Shown: positions 1-45,507 of the stretch, piece by piece
Numbering within the stretch: position 1 is the stretch's first letter
How the letters are laid out: each line of letters opens with the position of its first letter
Assembly: GCA_012961035.1 (NCBI GenBank)
Contig: DUAC01000019.1
Coordinates: 1-45,507, forward strand
Source: Acidimicrobiia bacterium
Lineage (GTDB): Bacteria > Actinomycetota > Acidimicrobiia > Acidimicrobiales > MedAcidi-G1
DNA: 45,507 nt
Reading direction: 5' to 3'
Notes under the pieces: model-generated
What the model was told of the DNA's origin: nothing
Databases searched by the model: none
Seen by the model: the letters and a program-made list of their open reading frames with translations, nothing else
Position numbers and translations under genes: made by a program

Positions 1-273
1 CCTCGAAGATCAGGCGCTCCCGGTGTGATCGGCTCGTCGCACCCTGCAAGGACTGGTTGCGGGAAGTCCCGATACCCACCAGGAGGAGTATGCGCTACAG
101 GGATGTCCACCGCCTTGACGGTCGTTTCAGCCGGGGACGCCGAAAGGGGTGTCGGCTCGAAGTGTTCACGCCCTGCTGGAGGTTCATCTGGACGTCGCCG
201 GCTTCGGAGTGGGGCCATGAGGAGTCTCGGGATGACCGCTATCAGATTCGTCGCCTTCACCGTTCACCGCCCT
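1..273. other. No gene recognised at the left edge
   Basis: Short open frames cross this stretch on both strands, but none has a convincing start, ribosome binding site or recognisable domain. It lies beyond the 3' end of the TetR gene. It could hold the end of a gene truncated by the window edge, but nothing supports one. Confidence 0.4.
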
Positions 274-945
274 TCACTGCTGCACCATCGCGGTTGCGGT
301 TCCGGTGTTGGAAGATTCGAGTGGTTGGAGGAGTCGGTGCAGGGCGGTCACCCATGTCCGCCGGACCTGTCGAGGCGTGCGGTTGTGGTCGTGCACGATC
401 TGGTCCCAAGACTCGAAAGAGGTCAGGGTGCTGATGGTCGCCACGAGGTCGTCACGGGCAGAAGGACTCAAGGCCTCCAGTTCGTAGGCGAAGCATTGGC
501 GAATCTGGTCTGCCTGCCTGGCCCGAACGGAATGCAACTCTTCGTCAAGATCTGGAAAATCCGGGGCTCTTCTCCGGGCCTGGCGGCACATCGGTTCGGT
601 CGTTTCATACAACTTCGCCCGGCGGTTCACTAGAACCTGAGTGCGATGTTCGAGAGTGCTTTCGGTGATGTCCGGTAGCTGGAAAAGGTGGTCGTAGCGC
701 TTGAAGTATCGGCGAAGCGTCTCCTGCCTGAGCTCTTTGAGCGTTTCGAAATAGCGGAACAGGGAGGCGACCGAGACTCCTGCTCGCTTCGCTACCTGTT
801 CGGATGTCGGGTCCGTATTCCCTTCGACCATAAGGTCGATCACTGCGTCGGACACGGCAAGGCGGCCGCGTTCCCGCCGGGCCCGGCGGCCGTCGATGGT
901 CTCGTTGCCCAAAGCGGTCTGGGTCATCAGCGATTGCGGTGCCAT
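274..945 (-). CDS. TetR/AcrR family transcriptional regulator
   Basis: This 223-aa protein has the usual TetR length and layout: an N-terminal helix-turn-helix (GNETIDGRRARRERGRLA, then TSEQVAKRAGVSVASLFRYF) and a helical, less conserved C-terminal ligand-binding and dimerisation domain. It probably represses the divergent sulfatase operon, because the two genes share a roughly 100-bp region containing a perfect 6-bp-arm palindrome at 988-1004. The chosen ATG at 945 is preceded by a purine-rich GGGAGGAG stretch 11 nt upstream. An in-frame TTG at 969 would add 8 residues and cannot be excluded. The ligand is unknown but is likely a substrate or intermediate of the neighbouring pathway. The family call is firm; the target is inferred from position. 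Confidence 0.9.
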   Translation of the reverse strand: MAPQSLMTQTALGNETIDGRRARRERGRLAVSDAVIDLMVEGNTDPTSEQVAKRAGVSVASLFRYFETLKELRQETLRRYFKRYDHLFQLPDITESTLEHRTQVLVNRRAKLYETTEPMCRQARRRAPDFPDLDEELHSVRARQADQIRQCFAYELEALSPSARDDLVATISTLTSFESWDQIVHDHNRTPRQVRRTWVTALHRLLQPLESSNTGTATAMVQQ

Positions 946-987
946 CTTCGCCTCGTCTCCTCCCTGCAAACCGTGAGTTTAGCACTT

Positions 988-1004
988 CTATCAGATATTG
1001 ATAG
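988..1004. promoter_or_regulatory. Palindromic operator between tetR and sulfatase operon
   Basis: CTATCA-GATAT-TGATAG is an inverted repeat with 6-bp perfect arms in the most AT-rich stretch of the window. A good -10 candidate for the sulfatase operon, TATACT, follows at 1006-1011. A weaker repeat, ACTCT...AGAGT, spans 1009-1026. TetR proteins typically bind 15-20 bp palindromes next to their own gene, so binding here by the adjacent TetR is the simplest reading. Confidence 0.6.
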
Positions 1005-1046
1005 TTATACTCTCATAAGATAGAGTGCAACTTGGAGGAGGACACC

Positions 1047-3326
1047 GTGTCAAAGCCGGATCTGCCAACAGGCACCTTCCACGGCCGCATCGGTCGAACG
1101 TTTGCCGAATCAGAACCCTGGTTCGAGGAACCGGCACACCCTGCAGATGACTCACCCAACGTGGTCGTTGTGCTGCTGGACGACACCGGGTTCGCCCAAC
1201 TCGGTTGCTACGGGTCAGAAATCGATACTCCACATATTGATGAGCTGGCGGCGAGCGGCCTTCAGTTCACGAACTTCCACGTGACTCCGCTTTGTTCGCC
1301 GACCCGGGCCTCGCTACTTACCGGCCGGTCGCAGCATGCGGTCGGTATGCGAGCAGTGTCCAACTTCCAGACCGGATTTCCCCACCAATTGGGCCACATC
1401 TCAAACCACGCCGCCACGGTCGCCGAGGTACTCCAAGCCGAGGGTTACGCGACCTTCTGCACCGGCAAGTGGCACCTGGCCCCCATGGAACAGTGTTCGG
1501 CAGCCGGGCCGTTCGAGCAGTGGCCGCTGGGGCGCGGATTTGACCGGTTCTACGGATTTCTCGAGGGTGAAACCGATCAGTTCCATCCCCAACTGGTCTG
1601 CGACAACCACCCGATCGAGCCGCCCGGCAAGGCTGAGGACGGCTATCACCTCAGTGAGGACCTGGTCGACCAGTTGCTGCGGATGGTGTCTGACAGCAAG
1701 GGAGTCCGACCCGACCGCCCATTCTTCGCATACCTGCCCTTCGGTGCCACCCACGCTCCCCACCAGGCCCCACCCGAGCACCTGGCGAAGTACCGGGGCT
1801 CGTTCGACGAGGGTTGGGACGTTGTTCGACAGCGATGGTTCCAGCGTCAAATCGACATAGGGGTCATCCCTGAGGGCACTGAGTTGGCACCCCGGAATCC
1901 TGGCGTGGAACCGTGGGACACGCTGCCTGTCAACCAGCAACGCCTGGCTGTTCGGCTACAGGAAGCCTTTGCCGCCTTTCTCGACCACACCGACGACCAG
2001 ATCGGTCGCCTCGTCGACGGTCTCCGCGCTATTGGAGAACTGGACAACACGCTCCTCATCGTCCTAGCCGACAACGGCGCCTCCCAGGAGGGTGGTCCCT
2101 TCGGCGTCATGCACGAGATGAAGTTCTTCAACGGGATCCTCGAAACACCAGACGAGGCCGTCGAAAGGATCGACGAGATCGGTGGGCCACATAGCCACAC
2201 CAACTATCCGTGGGGATGGGCCCAGTGCGGCAACAGCCCGTTCAAGTGGTACAAGCAGAACACCCACGAGGGCGGGGTCCACGTCCCGATGGTCGTGTCC
2301 TGGCCAGCCAGCATCGAAGAAAGTCAGCGGGGGACGATGCGCGGGCAGTTCACCAACGTCGCTGACATCGTGCCCACCATCTACGACCTCCTCCAGATCA
2401 CTCCCCCTGACGTGTTCAGAGGCCGGAGCCAGTTGCCCGTCACAGGTCACTCGTTTGCCGATGTCTTCAGTGATGCAGAGGCGCCGGCACCCAACACCCT
2501 CCAGTACTTCGAGATGGCCGGCAGCCGGGCCCTGGTGGCAGGCCAGTGGAAGGCCGTCTGCAAACACCAGGAGGGAGCGGACTACGAAACCGAACCTTGG
2601 GAGCTCTACAACCTCAGCGTCGATGCATCGGAGTGCAACGACCTCTCCGGCTCGGATCCAAACAAGTTGGCAGAACTTGTTGCGTTGTGGTGGTCCGAAG
2701 CCGAACGCCACGGAGTCCTCCCACTCGATGATCGTGGCATGGGCAGTCTCTTTGGTGCCCGGTTCCGGGATCACTCACCCCACCCGCTCGACAGGCGCTA
2801 CGTGTATCGGCCACCAATGTCGCCGATCCCGGGTGGGGCGAGCGCAGCAACGGGCGGACGGAGCTTCGACCTGACCGCCCAGGTCACGAGGGCTAGTGGA
2901 GAAGACGGCGTCTTGTGGGCAACCGGCACCGAGAACTCCGGAATCTCGGTCTTCGTCCAAAACGAACGCCTGATCGTCGACTACAACGCGTTCGACAATC
3001 ACACCCTGTTGGAATCTGACGTCGACCTACCCGTCGGCGATTCGGTTCTGACAGCACGATTCCGACGAACTGGTGGCCAATCCGGAACCGTGATACTTGC
3101 CGTCGACGGCAATGAAGCAGGCCGGGTCGACCTGCCGTTCTACATGCGGATGATCTCCTCCGTTGGACCGAGCATCGGCTACGACCACGGCTCAGCAGTG
3201 TCCGATCGCTACCAGGCACCCTTCCCGTTCTCCGGGACACTCCACGAGGTCGAGATCCAACTGCTGTCACGGGCATCGGTGGAAGCCGAAGATGCTCTTG
3301 CCAGAGCGGAGATGGCCCGGCAATGA
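1047..3326 (+). CDS. Arylsulfatase-type sulfatase (formylglycine, Cys-type)
   Basis: This 759-aa protein of the alkaline phosphatase/sulfatase superfamily would hydrolyse sulfate esters. Near the N-terminus it has the metal-binding start VVVVLLDDTGF followed by the maturation motif CSPTR at Cys83, which a formylglycine-generating enzyme converts to formylglycine. GKWHL and the later ADNGAS segment fit the rest of the active site. After about residue 590 comes a beta-rich C-terminal extension ending around GTLHEVEIQL, also found in the third sulfatase of this window (19805-22135), so the two are paralogues. No signal peptide is visible, suggesting a cytoplasmic enzyme. The GTG at 1047 is chosen over an upstream TTG (1032) because GGAGGAGG lies 5 nt before it. 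It is first in a coupled operon: its TGA overlaps the next ATG. The substrate is unknown. Confidence 0.93.
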   Translation: MSKPDLPTGTFHGRIGRTFAESEPWFEEPAHPADDSPNVVVVLLDDTGFAQLGCYGSEIDTPHIDELAASGLQFTNFHVTPLCSPTRASLLTGRSQHAVGMRAVSNFQTGFPHQLGHISNHAATVAEVLQAEGYATFCTGKWHLAPMEQCSAAGPFEQWPLGRGFDRFYGFLEGETDQFHPQLVCDNHPIEPPGKAEDGYHLSEDLVDQLLRMVSDSKGVRPDRPFFAYLPFGATHAPHQAPPEHLAKYRGSFDEGWDVVRQRWFQRQIDIGVIPEGTELAPRNPGVEPWDTLPVNQQRLAVRLQEAFAAFLDHTDDQIGRLVDGLRAIGELDNTLLIVLADNGASQEGGPFGVMHEMKFFNGILETPDEAVERIDEIGGPHSHTNYPWGWAQCGNSPFKWYKQNTHEGGVHVPMVVSWPASIEESQRGTMRGQFTNVADIVPTIYDLLQITPPDVFRGRSQLPVTGHSFADVFSDAEAPAPNTLQYFEMAGSRALVAGQWKAVCKHQEGADYETEPWELYNLSVDASECNDLSGSDPNKLAELVALWWSEAERHGVLPLDDRGMGSLFGARFRDHSPHPLDRRYVYRPPMSPIPGGASAATGGRSFDLTAQVTRASGEDGVLWATGTENSGISVFVQNERLIVDYNAFDNHTLLESDVDLPVGDSVLTARFRRTGGQSGTVILAVDGNEAGRVDLPFYMRMISSVGPSIGYDHGSAVSDRYQAPFPFSGTLHEVEIQLLSRASVEAEDALARAEMARQ

Positions 3327-3772
3327 CCACTGTCGAGCGGTCCCGCCTCGTTGATGCCGCACCGACCGAGGTCTGGAAGGTGCTGTCCGAGTTCGAGACC
3401 ATAAGTTCGTGGGCGCCCAACGTCGAACACTCATGCCTCCTCACCGAGGAAACATCAGATGTCGGTACAACCCGTCGTGTGCAGGTTGGTCGATCAGCCC
3501 TCGCAGAGACGGTCGTCGAGTGGGAGGAACCGCACACCCTGTCGTACTCCCTCAAAGGGCTCCCACCAGTGATCCGCTCAGTCACCAACACCTGGCGGCT
3601 CGAACCAACCGAGGACGGAACGAAGGTGAGGCTGATCACCGACATCGATGCCGGCCCGCGACCCCCACAGAAGTTGATCGCACGCATCGTCGGGCGCAGG
3701 CTCGGGGCAGCATCCGACGAGATGCTCTCAGGGCTTGTCGCCCATTTGGGTCGGAGAGGGCAGCGGCCATGA
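3323..3772 (+). CDS. SRPBCC family protein (polyketide cyclase/START-like)
   Basis: This 149-aa protein has the opening typical of the SRPBCC helix-grip fold (VERSRLVDAAPTEVWKVLSE), then WAP...VEH and a central run of beta strands, and ends in an amphipathic helix. Proteins of this family bind hydrophobic ligands in a deep cavity; some are cyclases, dehydratases or aromatase-like enzymes, others only carry ligand. Start and stop both overlap neighbours by ATGA (3323-3326 and 3769-3772), so translation is probably coupled to both sulfatases. This points to a role in handling the desulfated product or the substrate, which is an inference. No catalytic residues can be assigned by eye. Confidence 0.8.
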   Translation: MTTVERSRLVDAAPTEVWKVLSEFETISSWAPNVEHSCLLTEETSDVGTTRRVQVGRSALAETVVEWEEPHTLSYSLKGLPPVIRSVTNTWRLEPTEDGTKVRLITDIDAGPRPPQKLIARIVGRRLGAASDEMLSGLVAHLGRRGQRP

Positions 3773-6345
3773 CCGTTCGACCCGACGTCATCGTCATTAT
3801 GACCGACGAGGAACGCGCCGCCCCACCGTACGAAAACTCAGACATCACCCGGTGGCGTGCAGAAGCGCTGACCGGTCGGGCCTGGTTCGACGAACACGCA
3901 CTCAACTTTGGGCGCCACTACACGGGCTCACTGGCCTGCGTTCCCAGTCGGCCGACGATCTTCACCGGGCACTACCCCGACGTTCATGGTGTGACCCAGA
4001 CCGACGGCCTGGGAAAGATGGCCGACGACTCGCGCCTACGTTGGCTGCGTGCCGGCGAGGTACCCACGCTCGGTCACTGGTTCAGGGCCGGCGGCTACGA
4101 CACCCATTACGACGGCAAGTGGCACATCTCCCACGCCGACCTGATCGACGAGAACACCGGCCAGGTTCTTGCAACCAACAACGCCGCCGGCGATGTCGAC
4201 CAGGAAGCCGTCGACGCATACCGCGCAGCCGATCCGCTCAACCCCTTCGGCTTTTCCGGTTGGGTAGGCCCCGAACCCCATGGTGCCCCACTCGCCAACA
4301 GCGGCTTCCGACGCGATCCACTCATCGCAGACCGAGTAGTCGCCTGGCTGCAGGACCGTTACAGCCGGCGAGCGGCAGGAGACGCGAACGCCTTGCGTCC
4401 CTTCCTGCTCGTCGCGAGCTTCGTCAACCCCCACGACATTGTCTTGTTCCCAGCCTGGGTTCGACGCGGAATCCCGATCAAGAACCAACCAGAACTAGAT
4501 CCACCCTCGATACCCGCATCGCCCACGGACGACGAAGACCTGTCCACCAAGCCAGCAGCCCAGATCGCGTACCGGGCGGCCTATCCGACGGGATATGGGC
4601 CGGCAGCAGCGGTTGCGCGGACCTACGACAAGAACGCCCAGAAATACCGGGACCTCTACTACCGGCTACACGCAGAAGTAGATGGCCCAATTGATCGGGT
4701 GCGTCGAGCCGTAACTGATGGAGGATCTGAACACGCGGTGATCGTGCGTACCTCTGACCACGGCGAGTTGCTGGGCGCCCATGGCGGCCTTCACCAGAAA
4801 TGGTTCAACCTCTACGACGAAGCTACCCGCGTCCCATTTTCGATTGCCCGGATCGGCACCAACGCCACCACCGGGATATTGATCCACGACGCCCCGACCT
4901 CCCACATCGACATCGTGCCCACCCTGTTGTCAGCGGCAGGTATCGACGAAGCGATGACCGCCAGCGTGCTCCAAGAATCATTCACCGAGGTCCATCCGCT
5001 GCCCGGTACGAACCTCATGCCGGTCGTTGATGGCGTTGAAGAGGTAAACCCCGATCGCACCGTCTACCTCATGACGCGCGACAACATGCTCGAGGGTGAT
5101 TCCGGCGCTTCCGGCGTGGCCCGCGCCACCGGCCGTGCCGCAAAACCGCCTGGACCGCTACGAATCCGAGTTCCGGAACATGTGGGCTCAAACTTCGAAG
5201 GGCTCGTTGCACGGGTTGACGACTCGATCAATCGTGGTGAAGGCCACCTGTGGAAAGTGGTTCGCACCTTTGACGACCCGGCTACGTGGACCAATCCGGG
5301 AGTCCGCCACCTCGCCTCAAGCGGCCTGGCTGGTGAGACGACCCGGACCATCCCACTCCCGGACCAGTGGGAGCTCTACGACCTCGACGCCGATCCGACC
5401 GAAGCCGTCAACCGATGGAACGACGATTCGGCCCGGGACGTGTTCGTCCACCTCCGCGCCCTCCTCAAAGAGGAGCGCTTCCGAGCCGTGCCCGAGCGAA
5501 ACAACCCGTGGCCCTATGCGTCACGTCAGCCAACCGGGGGACCGGCGACGAAGCGCCCACCCCCACCAGCGAGAATGTTTCGCAAGCTTGTACAGAAGAT
5601 TGGCATGCACCCCGAAGATCTGGACGCAGTCGAGTTCGGACTCGCCGGAAAGCGTGCCCTGGTGGTCGCAACGAACACCGCGGTAATGGACATCGGCAAG
5701 CCGACCGGCGTCTTCGCCAGCGAGATGACCGTTCCCTACTACGCGTTCCTCGACGCGGGCATGAAGGTGGACGTGGCAAGCCCCCTGGGAGGTGTGATCC
5801 CAGTCGACCCACAGTCGCTCAAGCCGGTCATCCGCACCGGTGACGACGACCGTTTCCTCGCCGACGACGACTTCCGGAACCAGGTCACCAACTCGCTGGC
5901 GATCGGGCAGGTGGACATGGCCGAGTACGACGTGGTGTTCCTCTCCGGAGGTTGGGGCGCAGCGTTCGACTTCGGATTCTCGGATGACCTGGCAGCCAGG
6001 ATCACCGAGGCGAACGCGCAAGGGAAGATCATCGGCGGCGTATGCCACGGCCCGCTCGGACTCCTCAACGCAAAGGATGCCGCTGGGGAACCGCTGGTCA
6101 AGGGCCGTCGGATTTCCGCAGTCACCGACAAGCAGGTGAGAGAACTCGGCATCCAATCCACCCCGCACCACCCGGAGAGGGAATTGCGTCGAGCCGGTGC
6201 GGTCTTCCAGAGCAGCACCAGGTTCCGTGACCCGTTTGCCAACCACTGGGTGGTCGACGGCAACCTTGTCACCGGTCAGAACCAGAATGCCGGTCCGATG
6301 GTTGCAAGGGAAATGATGGAACTCCTTGTTGCCCAGGATCTGTAG
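3769..6345 (+). CDS. Sulfatase fused to C-terminal DJ-1/PfpI domain
   Basis: This 858-aa protein contains two domains that are normally separate. Residues 1 to about 590 are a sulfatase: VIVIMTDEER metal-binding start, ACVPSR maturation motif with Cys57, and YDGKWHI. After a proline-rich linker (about 590-624), residues 625-858 form a DJ-1/PfpI-type class I amidotransferase-like domain: KRALVVATN, TGVFASEM, VFLSGGWGA and the nucleophile elbow GGVCHGP with Cys759. No stop or frame change separates the parts. The ATG at 3769 overlaps the previous stop. DJ-1/PfpI proteins include glyoxalases, proteases, hydratases and chaperones, so the second activity is open. The fusion suggests that a reactive product of desulfation is processed in place. 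Each domain call is strong; the joint role is inferred. Confidence 0.9.
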   Translation: MTVRPDVIVIMTDEERAAPPYENSDITRWRAEALTGRAWFDEHALNFGRHYTGSLACVPSRPTIFTGHYPDVHGVTQTDGLGKMADDSRLRWLRAGEVPTLGHWFRAGGYDTHYDGKWHISHADLIDENTGQVLATNNAAGDVDQEAVDAYRAADPLNPFGFSGWVGPEPHGAPLANSGFRRDPLIADRVVAWLQDRYSRRAAGDANALRPFLLVASFVNPHDIVLFPAWVRRGIPIKNQPELDPPSIPASPTDDEDLSTKPAAQIAYRAAYPTGYGPAAAVARTYDKNAQKYRDLYYRLHAEVDGPIDRVRRAVTDGGSEHAVIVRTSDHGELLGAHGGLHQKWFNLYDEATRVPFSIARIGTNATTGILIHDAPTSHIDIVPTLLSAAGIDEAMTASVLQESFTEVHPLPGTNLMPVVDGVEEVNPDRTVYLMTRDNMLEGDSGASGVARATGRAAKPPGPLRIRVPEHVGSNFEGLVARVDDSINRGEGHLWKVVRTFDDPATWTNPGVRHLASSGLAGETTRTIPLPDQWELYDLDADPTEAVNRWNDDSARDVFVHLRALLKEERFRAVPERNNPWPYASRQPTGGPATKRPPPPARMFRKLVQKIGMHPEDLDAVEFGLAGKRALVVATNTAVMDIGKPTGVFASEMTVPYYAFLDAGMKVDVASPLGGVIPVDPQSLKPVIRTGDDDRFLADDDFRNQVTNSLAIGQVDMAEYDVVFLSGGWGAAFDFGFSDDLAARITEANAQGKIIGGVCHGPLGLLNAKDAAGEPLVKGRRISAVTDKQVRELGIQSTPHHPERELRRAGAVFQSSTRFRDPFANHWVVDGNLVTGQNQNAGPMVAREMMELLVAQDL

Positions 6346-6389
6346 CCCCATCCAAGATGACCACGACTCGTAACTGAAGGAAGTACCAG

Positions 6390-7214
6390 ATGACAAGCAG
6401 TGCACCTCGCTACGGCCTCGTCGACCGGGAATACGGCATCCAGTTGGCCACCACCTCACCAGCTGACGATGGCCCGGTATGGATGGTCAACCTGATGAAA
6501 TACCGTGAAGTGGCCGACTACGTAGACGGCCGAAAGACGACTATCTCTGGTCAAGCGGCAGATGACCTCTACTCGCCAATCGACTCACTGACCGCGGTCG
6601 GAGCCGAGATCGTCTTCCTGGGAGACGTAGACCAGCAACTCCTCGGCGACAACACCGTCTGGGATCGCATCGCTGTTGTGAAATACCCAACCCGCAAGTC
6701 GTTCATCGACATGCAGTCGCGCCCCCAATTCCAGGAATCCCACAAACACAAGGAGGCTGGGATGCAAAAGACCTTCGTCATCGGGTGCCAACCCCTGCAG
6801 GCTCCGGAGCTGCCACCCGACCTGGAACCCCTCGACTGGGCCGATGTTCCATACCCGCCGACGAAAGACGATGGTCCAGTAGTGGTGATGCACGTGTTGC
6901 GGTTCGAAGACGTAGATGCCGGGGTTCAGACCCCCGCACATTTGGAGGCTTACCAGTCGACAGCGGCAGTAGTCGCCTCAAAGCACGGCGTAAGGACCCC
7001 TGCCTGGTTCACAGTTGAAGGAACGATCATCGGTGACGGACGGGATTGGCACCAGGTGCGCTTCAACCAATTTCCAAGCAAGGCAGCGTTCATGGCCGTC
7101 GTTGCTGATCCAACCCGTCTGAAAGCTCAACATGACCATCGCGAGGCAGCGATTGCTGATACCTACACGATGATCGTTCGACCGAAAATCATCCAGCTCA
7201 GAGAGTCATTGTGA
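6390..7214 (+). CDS. Tandem DUF1330-like (dimeric alpha-beta barrel) protein
   Basis: This 274-aa protein looks like two copies of a ferredoxin-like alpha-beta barrel module. The first half has VWMVNLMKYRE and later WDRIAVVKYPTRKSFIDM, and the second has VVVMHVLRFED and later WHQVRFNQFPSKAAFMAV. Both follow the DUF1330-like pattern of an opening beta strand, then a tryptophan-led strand, a short loop and a helix containing F..M or F..V. Such barrels usually work as homodimers and include heme-, monooxygenase- and isomerase-like proteins. Here a single chain may form the pseudo-dimer. GAAGGAAG lies upstream of the ATG at 6390. The end overlaps the next gene by GTGA. It is probably an accessory enzyme or ligand-binding protein of the operon; no reaction can be assigned. 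Confidence 0.7.
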   Translation: MTSSAPRYGLVDREYGIQLATTSPADDGPVWMVNLMKYREVADYVDGRKTTISGQAADDLYSPIDSLTAVGAEIVFLGDVDQQLLGDNTVWDRIAVVKYPTRKSFIDMQSRPQFQESHKHKEAGMQKTFVIGCQPLQAPELPPDLEPLDWADVPYPPTKDDGPVVVMHVLRFEDVDAGVQTPAHLEAYQSTAAVVASKHGVRTPAWFTVEGTIIGDGRDWHQVRFNQFPSKAAFMAVVADPTRLKAQHDHREAAIADTYTMIVRPKIIQLRESL

Positions 7215-9043
7215 ACCCCAAAGAGGCCCTCCTCGATCCTGACGTCATGCGGGAGCGTTACCGGGTTGAGCGTGACAAGCGTCTTCGTGTCGACGGCAAC
7301 GACCAGTACGTCGACGTCGTCGGACCGTTCGCCCACTACACCGATGACCCCTACATCGAGTCGGGTATCGACCGTCCGCCCCTGGTCGATGAGGTCGATG
7401 TCGTGATCATCGGAGGTGGTTTCGGGGGACTGCAGATGGGGGCCCGCCTCCGTGATGCCGGGGTGGAGGACCTGCGGATCATCGAGAAGGGAGGCGATTT
7501 CGGTGGCACCTGGTACTGGAACCGGTACCCGGGGGCCCAGTGCGATATCGAGTCCTACATCTACCTTCCGCTCCTCGAGGAGGTCGGCTACATGCCCCGG
7601 GAGAAGTACTCCCACGCCCGGGAGATCCTTGACTACAGCCAACGACTCGGTCGCCACTACCGCCTCTACGACGGGGCGCTCTTCCAGACCGAGGTGACTG
7701 GGATGTCCTGGGATGATCAACTCTCACGCTGGATCGTGGACACCAATCGGGGAGATTCGCTCCGGGCCCGGTTCGTGGCCATGGCTAACGGTCCGCTGAA
7801 CCGCCCGAAACTCCCCGGCATCCCCGGCCTCGGCGACTTCGCGGGTCATTCCTTCCACACGAGCCGCTGGGACTACGAATACACGGGCGGAGGGCCAGAC
7901 GGTGACCTCGATCGCCTCGCAGACAAGCGGGTGGCGGTCATCGGTACCGGGGCCAGTGCCATACAGTGCGTTCCGTTCCTCGGCGAGGCCGCAGAGCACC
8001 TCTACGTCTTCCAGCGCACACCCTCGTCAGTGGACGTGCGCGGCAACCAACCCACCGAACCAGGGTGGGCCGCCGGCCTGGATCCGGGCTGGCAGAAGCA
8101 GCGCATGGAGAATTTCAACGGCCTGGTTTCGGGCCTGCCCCAGCCCGAAGACCTCGTTGATGACGGTTGGACCGACCTCATCGGCAAGATGATCCGACGC
8201 TTTCGGGAGGCCAGCGCTGACGGGAGCGTCGACATTCCCGAAGTGATGGAGCTGGCCAACTTCGACAAGATGAACGAGATCCGCTCTCGGGTCGACGACC
8301 TGGTGGAAGACCCGGAGGTCGCCGAGAAGCTCAAGCCCTATTACCAGATGTTCTGCAAGCGGCCGACCTTCAACGACGAGTACCTCCCGACGTTCAACCG
8401 GCCCAACGTCGAGCTCGTCGACACCGACGGGAAGGGTGTCGACCGCATCACCGAACGCGGCCTGGTCGTGGCCGGCGTCGAGCACGAGGTCGACTGCATG
8501 ATCTTTGCCACCGGCTTCGAGGTGGGGACCCCGTACGTCCGCCGGGCCGGGTACGAGATCCTCGGCAGCCGGGGGCGGACCCTCTCGGAGAAGTGGACTG
8601 ATGGGATGGCCACCCTGCACGGGATGCAGAGTCGGGGCTTTCCGAACTGCTTCTTCATGCAAATCAGCCAGACCGCCTTTACAGCCAACTTCCCCCACCT
8701 TCTCGAGGAGCTCACGACCCACCTGTCCCACATCATCGGTCACGCCCTGGATCGTGGCATCAGCACCATCGAGGTCTCACAGGACGCCGAGGATGCCTGG
8801 GTGGCGACGATCCGGGAGAAGGGCCTCGGTGCGATGGGGGCCCTCGGCGGGGCGGATTGCACCCCCGGCTACTACAACAACGAGGGACAGGCCCGCGAAC
8901 CTGGCTCGATTCAGGCGGCCCCATATGGTGGCGGTTCCATTGAGTTCTTCCGAATCCTCCAGCAGTGGCGGGACGACGGAGACTTCGCCGGTCTGGAGTT
9001 CACCCACTCCTCCACGAAAGATGGTGGACGGCCGCCTGAGTGA
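7211..9043 (+). CDS. Baeyer-Villiger-type flavin monooxygenase
   Basis: This 610-aa protein is a class B flavoprotein monooxygenase, which uses FAD, NADPH and O2 to insert oxygen next to a ketone or to oxidise heteroatoms. It has the FAD Rossmann motif IIGGGFGG (about residues 67-73), GGDFGGTWYWNRYPGAQCD (about 94-112, characteristic of BVMOs), the BVMO fingerprint FAGHSFHTSRWD (210-221) and the NADPH motif VIGTGASAIQ (243-252). ATGFE near residue 430 is also typical. The length is somewhat above the 540-aa classic enzymes because of an N-terminal extension, as in steroid and large-ketone monooxygenases. It starts with GTG overlapping the previous stop and closes the operon. The substrate is probably a cyclic or polycyclic ketone. 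Confidence 0.9.
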   Translation: MNPKEALLDPDVMRERYRVERDKRLRVDGNDQYVDVVGPFAHYTDDPYIESGIDRPPLVDEVDVVIIGGGFGGLQMGARLRDAGVEDLRIIEKGGDFGGTWYWNRYPGAQCDIESYIYLPLLEEVGYMPREKYSHAREILDYSQRLGRHYRLYDGALFQTEVTGMSWDDQLSRWIVDTNRGDSLRARFVAMANGPLNRPKLPGIPGLGDFAGHSFHTSRWDYEYTGGGPDGDLDRLADKRVAVIGTGASAIQCVPFLGEAAEHLYVFQRTPSSVDVRGNQPTEPGWAAGLDPGWQKQRMENFNGLVSGLPQPEDLVDDGWTDLIGKMIRRFREASADGSVDIPEVMELANFDKMNEIRSRVDDLVEDPEVAEKLKPYYQMFCKRPTFNDEYLPTFNRPNVELVDTDGKGVDRITERGLVVAGVEHEVDCMIFATGFEVGTPYVRRAGYEILGSRGRTLSEKWTDGMATLHGMQSRGFPNCFFMQISQTAFTANFPHLLEELTTHLSHIIGHALDRGISTIEVSQDAEDAWVATIREKGLGAMGALGGADCTPGYYNNEGQAREPGSIQAAPYGGGSIEFFRILQQWRDDGDFAGLEFTHSSTKDGGRPPE

Positions 9044-9326
9044 CCTTCTCGTGGGCCTCTTCGCTCGGCTCTGAGCGCTTGGCACCTGGAGACGGATGGT
9101 GCGATCGTATTGGCAACGGCCCTCAGGTCGCCGGAGACGATCGTGAGGTCCGACGTCTCGATCGCCACGTCGGTTCCTGTCTACACGTTGCCGTGATGTT
9201 CCATGCCGGTGGGTCTGCGCGTAACTGGAATTGCCAATTCGCGCAACCGGACCCTGTTGCACACGCCGTGGACCTGCGGTAATGGAGTTTCGCGCCGCCG
9301 CCCACGGGGTGGGGTGGCGCTAGGGC
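9044..9326. other. Intergenic region between convergent genes, with inverted repeats
   Basis: No gene is supported here. GAATTG-C-CAATTC is a short AT-rich inverted repeat at 9228-9240. TGCGCG (9216-9221) and CGCGCA (9240-9245) can also pair around it. At 9292-9320 an imperfect GC-rich stem (GCGCC...GGCGC outer arms) abuts the stop of the minus-strand acyl-CoA dehydrogenase and may act as its terminator. The region also marks the change from moderately to strongly GC-rich DNA. Confidence 0.4.
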
Positions 9327-10436
9327 TCAGTCCAGGACCTGGCGGGCGATGAGCTCCTCGAGGTGGTCGTCGCCGAACCAGTTCAGCTGCCAGGACTTGG
9401 CCCGCCGGAAGTACAGCTGGGCGTCGCACTCCAGGGTGAACCCCATGCCGCCGTGGACCTGGATGGCGACGCCGGTGACCTCCCGACAGGTCTGGGTGGC
9501 GAACATCTTCGCCATGGGCGCCAGGGTCTCGATGGAGCGGTCCACGTCACGGGTCCAGGCCGCACGCTGCACGAGCACCCTGGCCCCGTCGATGGCCGTG
9601 ATGCCGTCGGCCAGGGAGTGGCTGATGGCCTGGAAGGCGGCGATCGGCTTGCCGAACTGGTGGCGTTCCCTGGCGTAGTCGGTGGTCAGCGCATGTACGG
9701 CCTCTGCTGCGCCCACGGCACGGGCGGCCACCAGCACCAGGGCATCGAGCATCACCGTGTGCCAGGTCTCCCAGCCGGTGCCGGGTGCCCCGATGCGGTC
9801 GGTGCCCGGCACCCTGACGCCGTCCAGGTCCACCCGGTACTGGGTGTCGCCGGCCACCGTCCGCTGGAGGGTCAGCGTCACGCCGTCGGCCTGCGGATCC
9901 AGCAGGTATAGGTCGATGCCCGCCTCGCCCCGGGCCAGCACGACCAGACGGTCGGCCGCCAAAGCGAAGGCCACGTGGCGTTTGGTTCCGGTCAGGACCA
10001 CCTCGTCGCCGTCGGTGACAGCCGAGAGTCGGATGCCGGACGGGCCCGAGCTGTTGTCCGGTTCCAGCCAGGCCGGGGTGAGGATGTATCGGCCGTCGGC
10101 GATCCCGGGCAGCCACTCGGCCTGCTGGTCCGGCGTCCCGGCCCGGGCCAGCACACCGGCCGAGACCACCGTGGATTCCAGGTGCGGCGAGGGCACGAGG
10201 CTGCGGCCGAACTCCTCGTAGACGATGACGGCGTCCAGAAGTCCCATGGCCGAGCCACCGTGTTCCTCGCCCAGCATCAGGCCGGTCAGGCCCATGGATG
10301 CCAGCTGGCCCCAGAAGCCGTCGTCGAAGCCCTTCGGGTCGTCCTCCAGCAGGCGTACGGACTCCAGGGCGTCCGTGCAGAGGCCGCGCACGGCCTGGCG
10401 GAGCATTTCCTGTTCATCGGTGAAGGCGAGGTCCAT
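9327..10436 (-). CDS. Acyl-CoA dehydrogenase family protein (likely non-catalytic partner subunit)
   Basis: This 369-aa acyl-CoA dehydrogenase fold has an N-terminal helical domain (MDLAFTDEQEMLRQAVRGL), a middle beta domain (LTPAWLEPD, VLTGTKRHVAFALAADRLVV) and a C-terminal helical domain (YARERHQFGKPIAAFQAISH, QVHGGMGFTLECDAQLYFRR). Neither usual catalytic Glu position holds a glutamate. The helix that reads LDLER in many family members reads LDALVL here, and the C-terminal EGT motif is replaced by WFGDDH. In actinobacterial heterotetrameric dehydrogenases one subunit is often inactive, so this is probably the partner of the enzyme at 12661-13854. The ATG at 10436 has AGGAGAA upstream. It is last in a five-gene minus-strand operon. 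Confidence 0.88.
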   Translation of the reverse strand: MDLAFTDEQEMLRQAVRGLCTDALESVRLLEDDPKGFDDGFWGQLASMGLTGLMLGEEHGGSAMGLLDAVIVYEEFGRSLVPSPHLESTVVSAGVLARAGTPDQQAEWLPGIADGRYILTPAWLEPDNSSGPSGIRLSAVTDGDEVVLTGTKRHVAFALAADRLVVLARGEAGIDLYLLDPQADGVTLTLQRTVAGDTQYRVDLDGVRVPGTDRIGAPGTGWETWHTVMLDALVLVAARAVGAAEAVHALTTDYARERHQFGKPIAAFQAISHSLADGITAIDGARVLVQRAAWTRDVDRSIETLAPMAKMFATQTCREVTGVAIQVHGGMGFTLECDAQLYFRRAKSWQLNWFGDDHLEELIARQVLD

Positions 10437-10444
10437 CGGTTCTC

Positions 10445-10924
10445 CTAGGGGCGCCAGTCGTCGCCGTGGCGCGACCATGGATTGTCCTGACCGTCCACCG
10501 GGACGGCCACGCGGGTGGCACACGTCGTGGCGACCACGTCGCCCACCATCAGGGCCACGTCCAGGTTGATCCATCCGCAGCCAGCGTCGTCGGTGCCGAC
10601 GAGGGTGACCGTGGCGTTGAAGGACATCAGGTCACCGGGGAACACCGGCGTGTTCATGCGGAAGGTCATCCGGCCGAGGCGACCGGTGGGTCCGGTCCAG
10701 TCGGTCACGTAGCGCTCGAACCAGGCGGCCTGGTTGGGGGTGTTCAGGAATATGTCCCGGGTGCCGTTGCGGTTGATGGCGAAGTCACGGTCGTGGTGCA
10801 TCGGGCGCCAGTCCCTGGATGCCAGGGCGCCGAGGACCACCGTGGTGGCGGTGACGTCGTGGTCCAGGCCCGGCAGCGTGTCGCCGACGGCCACGTCGCC
10901 CAGGAGCAGCAGCGGGGCGTTCAT
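10445..10924 (-). CDS. MaoC-like hot-dog dehydratase
   Basis: This 159-aa hot-dog fold protein probably hydrates a 2-enoyl-CoA or is one half of such an enzyme. It carries the hydratase-2 type segment SRDWRPMHHDRDFA, with the Asp and His of the D-x-x-P-x-H pattern, and FRMNTPVFPGDLMSF in the second half. The ATG overlaps the stop of the upstream gene (ATGA at 10921-10924, minus strand), so the two hot-dog proteins are likely made together and form a heterodimer. This resembles actinobacterial sterol side-chain enoyl-CoA hydratases, where a MaoC protein pairs with a second MaoC-like chain. A single-chain hydratase normally has two such domains and about twice this length. Confidence 0.85.
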   Translation of the reverse strand: MNAPLLLLGDVAVGDTLPGLDHDVTATTVVLGALASRDWRPMHHDRDFAINRNGTRDIFLNTPNQAAWFERYVTDWTGPTGRLGRMTFRMNTPVFPGDLMSFNATVTLVGTDDAGCGWINLDVALMVGDVVATTCATRVAVPVDGQDNPWSRHGDDWRP

Positions 10925-11487
10925 GCGGAGTCCCCGGAGGCCTGGTCCGTGTCGGCAGGTCGTCGATACCCGAAGGCCGTGTACGACTCCACGCCCAGAA
11001 GCTGGTCGTCCTGGTTCAGGTACTCCACGTCGATGGTCCAGAACCGGCCCCTGCCCAGCTTCGTGGTCTTGGGTTCGCTGACCGACCGGAGGACCTGCCG
11101 GGACCTCACCCGGTCGCCGATGCGGACCGGTTCGTGGAAGGTGTTGGTGTTCGACGAGATGATCGCCTCGGGGAGGTCCAGGGCGGCCTTCAGGTCGAAG
11201 TGGGCCTGGAGCGGGACGGCCGGTTCGGTGCGGCCCGGCGACCAGTGGTGGGGCCGGAACCAGACCGAGAGCATGGTGGGTGGCGCTATGGGTCCGTCTG
11301 TGATGGCGGTGGCCACGTCCTCGTCCCAGAACAGCGGGTTGCCGTTCTCCACGGCGGCGCACGTCGTCCAGACGTAGCCGTGCTCGACCGGGAATCCGCC
11401 CTCCTCGGCGTACTGGGTGACTCCTATGAGGTCGGTCACCGCTGCGGGGATGGGCATCGGCTCTCCTGCGTGGACCGTGTTGCTCAT
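10921..11487 (-). CDS. MaoC/FAS1-type N-terminal dehydratase-like protein
   Basis: This 188-aa protein matches the N-terminal dehydratase type of hot-dog proteins: GPIAPPTMLSVWFRP, then SSNTNTFHEPVRIGDRVRSR and FWTIDVEYLNQ. It lacks the D-x-x-P-x-H catalytic segment of its neighbour and is best read as the structural or CoA-binding half of a heterodimeric hydratase. The start at 11487 overlaps the stop of the CoA-transferase gene. An in-frame ATG at 11457 (giving MPIPAAVTDL...) has the better ribosome site, GCAGGAGAG, and may be the true start, giving 178 aa. No DUF35 domain is attached here, but an OB-fold is fused to the synthase-like protein across the divergent promoter. Confidence 0.83.
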   Translation of the reverse strand: MSNTVHAGEPMPIPAAVTDLIGVTQYAEEGGFPVEHGYVWTTCAAVENGNPLFWDEDVATAITDGPIAPPTMLSVWFRPHHWSPGRTEPAVPLQAHFDLKAALDLPEAIISSNTNTFHEPVRIGDRVRSRQVLRSVSEPKTTKLGRGRFWTIDVEYLNQDDQLLGVESYTAFGYRRPADTDQASGDSA

Positions 11488-12650
11488 GCGATGGCCCCCA
11501 CGTCCCTGAGCTCGCCGATCTCCGTGGCGCTGAGGCCTGCGTGGGCCAGGATCCGGTCGGTGTCGGGAATCGACTGGTCACGGACCTCCAGGGTGGAGGC
11601 ATCCACCTGGCCTGCCAGCGGAGCGGCCACCTGGCGGATGGTGCCGGCGGTTGGATGGGTGACCTCGGTGAAGTTGCCCCGTGCACCGAATTGCTCGTCG
11701 GCTACCACCTCCGGTATCTCCAGGACGGCCGATACGCAGGTGTCGGCAGGTCCGAGCTCTGCGGCCCAGTCGTCCCGGTGGCGGGTGGAGAACGCTGCGG
11801 CGAAGTCGACCCGCATGGCGTCGACAGCGTCATCGTCGTACTGGTGGTCCAGCCACCGTTCGGCTCCGAGTGCCCGACAGAGGTTGGCGAAGAACCGTGG
11901 CTCGATGGCTGCCACGGTCAACCAGCCACCGTCGGCGGCTTCGTACAGGTCGTACCAGGCGTAGCGGCCGGTCAGCAGGCCGTGGCGGGGGCCCGGTTCG
12001 GTGCCCTCCGCGAGGTACTCGTCCACCGCCAGGGACATGAGCGACAGCACGCCGTCGGCGATGGACACGTCCAGGTAGGTGCCCTCCCCGGTGGTTGCCC
12101 GGGCAACCAGGGCGGCACAGATGGCGGCGACGGCGTGGAGGCCCCCGGCGGCGCTGTCGGCAATGGTGGCTCCCGGCAGTGCGGGGCCGCCGCCCGCAGC
12201 GCGTCCCGAGCAGTGCAGGTAGCCGCCGACCGCCAGGTAGTTCAGGTCGTGGCCGGCCCAGCCGGACCGCGGGCCGGTCTGCCCGTAGCCGGTGGTGGAG
12301 CAGTAGACGATGCCGGGGTTCACCGTCGAGACGTCGTCGAAGCCGATGCCGAGTCGGTCCACGACTCCGGGTCGGAAGCTCTCGATCACCACGTCGGCGT
12401 CTGCAGCGAGGCGTAGGAAGGCGCCCCGGCCGCCGTCGGACTTGAGGTCAAGGAGCACACGGCGCATGCCCCGCTGGGCGCTGTATGCGTAGGCGGGGGG
12501 CACGATCTGGACGCCGGCGTCCTTCGGGACCGGCCCGACCTTGACCACGTCGGCTCCCCAGTCGGCCAGCCAGCGCGAGGCGCGCACGGCCGGTCCCACC
12601 GAGGCGAGGTCCAGGACGGTGATCCCATCCAGGAGGGGGCGATCGGGCAT
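11484..12650 (-). CDS. CaiB/BaiF family CoA-transferase or alpha-methylacyl-CoA racemase
   Basis: This 388-aa class III CoA-transferase fold protein starts with LLDGITVLDLASVGPAVRAS and has DWGADVVKVGP, VVIESFRPGVVDRLGIG, YCSTTGYGQTGP and the likely catalytic aspartate in ATIADSAAGGLHA, followed by TGEGTYLDVS. The family contains CoA-transferases and alpha-methylacyl-CoA racemases. In this operon, beside dehydrogenases and hydratases, a racemase that sets the stereochemistry of a 2-methyl-branched acyl-CoA before beta-oxidation is attractive but unproven. An ATG at 12650 fits the family N-terminus; the frame continues upstream without homology. It lies 10 nt after the stop of the dehydrogenase gene. 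Confidence 0.88.
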   Translation of the reverse strand: MPDRPLLDGITVLDLASVGPAVRASRWLADWGADVVKVGPVPKDAGVQIVPPAYAYSAQRGMRRVLLDLKSDGGRGAFLRLAADADVVIESFRPGVVDRLGIGFDDVSTVNPGIVYCSTTGYGQTGPRSGWAGHDLNYLAVGGYLHCSGRAAGGGPALPGATIADSAAGGLHAVAAICAALVARATTGEGTYLDVSIADGVLSLMSLAVDEYLAEGTEPGPRHGLLTGRYAWYDLYEAADGGWLTVAAIEPRFFANLCRALGAERWLDHQYDDDAVDAMRVDFAAAFSTRHRDDWAAELGPADTCVSAVLEIPEVVADEQFGARGNFTEVTHPTAGTIRQVAAPLAGQVDASTLEVRDQSIPDTDRILAHAGLSATEIGELRDVGAIA

Positions 12651-12660
12651 GCGGGGTCGC

Positions 12661-13854
12661 CTAGAAGTTCTTGGGGAGGCCGAGGCCCCGTCGGGTGATG
12701 ATGTTCTTCTGCACCTCGGAGGTGCCACCGCCGATGGTGTCCAGCACCGTGTAGCGGTAGGTGGATTCCGCCCGCCCTGCCATCGGCGCCTCCTCGGTGC
12801 CGACCCGCAGTTGTGTGCCGGGCCCGCCCAGGTCCATGGAGGCGTCGGCCAGCCGCTTGGAGAACTCGGTGGTGAAGAGCTTGTACTCCGAGGCTTCCAT
12901 GGTCGGCGGGTTGCCACCGTCGGACTCCGCCCTCATAGAGGCGTCGACCACCCGGAGGCCCATGCCGCGGGCCACCTCGGCGGTGGTGGCCAACCTGGCG
13001 ATCCGGGCCCGCACCTTCGGGTCGTCCTTCAGCGGCTCGCCGTCCCGGGTGGCGGTTCGCACATGGTCGACCAGCAGGTCCAGGCGCTGCTTCACCGGGG
13101 AGAAGGTGAACATGGTGAAGCGCTCCAGGTCGAGGGCCTGGGAGATGTACCGGAAGCCGTGGTTCAGCTCGCCCACCACGTACTCGTCGGGTACGAACAC
13201 GTCGTCGAAGAAGACGTCGTTGGTGCGTTCGTCGCCCATGGTCATGATGCCCTGGACGGTTATTCCCGGGTGGTCCATGGGCACCAGGAACAGGGTGATG
13301 CCGAAGTGCTTGGGGGCGTCCGGGTCGGTGCGGGCGCCCACCCAGTACCACTCGGCGAAGTGGGCCGAGGTGGTCCAGGTCTTCTGGCCGTTCAGGATCC
13401 AGCCGCCGTCGGTCTCGGTGGCCTTCAGCTTCATCGCAGCGGCATCCGATCCGGCCTCGGGTTCGCTGTAGCCGACGGCGAACTCGACCTCGTTGGCCAG
13501 GATCTTCGGTAGGAACTCCTCCTTCAGGAACTCCGAACCGTGGGCTATGAGGGTCTTGCCGATGATCCCGACGCCCTTGCCGATCTGGGGTCCTCCCCGT
13601 GCGGCCAGGGCCTCGTTCAGGATGTACTCGTAGATGCCCTCGCCCTCCTTGCCCCCGTACTCCTTCGGCCAGGTCATGCCCAGCCAGCCCTGCTCGCCGA
13701 GCTTTCGCATCAGGGCCCTGCGCTTCGGGGTGTCGACGATCTGGGCCATGTTCTCGCGAGTGGGGTCGAACACGTCGGGGTCGTCGTTGGCGTCCAGGAA
13801 CGCCTCGACCTGGACGGCGAAGGCCTGCTGGTCGGGTGAGAAGTCGAAGTCCAT
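12661..13854 (-). CDS. Acyl-CoA dehydrogenase (likely catalytic subunit)
   Basis: This 397-aa FadE-type acyl-CoA dehydrogenase is first in the minus-strand operon. Motifs in order are GEQGWLGMTWPKEYGG, FAVGYSEPEAGSDAAAMKLKA (flavin and substrate loop), LNGQKTWTTSAHFAEWYW, ERTNDVFFDDVFVPDEYVVG and IGGGTSEVQKNIITRRGLGLP. The C-terminal position that is Glu in medium-chain enzymes is Gly (GGGTSEVQ). A Glu is present in LDLERF, at the position used as catalytic base by isovaleryl-CoA and long-chain type enzymes. It therefore probably supplies the active site for a heteromer with the protein encoded at 9327-10436. Transcription starts in the divergent region with two palindromic operators. Confidence 0.92.
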   Translation of the reverse strand: MDFDFSPDQQAFAVQVEAFLDANDDPDVFDPTRENMAQIVDTPKRRALMRKLGEQGWLGMTWPKEYGGKEGEGIYEYILNEALAARGGPQIGKGVGIIGKTLIAHGSEFLKEEFLPKILANEVEFAVGYSEPEAGSDAAAMKLKATETDGGWILNGQKTWTTSAHFAEWYWVGARTDPDAPKHFGITLFLVPMDHPGITVQGIMTMGDERTNDVFFDDVFVPDEYVVGELNHGFRYISQALDLERFTMFTFSPVKQRLDLLVDHVRTATRDGEPLKDDPKVRARIARLATTAEVARGMGLRVVDASMRAESDGGNPPTMEASEYKLFTTEFSKRLADASMDLGGPGTQLRVGTEEAPMAGRAESTYRYTVLDTIGGGTSEVQKNIITRRGLGLPKNF

Positions 13855-13894
13855 GCGTGGTCGGGGTTTCCGGTCCAGTCGGGTGGTGCTGAAT

Positions 13895-13909
13895 CTGACG
13901 GTGTGTCAG
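13895..13909. promoter_or_regulatory. Operator-like palindrome 1, acyl-CoA module
   Basis: CTGAC-GGTGT-GTCAG is a 15-bp inverted repeat located 41 bp upstream of the minus-strand dehydrogenase start. It shares its outer bases and the CTGACGG half with palindrome 2 at 14007-14021. A TetR-type regulator is the likely ligand; none for this operon is encoded in the window. Confidence 0.6.
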
Positions 13910-14006
13910 GCCCTCAACGTATCGGATGCGGGCGCTGCTGTCCCCTCGGGAGGCACGGGCAGGCGGCCGGGGTCGGCGTCGTGGGCGCCACCTCGTAGGA
14001 TCGTTT

Positions 14007-14021
14007 CTGACGGACCGTCAG
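14007..14021. promoter_or_regulatory. Operator-like palindrome 2, acyl-CoA module
   Basis: CTGACGG-A-CCGTCAG is a perfect 7-bp-arm inverted repeat. A -10-like TAGGAT at 13996-14001 places the predicted transcription start of the plus-strand synthase gene inside this palindrome, so a bound repressor would block initiation. The same half-site occurs in palindrome 1, 112 bp away, suggesting one regulator controls both directions. Confidence 0.65.
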
Positions 14022-14067
14022 GAACTGGTGGTCACCCACAGGACGGAAAGCGGAGCAGGATGGGAGC

Positions 14068-15471
14068 ATGAGCGGCAGCAGGGGAATCCTCGCCTACGGC
14101 GTCCACCTGCCGTACAACCGGCTGGCCCGTTCGGCCATCGGCGAGGTGATGGGATCCGGTGGCGGACGCGGGCACAGGTCGGTGGCGTCCTACGACGAGG
14201 ACACCACCACCATGGGGGTGGAGGCCGCCCGGCGGACCCTGGCCGGCGGCGTACCCGCACCGCAGGCCCTGTGGTTCTCCACCGTCGCCCCGGCGTACCT
14301 GGACAAGACCAACGCCACCGTCATGCACGCAGCGCTCCGGTTGGATGCATCGGTTCCGGCGCTGGACTTCGGCGGGGCTTCACGCTCGGCCGTGGGCGCC
14401 CTGCGAACGGCACTGGACGGTCCGGCGAGGACGCTCGTGGTGGCTTCCGACATCCGGGTGAGCCTGCCCACCGGGCCGGAGGACGGTGGTGGCGGCGACG
14501 CCGCTGTCGCCATGCTGGTCGGATGCTCCGAGGACGGCCCACTCCTGGCCGGGTACCTGGGCGGAGCCTCGACCACCGCCGAGTTCACCGACCGCTGGCG
14601 CACGCCGGGTAGCGACCATTCCCGCAACTGGGAGGACCGCTTCGGCGAGCAGGCCTACCTGCCGCTGGTCCGCAGGGCCTGGGCCGATGCGCTGGCGGCC
14701 TCCGGGCTGACGACCGACGACGTGGCTGTCGCAGCCGTCACCGGACTGCACGCCCGTGCGACCCGAAAGGCCGCATCCGGCCTCGGCGTGGCCATTGCCG
14801 GTGACAGGGCCGAGACGGTCGGCAACGCCGGAGCCGCCCACCCGGCCCTGCTGCTGGCCGACGTCCTGGACACGGCCCAACCCGGAGACGTGGTCGCCCT
14901 GGTGGTGCTGGCCGACGGCTGCGAGGTCCTCTTCTTCCGGGCCACCGACGCCCTGTCGGCCGGCCGACCGGAGCGGTCGGTGGCGGACCAGGTCGCCGAG
15001 AGGGCCGACGTGGCCTACGCCCGCTACCTGGCGTGGCGTGGCCTGCTCCAGGTGCAGCCCCCCAACCGCCCGGGGCCGAACCGCACCTCGGCGCCCGCAG
15101 CCCTGCGTAGGACCGACTGGAAGCACGGCTTCGTGGGTTCCACGGACCGGACCACCGGCATCACCCACCTCCCGCCATCGCGGGTGGGGATCTCCGGTGG
15201 AACCGTCGACGACATGGACCCGACGCCCATGGCCGATGCCATCGGCACCGTCGCCACCTTCACCGTTGACCGGTTGGCCCACTCGCCCAGCCCACCCGTG
15301 GTGTTCGCCGTGGTCGACTTCGACGGTGGCGGCCGGATGCCGATCGAGCTGACCGACGTGGACCCCACGGCTGTGGCGATCGGCGACAGGGTGGAGATGA
15401 CCTTCCGACGCCTGTCCACGTCCGACGGCCTGCACAACTACTTCTGGAAGGGCCGGCCCCTCCGGGGCTGA
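14068..15471 (+). CDS. HMG-CoA-synthase-like protein fused to OB-fold (DUF35-type) domain
   Basis: This 467-aa protein has a thiolase-superfamily N-terminal part (about 1-340) of the HMG-CoA synthase/KAS III type: GILAYGVHLPYNRL, YDEDTTTMGVEAARRTL and VGNAGAAHPALLLADVL. About residues 400-467 form a DUF35-like OB-fold (VVFAVVDFDGGGRMPIE...GDRVEMTFRRL). The nucleophilic Cys is missing: the loop reads DFGGASRSAVGAL, with Ser105 where synthases have ACxxG. The zinc-ribbon cysteines that usually precede DUF35 OB-folds are also absent. In archaea, thiolase, HMG-CoA synthase and a DUF35 protein form one complex with a shared CoA channel; here two of the three are fused and a thiolase follows 26 bp downstream. 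GGGAG precedes the ATG. It may be a scaffold, a lyase or a synthase with another nucleophile. Confidence 0.85.
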   Translation: MSGSRGILAYGVHLPYNRLARSAIGEVMGSGGGRGHRSVASYDEDTTTMGVEAARRTLAGGVPAPQALWFSTVAPAYLDKTNATVMHAALRLDASVPALDFGGASRSAVGALRTALDGPARTLVVASDIRVSLPTGPEDGGGGDAAVAMLVGCSEDGPLLAGYLGGASTTAEFTDRWRTPGSDHSRNWEDRFGEQAYLPLVRRAWADALAASGLTTDDVAVAAVTGLHARATRKAASGLGVAIAGDRAETVGNAGAAHPALLLADVLDTAQPGDVVALVVLADGCEVLFFRATDALSAGRPERSVADQVAERADVAYARYLAWRGLLQVQPPNRPGPNRTSAPAALRRTDWKHGFVGSTDRTTGITHLPPSRVGISGGTVDDMDPTPMADAIGTVATFTVDRLAHSPSPPVVFAVVDFDGGGRMPIELTDVDPTAVAIGDRVEMTFRRLSTSDGLHNYFWKGRPLRG

Positions 15472-15497
15472 GCCGGCACGAGGGGACTGGAGTCCAC

Positions 15498-16694
15498 ATG
15501 GCCTCACACGGCATACGGGACCGCGTGGCGATCGTCGGCATGGGTTGCACGCCGTTCAGGGAGCACTGGGACTCCTCCCTGGACGACCTCCTGATCGACG
15601 CCCACGGCCTGGCGCTGTCCTCTGCCGGCATGGTCGCCGATGACATCGACGCCTACTGGTACGGCACGTCGCAGTCCTCGGCCTCCGGTATCTCGCTGGC
15701 CACGCCGCTGCGGCTGGCCGACAAGCCGGTGACCCGTGTCGAGAACTACTGCGCAACCGGGTCCGACGCCCTCAGGCAGGCCTGCTACGCCGTGGCGTCA
15801 GGGGCCTACGACGTGGCGGTGGCGATTGGCGCCGAGAAGGTCAAGGACGGTGGCTACCAGGGACTCAACGCCTTCCCCATCCCCACCGACGGCACCAACC
15901 GGACGCTCACGGCGGCGGCGATGTTCAGCCTCATCCTCCCCGCCTACGCGGAGCGCTACGGGGTGGACGCCGAGGAGCTGCGCTACGTGGTGGCGAAGAT
16001 CGCCGAGAAGAACCACTTCAACGGGGCACGCAACGAGTTGGCCCAGTTCCGACGCGAGACCTCGGCCGAGGCCATCTGCGAGATGCCGGCAGTGGCCGGT
16101 GGGCTCTCCGTGTTCGACTGTGCAGGGGTAGCCGACGGCGCGGCGGCCGCCGTCGTGGTGGCTGCCGACCGGGCGACGGACTACACCGATGCACCGCTGT
16201 ACGTGAAGGCCCTCTCGCTGGTGGCCGGTAACGGCAGTGGGCTGGTGGACCCGGAGTTCGACTTCACCACGCTGCCGGAGTGCGCCGCCGCCGCTGCCGA
16301 GGCGTACGCCCAGGTCGGCATCACCGACCCGCGGACCGAGCTGGCCATGGCCGAGGTCCACGACTGCTTCACGCCCACCGAGCTGGTGCTGATGGAGGAC
16401 CTCGGCTTCTGTGATCGGGGCACCGCGTGGCGCGAGGTCCTGGACGGCACCTTCGCCCTGGACGGAGACCTACCGGTCAACCCGGACGGCGGCCTGAAGA
16501 GCTTCGGCCATCCGGTCGGCGCCAGCGGCCTGCGCATGTACTACGAGGCCTGGTTGCAGCTTCGGGGCGAAGCGCCGGTGGAGCGACGGATCTCCACGCT
16601 CGCCGATCGCAGCATGGCGCTGATCCACAACCTCGGGGGCTACCCGGGCGAGATGGTCTCGTTCGTGGGGATCGTCGGCACCGAGCTGGGCTGA
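15498..16694 (+). CDS. SCP2-type thiolase / lipid-transfer protein family
   Basis: This 398-aa thiolase-fold protein has the acyl-accepting cysteine in VENYCATGSDAL (Cys85), the histidine motif VHDCFTPTE and GGLKSFGHPVGASG. The second C-terminal cysteine of biosynthetic thiolases is replaced in LIHNLGGYPGEMVSF, as in SCP2-type thiolases and the actinobacterial sterol aldolases of the Ltp group. Those enzymes act with a DUF35 partner, and here the OB-fold is fused to the preceding protein, so the two gene products probably form a complex. The reaction is likely thiolytic or retro-aldol release of a short unit from a CoA-bound chain. GGGGACTGGAG precedes the ATG. It ends convergently with the DinB-like gene. 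Confidence 0.88.
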   Translation: MASHGIRDRVAIVGMGCTPFREHWDSSLDDLLIDAHGLALSSAGMVADDIDAYWYGTSQSSASGISLATPLRLADKPVTRVENYCATGSDALRQACYAVASGAYDVAVAIGAEKVKDGGYQGLNAFPIPTDGTNRTLTAAAMFSLILPAYAERYGVDAEELRYVVAKIAEKNHFNGARNELAQFRRETSAEAICEMPAVAGGLSVFDCAGVADGAAAAVVVAADRATDYTDAPLYVKALSLVAGNGSGLVDPEFDFTTLPECAAAAAEAYAQVGITDPRTELAMAEVHDCFTPTELVLMEDLGFCDRGTAWREVLDGTFALDGDLPVNPDGGLKSFGHPVGASGLRMYYEAWLQLRGEAPVERRISTLADRSMALIHNLGGYPGEMVSFVGIVGTELG

Positions 16695-16750
16695 CCCGCC
16701 CACCGGGCTGGAGTCGGCCCACCGGCTGAGGCCCCGGGTGATGGCCAGGG

Positions 16751-17458
16751 TCAGGGACTGATGGCCAGCCAGGCCTCGACCACGGCTTCGTCGCCGAAGT
16801 ACTCGAGGCCGGGCAGGCGGCGGTTCCACATGAACAGGGCGAGGTCCGACGCCGTGCCCCGCACCGCGGCATCGCCCCTACCGTGCTCGTTGGTGACATT
16901 CAGCACGTCGTCCACGACGGTCAGCAGCCATTCGCCCTGCCCGTCGGTCCGGTGCAGGTGGAGGGATTCCTCCGGGTAGCCGGTCGTGGGTCCCCTCATC
17001 TGGTACCTCCAGGCGACATCCAGGGCCTCGCTGATGCCGTCGGCCGCCAGGTCGGCGTCGATGGGTTCGGCATCGCCAGCGGCGTTCTCCGCGTCCCAGC
17101 GGTGGATGGCCGTCTCGTGCACCATCCGGCGAAGGATCCATGCCACCGTCCGGCCTTCCTCGGGACACCAGTTCCATGCCGGCGCCGTGGGTTCGGCACC
17201 GGACAGGATGTCCAGCAGCGAGTCGAGTGTCTGGTCCGGCGTCGAGGCATCGTCGGGATCGGGTCGGGCCGGTCGATCCGGGGAGGCTGCCGAGACCTGG
17301 GCCGCCATGAACCCCCACACGTTGCGCATGTGATCGGCGAGGCCGGTGTTGTCCCAGTCGGGGCAGTGCTGGATGCGGGCATCCGGGGCATTGGCCACGG
17401 CGGCCAGCAGGGCACGGCCCTCGTCCCGGATGGCGGAAAGGTGCTGGGAAGGTTCCAT
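16751..17458 (-). CDS. DinB-like / mycothiol-dependent maleylpyruvate isomerase family protein
   Basis: This 235-aa protein is of the actinobacterial TIGR03083-like type. It has an N-terminal four-helix metal-binding bundle with LADHMRNVWGF and the typical MVHETAIHRWDAE (histidines of a metal site), then a C-terminal domain with GTASDLALFMWNRR. Family members bind a divalent metal and some use mycothiol as cofactor, for example in maleylpyruvate isomerisation; most are uncharacterised. Mycothiol occurs in Actinobacteria, which supports the host assignment. The ATG at 17458 begins just before the conserved first helix. It is a single minus-strand gene convergent with the thiolase gene. Confidence 0.85.
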   Translation of the reverse strand: MEPSQHLSAIRDEGRALLAAVANAPDARIQHCPDWDNTGLADHMRNVWGFMAAQVSAASPDRPARPDPDDASTPDQTLDSLLDILSGAEPTAPAWNWCPEEGRTVAWILRRMVHETAIHRWDAENAAGDAEPIDADLAADGISEALDVAWRYQMRGPTTGYPEESLHLHRTDGQGEWLLTVVDDVLNVTNEHGRGDAAVRGTASDLALFMWNRRLPGLEYFGDEAVVEAWLAISP

Positions 17459-17541
17459 TGCGGGAGTCTGGCCTGATCCGGCCCGCAGCGGCCAGTCGTC
17501 GGGCACTCGTGGGGCGCTATCGACCAGGTGTATCGCCGGAT

Positions 17542-18414
17542 TCAGGCGTCGGGTGGCGCGTCCTGCTCGCGCAGGAATGCCTCCAGCTCGGCGGCCAGGT
17601 CGTCGCCCCGGGCCATGAGGTCCTCGCTCTGGTCCACCTGGGACTCCAGTCGCCGCACGTGTGCGCGCACCTCGGCATCTCCGGCGACGGCCAGCTCGAC
17701 GCGTGACTGCCACTCGGCGGCGGGGCCGTCCAGATCGGCGTGGGCGGTGTCTATCCCGCTGACCTGTTCGAATCGGCGCAGCAGGGCACGGGTCGCCTTG
17801 GGGTTGGGGGAGTCCGGCAGGTAGTAGGGGACCGAGACCCGCAGGGATATGACCGGGATCCCGGCCCGGTCGAGGGTGTCATGGAGCACGCCGACCACAC
17901 CCGTGGGGCCCTGGTAGGAGGGCCGGTCCAGGCCCAGTCGGTCGGCCAGCTCCCGGTTGGTGGAGCTGCCGGTGACCGCCGGTGGCCGGGTGTGGGGAGA
18001 CATGCCGCTCATCGATCCGAGGGTCACGACCAACCGTGATCCGGACCGGGTGGCAGCCTCCAGGAGGGCCTCGGTGAAGGTGCGCCACCGGAGGTGGGGT
18101 TCGATTCCGGAGACCAGCACGATGTCGCGTTGACCGTCGGCCGTGCGGACGGCCAGCACGCGGTTCGACGCCCATCGGATCCGGCGTACGTCGTGCTCGT
18201 CGAATTCCACGACCGGTCGTTCCTGGGTGAAGTCGAAGAACGTCTCCGGGTCCACGTCGCCCACCTGCATGCTGTCGAGGCGTTCGGCCAGCCACTCCAC
18301 AGCGGAGGTGGCGGATCCGGCGGCGTCGAAGAGCCCACGGAAGGCCACGACCAGGATGGGCCTGTCCAACCCGGCGGTGAACTGGTCGTCGGCGGTCCAC
18401 CGGAGTTCGTCCAT
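17542..18414 (-). CDS. PAC2 family protein
   Basis: This 290-aa protein resembles PAC2 (proteasome assembly chaperone 2-like) proteins, which are widespread in Actinobacteria. It contains RPILVVAFRGLFDAAGSATSA near the N-terminus, VLVSGIEPHLRWRTF, LVVTLGSMSGMSPHTRPPAV and VSLRVSVPYYLPDSPNPKAT-type segments (here ISLRVSVPYYLPDSPNPKAT), and ends in a charged, coiled-coil-like tail (LESQVDQSEDLMARGDDLA). The biochemical role of bacterial members is not settled. The ATG at 18414 fits the conserved N-terminus. It is divergent from the MFS gene and not obviously linked to the catabolic genes. Confidence 0.85.
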   Translation of the reverse strand: MDELRWTADDQFTAGLDRPILVVAFRGLFDAAGSATSAVEWLAERLDSMQVGDVDPETFFDFTQERPVVEFDEHDVRRIRWASNRVLAVRTADGQRDIVLVSGIEPHLRWRTFTEALLEAATRSGSRLVVTLGSMSGMSPHTRPPAVTGSSTNRELADRLGLDRPSYQGPTGVVGVLHDTLDRAGIPVISLRVSVPYYLPDSPNPKATRALLRRFEQVSGIDTAHADLDGPAAEWQSRVELAVAGDAEVRAHVRRLESQVDQSEDLMARGDDLAAELEAFLREQDAPPDA

Positions 18415-18510
18415 CCCGACAGGCTCGCAGATGCAGCCGCCGGATCGGGGACCGGCGCCGGGTTCGAGCCGGATCAGGCCCGGTGGAGGACTCCGTGGGA
18501 GCATCGACAG

Positions 18511-19731
18511 GTGACCATCGTGGAGGCCCACCACCATCCGTACAGGTGGGTCCTGTTCACGGGTATCTGTGGCGTCTACTTCGCATTCGGGGTGGTGGCC
18601 ATGTCGATCCCGCCACTGGTCGGAGAGGTCCGGGCCGACCTCGGCCTGAGCCGTGGTTCGATGGGTCTGGCCCTGGGCGCATGGCAGGTGGTCTACATAG
18701 TCAGCGCACCCGTGGGCGGCCGCCTCATCGACCGGTTGGGCATCCACCACGGAATCCTCCTCGGGGCGATCGTGGTGACGGCGAGTGGTCTGGTCCGGGC
18801 GGCTGCCACCGGCTTCGGAAGCTTCTGGCTGGCCATTGCCCTATTCGGGGTGGGTGGCCCGCTCGTCTCGGCCGGTGCTCCCAAGGCCGTCGGGCTGTGG
18901 TTCGGGGCGGAGAGGGAACGCCGTCTGGCCATCGGCATCTACAGCACGATGCCGGCGATCGGTGGAATGGCGACCCTGGTGTTCTCCAACTCGGTCCTGA
19001 TGCCGTTGACCGGCTCGTGGCGGGCCACCGTCGTCATCGAGACGGGGGCGATGGTCGTGGCGATGGGTGTATGGCTGGTCGTCTCAGGCCGTGCACCCGA
19101 GCCGCCCATGGCCGTGGTGCCACCTCGCGGGTCCGTCGCTATCGGACGAAAGGGCCTCCTGGCGAGTTCCGAGTTCAGGTTGGTCCTCCTACTGGGCCTC
19201 GGTGTGATGTTCATAGGCCACGGCCTGGGCGGCTGGATGCCGGAGGTCCTCAGGGAGCACAGCGGTTTCTCGGCCATGGCGGCCGCCAACTGGGTTGCGC
19301 TGGGTGGCCTCGTGGGGGTGGTCGCCTCCCTGGTGGTTCCACGTCGTACCGAACGCCATCGGCTGCCTTCGGCGATGGCGATGATCCTGGTGGCGGTGGC
19401 TGTGGGGGTGGCGGCGGTGGTCGTCCTGCCGACCGTGCTGGATCCGATTCCGGTGGCCATGGCCGGGTTGCGTGCGGCCATGATGCCGCTCGTGCTGGTG
19501 GCACTCATGGAGTCCGACGCGGTGGAGCCGTCCAACACCGGCGTCGCCTACGGCCTCTGGTTCGCCGTTGCCGAGATAGGAGGTGTGACCGGACCCCTGG
19601 TGCTGGGCCGGGTGGCCGATACCTCGGCCGGCTTCGGTGGGGCACTCCTGCTGATGGCCCTGGTGTGCGTCCTCATGCTCGTGCCGGTCCGCCGGATGCG
19701 GCGATTCACCGATCGGGATCTTCGCCGGTGA
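18511..19731 (+). CDS. MFS transporter
   Basis: This 406-aa protein has about 12 hydrophobic segments and the MFS loop 2-3 motif GGRLIDRLGI. It begins near WVLFTGICGVYFAFGVVAMS, has LGAWQVVYIVSAPVG, a central polar loop around residue 190-210 (GRAPEPPMAVVPP) and ends with the basic tail VRRMRRFTDRDLRR. It is most like uptake or efflux permeases for small organic anions, but the substrate cannot be read. A GTG at 18511 is chosen; another GTG at 18520 is possible and no strong ribosome site is seen. It lies 73 bp upstream of the third sulfatase in the same direction, so it could carry the sulfated substrate or its product. Confidence 0.88.
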   Translation: MTIVEAHHHPYRWVLFTGICGVYFAFGVVAMSIPPLVGEVRADLGLSRGSMGLALGAWQVVYIVSAPVGGRLIDRLGIHHGILLGAIVVTASGLVRAAATGFGSFWLAIALFGVGGPLVSAGAPKAVGLWFGAERERRLAIGIYSTMPAIGGMATLVFSNSVLMPLTGSWRATVVIETGAMVVAMGVWLVVSGRAPEPPMAVVPPRGSVAIGRKGLLASSEFRLVLLLGLGVMFIGHGLGGWMPEVLREHSGFSAMAAANWVALGGLVGVVASLVVPRRTERHRLPSAMAMILVAVAVGVAAVVVLPTVLDPIPVAMAGLRAAMMPLVLVALMESDAVEPSNTGVAYGLWFAVAEIGGVTGPLVLGRVADTSAGFGGALLLMALVCVLMLVPVRRMRRFTDRDLRR

Positions 19732-19804
19732 CCCGTGCCCGGGATAGTTTCGGCAGCGGCCTGACGGTCGGATCGGCGTACCGGAAGCACCGGGTGGGAG
19801 CCAA

Positions 19805-22135
19805 ATGACCAGCAGCGACGCGCAGGCCGACCCGACCGAGGCGTACGCGGGCTTCGGGGGCGAGATCGGTCGGATCATGTCCACGTCGACGCCGGACTGG
19901 CCCCAGCCTCCGACGGCTCCGGATGGTGCGCCCAACGTGCTGGTGGTGCTGGTGGACGACCTGGGGTACAGCGACGTCGGGTGCTACGGCTCCGAGGTGG
20001 ACACCCCGAACATCGACAGGCTGGCCGCCGAGGGCCTGCGCTACACCAACTTCCACGTCAACCCGATGTGTTCGCCCACGCGGGCCTCCCTGCTCACGGG
20101 GCTGAACCACCACCTGGCCGGCGTGGGCACCGTGTGCCACATGGAGCCGGGCTTCCCCGGCTACGCAGCGTCCATCCGCGACGACGCCGTCACTATGGGC
20201 GAGGTCCTCCGGGATGCCGGCTGGTCGACGCTCATGGTCGGCAAGTGGCACCTCTGCCCGGACTCGCAGCTCACCGAGGCCGGCCCCAGGAACGGCTGGC
20301 CGTGCCAGAAGGGCTTCGACCGCTTCTACGGGATCCTGGATGGCTTCACGAACTTCCACCAGCCGCACCGCCTCTACGAGGACAACCGGGCCCTGGACAT
20401 CGACGACTATCCGGAGGGCTACTACTTCACGGACGACCTGACCGACCGGGCCCTCGACATGGTCCGCCAACTCCGGGACGGCCACCCCACCCGGCCGTGG
20501 TTCCTGTACTTCTCCCACGGGGCGGTCCACGCCCCGCTGCAGGCGAAGTCCGAGGACATTGAAAAATACCGGGGCCTCTACGAGGCGGGCTGGGACGAGG
20601 TTCGCCGCCGACGTTTCGAGCGTCAGAAGGAACTCGGGATCATGGCCGACGACGTTGTCCTGCCACCCCGGAACACCGAGGAGAACTACGCCGTGAAGGC
20701 GTGGGACGACCTCTCCGAGATGGAGAGGGAGTTGTTCGCCCGGTACCAGGAGGTCTTCGCCGGCATGGTCGACAACGTCGACCAGAACCTGGGCCGCCTC
20801 CGTGAGGGTCTGGAGGAGATGGGTGAATGGGAGAACACCATCGTCGTGTTCACCTCGGACAACGGCGGCAGCCGGGAGGGGCTGGAGAACGGCACGTCGG
20901 CCTACTTCCGTACCCTCCTCAGCCAGACGCGCGCCAACCGCCTGGACTCCGTGGAACTGGACCACTCGCGCATGGACCTGATGGGCGGACCGCAGACCCT
21001 GCCCCACTACCCGTCGGGCTGGGCAATGGTCTCGGGTACTCCCTTCCGCCTCTACAAGATCAACACCCACCAGGGCGGTCACCAGGTACCGCTCATCATC
21101 TCGAAGGGGTCCGGACTGCCGGACGGGGGTGGGATCCGACGCCAGTACCAGCACGTCACCGACCTGCTGCCCACCATCCTGGACCTCGTCGGTGTGGAGA
21201 TGGCGACCAGCAAGGGCGGGAGGCCGGTGCCGGCCCCGGCCGGTGTCAGCTTCACGGCCTCGATGGGCGATGTCTCGGCGGCAAGCACCCATCCCGAGCA
21301 GTACTACGAGCAGGCGGGCCACCGCGGCATGTACCGCGACGGCTGGTCGGCGGTGGTCTGCCGAAAGGCCCGCACGCCGTTCAGCGAGGAGGTCTGGGAA
21401 CTCCACAACCTGGTGGAGGATCCGACCGAGAGCAGGAACCTGGCCGACGAGTACCCGGAGAAGGTGGCCGAGCTGGTGGAGGCATGGGAGCGGGCCGCCT
21501 GGGCCAACCAGGTGTTTCCGCTGGACGAGGGCAACAACGTCAAGAACCTGCTGAGGCCACCGTGGAACGCCGACACGGAGGCCGAGGCCCGCTTCAGGCC
21601 CGGCAGCCCGACCACCGAGCGCTACCGGTCCCTGCAGCTCGTCAACTCCCGTTCCTTCGAGGTGGAGGTCTCGCTGGAGGTGGCCGACGGCGACCGCGGC
21701 ACGCTCGTGGCCCACGGCGACCAGGGTGGCGGCTACGCCCTCTACGTGGTGGATGGCCGTCTGCTCCTGGCGTGGAACGGCTACGGCTGCATGACCGAGG
21801 TGGACGGCGGCCCGTTGGCTGCCGGTACCTCCTCGATCATCCTGGCGGTCGAGGCGGTGGGGAACCTTTCCGTGCACGTGGACTTGAGGGTGGACGAAAC
21901 GGTCGTGGCCGGTGCCCGGGACCTGCCGGCGCTCACCGCCATTGCGCCGTTCCAGGGCATAGACGTGGGCATCGACAGGCGTTCGCCGGTCTCATGGACG
22001 ATCCGGGAGAGGTACGGGACCTTCGGGTGGAGCGGGATCCTGCACCACGTCACCTACCGTCCTGGGGAGTTGGCGCCGGACGCCGGGCAGCGTTGGCTGG
22101 ACGTCCTACGCGAGTCGGGCACGAAGTACGAGTAG
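19805..22135 (+). CDS. Arylsulfatase-type sulfatase (formylglycine, Cys-type)
   Basis: This 776-aa sulfatase contains PNVLVVLVDDLGYSDVGC, the maturation motif MCSPTRASLLTG with Cys89, MVGKWHLCP and FTSDNGGSREG. A C-terminal beta-rich region (about 600-776) ends with SGILHHVTYRPG. Domain order and length match the sulfatase at 1047-3326, although the DNA here is clearly more GC-rich, so the two are diverged paralogues with different histories. No signal peptide is visible. GGGTGGGAG precedes the ATG by 4-5 nt, and a -10-like TAGTTT lies at 19745-19750. A strong hairpin follows directly after the stop. It would release inorganic sulfate from an organic sulfate ester in the cytoplasm; the nearby SulP gene may handle the sulfate. 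Confidence 0.93.
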   Translation: MTSSDAQADPTEAYAGFGGEIGRIMSTSTPDWPQPPTAPDGAPNVLVVLVDDLGYSDVGCYGSEVDTPNIDRLAAEGLRYTNFHVNPMCSPTRASLLTGLNHHLAGVGTVCHMEPGFPGYAASIRDDAVTMGEVLRDAGWSTLMVGKWHLCPDSQLTEAGPRNGWPCQKGFDRFYGILDGFTNFHQPHRLYEDNRALDIDDYPEGYYFTDDLTDRALDMVRQLRDGHPTRPWFLYFSHGAVHAPLQAKSEDIEKYRGLYEAGWDEVRRRRFERQKELGIMADDVVLPPRNTEENYAVKAWDDLSEMERELFARYQEVFAGMVDNVDQNLGRLREGLEEMGEWENTIVVFTSDNGGSREGLENGTSAYFRTLLSQTRANRLDSVELDHSRMDLMGGPQTLPHYPSGWAMVSGTPFRLYKINTHQGGHQVPLIISKGSGLPDGGGIRRQYQHVTDLLPTILDLVGVEMATSKGGRPVPAPAGVSFTASMGDVSAASTHPEQYYEQAGHRGMYRDGWSAVVCRKARTPFSEEVWELHNLVEDPTESRNLADEYPEKVAELVEAWERAAWANQVFPLDEGNNVKNLLRPPWNADTEAEARFRPGSPTTERYRSLQLVNSRSFEVEVSLEVADGDRGTLVAHGDQGGGYALYVVDGRLLLAWNGYGCMTEVDGGPLAAGTSSIILAVEAVGNLSVHVDLRVDETVVAGARDLPALTAIAPFQGIDVGIDRRSPVSWTIRERYGTFGWSGILHHVTYRPGELAPDAGQRWLDVLRESGTKYE

Positions 22136-22137
22136 GT

Positions 22138-22157
22138 GCCCCGGAGACCTCCGGGGC
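22138..22157 (+). terminator. Perfect hairpin after sulfatase gene
   Basis: GCCCCGGAG and CTCCGGGGC are exact 9-nt inverted repeats separated by 2 nt, starting 2 nt after the sulfatase stop. There is no U-tract. It may terminate or attenuate transcription before the isochorismatase-fold gene or protect the mRNA 3' end. Confidence 0.5.
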
Positions 22158-22178
22158 GGACGGGAAACGGAGTCGAGG

Positions 22179-22802
22179 ATGGATCTTCAGGAACTGGTCG
22201 CTCCGGACCACACGGCGTTGTGCATCGTGGAGTGCCAGAACGGCGTGGTGGGTCCGGAGTCCAGCATGCCCGCCGTAGCTGACGCCGTGGCCGCCGCCGG
22301 GCTGCTGCCCCGCCTTGGTGGCCTGGCCGTGGCCGCCCGCTCGGCCGGCGTGAGGGTCGTCCACTCCACGTTCCATTCGAGGGCCGACCTGTGGGGCGGC
22401 AACCGGAACTCCCGGCTCTTCGCGGCGGGAAGGAAGGCCGACGTGCAGCAGCTGGTCGGGACGCCGGCCGTGCAGCCGGCACCCGAGCTGGGGCTCGACC
22501 CGGATGTGGACGTGGTCCTTCCACGGTCCCACGGACTCTCGGCCGACTCGGGTTCAGGGCTCTCGGCCATGCTTCGCAACGAGGGCACCACCACCGTCGT
22601 GGTAGTGGGCGTGACGCTGAACCTGGCCATCCCCAACACCGTCTTCGACCTCGTCAACGCGGGCTTCCAGGTCGTGGTCCCGACTGACGGCTCGGTGGCC
22701 ACCGCCGAGGGCTACGGCGACCAGGTGCTGGCCCACACCCTGGCCTACGTGTCGACCCTCACCGATGTGGCGACCCTCACCGAGGCGTGGCTACGGGCCT
22801 GA
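22179..22802 (+). CDS. Isochorismatase-fold protein lacking the catalytic triad
   Basis: This 207-aa protein follows the isochorismatase-like (cysteine hydrolase) fold throughout: TALCIVECQNGVVGPES, GVRVVHSTFHSRADLWG, DVVLPRSHGLSADSGSGL and VVVVGVTLNLAIPNTVFDL. Family enzymes use an Asp-Lys-Cys triad. Here the Asp position is Glu (IVECQNG instead of xVDxQ), the Lys position is Arg (VLPRS) and the Cys position is Ala (TLNLAIPNT instead of xxxxCVxxT). It should therefore be inactive as a cysteine hydrolase and may be a binding protein or use other chemistry. The ATG at 22179 has GGAGTCGAGG upstream. It follows the sulfatase gene with a hairpin between them. Confidence 0.85.
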   Translation: MDLQELVAPDHTALCIVECQNGVVGPESSMPAVADAVAAAGLLPRLGGLAVAARSAGVRVVHSTFHSRADLWGGNRNSRLFAAGRKADVQQLVGTPAVQPAPELGLDPDVDVVLPRSHGLSADSGSGLSAMLRNEGTTTVVVVGVTLNLAIPNTVFDLVNAGFQVVVPTDGSVATAEGYGDQVLAHTLAYVSTLTDVATLTEAWLRA

Positions 22803-22813
22803 TCCGACCGGCC

Positions 22814-24055
22814 TCAGGCACGCCGGCGGCGTAGGCCGACGGCCAGCGAGACCAGGATTCCGACCAGGACCCCCTGTTCGACCCGCGGGCTGAGGGCGAG
22901 GGTGGCGAAGAACGTGACCCAGGCCACGACGGCGTCCGTCGGTGAGATCCGCGCCATTCGCATGAGTCGTCCGGGCTTCACCAGGCCGACCACCGCAGCG
23001 ATGACCACCCCACCCAGGGTGGCCCGCGGGAGTGGTGCCAGCACGTCGGCGAACGGCAGGAAGGCCAGCACCGTGATTCCCGTCACCATTCCCGACCAGC
23101 GGGTGCGCGCTCCGGCCAGCCGGTTCAGCGAGGAGCGGCTGAAGGATCCGCCCACCGGGAAGGACCCGGAGACGGCGGCGGCCACGTTGGCCACCCCCTG
23201 GCTCACGAACTCCCTGTTGGCGCTCCACCGCTGGCCGTCCTCGTCGGCGAATACCCGGGCAATGGATGCAGGCTCGGCGAAGCCGACCAGGGCGATGAGG
23301 ATTCCCCCGACCAGCAGTGAGCCGGTCGACCCCCAGGGGAGGTCCAGCGAGAGGGAGGGAAGGCCCGTGGGAACGTCGCCGACCACCGGCCCTGCGTAGT
23401 CGGTCAGCCGGCTCACGATGACGCCGCCACCGACCGCTATGAGGGCACCGGGAAACATCCGGTGCACGACCCTGCGACCCGCCAGCACGAGCAGCACCGT
23501 CGTGGTGGCGATGGCCAGCGACGCCATCTCCCATCCGCCGGGATGCCCCAGCGACCAACCGGCCCGCCAGAGCACCCCTCCGGAGGGCGTCGCCGTGCCG
23601 AGGGCCTTCGGGAGCTGCGAGGCCAGGATCAGGATCGCCGCGGCGGAGGTGAAGCCGGCGACCACCGGGTCGCGCATCAGGTAGGTGACCACGCCCAGGC
23701 GGAACACTCCCAGGAGCAGTCGGGTGACGCCGACCATCAGGGCCAGCAGGGCGGCCAGGGCCACGTAGTCGGCGCTACCGGGGTCGGCCAGGCTGGCAAG
23801 GGCACCGAAGGTGAGCAGGCTGGTGAGCGCCACGGGCCCCGTCTGGAGGTACGGCGAGGAGGCGAACAGGGCGGCCAGGATCGGAGGCAGCGCCGATGCG
23901 AACAGCCCGATGTGGGATGGCAGGCCTGCCAGCTCGGCGTACGCCATCGACTGGGGGATCAGCACCATCGCCACGCTCAGCCCGGCCAGCAGGTCGGCGG
24001 GGACCGGTCGGCTGGGGGGCGCGACCAGGGCCTCGGTGCTGGCTCCATCGGACAC
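22814..24055 (-). CDS. SulP family anion transporter without STAS domain
   Basis: This 413-aa membrane protein has the SulP hallmarks LLAGLSVAMVLIPQSMAYAELAGLP near the N-terminus, LFASALPPILAALFASSPYLQTGPVALTS, MRDPVVAGFTSAAAILI, GFAEPASIARVFADEDGQRW, VAAAVSGSFPVGGSFSRSSLN and LPRATLGGVVIAAV. It stops right after the last membrane segment (LVSLAVGLRRRRA), so the cytoplasmic STAS domain present in most SulP proteins (550 aa or more) is missing. SulP proteins move sulfate, bicarbonate or organic anions. Lying 10 bp from the convergent sulfatase-isochorismatase-fold gene pair, sulfate is a sensible guess. It starts with GTG at 24055, next to an inverted repeat at 24059-24073. Confidence 0.9.
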   Translation of the reverse strand: MSDGASTEALVAPPSRPVPADLLAGLSVAMVLIPQSMAYAELAGLPSHIGLFASALPPILAALFASSPYLQTGPVALTSLLTFGALASLADPGSADYVALAALLALMVGVTRLLLGVFRLGVVTYLMRDPVVAGFTSAAAILILASQLPKALGTATPSGGVLWRAGWSLGHPGGWEMASLAIATTTVLLVLAGRRVVHRMFPGALIAVGGGVIVSRLTDYAGPVVGDVPTGLPSLSLDLPWGSTGSLLVGGILIALVGFAEPASIARVFADEDGQRWSANREFVSQGVANVAAAVSGSFPVGGSFSRSSLNRLAGARTRWSGMVTGITVLAFLPFADVLAPLPRATLGGVVIAAVVGLVKPGRLMRMARISPTDAVVAWVTFFATLALSPRVEQGVLVGILVSLAVGLRRRRA

Positions 24056-24058
24056 CCC

Positions 24059-24073
24059 GGCACCCTAGGTGCC
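24059..24073. promoter_or_regulatory. Inverted repeat upstream of sulP
   Basis: GGCACC-CTA-GGTGCC has perfect 6-bp arms and ends 4 nt before the GTG start of the SulP gene on the minus strand. It may be an operator, or a hairpin affecting translation initiation. Confidence 0.4.
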
Positions 24074-24167
24074 CGGTCGACGGTCCCCTTCGCCGCTGCC
24101 CTTCGCGGCTCCCCCTCGCCGGGTCCGGATGGCGGGACCGATGGGGTCGACGCGATGGGAGTGGCCG

Positions 24168-24173
24168 TAGCCT
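24168..24173 (+). promoter_or_regulatory. Leaderless-type -10 element for Nudix gene
   Basis: TAGCCT is followed by 6 nt and then the ATG at 24180. This spacing places the transcription start at or next to the A of ATG, and no Shine-Dalgarno sequence is present. Confidence 0.5.
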
Positions 24174-24179
24174 CGGGCG

Positions 24180-25061
24180 ATGGATGACGGGCGGGGCGAA
24201 ATTCGGGACACCGGTACTCCACGTCACGAGCTGTCGGTGGATGGGGTGCCGATCAGGTCGGCCGCCACGATCCTGCTGGTCGCCGACCGCCCGGACCTGC
24301 AGGTCCTCACCCTGCGTCGGACCGATTCCTCGACCTTCGTGGCCGGACACACGCTGTTTCCCGGTGGGGCGGTGGATGTCGGCGATCACGATCCCCGCTG
24401 GCCGTCGCTGGTGACCGGACTCACGGCGGCCACGGCGGCGGAGCGGTTGGGCGTGGCCGATGGCCTGGGGTACTGGACGGCGGCGGTCCGCGAGACCGTG
24501 GAGGAGGTCGGCGTGGCGGTCGGAACCACTGATCCGGGGCTGGCTGCCCGCATGGTGGCGCATCGCCACGACCTGGAGGCGGGGAGGGTCGGCCTGGCGG
24601 ACCTGGTCCACGACGGTGCCACGAGGCTGGACCTGTCCGGCATCCACGCCGTGTCCCGCTGGGTGACGCCCATGCCCAGCATCAAGAGGTACGACACGTA
24701 CTTCTTCGTGGCCACCGTTGACCCCGACGTCCAGCCGGTGGTGGATGGCCGTGAGGCGGTGCACGCCGAGTGGTGCAGGCCGATCGACGTGCTGGAACGG
24801 TGGCGTGACGGTCAGCTCACGATGATCAGCCCGACCATTGCGATGTTCCAGAGGCTGGCCTCCCATGGGACGGCCGCCGGGGTACTGGCCGCGGCGGCGG
24901 CCGGTGGGCCTGCCAGGAGGGCACGGATCCTGGACGACTCGACCACCCCCGTCCGCTTCGAGGGGGACCCGGGCTTCAACGAGACCGGCACGCGCGAGAG
25001 CTTCGGTTGGATGTGGCTTCCCGCCGGGGACCGTCCCGATCCGACGACCGGGTGGGCCTGA
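24180..25061 (+). CDS. Nudix hydrolase family protein (NUDT19-like)
   Basis: This 293-aa protein opens with VPIRSAATILLVADRPDLQVLTLRR and FVAGHTLFPGGAVD, followed by the Nudix helix AAVRETVEEVGVAVG (RExxEExG). The gap between the GG of the strand and the helix is longer than in the classic 23-residue Nudix box, as in NUDT19-like enzymes that hydrolyse CoA or acyl-CoA. A later WVTPMPSIKRYDTYFFVA segment also fits that group. It may recycle or trim CoA thioesters of the nearby catabolic genes. The ATG at 24180 is set by the -10 element 6 nt upstream. It is divergent from sulP. Confidence 0.82.
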   Translation: MDDGRGEIRDTGTPRHELSVDGVPIRSAATILLVADRPDLQVLTLRRTDSSTFVAGHTLFPGGAVDVGDHDPRWPSLVTGLTAATAAERLGVADGLGYWTAAVRETVEEVGVAVGTTDPGLAARMVAHRHDLEAGRVGLADLVHDGATRLDLSGIHAVSRWVTPMPSIKRYDTYFFVATVDPDVQPVVDGREAVHAEWCRPIDVLERWRDGQLTMISPTIAMFQRLASHGTAAGVLAAAAAGGPARRARILDDSTTPVRFEGDPGFNETGTRESFGWMWLPAGDRPDPTTGWA

Positions 25062-25076
25062 ACCGATCCTCGCCCG

Positions 25077-25082
25077 TAGAAT
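25077..25082 (+). promoter_or_regulatory. Leaderless-type -10 element for 168-aa hypothetical gene
   Basis: TAGAAT is followed by 7 nt and then GTG at 25090. It supports that GTG as the start, because the frame is open further upstream inside the Nudix gene. Confidence 0.5.
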
Positions 25083-25089
25083 TGGCAAC

Positions 25090-25596
25090 GTGTCAGCTCC
25101 CTCCCACGTTCCAACGCCTGCGGTCCGCTCCGCCGATCCCGCATACTCCGGTCCGCTGCGTCGGCTCGGCCCCTGGCGGGCCGGTCGCCCCGGTGAGGTG
25201 GTGGACCTGGGCGGTCAGCCCAGCGGGACCAGCCTCGGCAGCCAGGGGCCGGACCAGGGCTTTGCGTTCCGCCTCGCCAGGTCGTTCGTGGGGCGTCTAC
25301 GCCCGGGTGCGGGAGAGCGGATACCTGACGTCGTGGCCGGCTGCGTAGGGGTGGCGCTGAAGCGTGCGGCCCTGTTCGGCAGGGCCCCGATCGCCGCGGA
25401 CCTGGAGGTCGCCTTCGACCTGTTCGGGTTCCTGGAGGATCCGCCCACCGGGGACCGCCTGGTCGAGCGGCGTCGCCTTTTCGCCGAAGCCTCCCACCAC
25501 CATCACTACTCCGAGGTGCGACGCATCGTCGACCTCGTTCCGGATGGTGACCTGCGACCGGATGCTGCCACCGATGCAGCCGACCGGGCATCCTGA
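25090..25596 (+). CDS. Hypothetical protein, 168 aa
   Basis: No family is recognised. The protein is soluble-looking, with a proline-rich beginning (SAPSHVPTPAVRSADPAYSG), a central part GFAFRLARSFVGRLRPGAGE and an amphipathic helical part (VGVALKRAALFGRAPIAADL, AFDLFGFLEDPPTGDRLVERR), ending with a HHHHYSEVRRIVDLVP segment. A GTG start 7 nt after a TAGAAT -10 and strong third-codon GC preference support a real gene. It overlaps the downstream membrane-protein gene by about 20 bp, suggesting co-expression. No function can be proposed. Confidence 0.65.
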   Translation: MSAPSHVPTPAVRSADPAYSGPLRRLGPWRAGRPGEVVDLGGQPSGTSLGSQGPDQGFAFRLARSFVGRLRPGAGERIPDVVAGCVGVALKRAALFGRAPIAADLEVAFDLFGFLEDPPTGDRLVERRRLFAEASHHHHYSEVRRIVDLVPDGDLRPDAATDAADRAS

Positions 25597-26266
25597 GCCG
25601 GCCCGACCCGGACCCAGGTACAAGGTGATCCAGAAGCCGGCCGGAGGGTCGGGCTCCCAGAAGGGGCGTGCCCTCGACTCGGTCATCCCCATCGCACTGT
25701 TCCTGGTGCTGAACCGCATCTGGGGCCTGGGTGCGGGGGTGGCGGGCGCCACGCTGTGGAGCATCAAGGTGGCGGTGGACCGCCGTCGCCGGGGGGAGTC
25801 CGTCGGCAGGTTCCTGCCGATCCTGGTCGTCTACCTGGTGGTCCGGGCGATCATCGGGATCCTCACGGACTCCGAAGCCGTGTACTTCGGGATCGGCATC
25901 GGTACGAAGGCTGCCGTCGGCGTAGCCCTCATCGCCACCGTCGTGGCGGGTCAACCGGTCCTGGCCCGCTACGCCCCGATGCTCGTCCCGTTCAGCTCCG
26001 AGACCAGGGCCCACCCGCTCTACCTGAAGGTGATGGGCCGGTTGACCGTGTTCCTGGGCGTGTACCAGATCCTGACGTCGGTGTGGGACATCTGGCTCTT
26101 CAACCGGACGTCGACGGACGGCTACGTGCTGATCCGCTTCGCCGTCGGCTGGCCGGCCGGCACCCTCGCCACCATGGTCGCCTTCGCCTACGCCGACAGG
26201 GCCCTGCGGCCCATCCCGGACTACCCCGGGATCATGGACCTGATGGATGGCCCCTCCGAGGACTGA
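25574..26266 (+). CDS. Multi-pass membrane protein, VC0807/DUF3159-like
   Basis: This protein of about 230 aa has roughly six hydrophobic segments (SVIPIALFLVLNRIWGLGAG, VGRFLPILVVYLVVRAIIGI, GTKAAVGVALIATVVAGQPV, YLKVMGRLTVFLGVYQILTS, YVLIRFAVGWPAGTLATMVA) and a short acidic C-terminus. The pattern of paired helices and an SSET-like loop resembles VC0807/DUF3159-type proteins, which are of unknown function. Start choice is uncertain: ATG at 25562 or 25574, or GTG at 25626, all without a clear ribosome site. It overlaps the end of the preceding gene and may be co-transcribed with it. Confidence 0.75.
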   Translation: MQPTGHPEPARPGPRYKVIQKPAGGSGSQKGRALDSVIPIALFLVLNRIWGLGAGVAGATLWSIKVAVDRRRRGESVGRFLPILVVYLVVRAIIGILTDSEAVYFGIGIGTKAAVGVALIATVVAGQPVLARYAPMLVPFSSETRAHPLYLKVMGRLTVFLGVYQILTSVWDIWLFNRTSTDGYVLIRFAVGWPAGTLATMVAFAYADRALRPIPDYPGIMDLMDGPSED

Positions 26267-26340
26267 CCTGCCACGCGAATGGGTCGCCGGGTACCCCCGG
26301 TGGAAGGATCGGGTCCGATGACGATGGGGGAGGCGACCTG

Positions 26341-27198
26341 ATGGCCGATGGAGCACTGCGGGGCTACGGGGTACTGGTGACCGGTGGTGGCACCGGAATC
26401 GGACGGGCCTGTGCGGAGGCGCTGGCCGCCGATGGCGCCGTGGTAACGATCTGCGGCAGGACCGAATCCAGCCTGACCGATGCGGTCGACGCCATACGGC
26501 CCGGCCACGGCGGCAGCGTGCACCACGTGGTGGCGGACGTGACGTCGGAGGACGACGTACGGGCGGCGGTGGCCGCAACCGTCGCCAACGCCGGGAACCT
26601 GCGCGGCGCGGTGGCCAACGCCGGGGGTGGCGGGGGCCTCGGGCCGTACAACGTCCAGGACCTGGCCCAGTTCGAGGCGGTCCTGCGCCTCAACGTGGTC
26701 GGCACGATGCTGTGCGTGAAGCACTCGGTTCCCGAGATGGTGGCCTCCGGTGGTGGCTCGTTCGTCGGGATGTCGTCCATCGCCGGGCACCAGAACCACC
26801 CCCACTTCGGTGCCTACACGGTCGCCAAGGCGGGGATCGAGGCCATGATGCGCAATGCCGCCGATGAGTTCGGCCGGTCCAACGTGCGGTTCAACGCCAT
26901 CCGGCCCGGCTTCATAGCCACTGAGATGATGGACTTCGTGCCGCGTGATGGCGAGGTGTTCGCCAGCTACCTGCGAAACACGCCGCTGGCCCCGGCTTCT
27001 GATACCGGGGTCGGGGAGCCGTCCGACGTGGGCGCCCTGGCCAGGTTCCTGATCGGTCCCGAGTCGCGCTGGATCACGGGGACGGCCATCAACGTGGACG
27101 GCGGCCAGGCCCTGCGGGCCGGGCCCGACTTCTCGTCGTTCATCGCCCCGGGGCTGGGCGACGACGTCATGGCCGGCAACAGGCCCGCCGACGACTGA
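26341..27198 (+). CDS. SDR family NAD(P)-dependent oxidoreductase
   Basis: This 285-aa classical short-chain dehydrogenase has the cofactor motif TGGGTGIG, the NAG motif (VANAGGGGG), catalytic Ser in GMSSIAG and Tyr/Lys in FGAYTVAKAG, then NAIRPGFIATEM and the C-terminal INVDGGQ. It would oxidise or reduce a secondary alcohol/ketone with NAD(P)(H), or reduce a 2,4-dienoyl-CoA or 3-oxoacyl group. GGGGGAGG lies 6 nt before the ATG at 26341. It ends convergently with the P450 gene, with a 6-bp-stem hairpin between their ends. A role in the surrounding catabolic pathway is likely but not specific. Confidence 0.9.
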   Translation: MADGALRGYGVLVTGGGTGIGRACAEALAADGAVVTICGRTESSLTDAVDAIRPGHGGSVHHVVADVTSEDDVRAAVAATVANAGNLRGAVANAGGGGGLGPYNVQDLAQFEAVLRLNVVGTMLCVKHSVPEMVASGGGSFVGMSSIAGHQNHPHFGAYTVAKAGIEAMMRNAADEFGRSNVRFNAIRPGFIATEMMDFVPRDGEVFASYLRNTPLAPASDTGVGEPSDVGALARFLIGPESRWITGTAINVDGGQALRAGPDFSSFIAPGLGDDVMAGNRPADD

Positions 27199-27205
27199 CG
27201 CCACG

Positions 27206-27221
27206 CCGGCCGTCAGGCCGG
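27206..27221. terminator. Bidirectional terminator-like hairpin
   Basis: CCGGCC-GTCA-GGCCGG is a 6-bp perfect stem with a 4-nt loop lying between the convergent SDR and P450 genes. The P450 stop codon falls in the loop. There is no U-tract. Confidence 0.45.
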
Positions 27222-28424
27222 GTCGAACTCCAGGTGCGCCTGACGCAGCCCGTATACGAAGGCGTTGGGCATCTCCACCGGTGTGGTTCCCGGCTTCAGG
27301 CGCAGGTCCGCGATGCGACGTACGAACTCCTCGAAGAAGACCCGGATCTCCAGGCGGGCCAGGGCGGCGCCCAGGCAGAAGTGGGTGCCGAAGCCGAACG
27401 CCAGGTGGTTGTTGGGCGTCCGGGTGACGTCGAACGACTCGGGGTCCTCGAAGTGCGACGGGTCACGGTTGGCCGACGAGTACATGAGGAGGAGCTGGTC
27501 GCCGGCCCGAACCGGGATTCCGGCCACCGCGGTGTCGATGGCGGCCGTCCGGCACATGTTGTGGATCGGCGTCACCCAGCGGATGAACTCCTCGGTGGCC
27601 ACGGTCATGTCGGCGCCGCCACGCAGCAGCGCCCACTGGTCGGGGCGCTGTGCCAGCTCGACGAGCGTGCGGGCTATCACGGTCCGGGTGGTCTCGGCGC
27701 CGCCGTCCAGCAGCAGCAGGCAGTCCGAGATCATCTCGTCCAGGCCGAAGTCGTACCCGTCCAGGCCCGTGCGCTCCCGGTCGATCCAGACCGTCATGAC
27801 ATCGTCCATGGGGCAGCCTTCGGTCACCGTGGGCTTCTTGGCCTCGTAGAGCTCTGCGGCCGCCCCGGCGAACTCGATGGCCGCGGCGACCCCGTCATGG
27901 TCGTGGTAGCGGGGCCCGCCGCCCAGGGCGATGGTCCGCTCCGACCAGTCCTGGAGCTTCGGCCACATCTCGTCGTCGAAACCCAGCAGCAACCCGATCA
28001 TCTGGGCGGGCAGGGGTGCGGCCAGTTGTGAGATGACCTCGGCCTCGCCGGCCGGCAGCACGGCGTCGATCAGGCCGGTGACCACGCCGCGCACGTGGTC
28101 CTCCCAGCGGCCGGCCGCCCGCGGCGTGAACCGACGGGACACCAGGTTGCGACGGACCGTGTGGTGGGGGTCGTCCAGCCCGATGATGGACCGGTCGGCC
28201 GGGATGTTGGGCCGGTAGCCGCGTTCGGTCCCGGACGAGATGAAGGTGGCCTTGTCCCGCTCGATGGTGACGATGTCGTCGTAGCGGGAGATCCCCAGGA
28301 GGTCGTTGGCGGTGTCGTGGTGTACGGGATCGTGCTGGCGGAGCCAGGCGTAGGTGGGGTACGGATCGCTGACGTAGAAGTCGCCGTCCAGTAGGTCGAT
28401 GCTGCGCGGCTCGCCCGGGTCCAT
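27213..28424 (-). CDS. Cytochrome P450
   Basis: This 403-aa soluble bacterial-type P450 has the I-helix oxygen-activation segment LLLDGGAETTRT, ExxR in TEEFIRW and the heme-thiolate loop FGFGTHFCLGAALAR. It would hydroxylate a hydrophobic substrate with electrons from ferredoxin and reductase partners not encoded nearby. The length and the SxxN/PHHxxRR (DDPHHTVRRNL) segment suit the actinobacterial group that includes sterol and terpenoid hydroxylases, without allowing a family number. The ATG at 28424 is preferred because a -10-like TACGAT sits 6 nt upstream; an ATG at 28445 would add 7 residues. It is divergent from the alcohol dehydrogenase gene, which could oxidise its hydroxylated product. 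Confidence 0.92.
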   Translation of the reverse strand: MDPGEPRSIDLLDGDFYVSDPYPTYAWLRQHDPVHHDTANDLLGISRYDDIVTIERDKATFISSGTERGYRPNIPADRSIIGLDDPHHTVRRNLVSRRFTPRAAGRWEDHVRGVVTGLIDAVLPAGEAEVISQLAAPLPAQMIGLLLGFDDEMWPKLQDWSERTIALGGGPRYHDHDGVAAAIEFAGAAAELYEAKKPTVTEGCPMDDVMTVWIDRERTGLDGYDFGLDEMISDCLLLLDGGAETTRTVIARTLVELAQRPDQWALLRGGADMTVATEEFIRWVTPIHNMCRTAAIDTAVAGIPVRAGDQLLLMYSSANRDPSHFEDPESFDVTRTPNNHLAFGFGTHFCLGAALARLEIRVFFEEFVRRIADLRLKPGTTPVEMPNAFVYGLRQAHLEFDPA

Positions 28425-28430
28425 GGATGG

Positions 28431-28436
28431 ATCGTA
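28431..28436 (-). promoter_or_regulatory. Leaderless-type -10 element for the P450 gene
   Basis: On the minus strand TACGAT is followed by 6 nt and ATG at 28424. On the plus strand the overlapping TACGGT (28435-28440) could serve the divergent alcohol dehydrogenase gene with a leader of about 60 nt. Confidence 0.4.
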
Positions 28437-28504
28437 CGGTCGCATCGTGGATCGACGGAAAGCGGGCGTCTGCCCGCGGCGGTCGACACCGGGAAGGGGG
28501 CACC

Positions 28505-29446
28505 ATGCGTGCGGTACGGACGGTTGACGGGGGGTTCCAGGTCGTCGAGGTGGACGACCCGACCGGTGACGGCGTGGTGGTCGAGGTGGCGTCCGCCGGC
28601 ATCTGCGGCTCCGACCTGCACATGGCCGGATTCGGCCTCTCCAATACCTTCGGCCACGAGGTGGCGGGCCGACTCGTCGACGGCACGGAGGTGGCCATCA
28701 GGCCCACGCTGGCCTGTGGTACCTGCGACCGGTGTGCCGCTGGTGCCGAGCAGCAGTGCCGGGCCATGGCGCTCTATGGCCTGGCCATGGACGGGGGCAT
28801 GGCCGACCGGATCCTGGTGGACCCGGCCTGCCTCGTCCCGCTGGCTGACGGCGTCCCAGTGGGCGACGCCTGCCTGGTCGAGCCCATCGCCGTGTCGGTG
28901 CACGCCGTGAACGTGGCCGGGGTGCAGCCCGGCCAGCGGGTGCTGGTAGTGGGTGGCGGGACCATCGGCCTGACCGCTGTGGCCGCAGCCCTCCACGTGG
29001 GTGCCGAGGTGGACCTGTCAGCCCGCCACGCCCACCAGGTGGCGGCCGGCGAACGCCTGGGTGCCGGAACTGCGGCCTCCGGTGAGTACGACGTGGTCAT
29101 CGAGGCCGCCGGCACCGAGAGTGCCCTGGTGGCGGCCATCGACCACGCCCGCCCGGGTGGGACGGTGTCGATACCGGGCGTCTACTGGGACGGGATAGCC
29201 ATCCCGAACGTCATGTCCATGTTCCTGAAGGAGGTCAGCCTCAGGCCGTCGTCCATGTATGGCTGCTCGGGTCGGCACGGGCCGGACGTGCGTGAGGTGG
29301 ACGAGGCTGCGGCGCTGCTGGCGGCGGTTCCCGAGCTGTCCGAGGCGGTCATCACCCACCGTTTCGCCCTGGACGACGCTCCCGAGGCGTTCCGGGTGGC
29401 CGCCGATCGTTCCGCCGGCGCCATCAAGGTGGTCCTGGAGCCCTAG
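28505..29446 (+). CDS. Zinc-dependent alcohol dehydrogenase (MDR family)
   Basis: This 313-aa medium-chain dehydrogenase carries catalytic zinc ligands Cys in AGICGSDLHM, His-Glu in FGHEVAG and Glu in LVEPIAV. The structural zinc loop is CGTCDRCAAGAEQQC with four cysteines. The nucleotide-binding motif is VVGGGTIGLTA. It is slightly shorter than the usual 340-350 aa. It would interconvert an alcohol and a ketone or aldehyde with NAD(P). AAGGGGG lies 6 nt before the ATG. The divergent P450 neighbour suggests that the two may act in sequence. The hydrophobic C-terminal part carries no additional domain. Confidence 0.92.
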   Translation: MRAVRTVDGGFQVVEVDDPTGDGVVVEVASAGICGSDLHMAGFGLSNTFGHEVAGRLVDGTEVAIRPTLACGTCDRCAAGAEQQCRAMALYGLAMDGGMADRILVDPACLVPLADGVPVGDACLVEPIAVSVHAVNVAGVQPGQRVLVVGGGTIGLTAVAAALHVGAEVDLSARHAHQVAAGERLGAGTAASGEYDVVIEAAGTESALVAAIDHARPGGTVSIPGVYWDGIAIPNVMSMFLKEVSLRPSSMYGCSGRHGPDVREVDEAAALLAAVPELSEAVITHRFALDDAPEAFRVAADRSAGAIKVVLEP

Positions 29447-29453
29447 TGCGGGG

Positions 29454-29479
29454 CCGTCCGGACGCTCGCCGGAGGACGG
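29454..29479. terminator. Hairpin between convergent genes
   Basis: CCGTCC (29454-29459) and GGACGG (29474-29479) pair exactly, leaving a GC-rich loop, just after the alcohol dehydrogenase stop and before the end of the convergent HD gene. There is no U-tract. Confidence 0.4.
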
Positions 29480-29490
29480 GTGACGGCGCC

Positions 29491-30069
29491 TCAGGCCAGG
29501 GTCATGGACGGGAGGGGGTAGCGGCTGTCGCGTGAGAAGACCTCGCGCACCAGCGGCTCGAAGTCCTCCAGCGCCATCTCGTCGTAGTTCCGCTCGAAGC
29601 AGTTCTGGTCGTACTCGGCGCAGAACGCGGCACAGTCGTCGAACCACTCGTGCTCCCGGAACTGCTCCCGGGCATCGGGGTCGGCTCCCATATGGTGGAA
29701 GTAGTAGTACCCCTGGAACACGCCGTGGTGCCGGACGATCCAGTGGGTGCGCTCGTCCACGTAGGGCCTCAGGATGTCGGCGGCCACGGCACTGTGGTTC
29801 TCCGGGGCGATGGGATCACCCACGTCGTGCAGCAGGGCGGCCACCACCATCTCGTCGGCCTCGCCGTTGCGTAGTGCCCGGGTGGCGCTCTGGAGGCTGT
29901 GGTGGAACCGGTCCACCGGGTAGCCCAGCATCGGCCCGGCCATGGCCTTCAGGGTGGCCAGCAGGTGGTCGGTGAGGTGGGCGGCCTTGTGGGCCACCAG
30001 CTCGCGGCCGATCAGCTCGTAGTCCTCGGGGGTGCCGTCCACCATGTGCTCGAAGCCAACTGTCTCCAT
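29491..30069 (-). CDS. HD-domain protein (PhnZ/MIOX-like)
   Basis: This 192-aa protein carries HD-type metal ligands: His in DRFHHSLQSA, the HD pair in ALLHDVGD and later histidines in WIVRHHGVFQ and FHHMG. This set resembles the HD-fold of phosphonate-associated PhnZ and myo-inositol oxygenase, which bind two irons and oxidise C-H bonds, more than phosphohydrolases. The helical C-terminal part (YDEMALEDFEPLVREVFSRD) is also PhnZ-like. No other phosphonate genes are present, so substrate and even oxygenase versus hydrolase activity remain open. The ATG at 30069 is divergent from the ABC transporter operon. Confidence 0.8.
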   Translation of the reverse strand: METVGFEHMVDGTPEDYELIGRELVAHKAAHLTDHLLATLKAMAGPMLGYPVDRFHHSLQSATRALRNGEADEMVVAALLHDVGDPIAPENHSAVAADILRPYVDERTHWIVRHHGVFQGYYYFHHMGADPDAREQFREHEWFDDCAAFCAEYDQNCFERNYDEMALEDFEPLVREVFSRDSRYPLPSMTLA

Positions 30070-30159
30070 GGGACCGGAGTCTGGCAGGCGGGCGCTGCGG
30101 CGCAAAGGAACCGGAACCAACCGACCGGTCGTGGCGCCGGAGGCCGCGAACCCGACCGG

Positions 30160-30165
30160 TAGGGT
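30160..30165 (+). promoter_or_regulatory. Leaderless-type -10 element for ABC transporter operon
   Basis: TAGGGT is followed by 7 nt and GTG at 30173. It fixes the start of the ATPase, whose frame is open for another 140 bp upstream. Confidence 0.5.
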
Positions 30166-30172
30166 CGCCGAC

Positions 30173-31123
30173 GTGCCAGCGGTCGCCGTCTCCAACCTGA
30201 CCAGGTCCTACGGCGACGTGCTGGCAGTCGACGATCTCTCCTTCACCGTGGAACCGGGCGAGGTGTTCGCCCTGCTGGGGCCCAACGGGGCGGGCAAGTC
30301 GACCACGCTCGAGATCCTGGAGGGCCATCGGCATCGGGACGGCGGCACGGTCGAGGTGCTCGGTCGGGACCCCGCCGATGGCGATCGGGAACTCCGGGAC
30401 CGCATCGGAATCGTCCTCCAGGAGGTCGGGATCGAGCGGGAGCTGACCGTGCGCGAGGTGCTGGAGCACTACGGCGCCTGCTACAGGCGGCGCCTACCGG
30501 TTGACGATGTGCTGGCCCTTGTGGGCCTGGAGGGCCTGGGTGACCGGCGGACACATCGCATGTCGGGCGGACAGAAACGACGCATCGACCTGGCCACCGG
30601 CCTGATCGGCGATCCCGACCTGCTGTTCCTGGATGAGCCGACCACCGGCTTCGATCCGTCGGCCCGTCGCCAGGCGTGGGAGATGGTGGACGGCCTGCGT
30701 TCGCTCGGAAAGACCATCCTGTTGACCAGCCACTACATGGACGAGGTGGAGGCCCTGGCCGACCGCGTCCTGGTCATCGCGGGTGGTCGGGTGGTCGCCA
30801 CGGGTACCCCCGACGAACTTCGAGGCGGCGCCGATCGCGACACGCTGATCCGGGTCCGATTCCCCGTGGAGGCCAGCGGCACCGTTGACGGCCTGTTGTC
30901 CGCCCTCACCGGCCGGGCCTCGCTGCGCAACGGCATGCTGGAGGTCAGGACTCCGGCTCCCACAGCCGACCTGCACCACCTCACCACGTGGGCGCTGGAG
31001 CGCTCCCTGGAACTGGACGGACTGGAGGTGAACCGCCCGACCCTCGAGGACGTCTACCTGGACCTCGTCGGCCACGGCGGGGACCCCGACGACCCCGAAG
31101 CCGGAGGTCTCGCCGGTGTCTGA
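30173..31123 (+). CDS. ABC transporter ATP-binding protein
   Basis: This 316-aa ATPase of a drug or lipid exporter of the DrrA/ABC-2 kind has Walker A GPNGAGKST, Q-loop LQEVGIERE, signature RMSGGQKRR, Walker B LLFLDEPTTGFD and H-loop TSHYMDE. About 90 extra residues after the core (GTVDGLLSALTGRASLRNGM...) match the C-terminal regulatory region of such exporters. GTG at 30173 directly precedes the first strand (AVAVSNLTRSYGD). The stop overlaps the permease start by 8 nt, so both are translated together. The exported compound is unknown. Confidence 0.93.
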   Translation: MPAVAVSNLTRSYGDVLAVDDLSFTVEPGEVFALLGPNGAGKSTTLEILEGHRHRDGGTVEVLGRDPADGDRELRDRIGIVLQEVGIERELTVREVLEHYGACYRRRLPVDDVLALVGLEGLGDRRTHRMSGGQKRRIDLATGLIGDPDLLFLDEPTTGFDPSARRQAWEMVDGLRSLGKTILLTSHYMDEVEALADRVLVIAGGRVVATGTPDELRGGADRDTLIRVRFPVEASGTVDGLLSALTGRASLRNGMLEVRTPAPTADLHHLTTWALERSLELDGLEVNRPTLEDVYLDLVGHGGDPDDPEAGGLAGV

Positions 31124-31943
31124 CCGCTTCCCCTCGTCGCTGGGGCTGCTGGCCAGACAGGTCGGCTACCAGAACCGCCTGTTCCGGCGGACGGCCATCT
31201 CGGCGTTCTTCACCCTGGCCTTCCCGCTCATCTTCCTGCTCCTCTTCGGGGCGATCTTCGACGACATCCACGTGGCCCCCGGTGAGGCGGTCGCAGCTGC
31301 GCAGTTCTACGCCCCGGGCCTGGCGGTGTTCACGGCCGTTTCGGCCACCTACACCAACATCGGGATCACCACCGCCATCTATCGGGACGAGGGGGTCCTC
31401 ATGCGGATCCGCAGCACGCCGCTGCCCCGATGGATCTACATGGGCGGGATCGTCGGATCAGCCGTCGTCATAGCGGTGGTCGGCTCGCTGGTGATGCTGG
31501 CCGTCGGCTTCGGCCTCTACGGCCTCGAGATGCAGGCCGACAGGATCCCGGCGGCCGTGGTCACCTTCGTGGTGGGCGTGGCCTCCTTCTCCCTGCTGGG
31601 CCTGGCCCTGGCATCGATCGCTCCGTCGGGGCAGTCGGCGCCGGCGCTGGCCCAGGCCACGATCCTGCCGGTGGCGTTCATCTCCAACGTGTTCGTGGTC
31701 GTGCCGGATCCGGCCCGCTGGCTGGACGTCGCCGGTGACGTCTTTCCGTTGAAGCCGTTCGTGGAGGCCTTCTATGCCGCCTTCGATCCGTTCCGGACCG
31801 GCTCGGCGTGGGAGCCCGGCCTGCTGCTGCGGATCGCGGCGTGGGGCCTGCTCGGCGCCGTCGTGGCCGTCCGACGGTTCCGGTGGGAGCCGTCCACGGG
31901 TACCGGGTCCGGTGGCGGCCGGGGTCGCCGCAGCCGGCGCTGA
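31116..31943 (+). CDS. ABC-2 type transporter permease
   Basis: This 275-aa membrane protein has six predicted helices (FFTLAFPLIFLLLFGAIF, YAPGLAVFTAVSATYTNIGI, GGIVGSAVVIAVVGSLVML, IPAAVVTFVVGVASFSLLGL, ILPVAFISNVFVV, IAAWGLLGAVVAV) and the ABC-2 coupling region YRDEGVLMRIRSTPLP, which contacts the ATPase. It starts with GTG at 31116 within the end of the ATPase gene, preceded by GGAGG. It forms an exporter with the preceding gene product. The C-terminus is glycine- and arginine-rich (GSGGGRGRRSRR). It ends 13 bp from the convergent cofC gene. Confidence 0.92.
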   Translation: MSDRFPSSLGLLARQVGYQNRLFRRTAISAFFTLAFPLIFLLLFGAIFDDIHVAPGEAVAAAQFYAPGLAVFTAVSATYTNIGITTAIYRDEGVLMRIRSTPLPRWIYMGGIVGSAVVIAVVGSLVMLAVGFGLYGLEMQADRIPAAVVTFVVGVASFSLLGLALASIAPSGQSAPALAQATILPVAFISNVFVVVPDPARWLDVAGDVFPLKPFVEAFYAAFDPFRTGSAWEPGLLLRIAAWGLLGAVVAVRRFRWEPSTGTGSGGGRGRRSRR

Positions 31944-31956
31944 CCCGGCGTCCAGC

Positions 31957-32520
31957 TCAGCCCTCCAGCGCCGCCAGGTCGTCGGGGCCGTCCACGTCCC
32001 AGGCCAGGTCGGGGTCCAGCAGGCTGCGCCAGGCCAGCCCCAGGCGTTCGGCCTCGGCCACGTGGGCAGCGAACGAGCCGGGACCGTAGGCGAACCGGAA
32101 GCCCGTGCCGGTAGGCACCACGGCCACCGGAGTGCCGTCGTGGTGCCGGTCCGGCACCAGCGTGATTCCGTCGAACCCTGCGCAGTGGTCCAGTCGGGTG
32201 GCCCGTGGCAGGTCGGCGTGGGCCACGATCACCATCGCCACCCCGTCGGCGGCCAGCGCCTCCATTCCGGCTTCCACCGCCCGGTTCAGGCCGGGTCCGT
32301 CGACCCTGACCACGTCGGCACCCACCGATCGGGCCCAGGCATCCACGTCATCGTCGTCACAGACCACGGTCACCGGGAGCGGAGCCGCTGCGGCCACCAC
32401 GATGGTGGCCATGCTCCGTGCGAGGTCGGCCCGGGCCTGACCGTCCAGGACCTCGGCGAGACGGCCCTTGGCCGCTCCGAAGGCCTTCACCGGGATCAGC
32501 ACAGCCACGGTTCCGGACAC
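31957..32520 (-). CDS. cofC: 2-phospho-L-lactate/PEP guanylyltransferase, F420 biosynthesis
   Basis: This 187-aa nucleotidyltransferase begins with the diagnostic LIPVKAFGAAKGRLAEVL and has VTVVCDDDDVDAWA, GLNRAVEAGMEAL, MVIVAHADLPRA and a final LDPDLAWDVDGPDDL. In Actinobacteria this enzyme (CofC, also called FbiD) activates phospholactate or phosphoenolpyruvate with GTP to build the side chain of coenzyme F420. The other F420 genes are not in this window. GTG at 32520 lies 6 nt after a minus-strand TAGGCT, so the mRNA is probably leaderless. It is divergent from gpsA; both promoters lie in about 100 bp. Its presence implies F420-dependent redox enzymes in the host. Confidence 0.9.
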   Translation of the reverse strand: MSGTVAVLIPVKAFGAAKGRLAEVLDGQARADLARSMATIVVAAAAPLPVTVVCDDDDVDAWARSVGADVVRVDGPGLNRAVEAGMEALAADGVAMVIVAHADLPRATRLDHCAGFDGITLVPDRHHDGTPVAVVPTGTGFRFAYGPGSFAAHVAEAERLGLAWRSLLDPDLAWDVDGPDDLAALEG

Positions 32521-32526
32521 CGGCGA

Positions 32527-32532
32527 AGCCTA
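32527..32532 (-). promoter_or_regulatory. Leaderless-type -10 element for cofC
   Basis: On the minus strand TAGGCT is followed by 6 nt and the GTG start at 32520. Confidence 0.5.
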
Positions 32533-32615
32533 TGGGCCGATGCCGGCAGCCGCCGCTGCGTACCGCCTCCGGGCGGCGCTGCGGTTCCGGGCCGGGGGCG
32601 CCGGGTACCGGCCCG

Positions 32616-32621
32616 TAGGGT
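32616..32621 (+). promoter_or_regulatory. Leaderless-type -10 element for gpsA
   Basis: TAGGGT is followed by 6 nt and the ATG at 32628. No Shine-Dalgarno sequence is present. Confidence 0.5.
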
Positions 32622-32627
32622 TGCGCC

Positions 32628-33644
32628 ATGGCCAACGGCGGCGCGGTGTCGAGGGTGGCGGTCATCGGGGCCGGTTCCTGGGGGACGACGGTTGCCGCCC
32701 TGCTGGCTCCCGTGGTGCCCACCGTGCTGTGGTCCCGGAGGGCCGAGGTGGCCGCTGACGTGGCCGCCGGCCGGGGCAACCGCCGCTACCTGGACGGCTA
32801 CGCGCTTCCCTCACAGCTCGAGGCCACCGATGACCTGGGGTCGGCGGTCCGGGGCGCCGACCTGCTGCTGATGGGCGTTCCCACCCACGGATTCCGCCAG
32901 GTCCTGGAGTCGGTGGCGGATGCCGTGGAACCCGGAACGCCCGTGATCAGCCTGGCCAAGGGATTCGAGCGTTCGACCGGGCTGCGCATGAGCCAGGTGG
33001 CGGCCGACGTGCTGCCCGGCCGGCCGGTGGGTGTGCTGACAGGTCCGAACCTGGCCAGGGAGATCCTGGAGGGGCGATCGGCGGCCACCGTCATCGCCGC
33101 CACCGATCCGTCAGCCGCCTCGGCCCTGCAGGGGCTGCTGGCGTCGGAGCGGTTGCGTGTCTACACCAACGACGACCTGGTCGGCTGCGAGCTGGGTGGG
33201 GCGCTGAAGAACGTGATCGCCCTGGCCGCCGGGATGGCCGAAGGGCTCGACACCGGCGACAACGCCCGGGCGGCGCTCATCACCCGGGGCCTGGCCGAGA
33301 TGACCCGACTGGGTGTCGCCCTGGGGGGTGACCCCATGACCTTTGCCGGCCTGGCCGGCATGGGCGACGTCATGGCCACCTGCATGAGCCCCCAGAGCCG
33401 GAACCGTTGGGTGGGCGAGCAGGTGGGGCGCGGCGCTTCGCCGGAGAGCGTGCTGGCCGGCATGGACCAGGTTGCCGAGGGGGTTCGCACCGCTCCCGTC
33501 GCCTGCGAGATGGCCGCCACCGTGGGCGTGGAGGTTCCGGTGGCCGAGGGCGTGCGGTCGGTGTTCGACCTCGGACGGTCGCCCACCGAGGTGTGGTCGG
33601 AGCTCATGTCCCGGCGGTCCGGCCCCGAGGTGGCGACCACCTGA
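32628..33644 (+). CDS. gpsA: Glycerol-3-phosphate dehydrogenase [NAD(P)+]
   Basis: This 338-aa enzyme reduces dihydroxyacetone phosphate to sn-glycerol 3-phosphate for phospholipid synthesis. It has the nucleotide-binding motif VIGAGSWGTTVAALLA, SLAKGFERSTGLRMS, LTGPNLAREI, ELGGALKNVIALAAGMAEGL with the catalytic lysine, and LAGMGDVMATCMSPQSRNR. Length matches the family (330-340 aa). The ATG at 32628 follows a leaderless-type -10. The stop overlaps the next start (TGATG), so the downstream unknown gene is translationally coupled. Confidence 0.95.
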   Translation: MANGGAVSRVAVIGAGSWGTTVAALLAPVVPTVLWSRRAEVAADVAAGRGNRRYLDGYALPSQLEATDDLGSAVRGADLLLMGVPTHGFRQVLESVADAVEPGTPVISLAKGFERSTGLRMSQVAADVLPGRPVGVLTGPNLAREILEGRSAATVIAATDPSAASALQGLLASERLRVYTNDDLVGCELGGALKNVIALAAGMAEGLDTGDNARAALITRGLAEMTRLGVALGGDPMTFAGLAGMGDVMATCMSPQSRNRWVGEQVGRGASPESVLAGMDQVAEGVRTAPVACEMAATVGVEVPVAEGVRSVFDLGRSPTEVWSELMSRRSGPEVATT

Positions 33645-35173
33645 TGTTCCGGTTCACCGACCTGCTCCGGAGGCGTCGCGCTCCGGTTCCCGGACCCGTG
33701 GGCACCCGGCTGGGTACCGACGACGGCTTCCGTGCCGTGGTCGACGCCCGGGCGTCCATCCATCCGTCAGGAACCTCCCACCGGGTGGAGTGGTGGATCG
33801 GTGGCGAGGACCGCTGGTACGCCCCGGCGGTGGAAGCAGCCGTGCGCCAGGACCGCCCGGGTCCGGCCCCCGTGCTGGTCACCCGCATGCGCGTGGCGGG
33901 TGGCGACGTGGTGGCGACGACCTGGGCGACGCTGGCCAGCGGGTCGTCAGGTGCGGCTGTCGTCGTCGAGCTGCTGAACGAGACCCCGGTTCCGGTCGCC
34001 GTGGCGGTGACCGTCCAGGCCGCGCCCGGTGGGGCGATACGGCGCATCTCGGTGGATGGCCGCCGCCTCCTGGTGGACGGTGGGACGGCGCTGGTCGTGG
34101 ACCGCGAACCCGGCCGCTACGCCATCGTGGATGCGGCCGCCGACCTCTGGGAGACGGTGACCGGTGGCCGGGCGGTGATTGCCGCCCCTGAACCCGTCAG
34201 GTGCAGGATCGGTGCCGCTGCCGGTGCGCTGGTCGTCCCCCTGCCCCACCGTTCGGCCCTCAGGTTCGCGGTGCCCGCAGGCGACCTGGTGGACAACCCG
34301 TCGGCAGTGTTCCCGTCGGCGGAACGGGTCACGGCCGGGTGGGTGGGCCATCTGGCCGATGCGGCGACGGTGGACCTGCCGGACCAGTCCCTTGCGGCCA
34401 CGACACATCGGAACCTCGTGGACCTCATGCTGGCTGACCCGACCCCTGCCGGGGCCGTGGAACTGTGCAGGTGGGGTCTTCCGCAGAGGGCGGTGGAGTG
34501 CCTGCTCCATTCGGATGGCCCTCCCGGAGATCGTCTGGTGGCTGCCGCATGGCTCTGGATGCTCGGCCGTGAACCCGGGTGGTTCACGGGCACCGACGGG
34601 ATCCAGTTGGAGGACCTGGCCAGGTCGGCTGGGGATGCGCCGACGGCCCGGTGGGCCCTCGCACGGATGTCCGATCTGTTCGCTGCGCTGGGCGACGCCA
34701 GGGCGGCCGTCGACGCCGGCCGACTCGTCGAGGTGGGGGGACCACCGGAGCTCGTGGCAACCGACCCGGCCGCCACCTCGTTGGGTCACCTTGCCGATCG
34801 GCTGGCGCGTACCTCGGTGGACGGGCTGGACCTGCTCGTCGACGTGCCGGACTCCTGGTTGGGAGGTGGCATCGAGCTGCACGGCCTGGCCACGCCGCAC
34901 GGCCGCCTCGGCTTCGCCATCCGGTGGCACGGCGAGCGGCCGGCCCTGCTCTGGGAACTGGAGCGTCACGACGACGGACCCGTGGTGCTGCGTGTTCCGG
35001 GCCTGGACACAGCCTTCTCGACCGTCGAGGCGACCGGCGAGGTCCTGCTGGCCGCCCCGGCGGGTCGGGTGCCCCCACCCCGCCCATCCTCCGGACCGGT
35101 GCCCGGTTCGCCACCCGGAGCGTCTTCCGGTCCGCCCATTGCTCCGCCACCCGAGGGTGGATCGTTCTCCTAG
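33644..35173 (+). CDS. Hypothetical protein, 509 aa
   Basis: No family is recognised with confidence. The protein is soluble. About residues 1-240 look beta-rich (VVVELLNETPVPVAVAVTVQ, GGAIRRISVDGRRLLVDGGT, GALVVPLPHRSALRFAVPAG), and about 240-370 helical and alanine-rich with WLWMLGREPGWF and ARMSDLFAALGDARAAVDAG. A final beta part (LHGLATPHGRLGFAIRWHGE) is followed by a proline/serine-rich tail ending in PPPEGGSFS. The layout recalls carbohydrate-binding or glycosidase-like accessory proteins, but this is only an impression. It is translationally coupled to gpsA and its TAG stop overlaps the -10 element of rnhB. Confidence 0.75.
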   Translation: MFRFTDLLRRRRAPVPGPVGTRLGTDDGFRAVVDARASIHPSGTSHRVEWWIGGEDRWYAPAVEAAVRQDRPGPAPVLVTRMRVAGGDVVATTWATLASGSSGAAVVVELLNETPVPVAVAVTVQAAPGGAIRRISVDGRRLLVDGGTALVVDREPGRYAIVDAAADLWETVTGGRAVIAAPEPVRCRIGAAAGALVVPLPHRSALRFAVPAGDLVDNPSAVFPSAERVTAGWVGHLADAATVDLPDQSLAATTHRNLVDLMLADPTPAGAVELCRWGLPQRAVECLLHSDGPPGDRLVAAAWLWMLGREPGWFTGTDGIQLEDLARSAGDAPTARWALARMSDLFAALGDARAAVDAGRLVEVGGPPELVATDPAATSLGHLADRLARTSVDGLDLLVDVPDSWLGGGIELHGLATPHGRLGFAIRWHGERPALLWELERHDDGPVVLRVPGLDTAFSTVEATGEVLLAAPAGRVPPPRPSSGPVPGSPPGASSGPPIAPPPEGGSFS

Positions 35174-35176
35174 GGT
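35171..35176 (+). promoter_or_regulatory. Leaderless-type -10 element for rnhB, built on a stop codon
   Basis: TAGGGT is followed by 6 nt and ATG at 35183. Its first three bases are the stop codon of the preceding 509-aa gene. Confidence 0.45.
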
Positions 35177-35182
35177 CGGACC

Positions 35183-35878
35183 ATGGCCGGTAGACGCCGC
35201 ATGCGGGCGGCCCTGAGGGGAAAGGCCCCGGGGCTGGTCGCGGAACGCGGACTGTGGGATGCGGGCCACCGGGTGGTGGCGGGCCTCGACGAGGTGGGTA
35301 GGGGCGCCTGGGCCGGACCCTTGACGGTCGGGGTTGTGGTACCCGACCGGAACCGGCGCATCACCGGGGTCCGGGACTCCAAGATGCTCACCGAGCCTGA
35401 GCGCGAGGCGTTGTTCGACCGCATCACCGGATGGGCCGAGGCCTGGTCCGTGGGCCACGCCAGCAACGACGAGTGCGATGACCTCGGCATGTCCGACGCC
35501 CAACGCCTGGCCGCCCGCCGGGCTCTCGACGGCCTCGGCCTCGCCGTGGACCGGGTACTCCTTGACGGCAATTGGGACTTCGTGGGTGGTGGACGGGCCA
35601 GCACCATCGTGAGGGGTGACGCCACCTGCCTCTCGATAGCGGCGGCCTCGGTGGTGGCCAAGGTGACCCGCGATCGGATCCTGCGTGACGCCGACCGTCG
35701 CCACCCGGGCTTCGGGTTCGCCCAGTCCAAGGGCTATCCCAGCCCGGTTCACCGGGCCGCCCTGGCCGAGCGGGGTGCCACCACGTACCACCGTCGGACC
35801 TGGTCCTTCATGCACGGGCTGCCGGCCATCGGCGAGCCGGCCCGCGACAGGCACGGAGCCCCGCCACGCCTGTTCTGA
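35183..35878 (+). CDS. rnhB: Ribonuclease HII
   Basis: This 231-aa protein cleaves RNA in RNA-DNA hybrids and at single ribonucleotides in DNA. It has the first active-site motif VAGLDEVGRGAWAGPL (Asp-Glu), later RVLLDGNWDF, AAASVVAKVTRDR, and FGFAQSKGYPSPVHRAAL. A short N-terminal extension (MAGRRRMRAALRGKAPG) and a C-terminal tail extend slightly beyond the core. The ATG at 35183 is supported by the -10 element immediately upstream. The gene is a conserved housekeeping gene. Confidence 0.95.
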   Translation: MAGRRRMRAALRGKAPGLVAERGLWDAGHRVVAGLDEVGRGAWAGPLTVGVVVPDRNRRITGVRDSKMLTEPEREALFDRITGWAEAWSVGHASNDECDDLGMSDAQRLAARRALDGLGLAVDRVLLDGNWDFVGGGRASTIVRGDATCLSIAAASVVAKVTRDRILRDADRRHPGFGFAQSKGYPSPVHRAALAERGATTYHRRTWSFMHGLPAIGEPARDRHGAPPRLF

Positions 35879-35909
35879 GTCGCCTTCGTCCATGCAGGTG
35901 CATGGTCGC

Positions 35910-35915
35910 TACCGT
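35910..35915 (+). promoter_or_regulatory. Leaderless-type -10 element for small membrane protein gene
   Basis: TACCGT is followed by 7 nt and GTG at 35923. Confidence 0.4.
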
Positions 35916-35922
35916 CTGAGCC

Positions 35923-36366
35923 GTGCAGCGCTCCGTACGACTCCTCTGGCTCCTGGTGGCCTGGACGGCCGTCGTGTGGGTGGGCCGCATCCGGAACCTC
36001 GTCGGCGATGACGGTCTGGCGGGCGGCGACAGGGCATGGGGGATCGTCGTCGCCCTCCTCTTCCTGGTGCTGGCCGCCGCCACCGCCACGCTTCCACTGG
36101 GCCTCTGGCACCGGCGCCCGCTGGGCTCGACCCGCCTGGTGGTGATCTTCTGCCTCTGGACGATCGCCTTCTGGAGTGTCCGGGGTGCCGGCATGCTGCT
36201 CGCCGACCACGAGGTCGGCTTCAAGGTCGTACACACGGTGCTGGCCGGTGTGTCCATAGGCCTGGCGGTCCTCCTGCAGCGGGCCGACCGTGCCCTGGCC
36301 GCTGGAGTCGCCGACTCCGGAGCGGCGGACCCTGAGGCGAACCGAGGCGTCGACACCGACCGCTAG
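35923..36366 (+). CDS. Small four-helix membrane protein
   Basis: This 147-aa protein has four hydrophobic segments: LLWLLVAWTAVVWVG, WGIVVALLFLVLAAATATLP, LVVIFCLWTIAFWSVRGAGM and VVHTVLAGVSIGLAVLLQ, and an acidic soluble tail (DSGAADPEANRGVDTDR). No family is recognised. The GTG start lies 7 nt after a -10-like TACCGT. The TAG stop forms part of the -10 element of the next gene. Confidence 0.75.
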   Translation: MQRSVRLLWLLVAWTAVVWVGRIRNLVGDDGLAGGDRAWGIVVALLFLVLAAATATLPLGLWHRRPLGSTRLVVIFCLWTIAFWSVRGAGMLLADHEVGFKVVHTVLAGVSIGLAVLLQRADRALAAGVADSGAADPEANRGVDTDR

Positions 36367-36369
36367 CCT
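36364..36369 (+). promoter_or_regulatory. Leaderless-type -10 element for NifU-N gene, built on a stop codon
   Basis: TAGCCT is followed by 8 nt and ATG at 36378. Its TAG is the stop codon of the membrane-protein gene. Confidence 0.4.
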
Positions 36370-36377
36370 CACGATCC

Positions 36378-36713
36378 ATGGGACAGCCGATCACCGTCGT
36401 CCGCAGGCCGTCGTCGCGTGCCGGCGTCGTCCGGTTCGAGACCAACCGCGCCCTGACCGGCATGGGCCACGAGCGCTACCGGGCCGGGGATGACATTCCG
36501 GGAACCACGCCGGCCGACGAGCTGGCCCGCCGGCTGTTCGCACGTGGCGGGATCGCCGGTGTCCACATGAACGGCAGCGTCGTCACCCTCGAGATGGCCG
36601 ACGCCGATTCCGACCCTGAGGGGATCGAGGAGATCATCGCCGGCCTCTACCTCTACTGGGTGGAGGGCGTGAGGGTTCCCGACGACGACGAGTTGACAGA
36701 CGCCGTCGGCTGA
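36378..36713 (+). CDS. NifU N-terminal domain protein
   Basis: This 111-aa protein matches the Nfu/NifU N-terminal (scaffold Nfu N) domain: VVRFETNRALTGMGHERYRA, then ELARRLFARGGIAGVHMNGS and VVTLEMADADSDPEGIEEI. The C-terminal Fe-S scaffold domain with its CxxC motif is absent, as in stand-alone members found in several Gram-positive lineages. Its role is likely linked to iron-sulfur protein assembly but is not established for this short form. Confidence 0.82.
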   Translation: MGQPITVVRRPSSRAGVVRFETNRALTGMGHERYRAGDDIPGTTPADELARRLFARGGIAGVHMNGSVVTLEMADADSDPEGIEEIIAGLYLYWVEGVRVPDDDELTDAVG

Positions 36714-36759
36714 GGCCCGCTGGGGCGTCGTAGGCGACTCCGCACCAGACTCGGCGACC

Positions 36760-37992
36760 ATGGAAATGCTGCAGGTCGACGTCCATCCCTCTGAGGTCGG
36801 CATGGATCCAGACCGCCTCGGGCGCGTGGCCGACTTCGCAGGGGCCTTCGTGGAGGACGGTCACATGGTGGGCACCGATGTGCTGGTCGCCCGCCACGGA
36901 CGCGTCGTGCTCCGCTCCACGGCCGGCCTGGCCGACCGGGAGAACGCCGTAGCCGTAGCCGGCGACACCCTCTGGCGGATCTTCTCGATGACCAAGCCGA
37001 TCACCTCGGTGGCCGTCATGCAGCTCGTGGAGGAGGGCCGCCTCAGGTTGCGGGACCCGCTGGCCGATGTCCTGCCGGAGTTCGCCGACCCGCAGGTGTT
37101 CGTGGGCGGGACGGTCGATGCGCCGGAGCTGGTTCCCGCCGACCGGTCCATCACCATTGCCGACCTCCTCAGCCACACCTCGGGCCTCAGCTACTCCATC
37201 CTGGACCAGCACCCGGTGGACGAGATCTACCGACGGGCAGGCCTGGGCGCCATGGAACGGGGGGGAACCCTGGCTGACACGATCAGCAGGCTGGCTGGCC
37301 TACCGCTCCGCCACCACCCCGGGACCCGGTGGTCGTACTCGATGGCCACCGACGTGCTGGGTCGCGTCGTCGAGGTGCTGGACGACCGACCGTTCGCCGA
37401 CTGCCTCGCAGCCCGGATCCTGGAACCGCTGGGCATGCACGACACGTCGTTCCTGGTCCCCGACGAGCGGGTCCGACGACTGTCCTCCTGCTACGGCTTC
37501 GCACCGGGCTCGGAACCGGCCCTGCTGGACGCCGGGCCCACGAGCGCCTATAGGGAGCCGTCGTGGCAGAGCGGTGGAGGCGGGCTGGTCTCCACGACCG
37601 GCGACTACCACCGGTTCTGCAGTGCGCTGCTGGGTGGCGGGGAGCTGGACGGGGCACGCATCCTGGGACCGCGGACGGTGCGCTCCATGATGTCCAACCA
37701 CCTGCCCGGTGGAGCCCACCTGGACCAGGTCGGAGACCACCTCTACACCCCGGGCTTCTTCGCCGGCTGCGGCTTCGGCCTGGGCTTCGCCACCGTCGAG
37801 GACCCGGTTGTCGGGAGGATCATGGCGTCACGTGGAGAGGCCTCCTGGGGTGGGATGGCCAGCACCGCCTTCTGGGTGGACCCCGCCGAGGGGATCCATG
37901 CGGTCTTCATGACCCAGCTGGTGCCGTCGGGTACCCACGTGTCGCTGCGCTGGGACCTCCGCGCGCTGGTCAACCAGGCGATCCTGGACTGA
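36760..37992 (+). CDS. Serine hydrolase, class C beta-lactamase/esterase family
   Basis: This 410-aa protein contains the SxxK motif in RIFSMTKPITSVAV (Ser76, Lys79) and the tyrosine motif in RWSYSMATDVLG, with LLSHTSGLSYSI between them. These are hallmarks of EstB-type esterases and related penicillin-binding-like hydrolases. The C-terminal part has FGLGFATVEDP and WGGMASTAFWVDP, common in such esterases. No signal peptide is seen, so it is probably a cytoplasmic ester- or lactone-hydrolase, which could open lactones made by a Baeyer-Villiger enzyme; that link is speculative. The gene ends 2 bp before the RNA methyltransferase gene. Confidence 0.9.
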   Translation: MEMLQVDVHPSEVGMDPDRLGRVADFAGAFVEDGHMVGTDVLVARHGRVVLRSTAGLADRENAVAVAGDTLWRIFSMTKPITSVAVMQLVEEGRLRLRDPLADVLPEFADPQVFVGGTVDAPELVPADRSITIADLLSHTSGLSYSILDQHPVDEIYRRAGLGAMERGGTLADTISRLAGLPLRHHPGTRWSYSMATDVLGRVVEVLDDRPFADCLAARILEPLGMHDTSFLVPDERVRRLSSCYGFAPGSEPALLDAGPTSAYREPSWQSGGGGLVSTTGDYHRFCSALLGGGELDGARILGPRTVRSMMSNHLPGGAHLDQVGDHLYTPGFFAGCGFGLGFATVEDPVVGRIMASRGEASWGGMASTAFWVDPAEGIHAVFMTQLVPSGTHVSLRWDLRALVNQAILD

Positions 37993-37994
37993 AC

Positions 37995-38609
37995 GTGGTT
38001 GACGAGGTCGGCGTCGGACCACACCCGGAGCCGTGGCCCGACGACGCCCGGTTGGACCCGGAGCTGCTGGCGGGCGGCGACAGGCGCAACGTCGTGGACC
38101 GCTACAGGTACTGGTTGCGTGAGGCCATCGTGGCCGACCTGGATGGTCGCCGGCATCCGTTCCACGTGGCGGTGGAGAACTGGGAGCACGACTTCAACAT
38201 CGGCACGGTTGTACGCAACGCCAACGCCTTCATGGCCGCCGGGGTGCACATAGTGGGCCGCCGCCGCTGGAACCGTCGGGGTGCCATGGTCACGGACCGC
38301 TACCAGCACGTGGCCCACCATCCGGACGTGGCCGACCTGGTGGCCTGGGCCGCAACCGCCGGCCTGGCCGTTGTCGGGATCGACAACCTGCCCGGCTCGG
38401 TGCCGTTGGAGTCGACTGCCCTGCCGGAGCGGTGCGTGCTGGTCTTCGGGCAGGAGGGCCCCGGGCTCTCCCACGAGGTCCGGGAGGCGGCGACGATGGT
38501 CTGCTCGATCGCCCAGTACGGGTCCACCCGGTCGATCAACGCCGGGGTGGCATCCGGCATCGCGATGCACGCCTGGATCCGCCAGCACGCCGACCCGCCA
38601 CCGTCGTGA
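37995..38609 (+). CDS. SpoU/TrmH-family RNA 2'-O-methyltransferase
   Basis: This 204-aa SPOUT-class methyltransferase has motif 1 DFNIGTVVRNANAFMAAGV, motif 2 VLVFGQEGPGLS and motif 3 QYGSTRSINAGVASGIAMHAW, which form the AdoMet-binding knot and the arginine used in catalysis. Motif 3 normally has a leucine or valine around SxN; SIN fits. It probably methylates the 2'-OH of a ribose in tRNA or rRNA. The GTG at 37995 is 2 bp after the esterase stop and lacks a distinct ribosome site, so translation may be coupled. It ends just before the 28-bp palindrome of the SOS operon. Confidence 0.9.
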   Translation: MVDEVGVGPHPEPWPDDARLDPELLAGGDRRNVVDRYRYWLREAIVADLDGRRHPFHVAVENWEHDFNIGTVVRNANAFMAAGVHIVGRRRWNRRGAMVTDRYQHVAHHPDVADLVAWAATAGLAVVGIDNLPGSVPLESTALPERCVLVFGQEGPGLSHEVREAATMVCSIAQYGSTRSINAGVASGIAMHAWIRQHADPPPS

Positions 38610-38623
38610 GGCCACGGCCCCCC

Positions 38624-38652
38624 TTGCCAGTATCGAACATATGTTCGATACT
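38624..38652 (+). promoter_or_regulatory. Predicted imuA' promoter overlapping SOS box
   Basis: TTGCCA (38624-38629) and GATACT (38647-38652) are separated by 17 nt, and the LexA box fills the spacer. The predicted transcription start falls on or beside the A of the imuA' ATG (38658), so the mRNA would be leaderless. Confidence 0.6.
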
Positions 38653-38654
38653 GG
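38627..38654. promoter_or_regulatory. LexA (SOS) box inside a 28-bp perfect palindrome
   Basis: The core TCGAACATATGTTCGA matches the Gram-positive/actinobacterial LexA box (CGAAC-N4-GTTCG). Perfect symmetry continues to CCAGTA...TACTGG on both sides, giving 28 bp with no mismatch. LexA repression of imuA'-imuB and induction by DNA damage follow from the known SOS regulation of this operon type. The extra arms could also fold as a hairpin at the end of the upstream gene's transcript. Confidence 0.88.
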
Positions 38655-38657
38655 GAC

Positions 38658-39404
38658 ATGGCCGCACCCCACCGGTTTCCAGCCTCCCTGCTGGCTGAGC
38701 CCGATCCGTTCGACGACCTGGCGGAGGAGGAACGGGCCGAGCCTGGCGCTGAGCCGTCCCGGCCACGGTCCGTGCCCACGGTGGGTGAGGTCGCCAGCCG
38801 GACCCGACCCACCGTCCTGGCCGTGGAACGGGCCCTGCCGGTGCTGCCGGCCCTCGCCGGGCTGTTCCCGGGGGGACTCCGCCGGGGCATCACGATCGGC
38901 ATATCGGGGGTGGGAGCCCGTTCCCTGGCCATAGCCATGATGGTCCGGGCCACGGCCACCGGTTCCTGGATCGCCGTGGTCGGGGACCCCGATCTGGGCC
39001 TGGCGGCGGCGGCCGGACAGGGCCTGGCCATGGAGCGCCTGGTGGTGGTGGAGGCCCCTGACCCGACGGGCTGGGGCCCGGTGGTGGCCACCCTGGTGGG
39101 GGCGTTCGACCTCGTCATGGTGGCGCCCCGGCACCGTGTCGGGGCGGTCGACGCCCGTCGCCTGGCCGCCCGGTGCCGGGAACGGGGTTCGGTGCTGTTC
39201 CACCTCGGAGCCGGCCCGTGGCCCGATCGACTCGACCTGCGCCTGGTCGTGGGTGCGGCCACCTGGACCGGACCCGATGCTGGGCACGGCCGGTTGTGGT
39301 CCCGTCGGGCGGGCGTGACCGCATCCGGCAGGGGTATGGAATCCACCGGTCGCCGCACGGAGCTGCTGCTGCCCGGCCCGGACGGGATGACCGGCGGAGC
39401 GTGA
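38658..39404 (+). CDS. imuA': ImuA'-like mutasome protein
   Basis: This 248-aa protein resembles the C-terminally RecA-like ImuA' accessory factors of actinobacterial mutasomes: TVLAVERALPVLPALAGLFPGG, RGITIGISGVGARSLAIAM, WIAVVGDPDLGLAAAAGQGL and FHLGAGPWPDRLDLRLVVGA. No complete Walker A motif is present, as in other ImuA' proteins. It is thought to bridge ImuB and the error-prone polymerase DnaE2 during translesion synthesis. The ATG at 38658 is 3 nt after the palindrome, implying a leaderless message. The stop overlaps the imuB GTG by 4 nt. Confidence 0.85.
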   Translation: MAAPHRFPASLLAEPDPFDDLAEEERAEPGAEPSRPRSVPTVGEVASRTRPTVLAVERALPVLPALAGLFPGGLRRGITIGISGVGARSLAIAMMVRATATGSWIAVVGDPDLGLAAAAGQGLAMERLVVVEAPDPTGWGPVVATLVGAFDLVMVAPRHRVGAVDARRLAARCRERGSVLFHLGAGPWPDRLDLRLVVGAATWTGPDAGHGRLWSRRAGVTASGRGMESTGRRTELLLPGPDGMTGGA

Positions 39405-41059
39405 GCGGCGCAGCGACCGTTGATGCCGGTGTCCGGACCCTGGTGGTCCGGTGTCCCGACTGGCCGTTGACGGCCCTGGGGGTCGGGCCGCTGCAGCCTG
39501 CGCTGGTACTGGCCTCCGGTCGGGTGGTGGCAACCACGCCAGCCGCCCGGGAGGCCGGGGTGGCCCGGGGACAACGGTTGCGGGAAGCCCAGTTCCGGTG
39601 TCCGGAGGTCCGGGTGCTGGAGCGTGACGATTCCCGGGAGGCCCGCCGGTTCGAGGTCGTGGCGGCAGCCCTCGAAGACGTCACCCCGTGGCTGGAGGCG
39701 TGGCGTCCGGGGTCGTGCGCCTTCGGGGTGAGGGGCCCGGTCCGCCTCTCCGGTGGTGAGGTGAACCTCGTGGGTAGGACCGCCCGGCTGGTGGTAGCTG
39801 CCCTGGACGACCTGGTGGGATCGTCGGCCGGACATCCGGGGTGCGGGATCGGCGTGGCCGATGGGAGGTTCGCCGCCGGCCTGGCTGCCGGGGCGGCCGA
39901 TGCCTCGGTCGTGGACGGGGGCGGGGCGGTGGTGGTTCCGCCGGGTGGGGTACCAGCCTTCCTGGCCCCGCTGCCGGTCGCGGTGCTGGGGCGTCCGGCG
40001 CTGGTGGACGTCCTGGTTCGCCTGGGGCTGGACACCCTGGGTGCGTTCGCGGCCCTGCCCGCCGCCGACGTCGTCGCCCGCTTCGGGGCCGAGGGACGCG
40101 ACGCCCACCGCCTGGCATCCGGGATGGATGGGCGGCCACCTGACCCGAGACCGGTACCGCCGGACCTGGAGGTGTCCGTGGCCTTCGATCCGCCGGTGGA
40201 GCGCGTCGACCAGGTGGCGTTCGCCGCCCGGTCTCTGTCCGAGGCCCTCCATGGCCGGCTCTCGGATAGCGGCCTGGCCTGCACCCTGGTGCTGATAGAG
40301 GCTGAGACGGAGCACGGGGAGAGGCTGGCCCGGCGATGGCGGGACGAGGGCGTGCTGGGCCCGGGGGCGGTGGCCGACCGGGTGCGATGGCAGTTGGAGG
40401 GGTGGCTCCACGGGCCACCGGCGACCCGGCCCACGTCGGGGATCACCAGGCTTGTCCTGGTCCCTGACGAGGTGGTGCCGGCCACCGGCCGCCAGCAGGG
40501 GTTCTGGGGTGGGGCGTCGGCGGCCGACGAGCGGGCGGCCCGGGCCTGTACCCGGGTGGAGGGCCTGGTGGGGCCCGGCTCGGTGCGGGTGCCGGAGTGG
40601 CGGGGTGGCCGGGATCCGGGGGAGTGCCTGGCCCTGGTGCCGTTCGTCCGTAGGGATGGCGACGGGCCCGGCCACCCGTCCCGGGTGGTGGCGGCAGGGG
40701 CCGATGGGCCACCGTGGCCGGGGGCCCTGCCCGGCCCCCTTCCAGCAGCGGTCCACGTGGATCCGGCCACCGTGGAGGTCCGCGACGCAGCCGGTCGAAT
40801 GGTGGCGGTCGACGGGCGGGGAGTGCTGTCGGCACCACCGCACCTGCTGCTGTCGCCTCCCGCACCGGGCGGGTCGGCGGCCACGGGGGCGGGGGACCGG
40901 GTGGTGGCATGGGCAGGTCCGTGGCCGCTGGACGAGCGATGGTGGGATCCGAGGCGCCGGAGGCGCAGCGCACGCCTCCAGGTGGTGGCGGCCGACGGGA
41001 CCGCCCGCCTGGTGGTGCTGGAGGGTGGCGTGTGGAGGGTCGCCGCCACCTACGACTGA
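39401..41059 (+). CDS. imuB: ImuB, non-catalytic Y-family polymerase homologue
   Basis: This 552-aa protein starts with VRTLVVRCPDWPLTALGVG, the typical ImuB opening where the catalytic Asp residues of Y-family polymerases are replaced. It continues with a palm/fingers-like region (AAREAGVARGQRLREAQFRC), thumb-like DTLGAFAALPAADVVARFGA, a little-finger part and a C-terminal tail ending VWRVAATYD as in other ImuB proteins. ImuB binds the beta clamp and recruits ImuA' and DnaE2, giving damage-induced mutagenesis. The GTG at 39401 overlaps the imuA' stop. dnaE2 is not downstream here. Confidence 0.9.
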   Translation: MSGAATVDAGVRTLVVRCPDWPLTALGVGPLQPALVLASGRVVATTPAAREAGVARGQRLREAQFRCPEVRVLERDDSREARRFEVVAAALEDVTPWLEAWRPGSCAFGVRGPVRLSGGEVNLVGRTARLVVAALDDLVGSSAGHPGCGIGVADGRFAAGLAAGAADASVVDGGGAVVVPPGGVPAFLAPLPVAVLGRPALVDVLVRLGLDTLGAFAALPAADVVARFGAEGRDAHRLASGMDGRPPDPRPVPPDLEVSVAFDPPVERVDQVAFAARSLSEALHGRLSDSGLACTLVLIEAETEHGERLARRWRDEGVLGPGAVADRVRWQLEGWLHGPPATRPTSGITRLVLVPDEVVPATGRQQGFWGGASAADERAARACTRVEGLVGPGSVRVPEWRGGRDPGECLALVPFVRRDGDGPGHPSRVVAAGADGPPWPGALPGPLPAAVHVDPATVEVRDAAGRMVAVDGRGVLSAPPHLLLSPPAPGGSAATGAGDRVVAWAGPWPLDERWWDPRRRRRSARLQVVAADGTARLVVLEGGVWRVAATYD

Positions 41060-41109
41060 GCCCTGCGACCGCACCCCGGCCGACCGGTGACCGGGCCGGA
41101 TCCGCGGGG

Positions 41110-41115
41110 TAGGTT
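41110..41115 (+). promoter_or_regulatory. -10 element for phosphoribosyltransferase gene
   Basis: TAGGTT predicts transcription starting near 41122, so the mRNA leader of about 50 nt would contain the whole 24-bp palindrome at 41127-41150. Confidence 0.4.
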
Positions 41116-41126
41116 TCCCGGCCACA

Positions 41127-41150
41127 GCGACGCCCGGGCCCGGGCGTCGC
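41127..41150. repeat. 24-bp perfect GC-only-core palindrome in the leader
   Basis: The palindrome runs GCGACG, then CCCGGGCCCGGG, then CGTCGC with no mismatch. It is positioned between imuB and the phosphoribosyltransferase gene, 22 nt before the preferred GTG start. It can fold into a very stable hairpin or act as a protein-binding site. Confidence 0.7.
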
Positions 41151-41172
41151 CAGGCACATGATGGGAGCAGCG

Positions 41173-41676
41173 GTGGCCGAGCGGGAGGAGATGGACTGGA
41201 CCGGCTACGGGACGGCGGTCCGTCAGCTGGCGAGGATGGTCGCCGAGGATGGCTACCGGCCCCACATGATCCTGTGCATCGCCCGTGGCGGGCTCTTCGT
41301 GGCCGGTTCGCTGGGCTACGCCCTGGCGGTCAAGAACCTCTATGTGATGAACGTCGAGTACTACACCGGCGTGGACGAGCGGTTGGACATCCCGGTGATC
41401 CTCCCGCCCTACGTGGACTGGGTGGACCTCGGGGACAAGCGGATCCTCATCGTCGACGACGTAGCCGACACCGGCCACACCCTGGCCCTGGTGCGCGAGA
41501 CGGCGTTGGCCCAGGTGGCCGAGGTGCGTTCCGCCGTGCTGTACCAGAAGCCGCAGTCGACGGTCGACTGCGAGTACGTCTGGCGCCATACCGACAGGTG
41601 GATCAACTTCCCGTGGTCCACAGAGCCGCCGGTGGTGGACCTCTCGTCGGCCGGTACCGCTGTACTCGACGCCTGA
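41173..41676 (+). CDS. Phosphoribosyltransferase (xanthine/guanine type)
   Basis: This 167-aa type I phosphoribosyltransferase has the PRPP-binding motif RILIVDDVADTGHTLALV and the N-terminal loop MILCIARGGLFVAGSLGYAL, which fit purine PRTases of the Gpt/hypoxanthine kind. SAVLYQKPQSTVDCEYVW and a final WINFPWS follow, as in xanthine-guanine enzymes. It would salvage a purine base to its nucleotide. The GTG at 41173 is preferred because GGGAG lies 5 nt upstream; ATGs at 41158 and 41161 are in frame. The leader carries a strong palindrome. A possible molybdenum hydroxylase operon at the window end could also relate to purines. Confidence 0.9.
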   Translation: MAEREEMDWTGYGTAVRQLARMVAEDGYRPHMILCIARGGLFVAGSLGYALAVKNLYVMNVEYYTGVDERLDIPVILPPYVDWVDLGDKRILIVDDVADTGHTLALVRETALAQVAEVRSAVLYQKPQSTVDCEYVWRHTDRWINFPWSTEPPVVDLSSAGTAVLDA

Positions 41677-41707
41677 GGCGAGCGGGCTATTCCCGTTCAG
41701 ACCCCGT

Positions 41708-41722
41708 ATCTGATAATCTGAT
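41708..41722 (+). promoter_or_regulatory. Toxin-antitoxin promoter with ATCTGAT direct repeats
   Basis: ATCTGAT occurs twice, 8 nt apart. The contained TAATCT (41714-41719) lies 7 nt before the antitoxin ATG, predicting a leaderless mRNA. The repeats are a candidate autoregulatory site for the antitoxin. Confidence 0.45.
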
Positions 41723-41726
41723 TCCC

Positions 41727-41969
41727 ATGTCGGAGATTTCAGCCACCGAGGCCTCCCGGAATTTCGCTGACCTCCTGGACGCAGTCGAGCACAGGGACGA
41801 GACCTTCACGATTACCCGTCGCGGTCATGTCATCGCCCAACTGGGAGCGCCACCACGACCCAACGGTGCGGCGGTGCGACGCCTGCTCGCCGAGGGGCCT
41901 CCCGACCACTACTGGGTGTCAGAGTTGCGTTCCCTCCGGGAGTTCATCGGCTACGAGGGCGATTCGTGA
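41727..41969 (+). CDS. Phd/YefM-type antitoxin
   Basis: This 80-aa protein has the Phd/YefM N-terminal DNA-binding fold (EISATEASRNFADLLDAVEH, then FTITRRGHVIAQLGAP) and a C-terminal part (LLAEGPPDHYWVSELRSLRE) that would wrap and inhibit the toxin. It overlaps the VapC toxin gene by GTGA. Antitoxins of this type repress their own promoter together with the toxin. Confidence 0.9.
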   Translation: MSEISATEASRNFADLLDAVEHRDETFTITRRGHVIAQLGAPPRPNGAAVRRLLAEGPPDHYWVSELRSLREFIGYEGDS

Positions 41970-42376
41970 CCCGGTTGCTCCTCGACACGACGTTCCTGGT
42001 TGACCTGGAACGTGGCGGTGTGGAACTCCATGAAGCGATCCTCGACGAGGACGACGTAGCCATTCCTGCTGTGGCTGTCGCCGAGTTGGAGACCGGCGTC
42101 CACCTAGCCTCCGAGCACCGGCGGGCCCAGCGACAGGCGTTCGTGGACCGGATTGTCGAAAGCGTCGAGGTCGTTCCCTATGACCTGGAGGTGGCCAGGG
42201 AGCACGGTCGCCTGATCGCCCACACCCGACGGTCGGGTCGACGAAGGGGACACCACGACCTGATGGTCGCGGCGACCGCTGCGGCGTCGGATCGTGTGGT
42301 CGTGTCGGCCGATCAGGGGGCGTTCGAGGACCTCCCGGGGGTGGCCTTTCTGGGGTCCTCCCTGCCCGGCTCCTGA
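41966..42376 (+). CDS. vapC: VapC-type PIN-domain toxin ribonuclease
   Basis: This 136-aa PIN-domain protein contains the acidic active-site residues in RLLLDTTFLVDLERG, in AVAELETGV, in GHHDLMVAATAA and in VVSADQGAFEDLPGV, so all four conserved positions are present and the toxin should be active. PIN toxins cleave tRNA or other RNA. GTG at 41966 overlaps the antitoxin stop, so synthesis is coupled. The gene ends 7 bp from the convergent amidase gene. Confidence 0.92.
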   Translation: MTRLLLDTTFLVDLERGGVELHEAILDEDDVAIPAVAVAELETGVHLASEHRRAQRQAFVDRIVESVEVVPYDLEVAREHGRLIAHTRRSGRRRGHHDLMVAATAAASDRVVVSADQGAFEDLPGVAFLGSSLPGS

Positions 42377-42383
42377 CCTCGCC

Positions 42384-43862
42384 TCAGGCGTGGATGGGCG
42401 CCCTGTCCTCAGACCAGCGCACCTCGGCCTCGAGTTGCGCTCCGGCAGCGATGAGCAGGTCCTCACGGCCATAGGCGGCGACCAGCTGCACCCCGACGGG
42501 TAGCCCGTTCGACGAGCCGAGCGGCAGCGAGATGGCAGGCTGGCCCGAGGTGTTGAACGGAGCGGTGAACACCGAGTAGGGGATGGATCCCCTCGAGCCG
42601 CGCACCGGGTCGTCGGCGGTCGGGGTGAGCTGGCCCAGACGGGGCGGCGGAGCGGCCGTGGTCGGGGTGAGCAGCAGGTCGAAGTCCTCCCACCAGGTTG
42701 CCAGCGCCCTGCGCCAGGTGCCCATGACGGCCTGTGCCCTGGCGTAGTCCGGTGCGGCGATCCCGCGGCCGCGCTCGGCCAGGAACCAGGTGCCGGGTTC
42801 CACGTCGTCTTCCGTGATCGTGCGTCCCAGCCTGGCGCCCAGGGTCTCGATGCTCACGACGGCTCCCACGCCCCAGTTCAGGTTGAAGGCCCAGACGAGC
42901 TCCTTCAGCTCCCCGATCTGAGCGAACGCCTCGGGACGTGACTCGGTCACGTCGTGGCCCATGTCGGCCAGCAGGTCGGCTGTCCGACGGGTGGCCGCCT
43001 CGCAGTCCGCATGCGTGGGGACCCGGTGGTTGTCCGGCATGAGGCCTATGCGCAGTCGGCCCGGATCGGTGCCGACCCGGTCGGCGTAGGGGCGTCCGTG
43101 GTCGGGGGCCACCACGCCGTCGCCGGGGAAGGGGATGGCGCATGCATCCAGGATGGCAGCGGTGTCGCGCATCGTGTGGGTCACGACGTGCTGGCAGGAG
43201 AAGCTCCACTCCTCCTTCGGGCCCTGGGAGATCCGACCCCTGGATGGCTTCAGGCCGACCAGCCCGCACATGGCGGCCGGGATGCGGATGGAACCGCCGC
43301 CGTCGCTGGCGTTGGCGGCCGGGACCATGCCCGAGGCAACCGCGGCGGCGGCTCCGCCGGAGGAACCGCCGGGGCTGTGGTCGGGGTTCCAGGGGTTGTG
43401 CGTGGGCCCGTAGGCGTGGGGCTCGGTGGTGGCGACGAGGCCCAGCTCCGGCGTGTTGGTGCGACCCACGTTGATGAAGCCCGCCTGCTTGTAGCGGATG
43501 ACGAGGTTCGAGTCGGCGTCCGCGGTGAACCCGGCGTCCTTCAGGGCCTGCATCCCGCCGTGCTGGGGCTGGCCGGCCTCCTCGGCCCAGAGGTCCTTGA
43601 TGAGCATCGGAACGCCTCGGAACGGCCCGTCGGGTAGGTCGTCGGAGGCCGCCAGCTCCAGGGCCTGTTCGAACTGGCGGTGGATGACCGCGTTCAGGTC
43701 TCCGTCGAGGCGCTGGATGCGGTCGATCGTGGCCTGCACGGCCTCGACCGCAGAGAGGTCTCCGGAGCGGATCATGGTGGCCAGCCCGACGGCGTCCACC
43801 CGAGCCAGGTCGTCATCGTGGTGGGTGGTGCGTTGGTCGTCAGGCTGGGTGGTGTCATCCAT
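42384..43862 (-). CDS. Amidase signature family enzyme
   Basis: This 492-aa protein has the Ser-cisSer-Lys triad: Lys in VPMLIKDL, cis-Ser in SPGGSSGGAAAAVASG and the nucleophile region ASDGGGSIRIPA. It ends with FNTSGQPAISLPLG and LPVGVQLVA, as in typical amidases of about 480-500 aa. It would hydrolyse amides or aryl esters; GatA activity is unlikely because gatB and gatC are absent. The ATG at 43862 lies 8 nt after a minus-strand TACGGT (43871-43876). It is followed upstream by the YheO-type regulator gene in the same direction. Confidence 0.9.
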   Translation of the reverse strand: MDDTTQPDDQRTTHHDDDLARVDAVGLATMIRSGDLSAVEAVQATIDRIQRLDGDLNAVIHRQFEQALELAASDDLPDGPFRGVPMLIKDLWAEEAGQPQHGGMQALKDAGFTADADSNLVIRYKQAGFINVGRTNTPELGLVATTEPHAYGPTHNPWNPDHSPGGSSGGAAAAVASGMVPAANASDGGGSIRIPAAMCGLVGLKPSRGRISQGPKEEWSFSCQHVVTHTMRDTAAILDACAIPFPGDGVVAPDHGRPYADRVGTDPGRLRIGLMPDNHRVPTHADCEAATRRTADLLADMGHDVTESRPEAFAQIGELKELVWAFNLNWGVGAVVSIETLGARLGRTITEDDVEPGTWFLAERGRGIAAPDYARAQAVMGTWRRALATWWEDFDLLLTPTTAAPPPRLGQLTPTADDPVRGSRGSIPYSVFTAPFNTSGQPAISLPLGSSNGLPVGVQLVAAYGREDLLIAAGAQLEAEVRWSEDRAPIHA

Positions 43863-43870
43863 GCTGCTGG

Positions 43871-43876
43871 ACCGTA
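43871..43876 (-). promoter_or_regulatory. -10 element for amidase gene
   Basis: On the minus strand TACGGT is followed by 8 nt and the ATG at 43862, another near-leaderless arrangement. Confidence 0.35.
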
Positions 43877-43942
43877 CCGGTGGCCGCCATGGCGGTTCGG
43901 GTCGGGAGAGGCGACCGGGGCCGAAGTCCCGACCGGTGGCGC

Positions 43943-44311
43943 CTAGCCGTCGGCTTCGGCGCGCTCCAGGTAGTTGTAGACGGTGAAGCGGCTCACCCCG
44001 AGGGCCTCTGCCACGTCCTCGACAGACTTCCGGAGCGTGAAGGCCCCCCATTCGTTCAGCAGCGCTACCGCCACCTGCTTCTGGGACCGGTCCATCTCGG
44101 CACACGGCAGCCCGATCTCGTGCTCGGCGGCCGTCAGCAGGGTGACCAGGGCACGGTGCAGGTCGGGTCGTCGCAGGCCGCCGACCACCTCGCCCTCCCA
44201 GACCAGCGGCAGGTCCGACTCGGCCAGTTCCCCGGCAGTGAGGATAGTGCAGCCGATGGCATCGGCTATCGGCTGGATCGCCTCTAGCAGGGGATGCATG
44301 GGCCGGATCAC
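43943..44311 (-). CDS. YheO/DauR-type HTH transcriptional regulator, short form
   Basis: This 122-aa protein carries the C-terminal DNA-binding helix-turn-helix of the YheO/DauR family: LLNEWGAFTLRKSVEDVAEA and LGVSRFTVYNYLERAEADG. The N-terminal part (about 1-60) is much shorter than the PAS-like sensor of full-length members (about 240 aa), so it is either a reduced form or a partial sensor. The GTG at 44311 is 6 nt after a minus-strand TAGGGT; an ATG at 44299 is also possible. It is divergent from the molybdenum hydroxylase operon and probably controls it through the direct repeats at 44338-44354. Confidence 0.83.
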   Translation of the reverse strand: MIRPMHPLLEAIQPIADAIGCTILTAGELAESDLPLVWEGEVVGGLRRPDLHRALVTLLTAAEHEIGLPCAEMDRSQKQVAVALLNEWGAFTLRKSVEDVAEALGVSRFTVYNYLERAEADG

Positions 44312-44317
44312 GATGCA

Positions 44318-44323
44318 ACCCTA
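44318..44323 (-). promoter_or_regulatory. Leaderless-type -10 element for the HTH regulator
   Basis: On the minus strand TAGGGT is followed by 6 nt and the GTG at 44311. A -35-like TTGTCA lies 16 nt upstream, inside the direct-repeat region. Confidence 0.5.
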
Positions 44324-44337
44324 GTCAGGTCCGCTAA

Positions 44338-44354
44338 GTTGACAAAATGTTGAC
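44338..44354. promoter_or_regulatory. GTTGAC direct repeats in divergent promoter
   Basis: GTTGAC-AAAAT-GTTGAC places two identical hexamers 11 bp apart, about one helical turn, centred in the 73-bp divergent region. They may be operator half-sites for the adjacent regulator, or -35 elements (TTGACA at 44339-44344). Confidence 0.5.
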
Positions 44355-44384
44355 GCGAGAGCCGAGAGACGGCAGCATTACGAG

Positions 44385-45248
44385 GTGACGGTGACCATTG
44401 CGCGCACGCTGGAGGACGCCTGTGAGGCCCTGGCCGCCGATCCGACCGCGACCGTGCTGGCCGGGGGCACGGATCTCATGGTCCAGGTGAACCGTGGGGA
44501 CCGCAGCATCCACAACGTGGTGGTGATCGACCGGGTCCCCGAGCTTCGGGGGTGGATCCGCGAGGGGGACCTCCTGCGAATCGGCGCCGGGATGACCTAT
44601 GCGGAGATGGCCGATCCCGGGTTCGGCGCCCTCGTGCCGGCCCTTGGACAGGCCGCCCGCACGGTCGGTTCACCGCAGATCCGGGCCACCGGCACCATCG
44701 GCGGAAACCTGGCCACGGCATCGCCGGCCGGCGACATGCTGCCGGTGCTCGTCGCCCTGGATGCCGTGGTCGAACTCCGCTCGTCGAACGGCGTAAGGCA
44801 CCTTCCCCTCGACGAGTTCGTCGTGGGCGTCAAGGCCAACGCCCTCTCCGCCGGTGAGTTGATCGCCGCCGTGAGTGTCCCGATCCTGCACGGCCCCCAG
44901 GAGTTCATGAAGGTAGGGCCACGCAACGCCATGGTCATCTCGGTGGCCTCCCTCGCCCTCGTGGTGGACCCTCCCGGACGGACGGTCCGTGTCGGCCTGG
45001 GATCCGTGGCCCCGGTGCCGTTGCGGGCCACCGAGGCCGAGGTGATGATCGGCGGCCGTATCGACTGGGAGGGCGGACGACCGCCCACGGCTGGCGACGT
45101 GGATCGGTTCGGCCAACTGGTGGCCGATGTGGCCCGCCCAATCGACGACCACCGGGGAACGGCCGCCTACCGCAGGCACGTCGTCGGGGTGATGGCTCGT
45201 CGTGCCCTGGTCAGGGCCTTCGGAATGGCCCGGGAGGATGCGGCGTGA
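44385..45248 (+). CDS. FAD-binding medium subunit of molybdenum hydroxylase
   Basis: This 287-aa protein is the FAD subunit (CoxM/XdhB type) of a xanthine dehydrogenase-family enzyme: TVLAGGTDLMVQVNRGDRSI, RIGAGMTYAEMAD, and the flavin motif ATGTIGGNLATASPAGDMLP, then VRVGLGSVAPVPLRATEAE. It transfers electrons from the Fe-S subunit to an acceptor. It starts with GTG at 44385 and overlaps the Fe-S subunit gene by GTGA. Substrates of the family include purines, CO, nicotinate and other aromatic heterocycles; the large Mo subunit is outside the window, so the substrate cannot be fixed. Confidence 0.92.
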   Translation: MTVTIARTLEDACEALAADPTATVLAGGTDLMVQVNRGDRSIHNVVVIDRVPELRGWIREGDLLRIGAGMTYAEMADPGFGALVPALGQAARTVGSPQIRATGTIGGNLATASPAGDMLPVLVALDAVVELRSSNGVRHLPLDEFVVGVKANALSAGELIAAVSVPILHGPQEFMKVGPRNAMVISVASLALVVDPPGRTVRVGLGSVAPVPLRATEAEVMIGGRIDWEGGRPPTAGDVDRFGQLVADVARPIDDHRGTAAYRRHVVGVMARRALVRAFGMAREDAA

Positions 45249-45507
45249 GCACCGACCCGTACCGCTTCACCGTCAATGGCCGGCCCGTGGAGGTGGTCGA
45301 CGGTCATGCCGGTGAGAGCCTCCTGTTCGTCCTGCGGGAACGCCTGGGCCTCCCCGGATCCAAGAACGCCTGCGAGGAGGGGGAGTGCGGGTCCTGCTCG
45401 GTCCGCCTGGACGGCGACCTGGTCTGCAGCTGCCTGGTGCTTGCTGCCGCGGCTGCCGATCGCCATGTCGTCACCGTGGAGGGTCTGTCGGATGCCGATG
45501 GTGGGGT
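45245..45507 (+). CDS. 2Fe-2S subunit of molybdenum hydroxylase (partial)
   Basis: This gene is cut by the window end after 87 codons. The translated part begins MSTDPYRFTVNGRPVEVVDG and contains the plant-ferredoxin type 2Fe-2S motif ACEEGECGSCSV with a fourth cysteine region DLVCSCLVL, exactly as in CoxS/XdhC small subunits. A second 2Fe-2S domain should follow beyond the window. The GTG overlaps the FAD subunit stop by 4 nt. The Mo-binding large subunit is expected downstream. Confidence 0.93.
   Translation, partial: MSTDPYRFTVNGRPVEVVDGHAGESLLFVLRERLGLPGSKNACEEGECGSCSVRLDGDLVCSCLVLAAAAADRHVVTVEGLSDADGG

Follow-up and report, generated by a model that had tools for sequence, protein, structure and literature searches.

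A conserved fusion of a sulfatase with a DJ-1/PfpI domain in many related bacteria, encoded beside an SRPBCC-type gene

A contig from an Acidimicrobiia bacterium (GenBank assembly GCA_012961035.1, contig DUAC01000019.1) carries a gene whose product begins as a sulfatase and ends as a DJ-1/PfpI protein. Is such a join real, and, if so, what might the two domains do together? We analyzed the first 45,507 nucleotides of the contig, called the window below. A sequence-only reading had proposed that a single frame encodes both domains, and this is the case: the forward-strand frame that starts with the ATG at 3769 and whose stop ends at 6345 is open throughout and specifies a protein of 858 amino acids, in which a Cys-type sulfatase, a proline-rich linker, and the DJ-1/PfpI domain follow one another from N-terminus to C-terminus (Table 1). 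Pfam model PF00884 (Sulfatase) matches residues 5-392 with an E-value of 7.8e-39 (134.2 bits, against a cut-off of 25), and PF01965 (DJ-1_PfpI) matches residues 650-851 with an E-value of 1.6e-11 (44.7 bits, against 26.6). The SGSH_C model from Pfam also matches, just at its cut-off, and no NCBIfam model attains its cut-off against the protein. Cys57 of CVPSR, Cys759 of GGVCHGP, and the proline-rich stretch at 588-602 were all located as described in that reading. Because the motif VPERNxPWPYAxR (574-586) is kept in stand-alone relatives, it is assigned to the sulfatase part, leaving about 588-602 as the linker proper; in 57 of the 67 aligned fusions, the stretch corresponding to residues 584-604 has a length of 19-22 residues.

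Table 1. Positions in the window of the fusion gene, its domains and key residues, and the adjoining genes.
Feature	Position	Strand	Basis
TetR-type regulator (named by eye), divergent from the operon	274..969	-	similar ORFs at 35/80 other loci
Second sulfatase	1032..3326	+	PF00884, E 2e-63; similar ORFs at 31/80 other loci
SRPBCC-type protein, possible hydrophobic-ligand binder	3323..3772	+	PF10604 (Polyketide_cyc2), E 2e-24; upstream in 78/78 loci
Sulfatase-DJ-1/PfpI fusion protein, 858 aa	3769..6345	+	open frame and Pfam
Sulfatase core, residues 5-392	3781..4944	+	Pfam PF00884; fold match
Cys57 of CVPSR, predicted formylglycine site	3937..3939	+	invariant, 67/67
Proline-rich linker, residues 588-602	5530..5574	+	sequence
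DJ-1/PfpI domain (Hsp31/glyoxalase III type), residues 628-853	5650..6327	+	Pfam, alignment, fold
Glu652, aligned to the Glu conserved in Hsp31-type glyoxalase III	5722..5724	+	67/67 fused, 16/16 stand-alone
Trp729, GGW in fused proteins and GGH in stand-alone relatives	5953..5955	+	W in 67/67 fused; H in 15/16 stand-alone
Cys759-His760 of the DJ-1 domain (Cys759 in GGVCHGP, codon 6043-6045)	6043..6048	+	67/67 fused
Glu803, conserved acid, candidate third member of a Cys-His-Glu triad	6175..6177	+	67/67 fused, 14/16 stand-alone
DUF1330-type protein	6390..7214	+	PF07045, 26.2 bits (cut-off 23); similar ORFs at 33/80 other loci
Flavin monooxygenase resembling PtlE	7211..9043	+	NF045818, 773.8 bits (below cut-off 1100); similar ORFs at only 2/80 other loci

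The sulfatase-DJ-1 fusion is real and conserved, and is common to many related bacteria. A scan of contigs for relatives yielded 376 candidates, from which the best 80, ranked by match to the full-length query, were retained. Both domains lie in one frame at 80 of these 80 loci, a set enriched for fusions because the ranking used the full-length match; the frames at four of them (L005, L019, L053, L071) run past the end of the locus, yet reach query residue 807 or beyond. The homologs, then, are not always two separate genes, and there is no sign of a stop lost here through sequencing error. An accident of annotation or assembly that ran two genes together is ruled out by the same loci, which come from many assemblies and include records not marked as MAGs (Nocardioides sp. 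Root1257, Streptomyces sp. CB02009, and IMCC26207), so that its probability is negligible. By record title, the carriers include Acidimicrobiia, Ilumatobacter, Nocardioides, Streptomyces, and Nitriliruptoraceae, among others. Misbinning is likely for records titled Planctomycetaceae (L082) and Bifidobacterium breve (L032), labels that look out of place beside their closest tree neighbors, L018 (Candidatus Microthrix) and L027 (an actinobacterium).

Searches of whole genomes used the family alignment as the query. At the phylum level, 36 of 396 genomes matched at E 1e-30. Nine of these have the fusion, including one (G086) in which it is split over two contigs of the assembly; eight belong to one genus, g65, and have a close sulfatase without the DJ-1 domain; the remaining 19 have distant sulfatases or DJ-1 proteins only. 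At the class level, 29 of 296 genomes matched at E 1e-60, 19 of them with full fusions. The phylum and class genome sets overlap, and the genome-search and contig-locus sets are not independent, since some share organisms (L113 and L035, like L114 and L051, are identical in the tree). The phage matches listed are single-domain only, and no phage record has 80% of the query in one place. The idea that plasmids carry the two domains as separate neighbors was considered and rejected: BLASTP at E 1e-3 showed no frame resembling DJ-1 in the 6 kb on either side of the nearest sulfatases on plasmids (Paenibacillus, Tistrella, Azospirillum, Aureibacter). The supposition that the fusion stands outside the standard sulfatase architectures agrees with our literature searches, which showed no paper on a sulfatase-DJ-1/PfpI fusion among the titles and abstracts listed; subscription papers and domain-architecture databases lay outside these searches, and the architecture may therefore already be listed somewhere automatically. 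A search of the SulfAtlas paper (PMC5066984) for the terms "DJ-1", "fused", and "modular" gave no hit.

The impression of two intact active sites is borne out by an alignment of 67 fusions, made up of the protein from the window and those from 66 of the 80 loci. Sulfatase residues D13, C57, P59, S60, R61, K117, H119, H222, D330, H331, and K344 are invariant in all 67, as are E652, C759, H760, and Glu803 of the DJ-1 domain. Position 14 is Glu in 48 sequences and Gln in 19, and probably matches Gln15 of choline-sulfatase. The sulfatase residues comprise the CxPSR motif and the metal and catalytic positions, roles that are in part described in PMC5870055. Averaged over pairs of the 67 fusions, identity is 67% in the sulfatase part (residues 4-560), falls to 49% between residues 561 and 625, and reaches 70% in residues 626-853; the DJ-1 half, at 70% compared to 67% for the sulfatase, is therefore not decaying. 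Median dN/dS is about 0.13 for the sulfatase and about 0.11 for the DJ-1 domain over 17 pairs with sulfatase dN below 0.12, drawn from 40 listed pairs that are the lowest in dS among 916 and that share sequences, and so are not independent. Over all 40 the values are 0.293 for the sulfatase, 0.323 for the DJ-1 domain, and 0.432 for the linker, with many pairs near saturation.

Structure prediction had been suggested as a check on the two sites. AlphaFold2, run on the family alignment, gave a model with mean pLDDT 86.2 and pTM 0.72, in which residues 331-350, the segment that holds H331 and K344, are weak (pLDDT 54-59, with block means of 54 and 59). Foldseek searches paired the N-terminal part with class I sulfatases such as 7lha and 6fny; for the C-terminal part the matches include 4p5p and 1u9c (TMt 0.91 each) and the glyoxalase III 4lru (TMt 0.82). 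Sulfatases among the 50 fold matches listed are 14-20% identical to the fusion. The N-terminal half combines a PF00884 score above the cut-off with the CxPSR motif and the metal and catalytic residues of a class I sulfatase.

The genome that carries the window has a gene for FGE, the enzyme that matures sulfatases (PF03781, 7.8e-78). PF03781 is matched in 17 of 20 fusion genomes, and in 13 of these below 1e-60, the cut-off set in this analysis for a strong FGE match. All 12 g65 genomes with a stand-alone sulfatase have a match, in every case below 1e-60, and among 20 genomes of the same order without a family match the counts are five for any match and three below 1e-60. Seven of the 20 fusion genomes are without a strong match (four have a weak one and three have none), so modification of Cys57 is not assured. 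The anaerobic maturase TIGR03942, considered as a substitute in the FGE-poor genomes, had no match over its cut-off in 10 genomes that include all seven. The motif of the conserved first strand is present at 74 of the 80 loci, and at 70 of these an ATG or GTG lies 3-9 residues before it. A start at that place leaves no room for a signal peptide, and the fusion protein, if the start near the first strand is used, is therefore probably cytosolic.

For comparison with the fused DJ-1 domain we assembled 16 stand-alone DJ-1 sequences, namely 15 of the 17 DJ-1-only places found in the phylum genome search and one gene from a Sinorhizobium plasmid, which has no sulfatase of the fusion type adjoining it. 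A quick tree, subject to long-branch warnings, places all 67 fused domains on one side of a branch and the 16 stand-alone sequences on the other (SH-aLRT 100). The fused domains differ from their stand-alone relatives at Trp729 and also at Q789-V790, where 15 of 16 relatives have EE, at V785, where 16 of 16 have Phe, at Q839, where 15 of 16 have Pro (QNP becoming QNQ), and at R820, part of an extra stretch that aligns to gaps in 16 of 16. The domain has a Pfam score above the cut-off, the fold, and the Glu-Cys-His set of the Hsp31 type, and it lacks the GGH, EE, and QNP of the stand-alone relatives. The fused DJ-1 domains thus form a separate subfamily, which keeps the catalytic residues but has other signature residues replaced.

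Hsp31-type enzymes depend on their Glu and Cys for glyoxalase III activity (PMC4021431, PMC5691139), which makes Cys-Glu-His chemistry in the fused domain plausible. Glyoxalase activity itself cannot be transferred to the fused domain, since near-constant residues of the stand-alone relatives differ; these changes speak against a simple methylglyoxalase, and a compound other than methylglyoxal may be the substrate. The same columns bear on the view that the two activities are unrelated, with the DJ-1 domain acting as a general-purpose glyoxalase III or deglycase that is simply carried on the chain, or that guards the enzyme's formylglycine or side chains from carbonyl damage. The presence of the Glu-Cys-His set of glyoxalase III speaks for such a role, but GGW, QV, and QNQ changed from the stand-alone state and then stayed fixed, which suggests specialization, and no DJ-1 protein is known to act on formylglycine. 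We regard this explanation as improbable.

A further clue comes from the neighboring genes. An SRPBCC-type gene lies at most 300 bp upstream, on the same strand, at 78 of the 78 loci with at least 450 bp of upstream sequence; 81 were examined (the 80 loci and the window), of which L036, L057, and L066 fell below that length. With the place matching query residue 1 as the reference point, the spacing seen most often is an overlap of 4 bp (21 of 78). In the window, too, the SRPBCC stop overlaps the fusion ATG by 4 bp (ATGA, 3769-3772). The SRPBCC profile was made from ORFs at 50 of the same loci later scored; at the whole-genome loci, plain BLASTP with the SRPBCC protein of the window detected an SRPBCC gene next to the sulfatase, with identities of 40-53%. 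The end of the second sulfatase gene likewise overlaps the SRPBCC start by 4 bp, and the flavin monooxygenase gene starts with a 4-bp overlap with the preceding DUF1330-type gene on the same strand. The arrangement looks like a five-gene operon with a divergent regulator in front. Elsewhere the window encodes a CoA-transferase, an acyl-CoA dehydrogenase, a ChsH2-type protein, and a thiolase; the monooxygenase and these CoA-type genes would fit a degradation cluster. The catabolic neighbors are not constant across loci, and only the SRPBCC gene is. Neighbor genes beyond it, compared across loci by crude ORF calls (the call for L043 is wrong), are variable and give no pointer to the substrate.

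Our main reading, to which we give a probability of roughly 0.4, is that the fusion belongs to a catabolic operon and works in the cytosol as a bifunctional enzyme, in which the sulfatase acts first and the DJ-1 domain then acts on its product or on a related carbonyl compound. A hydrophobic sulfate ester would be held or presented by the SRPBCC partner and hydrolyzed by the N-terminal Cys-type (formylglycine) sulfatase to a hydrophobic alcohol or related product. The Hsp31-type DJ-1 domain would then use its Cys-Glu-His set on that product, or on a carbonyl compound derived from it, possibly by hydrating an aldehyde or keto-aldehyde or converting it by internal redox, or by hydrolysis through Cys. 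The reading builds on one chain, two invariant catalytic sets, a constant SRPBCC partner, and low dN/dS in both domains; the substrate, the order of the steps, the cytosolic place, and catalysis by the DJ-1 domain are inferred. More speculatively still, the fused DJ-1 domain may represent a new enzyme subfamily whose chemistry is particular to it. It and the sulfatase would then act in tandem on a single substrate brought by the SRPBCC partner, the whole forming an undescribed three-part unit for desulfation and carbonyl conversion.

Genus g65 shows what the sulfatase looks like alone. A search of family f38 matched 12 of 201 genomes, all from this actinobacterial genus and all with the sulfatase only, which is 69-74% identical to that of the fusion (eight measured). 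An SRPBCC gene stands beside it in 12 of 12, although in one case the end of the contig truncates it. The flanks of the 12 sulfatases (up to about 6-8 kb, less at contig ends) showed no DJ-1 frame. The SRPBCC-sulfatase pair can therefore do without the DJ-1 domain. No SRPBCC gene was seen beside the stand-alone paralog L106 or the more distant sulfatases fetched. All 12 g65 tails keep PERxxPWPY, and beyond it only a short stretch remains, in many cases Pro- and Arg-rich; this is compatible with a cut at the linker, though no proof of one. In a rooted sulfatase tree of 54 of 106 rows (including 5 of 12 g65 rows, with distant sulfatases as the outgroup), the g65 clade (100/100) and L106 are nested within a group (98/95) in which most rows are fused. 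At least three domain changes, one gain and two losses, are needed in this tree and over its bootstrap range; its well-supported branches alone force only two. A quick tree of all 106 rows, with long-branch warnings, also gives three. An AU test did not reject a single clade of all fused proteins (p 0.155). Loss of the DJ-1 domain in g65 is for this reason favored, not proven.

The absence of the DJ-1 domain from g65 also lends something to the main rival explanation, that the domain is a structural appendage which dimerizes and stabilizes the sulfatase, or serves as a built-in chaperone, as in large-subunit catalases. Another enzyme is already described that ends in a C-terminal domain of the DJ-1/Hsp31 type (PMC9137513), and choline-sulfatase and phosphonate monoester hydrolases oligomerize through C-terminal tails (excerpts of PMC5870055). 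A scaffold, however, would have no need of Glu652, Cys759, His760, and Glu803, which never vary among the fusions, and we think the appendage explanation somewhat less likely than the main reading.

The fusion links two large enzyme families in which few members have a known substrate, and the constant partner gene is a further clue. Because the fusion suggests that both functions belong together, one substrate, once found, may reveal the other. Genus g65 offers a natural control, and the fusion should be testable, since its carriers include records not marked as metagenome bins.

Mycobacterium tuberculosis Rv3076-Rv3077 may be another stand-alone SRPBCC-sulfatase pair; passages on it in two papers give no function, and nothing here rests on it. 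Among known systems, with choline-sulfatase (6fny), exo-L-galactose-6-sulfatase (7lha), and phosphonate monoester hydrolase (4uph), the fusion shares the class I sulfatase fold and residues D13, C57, R61, K117, H119, H222, D330, H331, and K344 (fusion numbering); unlike these three, it adds a C-terminal DJ-1 domain and an SRPBCC partner gene. Its DJ-1 domain shares the fold of the Hsp31-type proteins 4p5p (REP24) and 1u9c and of Candida albicans glyoxalase III (4lru), with TMt 0.82-0.91. The Glu-Cys-His set is common to it and to Hsp31-type proteins, including SAV0551 from the literature, along with a conserved Glu (803) that is a candidate triad member; in contrast to those proteins, the DJ-1 domain here sits behind a sulfatase. 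The large-subunit catalases likewise join an unrelated enzyme to a C-terminal DJ-1/Hsp31-type domain, and excerpts of PMC9137513 describe that Hsp31-derived domain as giving stability and chaperone activity. Among the 67 aligned fusions, the catalytic residues of the DJ-1 domain are invariant.

Strong matches to the sulfatase-maturing enzyme FGE (PF03781, below 1e-60) are absent from seven genomes that encode the sulfatase-DJ-1/PfpI fusion: G113, G515, G156, G631, G069, G596, and G344. Four of these have weak FGE matches, which are possibly EgtB-like, while three have none at all, and in none of the seven was an anaerobic maturase (TIGR03942) found over its cut-off. The G113 and G515 assemblies are single contigs; completeness of G344 is only 84%. 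Despite these FGE-poor members, Cys57, the predicted formylglycine site, is invariant across the fusion family, and a Cys motif is present in several further sulfatases of the six FGE-poor genomes examined (all but G344). The FGE-poor fusion genomes may have an unrecognised maturation route, or else data may be missing.

In one of the seven, G156, a stand-alone copy, L106 (G156:C157), occurs alongside a fused one and is 68% identical to the window's sulfatase; the L106 locus, as examined, showed neither a DJ-1 domain nor an SRPBCC neighbour. The window encodes two sulfatases besides the fusion, both of the long type, and its own draft genome has nine sulfatase matches.

For the SRPBCC gene directly upstream of the fusion, the sole NCBIfam match is the Rv0910 toxin model, at 32.2 bits far under the cut-off of 100; to name the gene after it would be misleading. 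Directly behind the fusion operon lies a flavin monooxygenase. The genes from the FAS1-type dehydratase region through the thiolase fit a CoA-dependent degradation cluster.

Sulfatases, partner gene, and catabolic genes in the window
Feature	Position (strand)	Detail
Long-type sulfatase	1032-3326	764 aa
SRPBCC gene	3323-3772 (+)	
Fusion	3769-6345 (+)	858 aa
Flavin monooxygenase	7211-9043	PtlE pentalenolactone D synthase model, 773.8 bits vs cut-off 1100
FAS1-type dehydratase region, CoA-transferase III, acyl-CoA dehydrogenase, ChsH2-type OB protein, thiolase	10924-16691	
Long-type sulfatase	19805-22135	776 aa
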